Source of the DNA: a virus
Length of the DNA: 32,888 bases
Reading direction: 5' to 3' (one strand)
IMG/VR virus record: IMGVR_UViG_3300035191_000015
Coordinates: 1 to 32,888 of that record
The position numbers and the translations under genes are program-made. Positions 1-32,888 of this stretch are shown one piece after another. The first letter of the stretch is position 1. The number at the start of each line of letters is the position of its first letter. A model generated the notes under the pieces. That model worked only from the letters and a program-made list of their open reading frames with translations, was not told where the DNA came from and ran no database searches.

Positions 1-19
1 CAAGCCGCACGTCACTCAT
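1..19 (-). CDS. Start of a gene cut by the left window edge (MSDVRL...)
   Basis: An ATG at 19 begins the codons for MSDVRL and then runs off the window. It overlaps the stop of the preceding gene by eight bases, in keeping with the close packing elsewhere. The first 15 bases are identical to the start of the gene beginning at 305, which encodes MSDVRI. A purine-rich stretch (AAGGGGGG) lies upstream as a possible ribosome binding site. No function can be read from six codons, but the shared start suggests a paralogue or a recombined 5' end. Confidence 0.5.
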
Positions 20-305
20 TTCCGCCCCCCTTAGCCAGCACCCAACCGCGACCGTTGCAGTAGAAGCATGGTGCCATTTTGCCCTCGTAGAGAATCGAGG
101 CATACGGGCTGTCGCCACTCCCGCCGCAGGTTGGACAGACATCAACTTCAGGTAATTCAGCGTGAGATGGTTTTGTGTAAAACATAACCCTTCCTACCGG
201 CACCAGCAGGTGTGTGCCGTTGGGGTCGTCAGTAATTGCGTCGGCATGGTCCGCGTAATCGCGTCCGGGTTTTTTATGCACATTCACAATCCGCACGTCA
301 CTCAT
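12..305 (-). CDS. Small DnaJ-type zinc-finger protein (97 aa)
   Basis: The C-terminal half carries two CxxCxGxG motifs (CPTCGGSG and CFYCNGRG) about 17 residues apart. This is the pattern of the DnaJ central cysteine-rich zinc finger. No J-domain is present, and the N-terminal half is unremarkable. The ATG at 305 overlaps the stop of the helicase-loader gene as ATGA and has GGAGG six bases upstream, so the start is well supported. In phages such short DnaJ-finger proteins are common near replication genes and their role is unknown. Zinc binding is a family-level inference; the protein could act in nucleic-acid or protein binding. Confidence 0.75.
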   Translation of the reverse strand: MSDVRIVNVHKKPGRDYADHADAITDDPNGTHLLVPVGRVMFYTKPSHAELPEVDVCPTCGGSGDSPYASILYEGKMAPCFYCNGRGWVLAKGGGNE

Positions 306-1108
306 CCCATCCTCCGATCTCCGAAGCCCCGCGTGGAGATGTGAAGCGCCTGTTGGAGTCGAGAGGCCAAGCGTGGTTCGACGTTCTCGAAGTCATTCAG
401 CGTCCAGTTGGTGGTGAGGAGCGTGACGAGCCCACGATCCAGGCGGTTGAGCAGGAACCCGATCAACGTGTTGCGGCCCGCCGTCTCGATCGACAAATCC
501 TGTCCCCAGTCGTCCAGGATGAGGAACCGATCCTTCGTGAACTCCTCGAGCGGATCTCGCATGGAGTAGTCCGAGATCCGTTTCACCAGGCCGGCACAGT
601 GGACGAAGTGGCAACCATCCGTTCCCTGCGTCTTCACCCGCCGCCGCAGGGTCGCAATCGCCATGTGGGTCTTTCCCGTCCCTGGAGGGCCGCCGAGGAT
701 GCACACGCGCTCCGGCTTTCCCTGCCACGTCTGGAGGTGCGCGATCCGCCGCGCCATGAGGGCGTGACGCTTCTGGTTCGGCATGTCGAAGTTCTTCCAA
801 GTCGAGCGGACCAGGCCAGCGGGTACGCCGACCTGGAGGAGCTGCTCTTGGATCGTCTTCACCGCGCCATGCTTCTTGTCGAACTCATCCACGCACTCAT
901 CGCAGACCCCCGGCCAGTAAATCTTGGTGTTGCAACCGACACACTGATAGCTCGCGTGGCCGAACAGCGCCTTGCACTTCTCCTCGTCGCTCAAGGCCGG
1001 GTTCTCGAGGATTGCCACGGCCTCCGGGTTTGCGGCTCGACGCACGGCCCCATCTAGGGCCTTCTCCGGCTTCGGTGGGTCGTTCCTAGGTGGTGTTCGC
1101 GGCTTCAT
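302..1108 (-). CDS. DnaC-like helicase loader ATPase (268 aa)
   Basis: This is an AAA+ ATPase. Walker A is GGPPGTGKT at residues 139-147, Walker B is FLILDD at 195-200, a sensor-1-like TTN lies at 232-234 and an Arg-finger-like SRL near 249-251. An N-terminal zinc-finger-like set (C56, C59, C69, C72) precedes the ATPase core. Size and order match DnaC/IstB-type loaders, which deliver the replicative helicase to an origin in the cytoplasm. The gene overlaps the end of the replication initiator gene by 23 bases, the same initiator-loader arrangement as lambda O and P. The ribosome binding site is weak, so coupling to upstream translation is likely. No helicase gene is visible, so a host helicase may be recruited (inference). 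Confidence 0.88.
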   Translation of the reverse strand: MKPRTPPRNDPPKPEKALDGAVRRAANPEAVAILENPALSDEEKCKALFGHASYQCVGCNTKIYWPGVCDECVDEFDKKHGAVKTIQEQLLQVGVPAGLVRSTWKNFDMPNQKRHALMARRIAHLQTWQGKPERVCILGGPPGTGKTHMAIATLRRRVKTQGTDGCHFVHCAGLVKRISDYSMRDPLEEFTKDRFLILDDWGQDLSIETAGRNTLIGFLLNRLDRGLVTLLTTNWTLNDFENVEPRLASRLQQALHISTRGFGDRRMG

Positions 1109-1997
1109 CGCCTAGCCCCTGACTCTCGAGCCATTCCTTCTCCTCCGGGGTGGGCTCGTGGAACTCCCGGAGTTTCGTCGTCCCTCGCTCCCCGATGTAC
1201 GAGCTCTTGCCCTTGGCGCTGCGGTCGGTGGGCTCGTCGTCCCAACCACCACCGCGCAACCAGGTGCTCATGTAGGGGATGTATTTCATCTCCTGATGCG
1301 CCCACTCCCTCACCCCGAACTCGATGATCTTCGCCCTCACAGCCTCGTCGCCGGGGTAGTCCTTGCCCTTCCTGGCGGCGATGATCGCCTTGTGAGCATC
1401 CTTCTTGTCCTTCTTGCGGGGGTAGTTGGTCCACATCTCCACGAAGGCCGGGTCTTTTGCGTACTGCCCTGGCTTGATTTGCGGTGGCTTCCGCGCCGGA
1501 GGTGCGGGAGTATTAGGTAACTCGTTAGAGTTACCGTTATCTACTTCTACCTCTACCTCTACTATGTCGTTACTTTTCGTTACGTCATCGTTACCGATCG
1601 TTACATCGGCGTTACCGTGCGTTACATCGCGTTTCCGTTCCCTGTAACGCTGCACACGTTCCCGCGTCTGTCTCCTCACCTCCTCAGCGTCCTTTAACCC
1701 TCTGTACTTGGCGTAGTTGACCACCTTGTACTGATTGTTGGCGATGTACCGCAAGCGGCAACCATCTTCCGCATCAGAGCTGGATTGCGGGTCCGGTTCC
1801 ATAAGCGCCTCGAGCGCCTCATCAGCTTGCTCGAGGGTTAGGTTGGCGCGGCGGGCCAGTGAGCCGACCGTCCCGTAAACCATGCCTTCTTTGTCGCACA
1901 GCACCAGGAGAGTGACCCACATCCAACGAATGTGGAGTGGAGTCTCCGCGATGGTTGAATCGAGTATGTGGCTGTAAACCTTGACGAAGTGCGGCAT
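1086..1997 (-). CDS. Winged-helix replication initiator (303 aa)
   Basis: The N-terminal 100 residues look like the helix-turn-helix replication proteins of phages (pattern KVYSHILDSTIAE, then LLVLCDKEGMV, then GSLARRANLT), a fold related to replisome organisers and lambda O. A basic stretch (RRQTRERVQRYRERKR, about 108-123) is followed by a seven-residue repeat DVTxxNx at residues 124-144 and an acidic VEVEVEV run. A Pro-rich linker leads to a C-terminal domain (about 180-290) that may contact the helicase loader encoded next. The repeat in the protein is the coding image of 21-base DNA iterons, so the gene probably contains its own origin. The start at 1997 has GGGGAGGG upstream. Initiator function is inferred from fold-like sequence and neighbours. 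Confidence 0.78.
   Translation of the reverse strand: MPHFVKVYSHILDSTIAETPLHIRWMWVTLLVLCDKEGMVYGTVGSLARRANLTLEQADEALEALMEPDPQSSSDAEDGCRLRYIANNQYKVVNYAKYRGLKDAEEVRRQTRERVQRYRERKRDVTHGNADVTIGNDDVTKSNDIVEVEVEVDNGNSNELPNTPAPPARKPPQIKPGQYAKDPAFVEMWTNYPRKKDKKDAHKAIIAARKGKDYPGDEAVRAKIIEFGVREWAHQEMKYIPYMSTWLRGGGWDDEPTDRSAKGKSSYIGERGTTKLREFHEPTPEEKEWLESQGLGDEAANTT
1516..1635. other. Candidate replication origin inside the initiator gene
   Basis: Three elements sit together. The first is the phased iteron array at 1566-1628. The second is a run of near-identical hexamers (TTCTAC, CTCTAC, CTCTAC) at 1541-1562. The third is a perfect inverted repeat with eight-base arms GGTAACTC and GAGTTACC around a four-base centre at 1516-1535, which again carries the GTAAC core. 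The stretch is clearly richer in A and T than its surroundings, as expected of an unwinding element. The layout parallels lambda ori within gene O. Origin activity is inferred, not shown. Confidence 0.6.
1566..1628 (-). repeat. Three 21-base iterons with helically phased CGTTAC boxes
   Basis: On the plus strand the hexamer CGTTAC occurs at 1568, 1578, 1589, 1599, 1610 and 1620. The spacings are 10, 11, 10, 11 and 10, about one DNA turn. Read on the minus strand this forms three 21-base units (1608-1628, 1587-1607, 1566-1586), each starting GATGTAACG or GACGTAACG and containing a second GTAACG. An imperfect copy (CGTTTC at 1630) follows. The units lie in frame within the initiator gene and encode three copies of DVTxxNx. 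Such phased boxes are typical of initiator binding sites. Confidence 0.85.
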
Positions 1998-2006
1998 GGC
2001 CCTCCC

Positions 2007-2306
2007 CTACATCCCCGGCAGACGATCAGACGTGCCGGCACGGACGGCGGTCACCTCGTCGAGACACTCCTGCCGTTGCTTCTCGAGCCTCTTGAGCTCG
2101 TCGTTGTAGTGCTTGCGCTCGTCGGCGAACGCCTTCTTGAGCGAGTCGATGGCCCTGTCGCACTCCTCCAGGGCGGTGAGCCACGCCGTCTCGGCCTCGG
2201 CCACCTGGCCCTCCCACGCCTCTACCTGGTCGGGATCGTCTTCGTTGATTTCAACTTCCTCGTCGAGCTCGATGGCGAGTGGGTTCCTTGGTTCGGGTGT
2301 ATCCAT
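2007..2306 (-). CDS. Acidic coiled-coil protein of unknown function (99 aa)
   Basis: I do not recognise the family. The N-terminus is acidic (about residues 12-32) and the rest is a long charged helix with heptad-like spacing, so a coiled coil is likely. The start at 2306 is chosen because GGAGGA lies five bases upstream. The frame stays open up to 2426, where an ATG overlaps the previous gene's stop as TGATG. Using it would add 40 residues, but would put a strong terminator hairpin inside the coding region. The gene lies directly before the replication initiator, with its stop overlapping that gene's ribosome binding region, so it is probably expressed with the replication genes. Confidence 0.7.
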   Translation of the reverse strand: MDTPEPRNPLAIELDEEVEINEDDPDQVEAWEGQVAEAETAWLTALEECDRAIDSLKKAFADERKHYNDELKRLEKQRQECLDEVTAVRAGTSDRLPGM

Positions 2307-2319
2307 GTAATCCTCCAGC

Positions 2320-2347
2320 AAAAAGGCGGCAGAGCCGGGATGCCGCC
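2320..2347 (-). terminator. Rho-independent terminator before the coiled-coil gene
   Basis: On the minus strand GGCGGCA pairs perfectly with TGCCGCC across a nine-base loop (stem arms 2341-2347 and 2325-2331), followed at once by five T residues (2324-2320). The T-run ends 13 bases before the ATG at 2306. It should stop or attenuate transcription coming from the recombination genes before the replication genes. Confidence 0.75.
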
Positions 2348-2368
2348 CAGAGGGAAAGATCAAACCAG

Positions 2369-2418
2369 CCTCCCGTTGCGCGAAGGAGGGGGTTTGAACC
2401 CACGTCCCGGCGTGGGTT
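2369..2418 (-). other. Two further intergenic hairpins
   Basis: Between the zinc-finger gene and the terminator the sequence folds twice more. AACCCACG pairs with CGTGGGTT (2411-2418 with 2397-2404, loop of six). CCCTCC pairs with GGGAGG (2385-2390 with 2369-2374, loop of ten). Together with the terminator at 2320-2347 these make three consecutive stems, resembling an attenuator or a processed RNA. A GGTTCAAACC block here looks like a tRNA T-loop, but no convincing D-arm accompanies it. Confidence 0.45.
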
Positions 2419-2425
2419 GGCGTCA

Positions 2426-2611
2426 TCAGTACACCGGAAAGCACGACGGTCTACCGTCGCGCAATCGGCTGCTACGTGCCTCCTCGCGGTCACTGAGCTC
2501 CTCCATCGCCGTTCGGCGATCGTTGAGCTTGAGCCAGTTGAGGCAATCCTGACAGTAGGTGCAAAACCACAACACGGGCTTCTTACACCTTTGACACTTT
2601 TTTTCGCTCAC
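2426..2611 (-). CDS. Small zinc-finger protein, GTG start (61 aa)
   Basis: The N-terminal third carries CxxC, then eight residues, then CxxCxxC (CQRC ... CTYCQDC), so metal binding is likely. The C-terminal half is basic and acidic without recognisable motif and ends in PVY. The GTG at 2611 is chosen because GAGGAGGGG lies just upstream; longer versions would run through a different gene's frame. It overlaps the end of the preceding small membrane-protein gene by 29 bases. Its last 12 codons lie in sequence that can also fold into RNA hairpins. Function is unknown; a small nucleic-acid-binding protein is one possibility. Confidence 0.6.
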   Translation of the reverse strand: MSEKKCQRCKKPVLWFCTYCQDCLNWLKLNDRRTAMEELSDREEARSSRLRDGRPSCFPVY

Positions 2612-2777
2612 TACCCCTCCTCTCGCCGCCGTTGCGGCGTTCTCCTCGTCGCCTGTCACCCCCAGAGCGTTCCCGGTACGGTGCGTGCCGATAGAGGTAG
2701 TACAGGCTCGCAAAAATGGCGACAGCGCCACCGGCCATTCCCAAAAGGAAGTAGGCGATACAAGCTCCAAAAGACAT
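2583..2777 (-). CDS. Small membrane protein with Arg-rich tail (64 aa)
   Basis: A single hydrophobic segment (about residues 4-29, rich in A, G, F, L and Y) is followed by a strongly basic tail with repeated RRxGERR-like elements (GGDRRRGERRNGGERRG). This predicts an inner-membrane anchor with a positively charged cytoplasmic tail. GGAG sits a few bases before the ATG at 2777, overlapping the stop region of the previous gene. I do not recognise the family. The location among recombination and replication genes might suggest a membrane-tethered nucleic-acid contact, but this is speculation. Confidence 0.6.
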   Translation of the reverse strand: MSFGACIAYFLLGMAGGAVAIFASLYYLYRHAPYRERSGGDRRRGERRNGGERRGSERKKVSKV

Positions 2778-2778
2778 G

Positions 2779-2976
2779 TCACTCTCCGTGGATCTTGAGC
2801 TGGTGGCCCTCGACCATGCCCTGAACGAATGACAGCGTTTCAGTGAGACGCCGAATGTCGGCGAGCATGTCCTTGAGCAGCTCGACCAGCTGCGGATTGT
2901 TAGGCCCGACCGCCTGAATGACGGCCCGGTCGTCGTATTTCCCGCTCTGGCACCACTCCTGCCTATCCATTGCCAT
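2779..2976 (-). CDS. Small helical protein of unknown function (65 aa)
   Basis: The protein is short and mostly helical; the second half (LVELLKDMLADIRRLTETLSF) has heptad-like leucines. No family is recognised. Two ATG codons (2976 and 2970) are possible; the first has AGAAGG immediately upstream and both overlap the end of the RecT gene. The overlap and the tight spacing to the next gene place it in the recombination operon. Confidence 0.6.
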   Translation of the reverse strand: MAMDRQEWCQSGKYDDRAVIQAVGPNNPQLVELLKDMLADIRRLTETLSFVQGMVEGHQLKIHGE

Positions 2977-4063
2977 TGGCCTTCTCCGCGTTCTCCTCGG
3001 CTTGCTCGACGAAGGACACCAGCGCGGCCTTGAAGTCCGGTCGATCGTTCACCTCGAGCTTGTCGATCTGTTTGCACTCGAACGTGTCGAGGATCTTGCA
3101 CACGTCGGCGGCGAACTCCACCTCGGGGATCTCCCATCCGACCTTCGTGTAGGCGGCCACGCCTCGAGCGACGAGCTCCTCGTACTGTTTGCGCCAGTTG
3201 GACGGCTTCCCGGCTTTGATCTCCATCGTCATACGCAGGAGATAGTCCTCATTCGCCGTCTGGACCTGGGGGGCTAGTTCGGGCGGCTCGGGGGCCTCCG
3301 GCTCGTCTGAGGGCGGTTCTGGCTCCTCCTGGGGGGTATCTTCGACCACCTCGGCGTCTTGAACGTCGGCCGGGGGTGCGGGGAGCTCCTCCGGGATCGG
3401 CGTTTCGACCTGGAGCTCGGCGACCTGAGCCTCGAGGCCCGTGAGGGGGTCTTTGATCGTCTGGACCTCAACGGCCTCTACGTCGTTGCCGTCGAGCTCC
3501 TCGCGCAGATAGACGCCGCGCAGGACGTCCGGGAACAGGTCGCGCAGCACGAACCCTCGAGCCCTCATCTGCATCATGCGCTCGGGGTACTGTTTCCACG
3601 GCCCCGCCTTGTCCCATAGGCCGGCACGTTGCGCCATTTTGACCGTGAACCGATGTTTGGCCGAGTCGCCGTTGGTGCGCTCCGCGTAACAGTCGTAGCC
3701 CATGATCTCGCCGTCGTCGTTGATGACGGGGTCCTCTTGGAACTTCGCCATTGCCCCAGAGGCCCGCACCACGCCGAGTGCAGCGTCACCCCAAACAGAG
3801 GGACGCCCGTTGATGACCGCGATGTTCTGGACTGACGCCATCGGCGGGAGGCCGATCTCCATCCCGAGCTCCATCGCCACGAACACCTGAGCTGCGCTGG
3901 TGAAGTGCTTGGGGATCATGCCGGAGTTCGCGAAGATGTGCGCGATCCGGTACATCTGATCAAAGTCCTTCGGGACCAGGCCGCCCGTGATCTTGCCGCC
4001 AGTCATGACAACCGGCTTTGGGTCAGCCTTTGCGAGTTTCGTTTCAGTCGATGATTCGGACAC
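2963..4063 (-). CDS. recT: RecT-family single-strand annealing protein with C-terminal extension (366 aa)
   Basis: The N-terminal 200 residues match the RecT family: KDFDQMYRIAHIFANSGMIP, then AMELGMEIGLPPMASVQNIA, then NGRPSVWGDA. RecT proteins anneal complementary single strands and work with a partner 5'-3' exonuclease, here the gene at 4954-5925. After the annealase core comes a Pro/Glu-rich, probably disordered linker of about 60 residues, then a separate C-terminal domain of roughly 110 residues ending in a charged tail. A GTG at 4063 is chosen as start because AAGGAAGGG lies just upstream; an upstream extension to 4138 has no such signal. The gene overlaps the preceding small gene by 20 bases. 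The extension is unusual and may bind a partner protein. Confidence 0.88.
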   Translation of the reverse strand: MSESSTETKLAKADPKPVVMTGGKITGGLVPKDFDQMYRIAHIFANSGMIPKHFTSAAQVFVAMELGMEIGLPPMASVQNIAVINGRPSVWGDAALGVVRASGAMAKFQEDPVINDDGEIMGYDCYAERTNGDSAKHRFTVKMAQRAGLWDKAGPWKQYPERMMQMRARGFVLRDLFPDVLRGVYLREELDGNDVEAVEVQTIKDPLTGLEAQVAELQVETPIPEELPAPPADVQDAEVVEDTPQEEPEPPSDEPEAPEPPELAPQVQTANEDYLLRMTMEIKAGKPSNWRKQYEELVARGVAAYTKVGWEIPEVEFAADVCKILDTFECKQIDKLEVNDRPDFKAALVSFVEQAEENAEKANGNG

Positions 4064-4289
4064 GTTGCCCTTCCTTTCTGACCGCCTTCCACGGCGGTAT
4101 GTCTTCGTCCATGAGGTGGACCCGGTCGTAGTCGTCACGCCCTACGGCCCAATCGTTGCCCACGGCCTCGATCCGCACCATGCGATAGATGCGGCTACAG
4201 ATGTAGACGACCTGGCCGACGCGCAGAAAGTCGAAAGGGACCTTCTGCGATGGCTCGACCATCTCGTATTCCATGTCGAGGTCGGTCAC
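4044..4289 (-). CDS. Small protein of unknown function (81 aa)
   Basis: I do not recognise this protein. It contains a short beta-rich pattern (FLRVGQVVYIC, then YRMVRIEAVGNDWAVGR), compatible with a small SH3-like or OB-like barrel. A GTG start at 4289 overlaps the previous stop as GTGA and has GGAGGA four bases upstream. Placement between the exonuclease and RecT genes suggests an accessory role in recombination, but there is no direct evidence. Confidence 0.65.
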   Translation of the reverse strand: MTDLDMEYEMVEPSQKVPFDFLRVGQVVYICSRIYRMVRIEAVGNDWAVGRDDYDRVHLMDEDIPPWKAVRKEGQRVRIID

Positions 4290-4645
4290 GGCTCCTCCGG
4301 TTCGTAATTCCTGTATGCCGTCTCGATGAGGTGCTTGATTTTAGTCGCCGGCTGCGGCCTATTTTTCCCACCAGGACAGAAGTGTTCTTGGAGACGCAGA
4401 AAAAAATCAAAGGCCCTCACCAATTCCGCAAGCACGGAATCGCTCGCCCACACCTTTTTTTTGATTTGAACAATCCAATCCAAAATTTCGGATGGCTCAA
4501 CGCACTCATAAAGGTCAATTTGGTAGTCCATCGGGCTATAGGTCAAATACCTGTCATCAACGAGCTCCCAATGGACAAAGGAGGGTGGTGTGAATCGCAT
4601 TTTCATCAGTTCTTCCAGCGTTATCGGGTCGGTAAATCTCGGCAT
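4286..4645 (-). CDS. Hypothetical protein (119 aa)
   Basis: No family is recognised. The protein is soluble-looking, with aromatic-rich stretches (SFVHWELVDDRYLTY) and a helical, Lys-rich middle (IVQIKKKVW). The ATG at 4645 has GGAGAA at a good distance. The gene is less GC-rich than its neighbours (poly-A/T runs around 4395 and 4455), which may point to a later acquisition. It lies between exonuclease and RecT. Confidence 0.65.
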   Translation of the reverse strand: MPRFTDPITLEELMKMRFTPPSFVHWELVDDRYLTYSPMDYQIDLYECVEPSEILDWIVQIKKKVWASDSVLAELVRAFDFFLRLQEHFCPGGKNRPQPATKIKHLIETAYRNYEPEEP

Positions 4646-4660
4646 TTTATTCTCCTAGCG

Positions 4661-4954
4661 TCACGGCTCCTCCGGGTACTGTTCGAGCACCTCCAACAGC
4701 TTGTCGAGGTGCGAGTTAGCGTTGCGTTTGAAGGCCCGTAGGCCCTGGTTGTATCGGGTGACCCGCTCCAGGTCCGGGATGGTCTCCGGGGGATCGTCCA
4801 CGAGGGTTTTCGCCTCAACACAGAGACGGCGGGCCTCCTCGTAGGTGCGGATCGAGTCCTGGAGCATGTGGAGCGCCTCTTTGTAGAGCCGCCGAATCTC
4901 GGTGGCCTTGAGCTCCTCCGGTGTCGGGGGTGGGTCGTTGCCGAAGATCCCCAT
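4661..4954 (-). CDS. Helical protein of unknown function (97 aa)
   Basis: The protein begins MGIFGNDPPPTPEEL and continues as charged helices, probably a coiled coil or helical hairpin (about residues 16-50 and 62-93). The ATG at 4954 overlaps the stop of the exonuclease gene as TGATG, so translation is probably coupled. I do not recognise the family. It could be a small partner of the recombination proteins. Confidence 0.65.
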   Translation of the reverse strand: MGIFGNDPPPTPEELKATEIRRLYKEALHMLQDSIRTYEEARRLCVEAKTLVDDPPETIPDLERVTRYNQGLRAFKRNANSHLDKLLEVLEQYPEEP

Positions 4955-5925
4955 CAGTACACCCTCAACGTGATCTTCCCTTTGACGATCTTCTGGTACT
5001 TCGCGTACACGTCCGGGAGATCGCGCTTGATGGCCGCCGAGTCGATCCGCTTCTGGTGCGTCTCGTACATGACGAGGCCGCGCCCGTCGATCTTCACCTT
5101 GCGCGGCTTGTCGCCGAGATGCAGCCGGATCTTCTCCCTGGCCTTCTCGCGGAGCTCCTTGGCCTGGTTCAGCACCTCATCGACGCGGTCGTACTCCTCG
5201 AGCATCATCCGCAAAGCGTTGTCGTCGAGCTCCTCCGCCGCGCCCTCGGCCTTCTCGAACTGCGGGTTGAAGGCGGCACCCTGACAGGTCAACCTCCAGG
5301 CGCACTTCTGGCACCGCTTGTCTTCGGGCATGAGGCGATCCGGCGCGGGGCCGTTCTCGACCATCCGCCAGAACCGATCGCCGGCAATCATCATTTGGTC
5401 GATCGCCTTCATGTCCCACTTCACCTCGGCGAAGTACCATTGCCAGCTCACCGGCTCGAGGGCCGCATAGAGCGCCCACTCCCACCCGGTCAGCTGGAGG
5501 TAGTGTTGCAGCTGGAGGATCTCGCGCTCCGGCACACCCTCCGACTGGAGGGCCTTGAACGGCCACGGGCCTTTGGTCTTTGCCTCGAAGACACCCGTAG
5601 CGTGATCGGAGTCACCCACCACCATGCGGTCGGGGTGACCGATCCACCACTCCGGGAGCTCGCGAACGGAAAGGCGGCCAACCTTGCGGAGCTTCACGCC
5701 GATTCTTTCCTCCGTACCATCGGCGACGAGCTGCTCCATGAGGTGGCCGCGCTCAAAGTAGGCCGGACGCTCTACCGGGAAGTCCTGCGGCTCCTGCCGC
5801 TTCTCGTACCAGAGCCTCCGGGAGCATCCGTAGGGCTCGAGGCCCAGAACATCACTCCAGTCGGACCCTCCTATTCCACGCAGCCGCTCCTCCTCGAACG
5901 CTGCGCGGTCGAATGATTCCGCCAT
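4954..5925 (-). CDS. YqaJ/RecB-type 5'-3' exonuclease with cysteine cluster (323 aa)
   Basis: The protein has the marks of the YqaJ/lambda-exonuclease PD-(D/E)XK nucleases. IGGSD is at residues 18-22. The catalytic set is D99 (GHPD), E114 and K116 (FEAK). QLQHY follows at 138-142. It also has one early cysteine (C34 in GCSRRLW) and three later ones in CxxC-x5-C (C205, C208, C214). The same layout holds an iron-sulphur cluster in AddB, Cas4 and Dna2 nucleases. It should resect double-strand ends to make single strands for the RecT protein encoded downstream. The ATG at 5925 has AGAAGGGA upstream. The exonuclease call is strong; the Fe-S cluster is inferred from cysteine spacing. Confidence 0.85.
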   Translation of the reverse strand: MAESFDRAAFEEERLRGIGGSDWSDVLGLEPYGCSRRLWYEKRQEPQDFPVERPAYFERGHLMEQLVADGTEERIGVKLRKVGRLSVRELPEWWIGHPDRMVVGDSDHATGVFEAKTKGPWPFKALQSEGVPEREILQLQHYLQLTGWEWALYAALEPVSWQWYFAEVKWDMKAIDQMMIAGDRFWRMVENGPAPDRLMPEDKRCQKCAWRLTCQGAAFNPQFEKAEGAAEELDDNALRMMLEEYDRVDEVLNQAKELREKAREKIRLHLGDKPRKVKIDGRGLVMYETHQKRIDSAAIKRDLPDVYAKYQKIVKGKITLRVY

Positions 5926-6368
5926 TTTCTTTCCCTTCTCCGAGGTAGAATGGCCTCGGACCTTCTTCCCGGAGCCCTCGAGTTGGCATTGGGCCGCTCG
6001 GGGGCTCCACCTTTTGAAAAGGGGTGTGCTGCCGGGAGCTGGTCAGTCGGATTTCTCTCATTCGGCCAGCGGATGTTTGGGTAGTCGGCGTAGTGGGGTG
6101 TTCCTTGTAGTCAAATCGGGTAGTCGAAGTTCCGGTTTTGGGGCATCCGCCCCCAAGAACCCCCCGGCCCTCGAGGAGCTCTTGAGGGGCGGACGCCTGA
6201 CACCCTGGACTCGAACCAGGGACAACATGATCCATTGTCATGTGCGCTACCCACTGCGCCAGTGTCGTTGTTTGGAACGTCAGAACCGATCCCGACTGAG
6301 CTGAATTTGTACCCCGCGCAGCTCCCCACGCGGCTCTCCCACCACAGCACACCGCAATCTTCACAGCG
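5926..6368 (-). other. 443-base structured non-coding stretch
   Basis: I see no convincing gene here on either strand. The region holds the tRNA-like cloverleaf at 6196-6268. There is a hairpin of CCGAGG and CCTCGG (5940-5959) directly before the exonuclease ribosome binding site. A 12-pair hairpin lies at 5971-6008 (one wobble pair on the plus strand, one mismatch on the minus strand). A GGGGC/GCCCC hairpin is near 6140-6153, and an imperfect palindrome centred on GAGCTC is at 6168-6188. The hexamer GTAGTC (plus strand) occurs at 6081, 6107 and 6120, spaced 26 and 13 bases. It is probably the leader and control region of the recombination operon. Confidence 0.6.
6196..6268 (-). tRNA. tRNA-like element, degenerate or non-decoding (anticodon position AUG)
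   Basis: The minus strand folds as a cloverleaf. A D-stem GCGC/GCGC encloses an eight-base loop with A14, G15, G18-G19 and A21. The anticodon stem is CATGA/TCATG and the variable loop TTGTC. The T-stem CCTGG/CCAGG encloses TTCGAGT, and U8 is present. The acceptor has five inner pairs (GACAC/GTGTC), but positions 1-72 and 2-71 do not pair. The anticodon loop CAATGGA has A, not U, at position 33, and would read as anticodon AUG. CCA is not encoded. The core is too complete for chance, yet the anomalies argue against a normal decoding tRNA. Confidence 0.5.
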
Positions 6369-6668
6369 TCAGTCCTTGAAGTCGTCCATCACGGAGTCCT
6401 GGACCTCGATCTGCGTGTTCCAGTTCGCCTGTTGGATCGCGGCATCCACAAGGCGGAGCTGGCGAGCATGCCAGTCGTAACAGGCCGTAAGCTCGTTCGC
6501 AGGGATCTTCGGGACCTTGGCGACGATGTCGTCGTAGTCATCGGACACCTTTTTCCGTGTCATCACGACCTCGTGAAGCACCTCGTCCTTGACTCGTGCT
6601 AGGACGTTGACTTTCTCCTGCAATTCCTTCCGTCGCAGGAGGGCTTCGGCCAATAGGATCTTCTTCAT
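6369..6668 (-). CDS. DIP1984-like protein (99 aa)
   Basis: The start (KKILLAEALLRRKELQEKV) and the end (RQLRLVDAAIQQANWNTQIEV) match the pattern of DIP1984-family proteins (MKLAEAL..R..L ... LQ.TNW...), which are helical and of unknown function. This copy is shorter than the usual roughly 150 residues. The ATG at 6668 has GGAGGA upstream and overlaps the stop of the 39-residue gene as ATGA. Family assignment rests on motif recall only. Confidence 0.65.
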   Translation of the reverse strand: MKKILLAEALLRRKELQEKVNVLARVKDEVLHEVVMTRKKVSDDYDDIVAKVPKIPANELTACYDWHARQLRLVDAAIQQANWNTQIEVQDSVMDDFKD

Positions 6669-6784
6669 GCTTCCTCCTTTTCTTTTCTCCACCGGCCAGT
6701 CCACAGATACCGCTCAAGCGGTTTCGCGGCTAAATAGGCGGTGAGGGCCGCAAGAGCGACCACCGCCGCCAAGAACTCGATCAT
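6665..6784 (-). CDS. Short membrane peptide (39 aa)
   Basis: A 40-codon frame starts with ATG at 6784, preceded by a near-perfect GGAGGT that overlaps the regulator's TAG stop. It ends in a TGA that overlaps the next gene's ATG (ATGA). The product has a hydrophobic helix (about residues 3-20, IEFLAAVVALAALTAYLAA) and a basic tail (RWRKEKEEA). Signals at both ends and the exact fit between genes make it credible despite its length. The family is unknown. Confidence 0.65.
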   Translation of the reverse strand: MIEFLAAVVALAALTAYLAAKPLERYLWTGRWRKEKEEA

Positions 6785-6793
6785 TTGGACCTC

Positions 6794-6997
6794 CTACTCG
6801 ACCTGGTCTCCCCAGAGCTCCTCAACCGTTGTGTTGAAAAGGCGGGCAATCTTGATCCCGGTCAGAACATTGGTGCCAGTTACCCTTTTCTCGATGTTCC
6901 CGTACTGCCGGCGGGCAACACCGATGGCCTCCGCAACGTCCTTCTGAGTCATTTTTGCCAGCCTCCGCCTCCTCTCCAAAGGGTTAAGTTCTGCCAT
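6794..6997 (-). CDS. Cro/C1-type HTH regulator (67 aa)
   Basis: The protein is a single helix-turn-helix domain of the Xre/Cro/C1 type. MTQKDVAEAIGVARRQYGNIEKR is the recognition region, followed by IARLFNTTVEELWG, the usual last helices of the fold. It should bind DNA as a dimer and control the early or late switch. I chose the ATG at 6997; it lacks a clear ribosome binding site, and a TTG at 7033 would add 12 residues. The message may be leaderless. It is the first gene after the late-operon terminator. The clear absence of an oppositely oriented partner means a classic cI/cro divergent switch is not visible. Confidence 0.85.
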   Translation of the reverse strand: MAELNPLERRRRLAKMTQKDVAEAIGVARRQYGNIEKRVTGTNVLTGIKIARLFNTTVEELWGDQVE

Positions 6998-7013
6998 ACC
7001 GGAAAGAGTGGCA
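6992..7013. promoter_or_regulatory. Possible operator at the regulator start
   Basis: An inverted repeat TGCCA ... TGGCA with a 12-base centre spans the regulator's ATG. Its place would suit autoregulation by the adjacent HTH protein. The arms are short, and no good -10/-35 pair is evident, so this is only a candidate. Confidence 0.2.
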
Positions 7014-7038
7014 TGATTCCTTGCACAAATCAAGGCAT

Positions 7039-7066
7039 AAAAAGGCCCCGGTGGGCAGACCGGGGC
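7039..7066 (-). terminator. Rho-independent terminator closing the late operon
   Basis: On the minus strand GCCCCGGT and ACCGGGGC pair perfectly across a six-base loop (arms 7059-7066 and 7045-7052), followed by CC and five T residues (7043-7039). It lies 41 bases after the holin gene stop and just before the regulator gene, separating late from early transcription. Confidence 0.85.
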
Positions 7067-7106
7067 AGAGCCGCGAATGTGGAGAAAAGTAGAAGGAGGA
7101 GCCGAG

Positions 7107-7652
7107 TCAGCCCTTACCCGTACCGTTCATCAGGTAACGGGAGAAAGCCTCTGTCTTGTCCTTCGATCCTCGACTGGAGCCGAGGTAAAAGTAGAACCCC
7201 TGGAGGGCCATCGCCTGCGCCGTCGCCAGCACAAAGAACAGAATGTCCCTCTGTTGTTCCGCGAACGTGATACCGATCTTGTCGCCAAAGAGGATGACCA
7301 CCAGGACGAGCACCCATTGCATCCACCCCAAAATGGCGAGAACCGCGGGCATCTTGTCTTTGACCGCAATGTGGCGAGCTCGAGCGTCCGCAACGTCCTG
7401 GAGGTAAAGCTGGTCTTCGCGAATGCCGAGTTCGCGCATCTTCACCTTGAACTCAACCTCGGCATCCTTGAGGGCTTTGAGCGTGTCCATGTCCCCGGCT
7501 TCAATTGCCGCCTCGACCTCGGTGGTGCTTTTGCCGGTGGCCGCCTTGATGGCGGCGGCCGCAATCCCACCAAACGGCCCCCCGAGGGCCGTGGCGATCA
7601 TCGGAGCGATCCCGGTGAGCGTCTGGAACCACTTCTTGTCCTTGAGTGCCAT
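7107..7652 (-). CDS. 3TM holin (gene-transfer-agent type, 181 aa)
   Basis: The protein has a Gly/Ala-rich hydrophobic N-terminal stretch (about 14-40), a charged helical middle, and two clear membrane helices at about 101-123 and 134-157. It then carries GSSRGSKDKT (158-167), the characteristic tail motif of 3TM holins linked to gene-transfer-agent release. Such holins open the inner membrane so that the endolysin (9231-9593) can reach the wall. The ATG at 7652 overlaps the preceding stop as TGATG. It is the last gene before the terminator. Family assignment is by motif and topology. Confidence 0.78.
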   Translation of the reverse strand: MALKDKKWFQTLTGIAPMIATALGGPFGGIAAAAIKAATGKSTTEVEAAIEAGDMDTLKALKDAEVEFKVKMRELGIREDQLYLQDVADARARHIAVKDKMPAVLAILGWMQWVLVLVVILFGDKIGITFAEQQRDILFFVLATAQAMALQGFYFYLGSSRGSKDKTEAFSRYLMNGTGKG

Positions 7653-7879
7653 CAGAACAGCCCCACGAACTCCCGGATGGCCCAGAGGGAACCCATGACC
7701 AGGAACCCGCCGCCGACGCCGGCCCAGAACCACCGCTTGGCCTTGGTTTCGGTGACGTCGAGGTAGATGCGGACCATCTGTGGGTTGTTGAACAGGGCCT
7801 TGGCCTCAGGGCCGAAGTTGGTGTGCTGCGCCCAGGCCGCCTTTGCCTTGTGTTCCGCTTCTCTGAAAAAGCTCGCCAT
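7652..7879 (-). CDS. Small membrane protein in the lysis region (75 aa)
   Basis: A cytoplasmic-looking N-terminal half (FFREAEHKAKAAWAQHTNFGPE) is followed by one membrane helix near the C-terminus (about residues 51-73, WFWAGVGGGFLVMGSLWAI). Two adjacent ATG codons (7882 and 7879) are possible; GGAG is four or seven bases upstream. The second overlaps the previous stop as TGATG. Lying directly before the holin, it may be a holin partner or antiholin, but I do not recognise a family. Confidence 0.65.
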   Translation of the reverse strand: MASFFREAEHKAKAAWAQHTNFGPEAKALFNNPQMVRIYLDVTETKAKRWFWAGVGGGFLVMGSLWAIREFVGLF

Positions 7880-8106
7880 CATTCTTCTCCAATCTCGTTG
7901 CTCCCGCAGGCACGGCACTTCATTGCACCCTTGTAGCCGGGAAGCGACTCATACCGTGTTCCACAGTGAGCGCATTTGTAATACCGAGCGCCGAACAGGA
8001 GCTCGTCCTGCTGGCCGTCGTGCCTGTCTGGTGTTGCGGACAACCGCATGACCGTGCGGGAGATTTGAGTGAAGTTCCCCGTGCCACGCATCCCGAACAC
8101 CGCCAT
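7879..8106 (-). CDS. Zinc-ribbon protein with capsid-protein-like N-terminus (75 aa)
   Basis: The C-terminal half is a zinc ribbon: CAHC and CRAC separated by 16 residues, with aromatic and glycine residues in the usual places. The first 12 residues, MAVFGMRGTGNF, match the first 12 of the major capsid protein (MAVFGMRGSGDW) at nine positions, and the other three are conservative changes. The codons differ at many third positions, so this is protein-level similarity. The ATG at 8106 overlaps the previous stop as TGATG, which fixes the start. A role in contact with the capsid or a shared partner is possible; the function is unknown. Confidence 0.75.
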   Translation of the reverse strand: MAVFGMRGTGNFTQISRTVMRLSATPDRHDGQQDELLFGARYYKCAHCGTRYESLPGYKGAMKCRACGSNEIGEE

Positions 8107-8783
8107 CAGGTCGGGTCCGGCTGCGACCACGGCGGCGGGCCGCTGATCGGTGTGGACGGTCCCCACCCTCCGGCGACGTTCTCCTCACCCATCTTCTGGT
8201 AGAGCTCGCGGAGCTCGGTCGAGACAGCTTCCACCCACGGCCAGTAGTAGCGTGTGTGACGCTTACTCGGCGGCACCGGCTCCATGACTGTGTAGCACCG
8301 CTTCTCGAGCCACCGGGCCATCCGCTGCGTGATCTTCACGCACTCTGCCGGGGTGACCTTGCCCATCGGGGACTCCTGGTGATCGTTGGCCTCCTGGCGG
8401 TAGGCGTTGACCATGTAGCGCCAGACGAGGTCGAGGTTGGAGAATCCGTCCTGGATGCTTTCGGGGGAATAGTTGGCCGGAGGCGGGAGGTACATGGCGT
8501 ATTGCGCGTCCTTCCCGTACTCCTCGGCTTTCTTCTCCAGCTCCTCCGCCCACCAGCGCCAGTTGTACTCGCTCGAAATGAACGGCTCGAACCCGGCGTC
8601 GAGCAGGGCGGTGATGACGTGGGCGCAGTCGGAGTAGAACGTGCCACGGTGGTAGATCATGCGTCGGGCGGAGATTCGCTCACCGAGGGTGGCGAGAATG
8701 CCCTCCATCAGTCCGCATCCACCGGCCCACGCATAGAAATAATCCGGGATCGGGGCAATCGTGTCGTTTCGATCGTCAGGCAT
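8106..8783 (-). CDS. Hypothetical protein (225 aa)
   Basis: I do not recognise this protein. It is soluble, rich in Trp and Tyr, with several predicted helices (for example WWAEELEKKAEEYG and ECVKITQRMARWLEKRC) and a Pro/Gly-rich C-terminus. The ATG at 8783 has GGGAGGA at seven bases; longer in-frame versions lack a signal and would overlap the previous gene. It lies among lysis and accessory genes in the late operon, so late expression is likely. Confidence 0.65.
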   Translation of the reverse strand: MPDDRNDTIAPIPDYFYAWAGGCGLMEGILATLGERISARRMIYHRGTFYSDCAHVITALLDAGFEPFISSEYNWRWWAEELEKKAEEYGKDAQYAMYLPPPANYSPESIQDGFSNLDLVWRYMVNAYRQEANDHQESPMGKVTPAECVKITQRMARWLEKRCYTVMEPVPPSKRHTRYYWPWVEAVSTELRELYQKMGEENVAGGWGPSTPISGPPPWSQPDPT

Positions 8784-8802
8784 GTTCGGTCCTCCCTCTT
8801 GG

Positions 8803-9231
8803 TTACAGGGTTGATAATGGAGGTAGTGGGGTGGAGTCCCCTGTCCACGCGACGAGGTAATTTGTCCCCACCCCACCACCAGGTCTTTGCGGTTGGCATC
8901 GTTGAATCGGTGAAACCCACGTATCGGAGTAATTTGGATGCGGCTTGTTCTGCCAATCAAGCGAACCATCCTCGAAGCCGTCTTTCCAGATGGAGAATTC
9001 GTGGCGATACTTCACGTCTGACCAGATTTGATACTGACCGCATGGCACCAGGAGGGTCACCGCCAGCCCCCAGGCCACCGGCTCCCGCATGAGCTGCCCG
9101 TTGATCATGATCCGCCACTCCGCGTTGATCGGGATTCCTTCGCTTGCGATCATGTCTACGCTGACGTCCTGAGTGCAGCAAGGTTGGTAGGGAATGAGCT
9201 GCGCGAACAGGACGAACAGGAGAGCTTTCAT
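8803..9231 (-). CDS. Secreted protein of unknown function (142 aa)
   Basis: The N-terminus looks like a signal peptide (MKALLFVLFAQLIPYQPCC, cleavage or lipid attachment near residues 18-19), although the lipobox is not canonical. The remainder is beta-rich and contains two more cysteines, ending in a Pro/Gly-rich tail. The ATG at 9231 overlaps the endolysin stop as TGATG. Its position after the endolysin would suit an outer-membrane spanin or a superinfection-exclusion protein. Neither is supported by a recognised motif. Confidence 0.6.
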   Translation of the reverse strand: MKALLFVLFAQLIPYQPCCTQDVSVDMIASEGIPINAEWRIMINGQLMREPVAWGLAVTLLVPCGQYQIWSDVKYRHEFSIWKDGFEDGSLDWQNKPHPNYSDTWVSPIQRCQPQRPGGGVGTNYLVAWTGDSTPLPPLSTL

Positions 9232-9593
9232 CAGTACACCCAGATTCGAGGCTGCGGCAGGAAGGGGTCAAGATCGACATGCACGAAGGTCTTTGCAATC
9301 CCGACTCGCTCGAAGTCGAACCCAAGCGCGGCCTTCACAAAGCGGAACCGGAGCTCGGAATCGAGCACGGCCACGTCGGCGGCCGTGCCGCGCATGTGGG
9401 CTGAGTGGGGAACTCCACCAACCGCCTGATTGTGTTGGAGACAGCGGAGGCCGCTGTTGATTCTCAGGGGAACCCCGAGAACGTCTCGAATGCTTTGGAG
9501 CCGATCGACCAGGTCGATGCTCACGTCATCAAGCCCACATCCACAGTTGCATGCGAACTCGGAGCGACTGAAATTCTTGGTAAGGTCACCCAT
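9231..9593 (-). CDS. Endolysin, M15-type peptidase (120 aa)
   Basis: This small protein matches the M15 (VanY/D-Ala-D-Ala type) peptidase fold. The zinc ligands are H66 and D73 in SAHxxGxAAD and H105 in FVHVD; the entry NFSRSEFACNCG and the RINSGLR strand are typical. Such enzymes cut peptide cross-links in peptidoglycan. No signal peptide or membrane segment is present, so release depends on the holin. The start at 9593 overlaps the preceding stop as TAATG. At 120 residues it is a single-domain endolysin without a wall-binding module. Confidence 0.88.
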   Translation of the reverse strand: MGDLTKNFSRSEFACNCGCGLDDVSIDLVDRLQSIRDVLGVPLRINSGLRCLQHNQAVGGVPHSAHMRGTAADVAVLDSELRFRFVKAALGFDFERVGIAKTFVHVDLDPFLPQPRIWVY

Positions 9594-9853
9594 TATTCTC
9601 CGCCCCATCTTAAAATGGCGATGGCAACCATGATCAGCACGGGAATTGCCGAACCGATTATGCCCCAGATTCCGGCCCGGATGCTGAACTCTTTCGCCAA
9701 CAGCGCGTTCTTGAGTTTCAGTTCGTTCACCTCGGCATTCAACGTCTTTATGTCGTCCGCATGGCCCTCGAGCGTTCGTGCAGCGTAGTAGAACCATTGG
9801 GAGACGTCCTCGGGAGGGCCTCCCGGCAACTGCGGAGGCTGGTTAGCGGCCAT
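9593..9853 (-). CDS. XhlA-like membrane protein (86 aa)
   Basis: A short Pro-rich start leads to a heptad-containing helix (ADDIKTLNAEVNELKLKNALL, about 33-53). A single C-terminal membrane helix follows (about 62-82, IWGIIGSAIPVLIMVAIAIL), ending in RWGGE. This resembles XhlA-type haemolysin or holin-associated proteins, in which the coiled coil is cytoplasmic. The gene directly precedes and overlaps the endolysin gene. The ATG at 9853 overlaps the cupin stop by 11 bases. It may assist lysis; family assignment is tentative. Confidence 0.6.
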   Translation of the reverse strand: MAANQPPQLPGGPPEDVSQWFYYAARTLEGHADDIKTLNAEVNELKLKNALLAKEFSIRAGIWGIIGSAIPVLIMVAIAILRWGGE

Positions 9854-10301
9854 CCGGCATCTCGGGGATAGCCGGGACGGAAACGGCCACACACCACGTA
9901 TCCTCGAGCGCCGTTATACGGTGTTGGATTCCAGGCGAGATGAAGATGTGTTGCCCGGAACGAATGATTCTCACCTCGTTCCCGTCGCATTCGCATTTGA
10001 AGGCTCCCCGGTACACGATGATCCACTCGTTCTCGAGGTGTGAGTGAAGCCCCAAAACGCCCCCCTCAGGGACATGCGACTGCGCCACCGCCACCTCTTT
10101 CTCTATGTTGAGAAGGTTGTAAGCGGTGGCTTGGCTTCCGTCCTCCAGGTCGTATTTCGCGATGGACGGAGCCTCGGCGATTTTGTGGGTGAGCTCTTTG
10201 AGCTTCCCTAGGTATTTCGGATCGGATGGCAACTCGACCTCCTCGTAACTTGTGGTCAGACTCAGCATTTTGGAAATTGGTGGAATGCTGGCGGTGCTCA
10301 T
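9843..10301 (-). CDS. Cupin-domain protein (152 aa)
   Basis: The first cupin motif is clear: GGVLGLHSHLENEWIIVYRG, with H86, H88 and E92 as metal ligands and G99 closing. The second motif SPGIQH supplies H127. A single cupin barrel occupies about residues 70-145, after a 60-residue helical lead. Cupins bind a metal and act as enzymes, sensors or structural folds; the substrate cannot be guessed. The start overlaps the stop of the giant gene as ATGA, so it is expressed late. It may be a virion component or act on the host during late infection. Confidence 0.82.
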   Translation of the reverse strand: MSTASIPPISKMLSLTTSYEEVELPSDPKYLGKLKELTHKIAEAPSIAKYDLEDGSQATAYNLLNIEKEVAVAQSHVPEGGVLGLHSHLENEWIIVYRGAFKCECDGNEVRIIRSGQHIFISPGIQHRITALEDTWCVAVSVPAIPEMPDGR

Positions 10302-13300
10302 CGTTTGGATCTCCTTCCAAGGAGTGCCTCGTCCGCCTTCCTCATCTCCTCGATCATCTGTTCATCTTCTTTCCGGTTCACCCGACTGGCCGCCCTCTGC
10401 CACGGGTCACCGAAATACCTCCAACGCAATGTCTGAATGCGTGTCGTGAGCTTTTTGTGGCCCTTGTCGTCCTTGTAGGCCGGCTCGACACCAGAGGCGA
10501 GGAACCGAGCTTGTACCGCCCGATCGCTCATTGAAGGGTCACGTTTCAGGATCTCAAGGATCATTTTGTCTCGCTCGAGGGTCCGGGCCGACCGGATTTC
10601 CCTCTCGGCCATGATGGACTCCCAGATCTTCTCCTGCAAGCCGTAGTCCGACACTTTGATGAACCGCTTGAGCAGCTGGTTCAGGCCGGGGATGCGGGTG
10701 GCCCTCTCAAGCTCGCTACCTGGATCTCCCTGATTCTCGGTGTTGAAGTCGAACAGGACGTGGAGCCCGAGATTGTTCCAGGTGTGTTTCAGCATGTAGG
10801 AGCGCATTTCGCTGCGGTTCCCTGTCTTGAATACCGACTCTGGGATCACCGGGCGTCCTCGATAGAAGTCCTGCGGGTTCTGTCCGGTCGCGTACTGCCC
10901 CCATTGCCGCATGACGTCCACGTAGGGATTGAGGCTTCCGAGCCCGAACGGGAAGTTCTGATTGAAGGTGTGCCAGAAGTCTTGGAGAAAGTCTTCGCGA
11001 TCGGTGAGGGTCTTCCAGAAGATCGCGCCCAATGCCTGCGAGATGTGGTCCTCAGGGAACCTCAGATAGACGGCCTTGCCGTCTTTGGTGAGCCCGAGCG
11101 GAACAATCTGGTAATTCGCCTTGTCGTGGTCCGGGATGCGATCGAATACCGCCTTGAGTCCAGGGCCGAGCAACCCGGCAGCCCCAAAACCGAGCATCAT
11201 CTTGGGGAACAGGGTGTACCAGAAGATCTTCTGCGCGTAGACAGCCGGATCTTTATCGGCGGCCTCTGTGGACGTCCGTATGTCCTGCGCGGCCACGTTC
11301 GAGAACAGCCATACCGAGTTGTAGACCTTCTTGGCATCACCCCCGGCCATAATGTCCGGCGTCCCCACTGAACGCCTCGTCAAGCTCGCAATCTCCGGCA
11401 TGGTGAGGCCGAGCTCGTGGCGGTGTTCCTTGAGGTAGCGATACCCGGCAATCTTCACCACGCGCTCCGTGAGCTGGCCTGGATCGGACAGGAGGCGCGA
11501 AATGCGGTTGAGGGTGTTGTGGACCACGTTCTCGTGATCCTGTGGCTTGAGCCCGTACCGCTCGAGCAGGAGCCTCGACGCCTCCTCCTCTGTAATGTCG
11601 CCAGCTTTCCAGAACCGGAGGCCGGTCTGAATCAGAGCTCGATTCTTGAGCATCTCCCTCACAATCGGAGTGCGTGTGTCGCGGTAGACGTCCTTCCATG
11701 CGTCAGGAAGCGCCCGCCAGAGCTCGTAGGTGACCTGAGCCACCGGAGTGAGCGGATCGACCATGCGGATCTTCTTGCCGCCTGGGAGCGGGACCTCGAC
11801 GATTTTCCCGACCGGGAGCTTTTTCAGGAAGGCTTTCGTGTCGCGCTGAATGTTCCAGATCGGCCAGAACGGGTTGTGGTCAACCATGACCGCACGTAGA
11901 GCTCGTGTCGCCAACGCCCACTGACGGTGGAGCTGGCCGGACCCCTTCGGCGATTTCAGCCCTTTTGCAAAGTCCTTCGGGATGTACGCTCCCATCATCG
12001 TGCCGTGAGACAGCCACCGGACGAGCTCGTACTCCGCCCCGTCCACACCCCTTGCGTCCTGCGCCTGGAGATAATGCTTTCGGCCTCGAGCTCCACGCTT
12101 GAACTGACCGTCAATCACCTTCTCCGGGAAGAACTCACGGAGCCAAGCGATCGCCTCGCTCACCGCCTGGTTGCGGTGGGCCATGCGAAGCATCGCCACG
12201 TCCTTGAGCACCGTTTCCACGAGCGGGTTCCCAATTTCCTTGAGCGTCCCGACCTGCGGGTATACCCACCCGTCCGGCAGATCCTCGAGAAAGTCGATGA
12301 CCTGATAGGTCGAATAACCGTGTACGGAGTCCCGCATGTGTTTCAAAAGCGAAGGCTTCAACATCTTCGCTTCCTCAACCATGTTGAATAGCTGGTGCCT
12401 CATGCCGGCGAAGCCCTCGAGGGCCTGCATGATGACTTCCTGGTCCTCGACTGAGAACCGCTGTTTCAGCTTGTCGAGGGTCCGCTGCGCGTACTCACCA
12501 CTCAGGCCGAGGGGGTTCGCCTTGCTCGCACGGCCGCCGAGCTCCTCGTCAACGGCAGCTCGTTTCAACCCGAGCCAGCCGCCGAGCTCGACGTCCGACA
12601 TGATCTGGCGCACCGGGCCGAGCACCTCTGCGGTCCATAGGTCGAGGTACCAGGCGATGGCGCTGTTGTGGTAGAGCATCTCCTCCAGCTTGAACAGCGG
12701 GTCCTTGGCTGGATCGTATTTCCTGGCCTTTTTCAGCGCCCTCCGGGCGTTGTACCAACTCTGTTTCGACTCGAGCATTGTGTGGAGGATCGACTGCGCC
12801 AAATTGAGGCCCTCACGCCGTTTCGTGAGCTCCTGCATGCGCTTTTCCTCGCCCTTTGCCACCATCTCGAGGTATCGCTGAAGTCGGTGATCGTCGAGCA
12901 TGTCCCTGTCACTGGCAAGCTGCTGGAGATCCTGCCACGTCGCCTGAAACTCCGGTTTCGCGTCCATCCACCCGAGAAGCATGTCGTAGGTGGTCGGAGC
13001 CCTCTGCTTCACCAGGGCCGGGTCATTCAGGAAGGCCGAAATGACGTCCGCGTAGACCTCTTTGCCGTTCTTCCGGTACTTGAGGTAGGAGGCCGAGGGG
13101 TTGTCGCCGAGGGGTCGCCATTCTACCGAGAGGCCCCACGTCTCGTTCCAGATCTCCTCTTTGGTGACCAGGTCGCGCTTTTTCAGCTCCTCGTACAAGA
13201 GCTCGCGGAACCGCTGTTCCGGGTTGGTGAACTTGACGCGCTTCACCTTGATCTTCTTGCCGGTGTACTCGCGCACCGTTTTCCCGAACCGCTTGAGCTC

Positions 13301-16300
13301 GTCCGGCACCATGCCCTTCATGGCCTGTTGGATGATCGCCTTCTTCTGGGCGGTGTTGAGGCCCTTGATGAACGTGTGAAGCTCCTCCGGGGCCGTGGGG
13401 GTGTACATCTGCCAGATCGAAAGAATGTCTTCCGGCGTGACGCCGATCGTCTTTTCGATGAACTCCTCGATTTCCTCCTCGTACTCGATCCGCGTTTCCT
13501 TCTTGGCCTGTTTCCGCAGCCGATCGCGGTCTTGTTTCGAGATGAAGTCCACCGGCTCCGTGGGAAGCCTGGAGATTGTGTGTTTCAGGTACTTCACGAG
13601 CCCTGCAATGCGCCCAAGGATGTTCCCACGGCTCAGGGTGCCTTCCGGCAGGAAGTCGATCCAGTGGCCGATCTCGTGCGCCAGCGTGGATGCTGCCTGA
13701 TGCGGATCGCGGAAGATCGCCGCCTGGAGCTGGATCTCGCCGGAGCGCCGATCGCCCTTCTTGTGCTGGAACATGCCTCGCACGAACGGGTTCCGCGCCA
13801 CCAGGCGCTTGACCTTCGGGAACTTGCCCTTGCCGAGCGCAACCGCGAGCTCAACGAGCTCGGGGAAGGCCAGCGAGAAGACGTCCCGCTCATGTGTCTT
13901 CCGGCCCTCCGGGATGACGCCAGCGATCTCCGGGCTCGGGTCTTCGCCGGAGCCCTTCACGTCTCGTTCCCCGGTCCTGGCCGCCGCATAGTCTCCGAGG
14001 GAGGCGTTGTTAGCTCCCCCGGTGGGCTGCGTCGGTGGGCTGTCCAGGCCCTTGACCACGAGCTCCCCGTCTTCAACGGGGTACCACATTGCGATCCCGG
14101 CGAGCTCGTCGTTCTTGAAGAACGCCACCATGCTCTTGTTGTCAGCGTTCTTGTCGTAGCGGACCTCGTCGAACTCAATCGCCTCTTTCATGAACTCGTG
14201 AGTGTCCAGGCGCAGGGTCCGATCAGGGATGATCTCGCCTTTCTCGTCCACGAACACCGCGTAGCCCACCGACTCAGGAACGAACGTGTTCTTCTCGCCG
14301 ATCGAGCCGTAAATCTCACGGTGCGTGGTGTAGATCTGGTAGCCGAGGAACTCTGCCTTGTCGGTGAACTTCCGGGCCTGGTCCACGATTCTTTTGGCAT
14401 CCGGCTTTTTCGAGACGTCTTCCTTGATTTTCTTGACGTGCTTGCCTGCCGGAGTGTTGAGCAGCGCATCTTGCGAGATCCAGAACTCGCCGTTCGTCCA
14501 ATCCCCCTGTTCCGTCTTGTAAGACGTCTTCCGTTCGGGGAATGCCGCTGTTTTCGAGTAGTGCATCTTCGCACCGAGCGCAGGAACCGAGAATTTCTTC
14601 GGCTTCACCCTCGTGGAGTTAATCGTCGAGCTCGTCATTTTCGCCGGCTTGTGATCTTTCAGCGAGAACATGGGGTGTTTCGAGGGCTTTTTGCCGGTCA
14701 TGGTGTAGATGAAGTCCGCGACACCCTTCGGGTTTAGATAGAAGGTGCCATCTTCCGGGACGGCCATTTTCACGATGATCGGCTCATCTTGTGGAACAAT
14801 TTCTTTCTTCTTCAAGCGGTCGAAATAGGCATCCTCGAGCTCCTGGTTCCAGACCTTGGGCAAATTCTCCTTGATCCACTTTTCCTGAGTTGCCGAAAAC
14901 CCTCGAGCTGTGGGGTTGACCTTGGAACCCTTCGTCCCCACAACGCTCCTCGCATCGCCCGTGACCTCGATGACCTTCGGGCCTTGCGTTGCGGCAGGGC
15001 CAGTCTCCATCGTCTTGATCTCGTCAAGCGTGAGTCGATCGCCCTTTTCAGCCTGCGCCCAGATTTCGTTGGCAAGGCTCGTTGCGCTCTCGAGCTTGAA
15101 CGGAACGGACGTAATCACGAATGGGCGGACGTCCGGGCGTTTCAACACCACGGCCCATTTGCTCAACCCGCCATGCTGCGCCTTCGAGTAGTCCGGGTGC
15201 TGGCGTATGAGCATCCTCTCGCCGGCCCATTCAATCCATCTGTCCCTGGCGCGGTACTTGAGCTTCTTGACTGCGTCCTCGCGTGAGCCGGGGAAGGCAA
15301 CATCTTCCTTCTCTTTCGGCTTCGGTGTAACGACCTCCTCGACGGGGGGCTCGGGAATCTCTTTTCCGGCTCCGCCGTAATGCTTGTCGATCTGTTCGCG
15401 AACGCGAGTTTTCATGTCCCACACGGCCCAAGCTCGGGCCTCCTGCTCAGACGTGAACTTCCCGTTGCGCCCACCACGTATCGTGTCGAGATTGTTCCCC
15501 GCCTCCGGGGTGTACCAATCGCGCTCGACGGTCCAGTAGTTGTCGGACTGTGGGTCCTGAAGCACCTCATAGGCGAAATGCGGAGGATCCTCGAGATCTA
15601 CAGGCCACACCGCATGTTTCATGTCACCGTAGCCCTTGTCGGAGATCCGGTCGAGCTCGATCTGGAGCCGTTCCATCAGGCTTCGATAGGTCTTTGCGCG
15701 ACTGGCTTTGGTGGGAGCCGCTTTTCCTGGTGCCTCGGCCTGCCCTGTGTAGGTGAAACGCGCACGTAGTTGCTTTTCCGTGAACGAGTGCTTGTGGTTG
15801 TCATCGAACAGGAGTTGGTAGTTGATGATCCCCTTCTTGTTGGGTGTGGCTTTGAGAATCTGCACTCCCATGCCGTCGCGGTTGCGCTTCCACTTCGCGC
15901 CGATCTGGAGTTGGTCCTCGCGCTCGGCTTTCGGGACCTCACCAAGAGTGAAAACGGGCATCATCCCGCTTTCTTGCTGCATGGTGATCTCGTTGTCCCG
16001 AACCATGTTCTCTAGGAGTTCGGAGTACGGCTTCTTGGCCGTCATCGGTTCCTCGAGGCCGCGAATGATCTCGTTGATCGCCAGAGGGCCGTCCGCTTGT
16101 TCGAGCAGAGTGATGATGTCTTCTTTCGCCCGCTGCCGAAAACCGCTGTCCGTGTCTTGGATCTCTTTGACGAGCTGGTCGATCGTAAGGCCCTTTGCCC
16201 AATCGGAAACAACGGCGTCTTGCGGCACGACGTCCCCGCCGTACCACTCGCGGAGCTCGGCGGCCATCTTTTCGGGATCGCGCAGAGCTCCAAGGTAGGT

Positions 16301-18505
16301 CGGGTCCTCCTGTGGCTTGCGCCCGCGCTTTTTGTAGGGCAGCTCGCCTTTTACTTCTTTCGGGGTCGGGGCTTCGGCCGGGGCCGCTTCTTGCCCTTTT
16401 TGCAAGGCATCTGGACCTCCCTTCTGTTCCGGTGGGGCTGCGCTCTTTTCGCGCATGTCGTCTCGAATCCAGCGCAGCGCAGCATCTCGATTCCCGAACT
16501 TTTTTTCGCCATCGTCACGGAAGAACTCCCGGTTCCCATTCATGACGCGCTCGACGGTGTATTGGTAATCACCTTCTCGCACGATCTTGTAGGACAGCTT
16601 CGGCCCGCCTGGGAGATTGAAGTACGCGAAACCGCGTTCCTTGAGGCGCTTGAGCGTCTGGGTCATGGCCTCGGAGATTTCCTCGTCCCCTGGCCGCTGC
16701 GGCGTCGGCACGGCGGCCTCTACGGCGGCCTCCGCCTCGCCCGGTTCTCTCGGGGTGTCGAGGAACTTGGCGAAGTTCCGAGCATCTTCCTCGATCGGCA
16801 ACGGCTCGGTGAGCACCGATTTCCCGTCCTTGTCGAGCACGAGCCACCCACCCTCTGGGTGTTCCTCGACCGTGTGGGGGCCTCTGGGCGCTTCCTCAAC
16901 ACCCTCCGAAACCTTTTTCAGTCGATAGCCAAGCTGACCGGCTCGCTCGAGCTGCTCGACGCGGCCCGCATCACGAAGGGCGTACACGGCCTCCTCGACC
17001 TGGTCGAGCGGCTGCTCCCTCAACCGCGCAGCGGCGATGATCTCCTCCGCCGTCCACACCTTGTCTTCACCGGCAAGGATGCTCATCACAGTCTCTTTTG
17101 CGGCCTCGAGTGGGCCTGCCTTTTCCTTCGGTGGGAGCTCGGGGACGTCCTCCGGCTTCACCTGGCGCTCGAGGGAACGCCTGACTGTGAACAACTCAAG
17201 CTGCGCTTCCTCGATCTGGTCTTTGGGGACTCCCATCATCTCGGCGGCCTGGAAGTCCGAAATCATGTTGGAAGCCCACATCGACAACGTGCGGTTGTCC
17301 TGTTTCAGCCAGTCCGGCGCTCGCCGCATCAAGTCGATCTGGTAGCCCTCTGGAGCCTCGGGCCTTGCAGCACGTCTACGGTTCTCAAATTCGGGCGCAG
17401 GACGGCTCGGAGCCTCTGGGGGTACCTGGGGGGCACCCCCGGCCCCCGGCGGCTGTTCTGGCGGCCTGGAGGGCGCTGGTGGGGCTTCTGCGGGCGGTTC
17501 TGTGTCCGGTGGTAGACGGAGATCCGTCTTTTCCGCCCTCTGAATCGTCTTTTCGCCCTTTTTCCACGCCTTCTCGATCTGTTTCACCCTTGCAAGGTCA
17601 CCCGCCTCCACCGCCGCGTTGAGCTCACCCATCATCTGCGTTCGGTACTCGACCTCCGCTCGAGTCGCGTTCTTCCCCGCGAAATCGGGGTGCATCTCTC
17701 GAGCCAGCTTCTTGCCTCGAGCTGCAAGGCGACGAGCTGCCGCCTCGTTGAAGCCTTTGACCATGAGGAACCGCACGACGTCATCGACTGCCGCATGGGC
17801 CAGTCCGAGCGCAGCAACACTCGCCGCCCCGCCGCCGATGTTGAGGATTGCGCTTTCCGGGGTTGCCTCACCTTGCGTGATCTCTTTTGCCGTTTCGAGG
17901 GCTCCAGCGCCAGCACCGAACCGGCCTCCTGCCGCTGTCCGCTCGAGGAGAGTCGGGAGGGCTCCAGCGCCGCGCTTCATGGCGGCCACTTCTCCAGCAC
18001 CAGGCCCAAAAGCACCTGTTGGGCCGAGCATCATCCACGGGGCCAGAGCTCCCATGAACGCGCCGAGCTCGGATTCGGCCGCGTGCTCGCCGAACTGTTC
18101 CGCTTGTGCGCCGAGGGCCTCCGCTCCTGCCTGGATCGGGTCATGACCAGGAATCACAGCTCCGAGAGCCTGTGCGGGAAGATTCGCAACATCTAGGAAC
18201 GTCTCGCCGGCACCGCCGTAGGCTCCCTCAATGAACTCTGCCGGGGTTGGGTCGTTCTCTGCCATCCAACGCGCAGCTGCCGCAGGGGCTCCGGTGAGCT
18301 TCTCGAAATACTCGCCGGGAGCCATCGTCGGCGGCTGTTCACGCTCCTGGACGGCCATCGCCGGGGGTTGGGCCGGGGGGGTGGCCTCAACCCAATCGGC
18401 AGGCGGCGCAGCAAGCGCCTGTTGGACGGCCCGATCTATCACATGATCCGGGGTCTCGTCCGGGAAATGGAGCCTGCGGCCGTCCGGGAGGTGGGCTGTT
18501 CTCAT
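10298..18505 (-). CDS. Giant polyvalent virion protein: J-like, zincin and LPD38 modules (2735 aa)
   Basis: This single frame takes a quarter of the window. Residues 1-30 form a short module (LPDGRRLHFPDETPDHVI) common at the start of phage polyvalent proteins. Residues 255-310 resemble a DnaJ J-domain, with HPD at 272-274 and ELNAAVEAGD after it. Pro-rich linkers separate winged-helix-like segments near 465-540 and 790-860. A zincin motif HEIGH lies at 1610-1614, with E1816 (KEVYAD) a likely third ligand. The long helical remainder, roughly 2190-2640, resembles LPD38 (large polyvalent protein-associated domain). The protein is probably packaged and ejected with the DNA, as N4 and T7 internal proteins are. 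The start overlaps the previous stop as ATGA. Module calls are by motif only. Confidence 0.8.
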   Translation of the reverse strand: MRTAHLPDGRRLHFPDETPDHVIDRAVQQALAAPPADWVEATPPAQPPAMAVQEREQPPTMAPGEYFEKLTGAPAAAARWMAENDPTPAEFIEGAYGGAGETFLDVANLPAQALGAVIPGHDPIQAGAEALGAQAEQFGEHAAESELGAFMGALAPWMMLGPTGAFGPGAGEVAAMKRGAGALPTLLERTAAGGRFGAGAGALETAKEITQGEATPESAILNIGGGAASVAALGLAHAAVDDVVRFLMVKGFNEAAARRLAARGKKLAREMHPDFAGKNATRAEVEYRTQMMGELNAAVEAGDLARVKQIEKAWKKGEKTIQRAEKTDLRLPPDTEPPAEAPPAPSRPPEQPPGAGGAPQVPPEAPSRPAPEFENRRRAARPEAPEGYQIDLMRRAPDWLKQDNRTLSMWASNMISDFQAAEMMGVPKDQIEEAQLELFTVRRSLERQVKPEDVPELPPKEKAGPLEAAKETVMSILAGEDKVWTAEEIIAAARLREQPLDQVEEAVYALRDAGRVEQLERAGQLGYRLKKVSEGVEEAPRGPHTVEEHPEGGWLVLDKDGKSVLTEPLPIEEDARNFAKFLDTPREPGEAEAAVEAAVPTPQRPGDEEISEAMTQTLKRLKERGFAYFNLPGGPKLSYKIVREGDYQYTVERVMNGNREFFRDDGEKKFGNRDAALRWIRDDMREKSAAPPEQKGGPDALQKGQEAAPAEAPTPKEVKGELPYKKRGRKPQEDPTYLGALRDPEKMAAELREWYGGDVVPQDAVVSDWAKGLTIDQLVKEIQDTDSGFRQRAKEDIITLLEQADGPLAINEIIRGLEEPMTAKKPYSELLENMVRDNEITMQQESGMMPVFTLGEVPKAEREDQLQIGAKWKRNRDGMGVQILKATPNKKGIINYQLLFDDNHKHSFTEKQLRARFTYTGQAEAPGKAAPTKASRAKTYRSLMERLQIELDRISDKGYGDMKHAVWPVDLEDPPHFAYEVLQDPQSDNYWTVERDWYTPEAGNNLDTIRGGRNGKFTSEQEARAWAVWDMKTRVREQIDKHYGGAGKEIPEPPVEEVVTPKPKEKEDVAFPGSREDAVKKLKYRARDRWIEWAGERMLIRQHPDYSKAQHGGLSKWAVVLKRPDVRPFVITSVPFKLESATSLANEIWAQAEKGDRLTLDEIKTMETGPAATQGPKVIEVTGDARSVVGTKGSKVNPTARGFSATQEKWIKENLPKVWNQELEDAYFDRLKKKEIVPQDEPIIVKMAVPEDGTFYLNPKGVADFIYTMTGKKPSKHPMFSLKDHKPAKMTSSTINSTRVKPKKFSVPALGAKMHYSKTAAFPERKTSYKTEQGDWTNGEFWISQDALLNTPAGKHVKKIKEDVSKKPDAKRIVDQARKFTDKAEFLGYQIYTTHREIYGSIGEKNTFVPESVGYAVFVDEKGEIIPDRTLRLDTHEFMKEAIEFDEVRYDKNADNKSMVAFFKNDELAGIAMWYPVEDGELVVKGLDSPPTQPTGGANNASLGDYAAARTGERDVKGSGEDPSPEIAGVIPEGRKTHERDVFSLAFPELVELAVALGKGKFPKVKRLVARNPFVRGMFQHKKGDRRSGEIQLQAAIFRDPHQAASTLAHEIGHWIDFLPEGTLSRGNILGRIAGLVKYLKHTISRLPTEPVDFISKQDRDRLRKQAKKETRIEYEEEIEEFIEKTIGVTPEDILSIWQMYTPTAPEELHTFIKGLNTAQKKAIIQQAMKGMVPDELKRFGKTVREYTGKKIKVKRVKFTNPEQRFRELLYEELKKRDLVTKEEIWNETWGLSVEWRPLGDNPSASYLKYRKNGKEVYADVISAFLNDPALVKQRAPTTYDMLLGWMDAKPEFQATWQDLQQLASDRDMLDDHRLQRYLEMVAKGEEKRMQELTKRREGLNLAQSILHTMLESKQSWYNARRALKKARKYDPAKDPLFKLEEMLYHNSAIAWYLDLWTAEVLGPVRQIMSDVELGGWLGLKRAAVDEELGGRASKANPLGLSGEYAQRTLDKLKQRFSVEDQEVIMQALEGFAGMRHQLFNMVEEAKMLKPSLLKHMRDSVHGYSTYQVIDFLEDLPDGWVYPQVGTLKEIGNPLVETVLKDVAMLRMAHRNQAVSEAIAWLREFFPEKVIDGQFKRGARGRKHYLQAQDARGVDGAEYELVRWLSHGTMMGAYIPKDFAKGLKSPKGSGQLHRQWALATRALRAVMVDHNPFWPIWNIQRDTKAFLKKLPVGKIVEVPLPGGKKIRMVDPLTPVAQVTYELWRALPDAWKDVYRDTRTPIVREMLKNRALIQTGLRFWKAGDITEEEASRLLLERYGLKPQDHENVVHNTLNRISRLLSDPGQLTERVVKIAGYRYLKEHRHELGLTMPEIASLTRRSVGTPDIMAGGDAKKVYNSVWLFSNVAAQDIRTSTEAADKDPAVYAQKIFWYTLFPKMMLGFGAAGLLGPGLKAVFDRIPDHDKANYQIVPLGLTKDGKAVYLRFPEDHISQALGAIFWKTLTDREDFLQDFWHTFNQNFPFGLGSLNPYVDVMRQWGQYATGQNPQDFYRGRPVIPESVFKTGNRSEMRSYMLKHTWNNLGLHVLFDFNTENQGDPGSELERATRIPGLNQLLKRFIKVSDYGLQEKIWESIMAEREIRSARTLERDKMILEILKRDPSMSDRAVQARFLASGVEPAYKDDKGHKKLTTRIQTLRWRYFGDPWQRAASRVNRKEDEQMIEEMRKADEALLGRRSKR

Positions 18506-19488
18506 TGGATGCGGTTCCCCTGTGCGTCGTAGTACAGGTCATTCCCTCCACCGCCTGCGCCCGTTGGCGCATGGCTCGGTACCGTCTGGCCGCTGCCCGG
18601 AGCACCAGGCGGAACGGAGGTTGGGTCGAGAATGGCCGGGTTCGCGATCGTCGCTTGCCCCTCTTGCTGGAGATAGAGCCGGTCCAGCTTGCGTTGAGCA
18701 AGGCGCAACTGATCCTGGAGGATGCTCGCCTCATTTTGGAGCTTGATTGACAGAGCCGCCGACTCTGGATCGCCGCCACCCTTTGAAATGACAATCGCCA
18801 AGTTGCGTTGCTTCGCACGGTTTTGGTCGAGCTGGCTTTCCAGCCTTTTCTTGTTGACCCTCGCCTCGAGCACATCATCGGAATCTGCCGCTGGCGTTGC
18901 GGGGTTCTTGATCTGGTGGAGACGCTCCTGCCACTCAATGTATGAGTTCTGATAGGCCGGATCCTCGATGTACTGCATCTCGTCGCCTTTGGTGCGAGCC
19001 CAAATCCCCGGAACCTTGGTTTCCTTGAAGTCCTTGAGCGCCTCTTGCACCGACTGCGGGCCTGCCGCGTAAACCTGCCCGGTGCCGTACTGCGTCGGGA
19101 CCGGAAACTGGCCCTTCGGAAGCCCAGATGAGTAGGCAGAGATCTCCTCGGGGCTCATGAACTCCGGCTCCTCCTGGTCGCGCTCCTCGAAGTATTCCTG
19201 GAACGCCTTCGTGCTTTTGTAGGGGTCATGGCGGGCCATGATCCGCAAGAGCTGCGCGTCCGTGCTGGTGTCCTCGCCGAGAAGGCCGGTGAGCTCCTCT
19301 GCATCAGCTCGGCGCTTCGCCTCGAGGCGCTGGCGCTCGAGGGCCTCCTCCTCTCTGCGCTGATCCTCACGGCGTCCACGCTGGAGGGCCTCCCTCACGG
19401 ACAGGCTGGTGCGAATGCCGCTCCCCAAGTACGGGTTGAGTCCGGCGACGAACCCAAGGCTCGGGAACAGCCAGTCTTGTGTTGCCAT
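18502..19488 (-). CDS. Coiled-coil virion protein candidate (328 aa)
   Basis: The protein opens with WLFPSLGFVAGLNPYLGSGI and then has two long charged helical regions (about 33-65, Arg/Glu-rich, and 205-275), both likely coiled coils. Between and after lie Pro/Gly-rich segments. No enzyme motif is visible. Its position between the head-tail genes and the giant protein, and its size, suit an ejection or internal virion protein. The ATG at 19488 follows GAGGGGG. I do not recognise a named family. Confidence 0.65.
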   Translation of the reverse strand: MATQDWLFPSLGFVAGLNPYLGSGIRTSLSVREALQRGRREDQRREEEALERQRLEAKRRADAEELTGLLGEDTSTDAQLLRIMARHDPYKSTKAFQEYFEERDQEEPEFMSPEEISAYSSGLPKGQFPVPTQYGTGQVYAAGPQSVQEALKDFKETKVPGIWARTKGDEMQYIEDPAYQNSYIEWQERLHQIKNPATPAADSDDVLEARVNKKRLESQLDQNRAKQRNLAIVISKGGGDPESAALSIKLQNEASILQDQLRLAQRKLDRLYLQQEGQATIANPAILDPTSVPPGAPGSGQTVPSHAPTGAGGGGNDLYYDAQGNRIQ

Positions 19489-19491
19489 GAG

Positions 19492-20214
19492 TTACCCCCT
19501 CAGAGCTGATGCAACGGTTTGCCTTTGCGGTGGTGCGGCGAAACCCATCGGCTGCCCGAACATGGAGTAGTTCTGCGGCTTGCGCTGGCGCGGTGCGGTT
19601 CCAACACCGGGCGTCGGCATTGGGCGGACCTGTGGCGCGAGCGTTGGGCCAGCCTGCGGCGCTTGGGCCGACAGCGTCGGACCCTGTGGCCGACCGATCA
19701 TCGGCATGTTCCCCCACTTGGCGAGAATGTCGGCCCACGGGTTGCCGCCTGGTCCCATCGGGCGCGGTCCAGCACTTCCGTATGGCCCTATCGGGCGCGG
19801 CCCGAACGGGGTTGAGCCTCGAGGCCCGAGCGTTGCACCCACGGAACCGGGCTTGAAACGCGGCCTGGTGTTATCCCACTCGGGGCCGGTCTGACGCTGT
19901 GGCCTGAAATACTCGTATTTCTCATACGGGGTGAGCCGGTTGTACTTGTCCGAGAGTCCACCGCGACCGCCAGGAATCATCGGCATGGGTCCACGCGACG
20001 GCATCGGACGGCTGCGATCCATCACGGCCCGTTCTTGTGGCGGCGATTCGTTTGCCTTCCGGTAAATGTCCGCGTTGGCACCGTACCTTTCGGTGAAAAA
20101 GTCGTTCGCCGGCTGCGGAACAGCGCGATCCATTGGAGCGCGATCCATCATGCGCGGACGCCCTCGATCCGACATGGCCGCGAGCTGTGGAAGCATCTGA
20201 AAGAAGTTTCCCAT
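19492..20214 (-). CDS. Pro/Gly/Arg-rich disordered protein (240 aa)
   Basis: The sequence is dominated by Pro, Gly, Arg and Met with short repeats such as GPRPIGP and GPRPMGP and several PMP or MDR elements; little regular structure is expected. A hydrophobic N-terminal motif (MGNFFQMLPQLAAM) may be a targeting or packaging element. The ATG at 20214 follows GGGGGG. Coding is supported by exact fit between neighbours. The protein is probably carried in the virion with the adjacent low-complexity proteins. Confidence 0.6.
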   Translation of the reverse strand: MGNFFQMLPQLAAMSDRGRPRMMDRAPMDRAVPQPANDFFTERYGANADIYRKANESPPQERAVMDRSRPMPSRGPMPMIPGGRGGLSDKYNRLTPYEKYEYFRPQRQTGPEWDNTRPRFKPGSVGATLGPRGSTPFGPRPIGPYGSAGPRPMGPGGNPWADILAKWGNMPMIGRPQGPTLSAQAPQAGPTLAPQVRPMPTPGVGTAPRQRKPQNYSMFGQPMGFAAPPQRQTVASALRG

Positions 20215-20224
20215 CTTGTCCCCC

Positions 20225-20758
20225 CTATCGCCGCGCCATCTGGCGCAGCATGAATTTCACCGACACCGGGTCGATCTGTGTGAATCTTCCACCGCCCGGA
20301 AGGGCTGGTGGTCGCGGAGCTCTCGGCATCATCTGTTGAACAGCGCCGCCGATTTCCGCTCCCATACCGATTTTCTCGAGGGCTCCAGGCCCCTCTTGGC
20401 CGCCACTCGGCAGACCAGAAGGGTTCTCGAGCGCGGAGTAGTCGTCTTTCAGCTGGTCCCCGAAAACGCTCTTGGTTGGGGCCATGCCCTCTTTGATCGC
20501 GTCCTGGTACCTCGAGCTGCCCGGACGGAGCACGTCACCCACCTTCGGCGGCCCAAAGGGGCTCGACATGGGCGAGAAGGGGTCCTGTGGCCCTGGAGGG
20601 TTCGACATGGGCGCGAACATCTGGGCGCTCACCGGGTTCTCTGCCATCGGCATCCCGCCGATCATTCCCGTCTGGGGCAGGTCTGGAGCACCGGGCTTCC
20701 CGGCATTCTTCATGTCGGAAATGGCCTTGATCATCATCATGATTGTCATCGGGTCCAT
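20225..20758 (-). CDS. Pro/Met-rich virion protein candidate (177 aa)
   Basis: A short hydrophobic N-terminus (MDPMTIMMMIKAISDMK) precedes Pro/Gly/Met-rich sequence with a repeated SPFGPP/SNPPGP-like element, then a Gly-rich C-terminus. No domain is recognised. GGAGGA lies six bases before the ATG at 20758, overlapping the previous stop. It belongs to a run of four genes (22051 to 18502) that share low complexity and are probably internal virion or ejection components. Confidence 0.6.
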   Translation of the reverse strand: MDPMTIMMMIKAISDMKNAGKPGAPDLPQTGMIGGMPMAENPVSAQMFAPMSNPPGPQDPFSPMSSPFGPPKVGDVLRPGSSRYQDAIKEGMAPTKSVFGDQLKDDYSALENPSGLPSGGQEGPGALEKIGMGAEIGGAVQQMMPRAPRPPALPGGGRFTQIDPVSVKFMLRQMARR

Positions 20759-20767
20759 TGTTTCCTC

Positions 20768-22051
20768 CTACCCGAACAGTCCGGGCTTGTCGCTGGTGGC
20801 CTTGGAGCCGAAGGTACTCGGGATCATCCCGAACGGCCCGCCGAGCGCCTGCTCGAATGCGGCTGCCTTCCTGAGCCACTCGTTGTAGTCGGCGTCGGAC
20901 TGCTCCTGCCGAATGCCGCGCATCGTTCCGCCAACGTCCATGAGGTTGCGGATCTGGTCGAGCATCCGCTGTTGCTCACGGTCGCCCAGGCCGAGCGCAA
21001 GATCGCTCAGACGTTCCGTTCCGCCGCGCAACCGGCCGCCGATCTCTCCGAGCGCCCCAAGAGCCTCAGAGCGAGCTCCGCGCTTTCTTCCGCCGAGGTC
21101 GAAGAACCGATTGGCCTGTTCACTCAGGGCATCTCCGACTCGGACGTTTCGGCGCTCCATCGCGTTTGCCACGTCGGTAGCCACCGGCAAGGCCCGCTGG
21201 TTGAAGGCGAGCCCCATAGCTGCGGGGAGGGCTCCGCTCGTCCCGAGGCCGGAGAGGGCGGCCATGTTGGCGAGCATCGGGGCCGTGGAGCTCGTGAACG
21301 CCTCCTCCATTGCCTTGTAGCGCGGATCTTCTTGAATGCCGCCGTAGTCGAGCCCCTGGAGGTGACTAACCTTGTTCCCCCCGAGCTCGATACTGCGTCC
21401 CTCCTCGCCCATCGTGCGGCCCCAATCGAGGGCGAGATCCTGCATGGCCTGCTCTTGCCAGTTCGTGTTGTCGAGGCGGCCAGCCTGGTTCCAGGCCATG
21501 TCGTACATGCCCGGAGCTGCGCCGGATCGGACAACCGTATCTGCGGCCATCTCCTCCCACGGTGCGGGGCCGTAGACGTGTCTGCCGGCGTCACCCCAGA
21601 AGCCTTCCTCTGGAGCCTCGAATCCGCCAGCGCCACCGGCCCGAGACGTCCAATCGGTCCACCCCTGTTGCGGGTCCATCTGCCACCAGGGCAAATCAGG
21701 CTGCATGCGGCCACTTGGGTCTCTGGGCGGTGGGTAGCCCCCGCCACCGCCTCCCGTGGTGCTGTAGGCCCCACCACCGGGGAGTTGCGTGGTGTCGGCG
21801 GGGTCCTTGGGGTTGCCCCCGCCACCTCCGCCACCTCCGCCACCTCCGCCTCCGCCACCGCCTCCACCTGGCGCACCTCCGCCAAAGAAGCCCGGAATCA
21901 TCTGTTCCGCGCCTCCCTGTTGGAAGTATTGGTACATGTCGCCGGTTTGCTGGAGGACGGGCGCAATCGCCTCCCGAATCCACTCCGGGATCTGCACGGA
22001 GGTTTCGCTCGTCTGCTCCCCGCCGAAAAGAATGTCAAAAATACCGCCCAT
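20768..22051 (-). CDS. Glycine-tract virion protein (427 aa)
   Basis: The protein starts with MGGIFDILFGG and an amphipathic segment, then has 18 glycines in a row (residues 62-79) and further Gly/Pro-rich sequence to about 110. The C-terminal two thirds are helical (for example MANMAALSGLGTSGALPAAM and the region 300-415), of the kind seen in podovirus ejection proteins. The start overlaps the GNAT-like gene's stop as TGATG. I do not recognise a named family. The glycine tract is coded by a GCC-rich simple repeat and may vary in length. Confidence 0.65.
   Translation of the reverse strand: MGGIFDILFGGEQTSETSVQIPEWIREAIAPVLQQTGDMYQYFQQGGAEQMIPGFFGGGAPGGGGGGGGGGGGGGGGGGNPKDPADTTQLPGGGAYSTTGGGGGGYPPPRDPSGRMQPDLPWWQMDPQQGWTDWTSRAGGAGGFEAPEEGFWGDAGRHVYGPAPWEEMAADTVVRSGAAPGMYDMAWNQAGRLDNTNWQEQAMQDLALDWGRTMGEEGRSIELGGNKVSHLQGLDYGGIQEDPRYKAMEEAFTSSTAPMLANMAALSGLGTSGALPAAMGLAFNQRALPVATDVANAMERRNVRVGDALSEQANRFFDLGGRKRGARSEALGALGEIGGRLRGGTERLSDLALGLGDREQQRMLDQIRNLMDVGGTMRGIRQEQSDADYNEWLRKAAAFEQALGGPFGMIPSTFGSKATSDKPGLFG
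21815..21868 (-). repeat. Glycine-codon simple repeat
   Basis: Eighteen consecutive glycine codons form a near-periodic stretch in which GGCGGAGGT-type units recur. Such a tract can slip during replication, so length differences between related phages are expected. It lies near the N-terminus of the 427-residue virion protein. Confidence 0.8.
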
Positions 22052-22560
22052 CAGTTGGTCCCTCCCGCCGTCTCGGGTTCTTGGATGACCGCATTGGTCT
22101 GTCTGGTCACGTCACGGTGCAGGAGCCGAGGCCCTACCTCGTAGCCGTGGCGTAAGAAAAGGCGCTGGCGAGCGTTATTCGCTACGCTCACCGAGCATTT
22201 CGTGATTCCAAGGGTCATCGCCCAAGAGTCCACCATGTCTTGGCATCGCTGAGTGGTTCTGGCCCACCCCTTGTCGTAGCCCTTGTCTTTCCCGAGCTGG
22301 TAGACGATGACGAAAGGTTCACCGAGCATCGTCTCGACTCCCGCGAGACAATGACCATGAGCGCGGCCCGTATCGTCCACGAGCATGATCCCGAGCATTT
22401 CCCTGCCGGTGCCTCGAGCAAAGGCCGCCTGGAATCGCTCCTTCGCTCTGGCCGTCCACTCCTCGTTGCGCCCGAATTCCTCTACGCGGTGCAGGAATTC
22501 AGGCATGAACAGCCAACAGGTGTCGATCTTCGGGTGCATGACAATTGGTGTGAGTGCCAT
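22051..22560 (-). CDS. GNAT-like protein (169 aa)
   Basis: The order of elements suggests a Gcn5-related acetyltransferase fold: a strand pair MLGIMLVDDTG and GHCLAGVE, an FVIVYQLGKDKGYDKGW stretch where the acetyl-CoA loop would be, and RLFLRHGYEVGPRLLHRDV as the typical last strands. The acetyl-CoA loop itself is not canonical, so activity is uncertain. GNAT-fold proteins also occur as internal virion proteins in T7-like phages. Two adjacent ATGs (22563, 22560) exist; the second has better spacing from AAAGG and overlaps the previous stop as TGATG. Confidence 0.55.
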   Translation of the reverse strand: MALTPIVMHPKIDTCWLFMPEFLHRVEEFGRNEEWTARAKERFQAAFARGTGREMLGIMLVDDTGRAHGHCLAGVETMLGEPFVIVYQLGKDKGYDKGWARTTQRCQDMVDSWAMTLGITKCSVSVANNARQRLFLRHGYEVGPRLLHRDVTRQTNAVIQEPETAGGTN

Positions 22561-23669
22561 CATGGACCTTTCACGTATTCCTCTTTGCTCCCGAGAGAGT
22601 CGATCTGGTGGTGGAAGTCGATCTCCATGAGTCCGGCATCATTGCCGTAATCATCCGTGCCTCCTACCCCCGTTGCGTCTCTGAACAACCTGCAAACAAG
22701 CATTGAAGACATGGTCTGGCCGCTGCCCGTAATAGTGCCGAGCTCAGTGAGATAGTGCTTGTCCTTCGTCATGTACTCGCCAGAGCCGTTCGTCTGCTCG
22801 TCACCGTAGATGATCGTGGTGTTACCGAACGTCCCGTTGATGCTTTGCCATGTGTACTCCAGGCCCCAACATACGTCGGTTGGGGTGAGGAGCGCATTCG
22901 TCTTTGGCACCCAATGCACATGGACTTCAATGTCCGAGCCCTCTTTCCATCGGTGCGGCATTTGGGCAACGAAGTAGACGCTTTCTTCGGACGTTGGGCT
23001 GAACCAATAAAGAAAGACCCCTGTGGAGCCCGAGCCGTTATCAAGCCACTTTGCAAACCCTGGACCGCCGATAGCCGGGACTCTCGTAGAAAGAACTGGA
23101 ACGCGCAGGTCGTCCCACATCGTCGCGGTGCCTTCGAGGTAGAGGCCCTCTTTTGAAAGGCTGACCTGATTTGTGCCGTCTCCACCCTTGACCGTGCCAA
23201 CTGAAATCTGCCGTGCTGTTCCAGCCGCCCAATTCGCCGTGAGCGCGATAGTCCCGTCTCTGAGGAGCACGTCCGCAATGTCCACGCCCGAGTCCTGAGC
23301 GTCTCCGCTGGCGTCAAACGTCATGATGTGATCTTCGGTGCCGGGGGCGGGTGGCTTTGCGACGGCCCCGCAGTCAATCAGGTCTATCCACGCCGAGGTG
23401 TCGGGGTCGTCGAAGTAGGCGCAGCCGGTGTCGGCCTCGAGGAACAGAACGCCGGAGCCAGACGCGGAAGGCTTTTCCGAGGCGGTGCCGATGATGCACC
23501 GATACTGCCCGAGGATTTGAATCACCCTCGCCAACGTCGTTTGGTTGCGGTCGATCGCCTGTTGCATGGCGATGATGTAGCGCCCAAGCGGCGATTGGGA
23601 GTCCAACCCATGCGGCCAGCCGATCCGGCTTGGAGCTTCTACAGGGTGAAATAGGTCTTCTGACGCCAT
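22560..23669 (-). CDS. Tail protein with jelly-roll-like C-terminus (369 aa)
   Basis: The N-terminal 60 residues include a helical segment (YIIAMQQAIDRNQTTLARVI) that may attach to the virion. The middle has Gly/Asp/Ala-rich linker sequence. The C-terminal half carries motifs found in many environmental phages (FVAQMPHRWKEGSDI, HVHWVPKT, LEYTWQSINGTFG, then MEIDFHHQIDSLGS), probably a beta-sandwich receptor-binding or fibre-tip domain. The start overlaps the previous stop as TGATG. Adjacent genes encode the tail hub and a second jelly-roll protein, so this is most likely a tail fibre or spike. Confidence 0.65.
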   Translation of the reverse strand: MASEDLFHPVEAPSRIGWPHGLDSQSPLGRYIIAMQQAIDRNQTTLARVIQILGQYRCIIGTASEKPSASGSGVLFLEADTGCAYFDDPDTSAWIDLIDCGAVAKPPAPGTEDHIMTFDASGDAQDSGVDIADVLLRDGTIALTANWAAGTARQISVGTVKGGDGTNQVSLSKEGLYLEGTATMWDDLRVPVLSTRVPAIGGPGFAKWLDNGSGSTGVFLYWFSPTSEESVYFVAQMPHRWKEGSDIEVHVHWVPKTNALLTPTDVCWGLEYTWQSINGTFGNTTIIYGDEQTNGSGEYMTKDKHYLTELGTITGSGQTMSSMLVCRLFRDATGVGGTDDYGNDAGLMEIDFHHQIDSLGSKEEYVKGP

Positions 23670-26314
23670 CAGCGGAAGCCTCTCATGCGGAATCGAGCAA
23701 CCCCGCCGTTCCAGAAGAACCGGCGCGTAATGTCACCCTCCATCTGGTACCGGAAACGCATCCCTGAGATGCCGAACTCAGTCTTTCGCTCGTCGGTTTC
23801 CTTCGTGAGCGAGTCGCTGGCCTCGAACTCCTGCGCGGACGAGCCGATGCCGAAGATTGCACTGGAGCCCTCGTACTGCTCATCGTCAAGGGCCTTGGCC
23901 CGACAGGTAAATGTCTCGTTGCGCTCGAGCTGCGACATGACGTGGCGAATGTCGTGCAACGTCGCGTAGGTGCCGATCTCGGAAAGGTGGTGGTATCCGG
24001 GCCGCCACAGTGTTTCGATCGGGCGTCCGAGATCTGTGTAGTTGGTGGCGTTGTCCCACCGATGGCGCATCCAAATGTCTTCCTCCAGGCCGATGAGCGG
24101 GAATACCTCTGTGACGATGCTCGAGGCCCACGTCATGGACCCGGCTTCACGCCAGAGGATGTTCATCTCGTTCCAGCGCGGGCCAGCTGCCGCCAGAGTG
24201 ACCAGGCCGCCGCAGGCGACGTTCCACGTTTCAGGCAGGATGACGTCCCACGCCGCGAGGGTGGCCGGATCAATGACAATCCCTCGATTCATAAGCCCCG
24301 ATGTGGTCGGGTACCAGATCCACACCAGGCGCTTTTCGCGGTCGTACCAGGACACGACGTCCGACAGGCTGTCCAGGTCGGCGACTCCCTCGAGCGCGTA
24401 GCGCACATGCTTCCCAACGTCGTTGCAGTTCGTCCCGTCGTAGACGTACACCGCCGCGTCTTGGCCCAAGTACATGATCGAGCCATCCGGCAGGCTCGCG
24501 AGGCTGTGCGGCGATACAGGGCCTTGGATGCGGCTTTTGATGAGCTCAAAGCGGAACGGGACGGCCACCCCGCCGAACTCAACCTGCGCGATTCCGTGGT
24601 AGACCGCATCCGTCTTGAAAAGAACGAACTGAAGGCTTGAGATCTCCTGACCGGCGATGATCTCGCCGGGTGTGTCTCCGAGGAGCGTGTAGTTGAGCCC
24701 GTTCCAGCCGGAGTCGAACCCTCCGAGCGCCACGGGGTCCGAGGAATCCACCGCGTAGGGCTGGTCGTCGATGTTGGCGATGACAGCTCGTCCGGCCGCA
24801 ACCAGAACGATTTTGGCCTTGCCAGGACTCCCGGCCACGTCTCGAATCGCCTCTCCTCCGGCCCCGTCACCGTTGACGGGATCGAGAACCTGGAGTTCAT
24901 TCGCGGTATTCGCTCCGAGGAGGTAGTAGTGATCCGAAAGCCAGTATGGCCGGAACACCCACCGATCGCGGGTTGATCCGGGGGTGATCGTTGCGCCTGA
25001 TCCAGCTGCCGGGTAGGAGCTGTTCTGTGCGATGTTGTCCCACGCGAAGGTCGTTTGGTTGAGCTTGCGCCATTCCGACTCTGTCGCGGAGACGAGCTCG
25101 TGCTCGCGGTCGTCCGAGGTGAACTCGACCATCGAATTCACCTTCTCCATCGACGCAAGATCGACTGATGGAGCTCGCCAGAGCCCCTCGGAGGTGGCAA
25201 ACCACCATTGCGTCCCGTCATGGACTGCGCCGTAGATCGTGCCTGTGAACGGCGGCGCCGCGTACTGTGTCCAGGTGGTCCCGTCCGCCGAAACGTACAT
25301 GAGGCGGCCCACGGCCACCACAGAAGGCGTTCCCGTTTCGTAGAAAAGTCGGGTGAAGTCTTCCGGGTTGCTGAAATTCAGGCTGGTGTCCGCGAAGGTT
25401 GCGCCAAGATCCGTCGTGCGTATCACCTTCGAGGTGGAGCCTGTGATCTCGAGCATGAGGCCGGCGTCCAGGTCCGGGTCCATGACGGCGTCAACGAAAT
25501 TCTCGGTTCTCGCGCTTTCGAGCTTTTTGGTCCATGCGCTGGAGCCGAGCTTTGTCGCATCGCAAACAGAAATGCTCCAGGGAATGGCGAGAATTGATTC
25601 CGGCAGGTCGGCAGCGACGAAGTTCTCAACCCCTCCAGAGCTTGCAAACAGGCCGTACACTTTCCCGTTCTGGTTGTTGTTGAAATCAGTTTCAAGTTGC
25701 CACGTCGTACCGTTCGTCGAGTAGGCCATGTAGTACGGCGCGATTGGACCTGAAATTCCGGCTGTCGTCGAGGCCACCATAAGGATGTGGTTCCCGGTGG
25801 ATTCGTCATAAGCGTACCCGATGTAGTAACCGAGCGAGGCGTAGAGGGAGCTCACGTCACACCGCAGCGTCCAGCTTCCCAAGGCCGGCCAGGTCGCGGG
25901 AGCCGAGTAGACGTCCCCGTTGTCCTGCACCACGATCCACAGTGAGTTGACTGTGTCGTAGGTGATTCGTTTCAGCGAACGGCCCGGAATGCCCCAATTC
26001 ACGTAGGTCACTGTCGAGAATCCGTCGCTCGTGTAGCCGAGCTGCCGCCCGGTTGCGGAGATCCAAACGAAGTAGGTTCCAGCCGATTTGTAGGCTATGT
26101 CGAGTGCGGCGTCCTCGGTATAGGAGCGCCACCACCCCTCGGTTGGCTGCCATCCTTCGTACTGATGCGCGGGCCGTGGCCGCAGCGCCCGCTTTTCCAC
26201 CAGGACGTTGACGCCCTCGGCGAGCATTTCCGGGTCCATGTTCATTGGATCGACGTCTTTGCGGACGCCGCCGTGTGGCACAGGGAGCGGAATTCGGGCG
26301 TTCTTGGTTGCCAT
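23669..26314 (-). CDS. Tail hub/nozzle candidate with Asp-box-like repeats (881 aa)
   Basis: The N-terminus (GGVRKDVDPMNMDPEMLAEG, then NVLVEKRALRPRP) has the pattern of P22 gp10-like tail hub or nozzle proteins. Several Asp-box-like repeats (SxDGxTW forms such as SADGTTW, STNGTTW and TSDGFST) point to a beta-propeller. The order portal, scaffold, capsid, adaptor, large propeller protein agrees with a short-tailed phage. An ATG at 26314 overlaps the previous stop as TAATG; the frame stays open 42 codons further upstream, but that part lies inside the preceding gene. Alternatives are a fibre or a glycan-binding spike. Confidence 0.68.
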   Translation of the reverse strand: MATKNARIPLPVPHGGVRKDVDPMNMDPEMLAEGVNVLVEKRALRPRPAHQYEGWQPTEGWWRSYTEDAALDIAYKSAGTYFVWISATGRQLGYTSDGFSTVTYVNWGIPGRSLKRITYDTVNSLWIVVQDNGDVYSAPATWPALGSWTLRCDVSSLYASLGYYIGYAYDESTGNHILMVASTTAGISGPIAPYYMAYSTNGTTWQLETDFNNNQNGKVYGLFASSGGVENFVAADLPESILAIPWSISVCDATKLGSSAWTKKLESARTENFVDAVMDPDLDAGLMLEITGSTSKVIRTTDLGATFADTSLNFSNPEDFTRLFYETGTPSVVAVGRLMYVSADGTTWTQYAAPPFTGTIYGAVHDGTQWWFATSEGLWRAPSVDLASMEKVNSMVEFTSDDREHELVSATESEWRKLNQTTFAWDNIAQNSSYPAAGSGATITPGSTRDRWVFRPYWLSDHYYLLGANTANELQVLDPVNGDGAGGEAIRDVAGSPGKAKIVLVAAGRAVIANIDDQPYAVDSSDPVALGGFDSGWNGLNYTLLGDTPGEIIAGQEISSLQFVLFKTDAVYHGIAQVEFGGVAVPFRFELIKSRIQGPVSPHSLASLPDGSIMYLGQDAAVYVYDGTNCNDVGKHVRYALEGVADLDSLSDVVSWYDREKRLVWIWYPTTSGLMNRGIVIDPATLAAWDVILPETWNVACGGLVTLAAAGPRWNEMNILWREAGSMTWASSIVTEVFPLIGLEEDIWMRHRWDNATNYTDLGRPIETLWRPGYHHLSEIGTYATLHDIRHVMSQLERNETFTCRAKALDDEQYEGSSAIFGIGSSAQEFEASDSLTKETDERKTEFGISGMRFRYQMEGDITRRFFWNGGVARFRMRGFR

Positions 26315-27168
26315 TAGGTAATGTCCCCTAGCTTGAAGCACGAGAATGCGGCTTCCACATTGAGAGTTCCGCCACCGATAAGGTCGCTGAAAATCGCATC
26401 GCATGTTATGACTTGTGCGGCGGACAGAGGAGCGATCCATGAGCCGCTTTGCATTGGGGTGTAGGTGGTGTTCGTGTTGGTCATGAGTTGCCCCATAGGA
26501 ACGGCTGCGGTGAACGGGGCCGGGATGTTGATAACCCCACCGAACAACGCATCATCCGAGCAGGCTCCAACTGACTTGATGTACGCCGAGAGCAAGTAAA
26601 CGCCGTTTGATGGAATGGTGATGTTCGTCCCGGAGGACCAAAAGCTATCGGTGTCCCAATGCTCACCCCCCCAAGAAATAGCGGTGTATCCGGCTCCGCT
26701 GGTGATGGTTTGGCTAGATTTGTAGAGACTACACCCCACGCCGGAGCTGAGTTCCCATTGTCCGGTCGAAAGGTCCATCGCATTTTTTCGCGTACCCCAC
26801 GACGGGGTTGTGTCGTAGTCCGGGGTTGCCGCTCCGTCCTCGTAGACCTCCAAATAGCCGTCGTTGACCACCAGGAGGGCTTGAGAGTTGTTGGTTGTGT
26901 CCAGGAGCCGGAGGCCCTGTTCCGTCTTCGGCGCACCGCCGATGCCGGGAGCCTGCGCGTGTGCGGCGGAGCCGAGAAGCCAGCCGTAGGAGTTGACAGC
27001 GAAAGGGGCTTTCTCGATCTCGGTCCCGAACGCTACGCCGTTGCCTCCCATGTCGATGAGCTCCCCGAGAGCCCGCTCGAGCGCCTGGAGGTGAGTCGGG
27101 CCGGTGGCAATCTGTTGCGAATCGACGATCCGGCTTTCCTCAATCGTGATCGGGTAAGTGTTTCCCAT
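26314..27168 (-). CDS. C1q-like jelly-roll virion protein (284 aa)
   Basis: The first 60 residues include a helical segment (THLQALERALGELIDMGG) likely to attach to the tail or head. The C-terminal 130 residues have the C1q/TNF-like pattern (AISWGGEHWDTDSFW, then ITIPSNGVYLLSAYIK, then FSCFKLGD), a trimeric beta sandwich common in phage fibres and head decorations. GGAGGA lies before the ATG at 27168, and the upstream stop TAG overlaps it. It probably acts in host or particle surface contact. Confidence 0.65.
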   Translation of the reverse strand: MGNTYPITIEESRIVDSQQIATGPTHLQALERALGELIDMGGNGVAFGTEIEKAPFAVNSYGWLLGSAAHAQAPGIGGAPKTEQGLRLLDTTNNSQALLVVNDGYLEVYEDGAATPDYDTTPSWGTRKNAMDLSTGQWELSSGVGCSLYKSSQTITSGAGYTAISWGGEHWDTDSFWSSGTNITIPSNGVYLLSAYIKSVGACSDDALFGGVINIPAPFTAAVPMGQLMTNTNTTYTPMQSGSWIAPLSAAQVITCDAIFSDLIGGGTLNVEAAFSCFKLGDIT

Positions 27169-27176
27169 CGTTCCTC

Positions 27177-27836
27177 CTAAATGATCGAGATCTCACCAGG
27201 TTCCATTGAAAATGGTCTGGTGGAAGCCCCGATCGAGAAATGCCGCGTCGAGATCCGCTGCATCTCGGATTGCCAGCGTTCGCGGAACAAGCTCACGCGC
27301 TCGTCCTCGAGCAAGAAGACGCTCGCCTCCTCCGCTGCGCGGTAGAGCACCGCAAAGTCCGCGTAGGTGGTCCAGTTGTTGGTATCGGAATTGTTGGTCA
27401 TCTCCCTCTGGCGGCCCCGGTACTTGACGTAGACGGTGTAGGCATCGTCCGGGGTTGGGCCGAGGTAGAGAGCTCGCTCAAAGTAGGCGAAGACTTTCGG
27501 TTCGCCTTCGTCTGACCCTGCCGGGTACTTTTCATGGAGCTGCTCGATCGTGAGCTCGTCGAGCTCCTGCTCCCCGTCTGAGCTGTCCAGGGTGTAGCAA
27601 TGCAGGACCGTCTCGCAGATGAGCGCAGGGCTGGAGAACAGCGTCTCCAGGCCGTAGGACTGCGTCCCGTCAACGGTCGCGAATGTTGAGCTGTCCTGGT
27701 CCCACGGCGAGCTGTACTCGTCGCTGAGAGCCTGGATCGCGTAGTTGATGTGCTTTTTTCTCCAGGCAGTCGAATAGCGTTGCTCCCCGACTCTCAGTAG
27801 TTCGGCAAGAGCGGTCTGTAGCTCCAGAAAAGTCAT
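27177..27836 (-). CDS. Head-tail adaptor protein (219 aa)
   Basis: The sequence has the layout of podoviral adaptor proteins (P22 gp4-like): an N-terminal helical block (TFLELQTALAELLRVGEQ, then WRKKHINYAIQALSDEYSSPW) and a beta region with ALYLGPTPDDAYTVYVKYRGR. A C-terminal helix follows (YADFAVLYRAAEEASVFLL, then FRERWQSEMQRISTRH). Such proteins ring the portal and receive the tail hub. The ATG at 27836 lies three bases beyond the preceding stop. Its position between capsid and tail hub genes agrees. Confidence 0.72.
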   Translation of the reverse strand: MTFLELQTALAELLRVGEQRYSTAWRKKHINYAIQALSDEYSSPWDQDSSTFATVDGTQSYGLETLFSSPALICETVLHCYTLDSSDGEQELDELTIEQLHEKYPAGSDEGEPKVFAYFERALYLGPTPDDAYTVYVKYRGRQREMTNNSDTNNWTTYADFAVLYRAAEEASVFLLEDERVSLFRERWQSEMQRISTRHFSIGASTRPFSMEPGEISII

Positions 27837-27839
27837 GGG

Positions 27840-28166
27840 TTACTCCTCGTGCAAGGCGAGCACCGCCTCCATGAGCGTGTTCTTCGTCATGTCCATGTTG
27901 AGCTCCAGGCCGAAGCTCTTGCCGAGATCGCAGAGATCTTTCTTGTTCATCCGCATGATGGCCGATTTGTTCGGCAGATCCCTTGCCGCCTCCAACTCAT
28001 CCTCATCGACGATGACTCTGACCAGGGCGTTCTTGAACGAATCGCTGGCTTCGATCTTGCCCTGTAGGGTGGCGTTGTCTGTCATGAACAGGCCATCCCG
28101 GAACGCGCAGATGCCGGCGATGACGAGCTCGGGGTACCTGGAACACGAATAGACCTTCTTTGACAT
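27840..28166 (-). CDS. Small protein with HeH/LEM-like C-terminus (108 aa)
   Basis: The N-terminal half is beta-rich and contains two cysteines (SCSRYPELVIAGICAFRDG), perhaps a small capsid-associated fold. The C-terminal 35 residues (MNKKDLCDLGKSFGLEL, then TKNTLMEAVLAL) look like the helix-extended-loop-helix family (HeH/LEM/SAP/Rho-N), often found in small phage structural proteins next to the capsid gene. GGAGGAG precedes the ATG. It may be a head completion or minor capsid protein. Confidence 0.65.
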   Translation of the reverse strand: MSKKVYSCSRYPELVIAGICAFRDGLFMTDNATLQGKIEASDSFKNALVRVIVDEDELEAARDLPNKSAIMRMNKKDLCDLGKSFGLELNMDMTKNTLMEAVLALHEE

Positions 28167-28187
28167 GTTGCTCCTCCTGTTGATTTC

Positions 28188-28514
28188 CTAGTACCCGATG
28201 ACCAGGTACTTCGCGCTCACCCCGGAAAGGTCCGTGGTGTCTGCGATCTGAGCCCCACCAGGCGCGTGACAGAGGATCTTGCTGTTCTCCGCGTCGAAAG
28301 TGGTGAAGTGGACCGTGTCGGCTCCGTCCGTGATGCCGAGCAAGGCGATGCCGGTGATCGCAGTTGGTAGGTCAAAGTTGGCCGCCGTGACGGCTTCTCC
28401 CCCGGTGGGGTACGAGGTGTCGAAGTCGATGGTGGCGATGCGGAATCGCCGCCCACCGACCATCCCGAGCCCGCCTTGGATCTCGATTGGGTCGTTGGTG
28501 ATCGTGAGTGCCAT
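28188..28514 (-). CDS. Capsid decoration protein candidate, paralogue B (108 aa)
   Basis: This protein shares MALTxT at the start, IDFDTSYPTGGEA in the middle, TDGAD and TDLSGVS near the end with the gene at 28583-28912, so the two arose by tandem duplication. Strands dominate, with no membrane segment. Position directly after the capsid gene suggests a decoration or stabilising protein. The ribosome binding site GGAGGA lies inside a short CCTCC/GGAGG complement, which may limit translation. Confidence 0.7.
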   Translation of the reverse strand: MALTITNDPIEIQGGLGMVGGRRFRIATIDFDTSYPTGGEAVTAANFDLPTAITGIALLGITDGADTVHFTTFDAENSKILCHAPGGAQIADTTDLSGVSAKYLVIGY

Positions 28515-28537
28515 GTTTTGTCCTCCGTGGAGGTAAA

Positions 28538-28565
28538 GGCCGGGGGGGCCGGAGCCCCCCTGGCC
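28538..28565 (-). terminator. GC-rich 12-bp hairpin between the decoration paralogues
   Basis: GGCC and a run of Gs pair with a run of Cs and GGCC through 12 positions (arms 28554-28565 and 28538-28549) around a four-base loop, with one mismatch on the minus strand. Only three T residues follow, so it is not a strong terminator. It could attenuate transcription, pause polymerase or protect the upstream capsid messages. Confidence 0.4.
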
Positions 28566-28582
28566 GGGGTTGATGTTTTGGC

Positions 28583-28912
28583 CTAGCTCGCCACGAACAT
28601 GAACAGCATCGAAACGCCGCTCAGGTCGGTTGCGTTGTCGGACTCAAGTGCATCATCGAAGTTGGTGCAAATGAGCTTGCCGTTTTCCTTGTCGAAATGG
28701 GCACCGAGAGTGGCGTCCGCTCCATCCGTGACGGCGATCATCCACATGGCGTGGATGACATTGAAGTAGGCGTCAATGTCGGTGGCTGCGATCGCCTCGC
28801 CCCCCGTCGGGTACGAGTTGTCCCAATCAATCGTGACGAGTCCCTGGTACAGATGCGAACCATCCGCACCTTCGAGCTTGCCGTAGTGACCTTTGGTGAC
28901 GGTGAGTGCCAT
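28583..28912 (-). CDS. Capsid decoration protein candidate, paralogue A (109 aa)
   Basis: The paralogue of the gene at 28188-28514. Shared motifs are MALTVT, IDWDNSYPTGGEA, TDGAD and ATDLSGVS. The two proteins differ in the segment around residues 8-28 and near the C-terminus. It follows the major capsid gene by 12 bases, with GGAGGTGA before the ATG. It may occupy a different symmetry position on the head than paralogue B. Function is inferred from position and size. Confidence 0.7.
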   Translation of the reverse strand: MALTVTKGHYGKLEGADGSHLYQGLVTIDWDNSYPTGGEAIAATDIDAYFNVIHAMWMIAVTDGADATLGAHFDKENGKLICTNFDDALESDNATDLSGVSMLFMFVAS

Positions 28913-28924
28913 GCTGTCACCTCC

Positions 28925-30118
28925 TCACGCCACGTAGGCGTTGAGACCGTACCAGTGTCCATGCACTTCCTCGAGCGCAAGCGACATGCCGATCTCGCCG
29001 ATGTACTGGCCCTTCCGAGCGTCCTCGTCGGGCAGTTGGATGTTGTCCTCCCAATCAATGTCCCGACCGTTCATGACCACCATCTCGGCGTACTTCGTGT
29101 CGATGATGAACACGTCCTTGGTGTACGCCGCCGACTCGGTCATCAGCGGGTGCGGGACCAGGTTCAACGTGCCGAAGGGGCAGCGCCACTTGGTCACGTT
29201 GAGGCCGTAGGTTTGGTTGGCAGGCAGGTTGTTGAGCTCGTAGGTCAGCGCGGAGTTGCGGCTCGCCACCCGGTTCAGGATGTTGAGGGCGCGGTTTCCG
29301 CACAGAGCGAGCTTGTTCTTGGAGCCGTACTTGAACACCGCCTGGAGGCCGTCCTCGAGGGTGTCGAGATCGACGCCGCCCGAAAAGTCGGTCGCGTTGG
29401 TGGTGATCAGGCTCTTGAGGCCGGACGTGGTGCGAAGGGCTTCGCCGTCCGGGCCGGTGGTTTCGGCCTTGATGCCGTAGAGGAAGGCGTACTCCGCCTT
29501 GATCATGATCCGCTCCAGGGCTTCGCCCTTGAGCTGCGGCCACGGCTTCATGGGCCGGGTGTTGGTCTTCTCGGCGGTCTTCGTCACCTTCACCAGATCC
29601 TTGAAGATCTGCGTGTAGTTGGTGACCACCGTGGGGTTCCGCGACACGGCGGACGGCCCTCTCGAGCCCTCCTCGTAGGCCGAGCCAACCCACCGCATGA
29701 TGGAGTTGTCGGCGATGACCGCGCCGTTGTTGGTCAGGCCCCAATAGCGATCCACGGAGACGGTGAGCCACGGAGACACCGGATCGTTGATGACCCGGAC
29801 GATCTCGCCGGACGTCTCGTCCCGCAGAAGGTCGCCGGCTTTGAGGCCCTTGGCGGGCGTCGAGCCGGGAGCGTCGAAGGTGAGGGTGGTCGCGCTGATT
29901 GCGACCTCCCCGTTGATGGTGAATGCCATGTCCGGCAGCCGCCACTCGAAGATCTTGAACTCGGCGTCATCGACCGTGCGGGTCGGGAGCTTCGACAAGA
30001 TGTAGGTGAACGGAGCCGGACTGTCGGGAAAGAGCTTGAAGGCCATCTGGCGATAGTTCTTTGGTCGCTCGTCAGGCGAGGACCAATCACCAGAGCCTCT
30101 CATTCCAAAGACAGCCAT
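28925..30118 (-). CDS. Major capsid protein, SU10/DUF5309 type (397 aa)
   Basis: The middle carries the family signature: RNPTVVTNYTQIFKDLVKV, then KGEALERIMIKAEYAFLYG, then ALRTTSGLKSLI. The C-terminal half contains the usual FGTLNLVPHPLM, VFIIDTKYAEMVVM and GQYIGEIGMSLALEEVHGHW. It is an HK97-fold coat protein assembling the icosahedral head. The N-terminal arm MAVFGMRGSGDW is echoed in the zinc-ribbon protein at 7879-8106. The ATG at 30118 follows AAAGGA, 35 bases after the scaffold gene. No internal protease gene is seen, so maturation may not need cleavage. Confidence 0.88.
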   Translation of the reverse strand: MAVFGMRGSGDWSSPDERPKNYRQMAFKLFPDSPAPFTYILSKLPTRTVDDAEFKIFEWRLPDMAFTINGEVAISATTLTFDAPGSTPAKGLKAGDLLRDETSGEIVRVINDPVSPWLTVSVDRYWGLTNNGAVIADNSIMRWVGSAYEEGSRGPSAVSRNPTVVTNYTQIFKDLVKVTKTAEKTNTRPMKPWPQLKGEALERIMIKAEYAFLYGIKAETTGPDGEALRTTSGLKSLITTNATDFSGGVDLDTLEDGLQAVFKYGSKNKLALCGNRALNILNRVASRNSALTYELNNLPANQTYGLNVTKWRCPFGTLNLVPHPLMTESAAYTKDVFIIDTKYAEMVVMNGRDIDWEDNIQLPDEDARKGQYIGEIGMSLALEEVHGHWYGLNAYVA

Positions 30119-30153
30119 TTTCAGGTCCTTTCTTGGCGGACCTGGTCAACTGG

Positions 30154-31245
30154 CTACTCCAAGTCTTGAGACTCCAAGAATTCTTTTTCCATGCGCTCGA
30201 GCTCTCCCATTGGAGGTGAAGGTGCTCTCCCCCCGCGACCGCCTCCAATCGCTCCGGCAGCCATCCGTGCGGCTTCGTTGCCGCCGCTTGCTGTGGCTGT
30301 TCCCCGGTTGGCGGGATGGTATTTGCGGCCTGCGGGTGATCGCAGATAAGCGAAATACGCTTCCTCGATTGCCGCTGGCGTGAACTGCTCGAAGTCCATG
30401 TCCTTGTAGGGCAATGGGTTCTCGTCGGCAGTCAGCCACTCGACAAAATCAGCTCGGCCATTGTCATCCGCAAGCGGCTCGTAGAGCTCGCCCTTGGAAA
30501 CCAGCACTTCCACGTTCGCGCCGAAGGTGTCCTGAGACGCCGAGCGCGTGTGGTCCATGTGTCGTCCGCCGATCCAGCGCACCACGTTCTGCAACGTGCT
30601 CATCATGAAGTTGTTGAGCTGGCCTTGCGTCCGTGCCTGGAAAGCGTAGTTCGACGCGAAGCGCGGGTAGAGCTCGACCAGGTCTTCTTCGACCCCTCCC
30701 ATTTCGGCGAATTTCTTCGCCGCAGGGAGCATCTCGGCTTCGAGCTTTTGCGCCCATGCCTCTACGTTCTCCGGCGTCAGTTCTGGTTGACCTTCGGGCG
30801 TCGGCTGTGGAGCCGGTTGCGAGAAGGACTCTAGCTGCTGTTCGAGTGCGCGATTCCGCTCCAGCGCCTCTTGATAGAGCTTTTGCGCGTGGAGATCTTG
30901 GTGTTCCCGAGTCAGGATCTTTTCCAGGTGACCAGATTCCAAAAGTTCTTGTTTCGTGACCTTCTTCCCTGCAAGATCCCCATACATTTTTTGGTCATTG
31001 GGGACGGTGACCATTTCAGAGAGGACCGATGCAGGCTCTCCGAGCAAAGGCTCCGGTTCCGGCTCGCCCACTCGGGGTTCCGGTTCCGGCTCCGGCTCTG
31101 GAGTCGGCTCTGGCTCTGGTTCCGGGCTCGGGGTCGGTTCGGGTTCTGGGGTCGGCTCCGGTGCCGGCTCTGGTTCCGGCTCCGGTGGGGCCGTTTCGTT
31201 GTACCCCGCCTCGAACTCCTCGAGCTCTTTCTCTTTCTCAGGCAT
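30154..31245 (-). CDS. Scaffold-like protein with Pro-Glu tract (363 aa)
   Basis: After a short acidic start, residues 20-66 are almost pure Pro-Glu alternation, likely an extended rigid linker. The remainder is helical, with a coiled-coil stretch ([20 protein letters not shown], about 125-145), and the C-terminus has Gly/Arg-rich then charged helical sequence, the kind of end that binds coat protein. It sits directly before the major capsid gene, the usual place for scaffold. The ATG at 31245 is preferred because AAGGGAA lies upstream; a TTG at 31287 would add 14 residues without such a signal. Confidence 0.75.
31048..31188 (-). repeat. Pro-Glu codon repeat in the scaffold gene
   Basis: The coding DNA is a low-complexity run of GAG/GAA and CC-containing codons giving alternating Pro and Glu over about 47 residues, interrupted by single Ala, Thr, Ser and an RVG. 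Tracts of this type vary in length by slippage. The protein segment is expected to be stiff and extended. Confidence 0.75.
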
Positions 31246-31274
31246 GATGTTCCCTTCTGGCTCCCGTGACGAGC

Positions 31275-31631
31275 TCAGGTCGGCCAATCAGCGGTGACGC
31301 CCTCAACCAGCTCATCCGGGTTGTAGGGCGGCTCGTCGCCGTCTAGTTCTTGGATTTCGTTGCGGACCTTCAATTTCTCTCGATACTCCTTGATGAATAA
31401 AACCTCCTTGAAAAATGAATCGAGATTGCTCTTGAGCGTGGCGATGACGAACACCGCCTCGTGCGGTGGAGCACTTTGCTCGAACGCCAGCACGGGAACA
31501 AAGAACTGCGCCAGCTCCTCCCATGCCTCGAGCACCTGTTCCGGGTCCTCGAGCTTGCGCTTGCAGCGTTCGTAGAGCGGACGATGCTCCGTGAGCCACT
31601 GTTGGGTACGGATTTCTCTCTCAGACGGCAC
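31275..31631 (-). CDS. Hypothetical protein between portal and scaffold (118 aa)
   Basis: No family is recognised. The protein is helical ([50 protein letters not shown]), with an acidic C-terminus. A GTG at 31631 overlaps the portal gene by 11 bases and is the only reasonable start. Its position would suit a small head morphogenesis or portal-associated protein. Confidence 0.65.
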
Positions 31632-32888
31632 CGGGCACCCCCCCTCCCATCGGAACCACGTTCCCGGCCTGGACTCCCTGTTGGAGCTGCTCGTCGCCCA
31701 TGACCTGCATTGGCGGCGGCGGGACCTGTTCGTAGAAGTCGTCGAGGTAGTTCACGCCGGAGATCTTGAGGTACTCGTTGAAGACCTTGTGCATGTTGAT
31801 CTGTTTGCCGTCCGCACGGGGCTGTATGAGGTGCGGAGACGTCGCGAGGATCTGGAGGAGGCTCCCCCATAGCTGTGCGTTGCGGGCGGGGTCTGCGGCC
31901 AGCGTAGGGGTCTTTGTGACGTAGTCGTAGCGCCCGTAGAGATCATCGGGCCGGATCGAGATCTCGTCGATGCGGAGCTCCTCGGCGAGACGGCCGGTGA
32001 TCCGGTACGCCTGCTCGAGCGAAGTGAACTGTTGCCGGTTGATGACGTTCCGTTCGGTCGTCGGTTTGACGAGCTGCGCGTCGATGAGCTGCGCGGTGGT
32101 GCCGATCCGCATCGTCGCCGAGCTCGTGACGTTCTCGATCTCGCCTAAGGTGCGTTTTGTGGGGAGCGGCATACCCTGGACGGTGTCCGGGGTCGCGCTC
32201 ATGCGCTGGACCTGGTTGATGATGGCCTGGGCGGTGTTGATGTGCGTCCCGGTTATGTCGGTGATCGCGAATTGCCCGTACATCTGTTCGATCCCCATGA
32301 TCCCGCGCTTGTGGAGCAAGCGGCCTTCGTTGGTGAGGCGAATGTGCCGCGCAGGGCCGGGGTTGAGAATGTCGGCTTCCTCGAGGAGATCTTGGTTGTA
32401 GATGACCTGGTCGTTGACGGTCTTCCGCACGTTCGCGATGTGCGAGGTGATCAGCCACGTCACCAAGTCCTGTGATCCGATAAGCATTTGGCCCATTCCG
32501 GGGACGAACGGGCTGTGAATGTCAGGGTCGCCCTGGGCGATGGAGTAGGAGAAGTCGTTGTGGTCGTTGACGATGGGGTGGGCGCGGATGATGACGTTCT
32601 CCTCCGCCACGGAGAATGCCCAGATCTGTTCATGAACCACATCTGACAGCCCCCATTCCTTCGGGATGATCTTGACCTGGAGGTGTTGCACCTCGAGATC
32701 CGGGTAGCGGTTGTGGAGCCGGACCTCGTCGTAGTCGCCCTCCATCCACCGGCCTTCCGAGCGGTCTTTGCGGTTGTGAACGCGGGCCACCTTCCGGGCC
32801 GCCGCGCAGTTGAAGTAGGGGCCGCGCTCGTCTTTGAGCTTGCGCTTGTAGAGCTCGAGCCAGTTAATGACCTCCCAATGCCCGATTC
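31621..32888 (-). CDS. Portal protein, partial (C-terminal 421 aa in window)
   Basis: The frame stays open to the right window edge, so the start is outside. It is large, mixed alpha/beta and shows portal-like regions: a stem/crown area with SQDLVTWLITSHIANVRKTV and a helical NTAQAIINQVQRMS. Further on come ERNVINRQQFTSLEQAYRI and the C-terminal Pro/Gly-rich tail (PPPPMQVMG, then GGGVPGAV). Order before scaffold, capsid and adaptor genes supports the call. The portal forms the dodecameric entry ring for DNA at one head vertex. Family signature is less clear than position, so the call rests on both. Confidence 0.72.
   Translation of the reverse strand, partial: IGHWEVINWLELYKRKLKDERGPYFNCAAARKVARVHNRKDRSEGRWMEGDYDEVRLHNRYPDLEVQHLQVKIIPKEWGLSDVVHEQIWAFSVAEENVIIRAHPIVNDHNDFSYSIAQGDPDIHSPFVPGMGQMLIGSQDLVTWLITSHIANVRKTVNDQVIYNQDLLEEADILNPGPARHIRLTNEGRLLHKRGIMGIEQMYGQFAITDITGTHINTAQAIINQVQRMSATPDTVQGMPLPTKRTLGEIENVTSSATMRIGTTAQLIDAQLVKPTTERNVINRQQFTSLEQAYRITGRLAEELRIDEISIRPDDLYGRYDYVTKTPTLAADPARNAQLWGSLLQILATSPHLIQPRADGKQINMHKVFNEYLKISGVNYLDDFYEQVPPPPMQVMGDEQLQQGVQAGNVVPMGGGVPGAV

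Follow-up and report, generated by a model that had tools for sequence, protein, structure and literature searches.

The window, which is the whole stretch of 32,888 nucleotides analysed here, contains the complete viral record. Two adjoining replication genes lie on its minus strand. The product of the first (303 residues) matched the replication-initiation families phrog_9474 (E 6e-15), phrog_270 (6e-12) and phrog_9327, and the end of this gene is overlapped by a DnaC/IstB-like helicase loader gene (phrog_50, E 1e-21), so that both gene calls of the original prediction stand. A loader gene adjoining the initiator gene is also what is found at origins of the lambda/SPP1 type. The features of the locus are the following:

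302–1108, minus strand: gene for the DnaC/IstB-like helicase loader.
1086–1997, minus strand: phage replication initiator gene, 303 aa, with a winged-helix N-domain, a basic helix, a box-bearing linker and a C-terminal domain.
1516–1535, no strand: palindrome with 8-bp arms and two inverted GTAAC cores, insignificant as a hairpin.
1536–1565, minus strand: AT- and purine-rich trinucleotide tract, ATA GTA GAG GTA GAG GTA GAA GTA GAT AAC.
1568–1625, minus strand: array of six GTAACG boxes (gene strand) at 10/11-nt spacing, read alternately V-T and [G/S]-N.
1629–1997, minus strand: N-terminal winged-helix domain and long basic helix, aa 1–123 (AlphaFold2 model, Foldseek).
1644–1649, minus strand: one further box, inverted relative to the array (CGTTAC when read on the minus strand) and separated from it by 18 nt.

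Upstream of the initiator gene and in the same orientation, genes for a RecT-like annealing protein (2963–4138) and a RecE-like exonuclease (4954–5925) were observed. An ORF of 2735 residues at 10,298–18,505 occupies a quarter of the record. Scans of viral contigs with single proteins returned no relatives of the initiator or of the loader, and two N-domain queries retrieved no named phage at E 0.01.

The six exact copies of CGTTAC start at positions 1568, 1578, 1589, 1599, 1610 and 1620, with spacings of 10, 11, 10, 11 and 10 nt. They form three 21-nt units at 1567–1629, which read RDVTHGNADVTIGNDDVTKSND on the minus strand and give three seven-residue units, DVTxxNx. The array was therefore as predicted, both in its boxes and units and in its location inside the initiator gene ahead of the loader gene; origins of the lambda/SPP1 type likewise carry direct repeats inside the coding sequence of the initiator. 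The total number of CGTTAC in the window was unremarkable (9 compared to 5.7 expected), and it was the clustering and phasing that were unusual. The longest chain of a 6-mer at 9–12 nt spacing had six copies, as opposed to three when the whole window was shuffled 200 times with dinucleotides preserved. Such a six-copy chain is not a chance event. When the same peptide was synonymously recoded, the observed phased count was matched with p = 0.002, the lowest value that the test can give.

The GTAACG box can be translated in two frames only, because the third contains the stop codon TAA. The two readings are GTA ACG (V-T) and xGT AAC Gxx ([C/G/S/R]-N-[A/D/E/G/V]). The alternation of 10 and 11 nt switches the array from one reading to the other, and DVTxxNx is therefore a single DNA word read twice, which is not expected of a repeat maintained at the protein level. 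The boxes thus encode the predicted heptapeptide.

The N-terminal domain was modelled by AlphaFold2 from an alignment of 67 N-domains (pLDDT 86). The model shows a helix-turn-helix (helices at aa 44–50 and 55–66) with a wing (strands at aa 82–84 and 89–92), followed by a basic helix of 28 residues. The best Foldseek matches were winged-helix regulators of the CRP, ArsR and MarR kinds, and since their E-values were only 0.02 and weaker the fold assignment is good, though distant. The winged-helix prediction holds at that level. Comparison with Phage_rep_org_N (PF09681) by hhalign gave a probability of 96.8 and an E-value of 3e-10 over 107 columns. The whole window protein scored 16.5 bits against the PF09681 HMM, below the gathering cut-off of 23.3. 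By profile comparison, the window N-domain is a distant homologue of Phage_rep_org_N. Among PDB sequences, no structure homologous to the N-domain was found; the top match, a DnaJ domain (E 6e-4), was probably due to chance and was rejected.

The array is followed by a tract of distinctive composition. The hexamer repeats GTA GAG GTA GAG GTA GAA GTA GAT occupy 1539–1562 on the gene strand and are preceded by ATA. The AT content of the tract is 0.60, compared to 0.40 in the remainder of the initiator gene, and an AT-rich tract is again a trait of origins of this type. The 45 nt past the last box behave similarly in relatives: AT content is 0.57 compared to 0.42 in the rest of the gene and is higher in 47 of 47 genes, codons ending in A make up 66% as opposed to 16% elsewhere, the purine fraction is 0.64 as opposed to 0.54, and AG occurs at 42% of codon junctions in the tracts and at 6% elsewhere. 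By its place and composition, the tract is likely to be the unwinding element. The flanking elements of the prediction fared unequally. The hexamer repeats and the perfect palindrome, GGTAACTC-GTTA-GAGTTACC at 1516–1535, both exist as predicted, but the significance of the palindrome was rejected: the window holds 6 hairpins with eight-base arms compared to 4.7 in shuffles, which places it at chance level as a hairpin, and with GTTAC downstream of the boxes in 5 of 39 relatives it is not conserved. A switch of the cumulative GC skew had also been anticipated at the array; the minimum lies at 23.3 kb, and none was seen at 1.5 kb, so that the skew lends no support to an origin there.

IMG/VR was scanned for the exact pattern of three boxes at 10/11 spacing. 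At least 120 viral loci were found, compared to three for the reversed pattern. Among the matches listed, most arrays lay in the linker of replication initiators, at residues ~110–170 of ORFs of ~220–370 residues, preceded by a basic helix of the RERVRKHREKQ type and followed by an acidic dipeptide tract. About 20 of the proteins listed, fetched by the DNA pattern alone, matched the window protein with E < 1e-10; the box region contributes partly to these scores, and the best matches extend across the whole N-domain. In 388 bacterial genomes of the phylum of locus L206, the three-box pattern was not clearly enriched over its reverse: five genomes matched, several of them with simple tandem repeats. 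The enrichment of the pattern is thus a trait of viral contigs and not of bacterial chromosomes at large.

A second set was assembled without regard to the boxes, from N-domain alignments that excluded the linker, and comprised 66 viral and 16 genomic loci. Some of these relatives showed no recognisable array. Across the set, GTAAC was read 82 times as V-T, 72 times as x-N and never in the stop frame, as it must be. Among 61 non-redundant viral genes, the linker encoded V-T by GTAAC* in 70 of 103 cases, compared to 8 of 85 elsewhere in these genes (Fisher P 3e-17), and N was written xGT AAC in 57 of 159 cases in the linker and in 7 of 496 elsewhere (P 2e-31); these P values are optimistic because related phages were counted as independent. 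The V-T residues were consequently not kept through synonyms that break the boxes, the outcome that would have told against the prediction. The excess of phased boxes over synonymous recodings of the linker reached p<0.05 in 37 of 75 genes, one of which is that of the window, and p<0.01 in 25.

The gaps between boxes in the relatives were of 9 (5 cases), 10 (25), 11 (40) and 12 nt (1), and the longer ones were mostly of 19–21, 29–33 and 39–40 nt, apart from gaps of 13 and 48 nt and two of more than 90. Gaps are near multiples of the helical turn even across missing boxes; the 10.5-base phasing is claimed as approximate and not exact, because the period fitted to long gaps peaks near 9.4. Relatives without GTAAC often have another word in its place, again in both frames. 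GTAATG gives V-M and x-N (L141, L153, L159), GTGACG gives V-T and x-D (L161, L199), and GTAAGC gives V-S and C-K (L200), while the stop-free boxes GTGGAC and GTCGA are used in all three frames in L206 and L212. The boxes drift in concert across both frames. As the prediction had it, they persist near helical register in related phages while the amino acids drift. Because the residue changes of relatives match one box in two frames, DVTxxNx is a by-product of constraint on the DNA, as originally proposed, and the codon bias of the box-blind set agrees with this. In many phages, what selection preserves at the array is the DNA and not the protein. It is the box-blind set that carries the argument, and not single named phages, since the arrays of phi11, A500, phiEf11 and phiARI0923 were individually not significant in a whole-gene test over all 6-mers.

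Boxes were also seen outside the gene. A GTAAC pair or array lies there in 15 loci, in 14 of which one stands within ~250 bp upstream of the initiator start, and six of these 14 (L156, L158, L167, L175, L176 and L180) had no detected pair inside the gene. In locus L118, a nine-box array starts where a short N-domain ORF ends (~4.65–4.75 kb, reverse strand) and another ORF comes after it; this is apparently a split initiator with a non-coding array, or alternatively a frameshift or sequencing error. In L019 and L089, about a dozen GTAAC boxes lie between genes, away from any recognised initiator, and may be a second origin comparable to SPP1 oriR. The spacing in these three loci is mostly 11 nt or multiples of it. 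Four initiator genes (L005, L036, L055, L110) each carry two GTAACG arrays 282 nt apart, one in the linker and one within the N-domain region (~residue 50–80).

Several initiators that match the window protein solely in the C-domain were devoid of GTAAC arrays. Two initiators that share only the C-domain, from the Microbacterium phage Footloose (L130) and the Arthrobacter phage RedFox (L128), have other short linker repeats, read in all three frames: CCGTCC at spacings of 11, 11 and 13 in RedFox (p 0.027) and ACCCGA at 10 and 10 in Footloose (p 0.06), both in the whole-gene test over all 6-mers. In the same test, the linker repeats of Rousseau and Lagaffe were not significant. It is only suggestive, from these repeats, that the linker-as-origin design may be more general.

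Three other explanations of the boxes were weighed. It is unlikely that they are merely an operator, through which the initiator would repress or pace its own operon. The boxes upstream of the initiator in 14 of the 82 box-blind loci speak for such a function and could equally be operators, and the roles of operator and origin may coexist. Most arrays, however, lie ~370 nt inside the gene and are then followed by the conserved AT-rich tract, which is the layout of lambda, SPP1 and 80alpha, and the arrays of L019 and L089 stand between other genes.

Binding of the boxes by a host protein or another phage protein (partition, repressor or nucleoid) instead of the initiator is less probable still. 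It would fit the observation that, among the relatives, no recognition-helix residue clearly follows the changes of box type. But the array accompanies homologous N-domains in many hosts, in the gene or directly upstream of it, and is missing from several relatives that share only the C-domain with the window initiator. As for selection of DVTxxNx as a protein repeat of the linker, with the DNA repeat secondary, the three seven-residue units in the window are what it would explain. It is hardly credible given that it is chiefly in the linker that V and T are tied to the codons GTA ACN and N to xGT AAC, that the frame changes with the spacings of 10 and 11 nt, that variant boxes alter both readings at once and that arrays are found outside genes too.

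We propose that positions 1516–1649 are very probably the replication origin, of the lambda/SPP1/80alpha type, embedded in the linker-coding part of the initiator gene and composed of initiator boxes and an unwinding tract. Its activity is what we infer from the array and its phasing, the DNA-level selection, the companion tract, the winged-helix model and the loader gene. In this model, the winged-helix N-domain would bind the GTAACG boxes, one per helical turn, and the bound subunits would consequently stack on one face of the DNA. The stacked initiator would strain the adjoining AT- and purine-rich tract until it opens, and the DnaC-like loader, product of the next gene, would bring the host replicative helicase. 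The linker is presumed to be flexible enough to accept any peptide dictated by the boxes. A wider hypothesis, which is doubtful, is that the phage initiator superfamily shares one origin code, made of a 6-bp box per turn and a trinucleotide single-strand tract read base by base by the initiator or a partner, as an independently evolved phage counterpart of box-plus-trio opening. Such a code would be written through linker codons in every stop-free frame, with boxes that drift in concert or sit upstream.

Few phages have mapped origins. If the array is an origin, origins could be read from the initiator linkers of many uncultured phages, the DNA specificity of initiators could be deduced from sequence, and the puzzling VTxxN peptide repeat would be explained as a DNA code. 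The array also offers a clear example from nature of regulatory DNA that is spelled through codons in two or three frames. In a limited search of the open-access literature, GTAAC arrays in phage initiators were nowhere described. Origins within initiator genes are of a known kind; apparently new, as we found no account of it, is a box family with six bases per turn, two or three frames, concerted drift and a conserved companion tract, common to a large set of phage initiators.

The bacterial basal unwinding system resembles the locus in having double-strand boxes beside a tract with a 3'-GA-5' step at many third bases, and differs in that no DnaA box adjoins the window tract. The arrangement of DnaA-trios appears to be opposite, as the window tract runs 5' to 3' away from the boxes. 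The DnaA-trio consensus is 3'-GAT-5' (PMC10721633). The window tract has TAG steps, with a 3-nt period that codons could impose, and its polarity looks reversed relative to the DnaA-trio. The only perfect DnaA box of the window, TTATGCACA, is at 274–282, just past the loader gene and more than 1.2 kb from the tract; by our own estimate about one is expected by chance per window. A DnaA-trio reading was not adopted, on account of the polarity and of the lack of a DnaA box beside the tract.

In Staphylococcus phage 80alpha, deletion of ORF20 was not complementable in trans, and ORF20 and ORF21 were reported to be sufficient for autonomous replication (PMC5499656). The 80alpha record annotates a putative rep_origin inside gp20. 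The two loci share an origin deduced inside the initiator gene, a DnaC-like loader gene next to it and an AT-rich trinucleotide tract after the linker repeats. Because the N-domain is another one and the linker repeats, at 15 nt spacing, are without GTAAC boxes, 80alpha supports the principle and not the GTAAC box. SPP1 gp38 binds the direct repeats of oriL within gene 38, beside an AT-rich unwinding region (PMC6316719). The likeness is in an initiator gene that carries direct repeats next to an AT-rich unwinding element, the comparison being by description and not by box sequence; the difference is that SPP1 encodes its own helicase, gp40.

In lambda, the origin is made of iterons in the middle of gene O and an AT-rich tract, and gene P, for the loader, lies in the same region (PMC7466680). 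The predicted lambda-like logic fits: direct repeats stand in the middle of the initiator gene, an AT-rich tract flanks them and the loader gene is nearby. The window differs by its 6-bp boxes at each helical turn, as judged by description and not from the sequence of gene O. Lambda has four iterons and the Stx phages six, which are longer and of another sequence.

The closest likeness in boxes is with genes of the Phage_rep_org_N family. GTAACG arrays were found in such genes of the Staphylococcus phages phi11 and 71, the Enterococcus phages phiEf11 and VEsP-1 and the Streptococcus phages phiARI0923 and Javan242. Listeria phage A500 has a mixed GTAAC/GTTAC array, and Staphylococcus phage 187 and a Latilactobacillus sakei phage have GTCACG instead of GTAACG. 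Although the window protein stays below the Pfam cut-off, it shares with phi11, phiEf11 and VEsP-1 a homologous N-domain, a GTAACG array in the same place and an acidic tract after it.

Follow-up and report, generated by a model that had tools for sequence, protein, structure and literature searches.

A small zinc-ribbon protein of a phage begins with a peptide that resembles the N-terminal arm tip of major capsid proteins

The phage sequence analysed here encodes a 75-residue zinc-ribbon protein whose first 12 residues, MAVFGMRGTGNF, resemble the start of the major capsid protein (MCP) of the same phage, MAVFGMRGSGDW. Nine of the 12 positions are identical and the remaining three are T/S, N/D and F/W exchanges. 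This resemblance was recorded in a preliminary description of the DNA; it is confirmed here, with both open reading frames starting at the positions listed below, and within the sequences searched it is unique. Judged from sequence, the protein may be a capsid-arm mimic, a reading that we hold tentatively. The tip of the N-terminal arm would then be used as a docking peptide, by which the protein could enter the phage's own heads or could regulate or disrupt assembly that depends on the arm. Rival phages could be affected as well, namely those whose MCPs carry a nearer match to the peptide.

The window, that is the whole stretch of DNA analysed, is virus record IMGVR_UViG_3300035191_000015 (32,888 bases, without terminal repeats). 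It is apparently a fragment, since the portal gene is at its extreme end and aligns with no more than the later portion of the family profile. All of the window genes considered are on the minus strand. The features needed for the argument are given below.

7107..7652, minus strand: holin-like protein of 181 aa (PHROG 1544, E 3e-21, function unknown)
7652..7882, minus strand: protein of 76 aa that may have one membrane segment, its start overlapping the zinc-ribbon stop
7879..8106, minus strand: open reading frame of the 75-aa zinc-ribbon protein with the MCP-arm N-terminus
7906..7977, minus strand: zinc-ribbon part, residues 44–67, CAHC...CRAC, two CxxC knuckles by sequence
8071..8106, minus strand: codons 1–12, capsid-arm-like peptide MAVFGMRGTGNF (25.0 bits against the MCP-arm profile)
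8106..8783, minus strand: open reading frame of a 225-aa protein of unknown function, its stop overlapping the zinc-ribbon start
9231..9596, minus strand: M15 peptidase, endolysin-like (PF08291, E 2e-19; PHROG 894, endolysin; start codon uncertain)
28925..30118, minus strand: MCP of 397 aa, SU10_MCP family (PF17236, E 1e-39; PHROG 1328, major head protein)
30083..30118, minus strand: MCP codons 1–12, N-terminal arm tip MAVFGMRGSGDW, conserved in 26 aligned MCPs and of low pLDDT
30154..31287, minus strand: acidic protein directly upstream of the MCP gene, a candidate scaffolding protein by position and composition

The zinc-ribbon gene is situated between the endolysin-like and holin-like genes, in the lysis region and away from the head genes. 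The holin-like protein is annotated as ‘holin’ in one tblastn match and has a relative in G003, the nearest phage in which the region is present (MCP 57% identical). No relatives of the 225-aa upstream product were found, and the 76-aa protein gave no Pfam match. For the acidic protein no family was matched at an E value below 0.04; its relatives are found at the equivalent position in L003 and L059. Elsewhere in the window, positions 2963–5925 contain genes for a RecT-like annealing protein and a RecE-like exonuclease, and a tRNA-His with the unusual anticodon ATG is predicted at 6195–6268, within a region (5925–6369) that is without a clear gene. Downstream of the structural genes a single open reading frame of 2,735 aa (10298–18505) takes up a quarter of the record; its product is perhaps a giant internal virion protein.

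The zinc-ribbon open reading frame (8106–7879) translates in full as MAVFGMRGTGNFTQISRTVMRLSATPDRHDGQQDELLFGARYYKCAHCGTRYESLPGYKGAMKCRACGSNEIGEE. Two CxxC knuckles, C44AHC47 and C64RAC67, are separated by 16 residues within the C-terminal half of the protein. The gene overlaps both neighbours and therefore looks real: its ATG shares bases with the stop of the preceding gene (TGATG), and its TGA with the start of the following one (ATGATG). It has no visible Shine–Dalgarno site of its own. The best Pfam match is to Zn_ribbon_8, at 18 bits against a cut-off of 34.4. Two CxxC knuckles are likewise found in the small zinc-ribbon proteins of this and similar families, whereas no family member was seen with a capsid-arm N-terminus. 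The predicted model is poor (mean pLDDT 62), with two short strands in the ribbon part.

The likeness of the two N-termini was assessed in two ways. All 703 pairs formed by 38 window genes were compared over the 11 residues that follow the initial Met; the zinc-ribbon protein and the MCP have eight in common and the other 702 pairs have four at most. The number of pairs expected to be as alike as these is 3e-4. Seven of the 38 starts used are not start codons, so that some of the N-termini compared are approximate. In addition, a profile of the eight-residue arm core was built from the MCPs of other phages, including neither window protein, and was run against 10,015 six-frame segments (62 sequences, 915,367 bases; 20 of 82 loci, nearly all duplicates, were left out). 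Of the 41 segments that reached 18 bits, 40 are MCPs and the remaining one is the zinc-ribbon protein, with 25.0 bits; the best unrelated, non-capsid segment scored 15.5 bits. Together the pair statistics and the profile score indicate that the start of the zinc-ribbon protein is a genuine capsid-arm peptide. That two short N-termini became alike by chance or by unrelated convergence is consequently an unlikely origin, and we judge it quite improbable, even though the likeness spans 12 residues only and many windows were presumably read to find such a case.

The likeness is confined to a defined part of the arm. The zinc-ribbon protein retains all five of the most conserved MCP-arm residues (M1, G5, R7, G8 and G10), and its likeness to the MCP ends at residue 12, where the variable linker of the MCPs begins and before P19 and R23. 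The second arm block, RPKNxR, is absent. In the SU10-type, HK97-fold MCPs (PF17236; PDB 9in6; SU10, PDB 7z45) the same first-12 block, G-M/L-R-G-T/S-G-D/N-W/F, stands at the N-terminus; in contrast to these, the zinc-ribbon protein has no capsid domain and no RPKNxR block and at 75 residues is not a capsid protein. It gives no match to PF17236 and so falls outside the family, which takes in whole-domain, HK97-fold proteins.

The longer N-terminal stretch of the window MCP (30118–28925) reads MAVFGMRGSGDWSSPDERPKNYRQ. It was aligned with 25 other MCPs that are 22–75% identical to it. In these 26 sequences M1, G5 and G10 are invariant, R7 and G8 are conserved in at least 90%, and after the first block come a variable linker and the motif RP-x-N-[FWY]-R. 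By this alignment the arm tip is among the most conserved parts of the MCP. The refuting case named in the preliminary description, an arm variable in both proteins, thus fails for the MCP, where the arm is conserved in nearly all of the sequences seen. The motif is not universal, as it is missing from the MCPs of Caulobacter phage Kuura (MAIPGLRNSDSVG) and of L023. In the predicted MCP monomer residues 1–14 have pLDDT values below 50 and are taken as disordered. The nearest solved relative is 9in6, the capsid of Vibrio cholerae phage VP1 (Z 27.0); its structural alignment with the model begins at model residue 33, so that the arm is outside the aligned range. The 9in6 chain has 398 residues in the structure for a sequence of 399, from which the MCP arm seems to be ordered once assembled. 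The arm thus appears to be disordered in the monomer, according to the model, and ordered in the shell, according to the residue counts of 9in6. A segment that is conserved, disordered alone and ordered on assembly has the profile expected of a docking peptide. In the literature searched, FGMRGTGD or GLRGTGD occurred in no paper found, the arm tip had no name and the 9in6 structure was the subject of no paper that turned up.

Three of the MCP genes are interrupted. In L063 (444–2288) the gene is split directly after the arm (MAVLGMRGTGNFSTDDRP) into pieces at 444–500 and 1179–2288. The insert carries a 177-aa LAGLIDADG-like open reading frame at 607–1140 (LAGLIDADG_3, 22.1 bits against a cut-off of 22.5) and is probably a mobile intron; it gave no Rfam match. 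In L161 (42–2015) and L249 (155–319) the interruption comes after about residue 55 (DDPEF...), and the two inserts have similar translated ends (ETPKA/ENPKA..DQSVKL). A possible endonuclease open reading frame is present on the minus strand of the L161 insert (1043–1747). Neither of these inserts matched Rfam at the gathering score.

Other carriers of the arm peptide were sought in related phages. A DNA pattern for the arm core gave one match in each of 15 of 23 related records, all of them MCP starts. Three scans of viral contigs were anchored at the start codon. In the first, 7 of 16 stretches were out of frame. The widest returned at least 119 stretches, of which 117 matches were examined; among these listed matches 116 are in frame and one is out of frame, and all 116 in-frame matches are capsid starts. 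Of these 116 listed starts, 113 are uninterrupted within the limits of the locus, whose end cuts some of them, and the other three are those of L063, L161 and L249. Where matches were left over by the regular expression (8 of 80, seven in frame, and 2 of 37), the in-frame ones were assigned by eye. A fourth scan, without the start codon, gave 17 stretches, made up of GMRGTGNF-type MCPs and some chance matches. In four of five named phages, one of which was covered to 50,000 of 57,692 bases, the arm is present in the MCP only, and in the fifth, Kuura, it has diverged. The preliminary description had singled out MAVFGMRG as a start to look for in non-capsid proteins; on viral contigs this gave no second case, and the exact start was found in no other protein in two of the start-anchored scans. 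L042 and L083 were set aside as chance in-frame matches. In L047/L054, FGIRGWGD stands some 50 residues from the start of a longer protein (of 246 aa in L047) and was likewise put down to chance. The literature search likewise found no non-capsid protein with an MCP-arm N-terminus. As far as can be told from the related phage sequences examined, the zinc-ribbon protein is the only non-capsid carrier of the arm, and no second copy was found in them.

Homologues of the zinc-ribbon protein itself were not recovered. A tblastn search of 50,697 phage records gave matches of E 2 or worse only. Viral contigs gave one locus, L002, which matches residues 59–72 only and is without the arm, and in genome contigs an insensitive search, requiring an exact eight-residue stretch, gave 98 pattern matches and no relatives. 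A degenerate pattern for the knuckles gave 50 stretches; among the matches listed were four short two-knuckle proteins, none with the arm. In G003 no such gene is present beside the holin-like gene. With no homologue found, selection on the zinc-ribbon protein has no direct support.

The origin of the peptide was examined by comparison with 41 distinct MCP starts. It is nearest to MAVLGMRGTGNF, the MCP start of L061, L064, L068–L070 and L074, with which it has 10 of the 11 residues after Met in common, compared with 8 of 11 for the MCP of its own phage. The earlier view that the protein copies this phage's own capsid is therefore not upheld. The codons do differ as had been described: the zinc-ribbon gene and the window MCP gene use the same codon for one of seven identical non-Met residues, where 2.5 are expected from the codon usage of the genome, and the R7 codons, CGT and AGA, are two positions apart. 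Against the 41 MCP starts between 0 and 4 of 5–9 synonymous codons are identical, none clearly above chance, and hence there is no sign of a recent transfer from any of the MCPs sampled. The sequences would fit either an old copy in which the peptide was kept or a donor among unsampled MCPs. Selection on the peptide of the small protein, which had been deduced from the synonymous divergence, does not follow from that divergence alone. As the MCPs themselves are under selection, the pattern would be no different if the donor had been an MCP gene with other codons.

These comparisons bear on the possibility that the first 36 bases are a mosaic relic, acquired by illegitimate recombination from the 5′ end of an MCP gene in another phage and encoding a peptide with no capsid role. 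The nearest match being to other phages' MCPs agrees with this, and the absence of a second copy in the related phages examined is as expected for a one-off event. RecE- and RecT-like recombination proteins promote mosaicism in other phages, and their genes in this phage make recombination plausible. On the other hand, none of the MCP genes compared has near-identical bases over these 36 positions, with synonymous identity near chance for all 41 starts, the likeness ends at the border of a motif and not at an arbitrary position, and V-F at positions 3–4 is the spelling of the clade of the window MCP (L003, L004). We regard a relic as a serious but rather doubtful explanation. Much less probable, indeed scarcely credible, is that the start of a strongly expressed gene was copied and kept to drive translation of the small gene. 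The likeness does begin precisely at the start codon, but almost none of the synonymous codons are the same, the two genes do not share their upstream bases, and the small gene, lacking a visible Shine–Dalgarno site, has a GC-rich start whose predicted folding energy is −24.1 kcal/mol compared with −17.1 kcal/mol for the MCP gene.

The explanation that we prefer, with slightly more reserve than the general idea of a mimic, is that of a translationally coupled protein, probably made at low copy, which would dock through the MCP-arm tip. Its N-terminal 12 residues would stand in for the tip of the arm and may occupy the site of the arm, either the contact with the scaffold or the arm groove of the capsomere. 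The zinc ribbon would thereby be brought to the shell or to assembly intermediates, where the protein might act as a minor capsid-associated protein or as an assembly modulator. In HK97-fold capsids the N-arm is the element by which scaffolding protein is bound in the procapsid, and it afterwards threads onto adjacent subunits of the shell. The MCP N-terminus of SPP1 binds the scaffold in the procapsid and later extends to neighbouring capsomeres (PMC6813328). The N-arm of P22 is likewise in contact with the scaffold and at a later stage projects into a neighbouring subunit (PMC9965877).

Docking through the arm tip is favoured by this behaviour of the SPP1 and P22 arms, by the arm being disordered in the monomer model and apparently ordered in 9in6, and by the zinc-ribbon protein being the sole non-capsid carrier found, with the five most conserved residues kept and a likeness that stops at the linker. 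Synonymous sites that match no MCP clearly above chance would be expected if the peptide were kept and the DNA were not. The gene's stop–start coupling, its lack of a visible Shine–Dalgarno site and the restriction of the likeness to the first conserved block of a conserved arm are observed; the disorder of the monomer arm is a model prediction. Against docking are the lack of a homologue and the absence of the gene from G003, the missing second block and the position in the lysis region rather than with the head genes, and the reliance on predicted disorder and on a poor zinc-ribbon model. The nearer match to other phages' MCPs is also odd for a partner of the phage's own shell. Of the earlier proposal of a docking arm, the conserved MCP tip does fit a docking element, while a copy of the phage's own capsid under proven selection is supported only in part. 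Because no homologue was found to decide between them, docking is preferred with caution and the relic is ranked below it.

The same nearer match, and the position of a short gene among non-head genes, would suit a decoy, whose peptide might jam the assembly of competing or co-infecting phages or adjust in trans the timing of assembly in the phage itself. With an arm this conserved, however, other phages could hardly be poisoned without damage to the phage's own shell, and zinc-ribbon homologues were not found; we consider a decoy improbable, if less so than chance. Satellite and phage proteins such as SaPI CpmB, P4 Sid and the PLE-encoded capsid-remodelling protein redirect capsid assembly. 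If docking is true, the zinc-ribbon protein would by analogy resemble them in being small and in acting on MCP or scaffold contacts. It differs in being encoded by the phage itself rather than by a satellite, and is likened to them by role only.

If docking through the arm is correct, the tip of the HK97-fold N-arm would be a transferable docking tag and a possible handle for loading proteins onto phage heads, and the zinc-ribbon protein would allow a direct test of the role of a conserved arm segment that is predicted to be disordered in the monomer. If the peptide is instead a relic, it would be a clean example of a gene that has captured the start of a capsid gene. In both cases the GMRGTGDW tip, conserved in a large group of MCPs, deserves a structural explanation.
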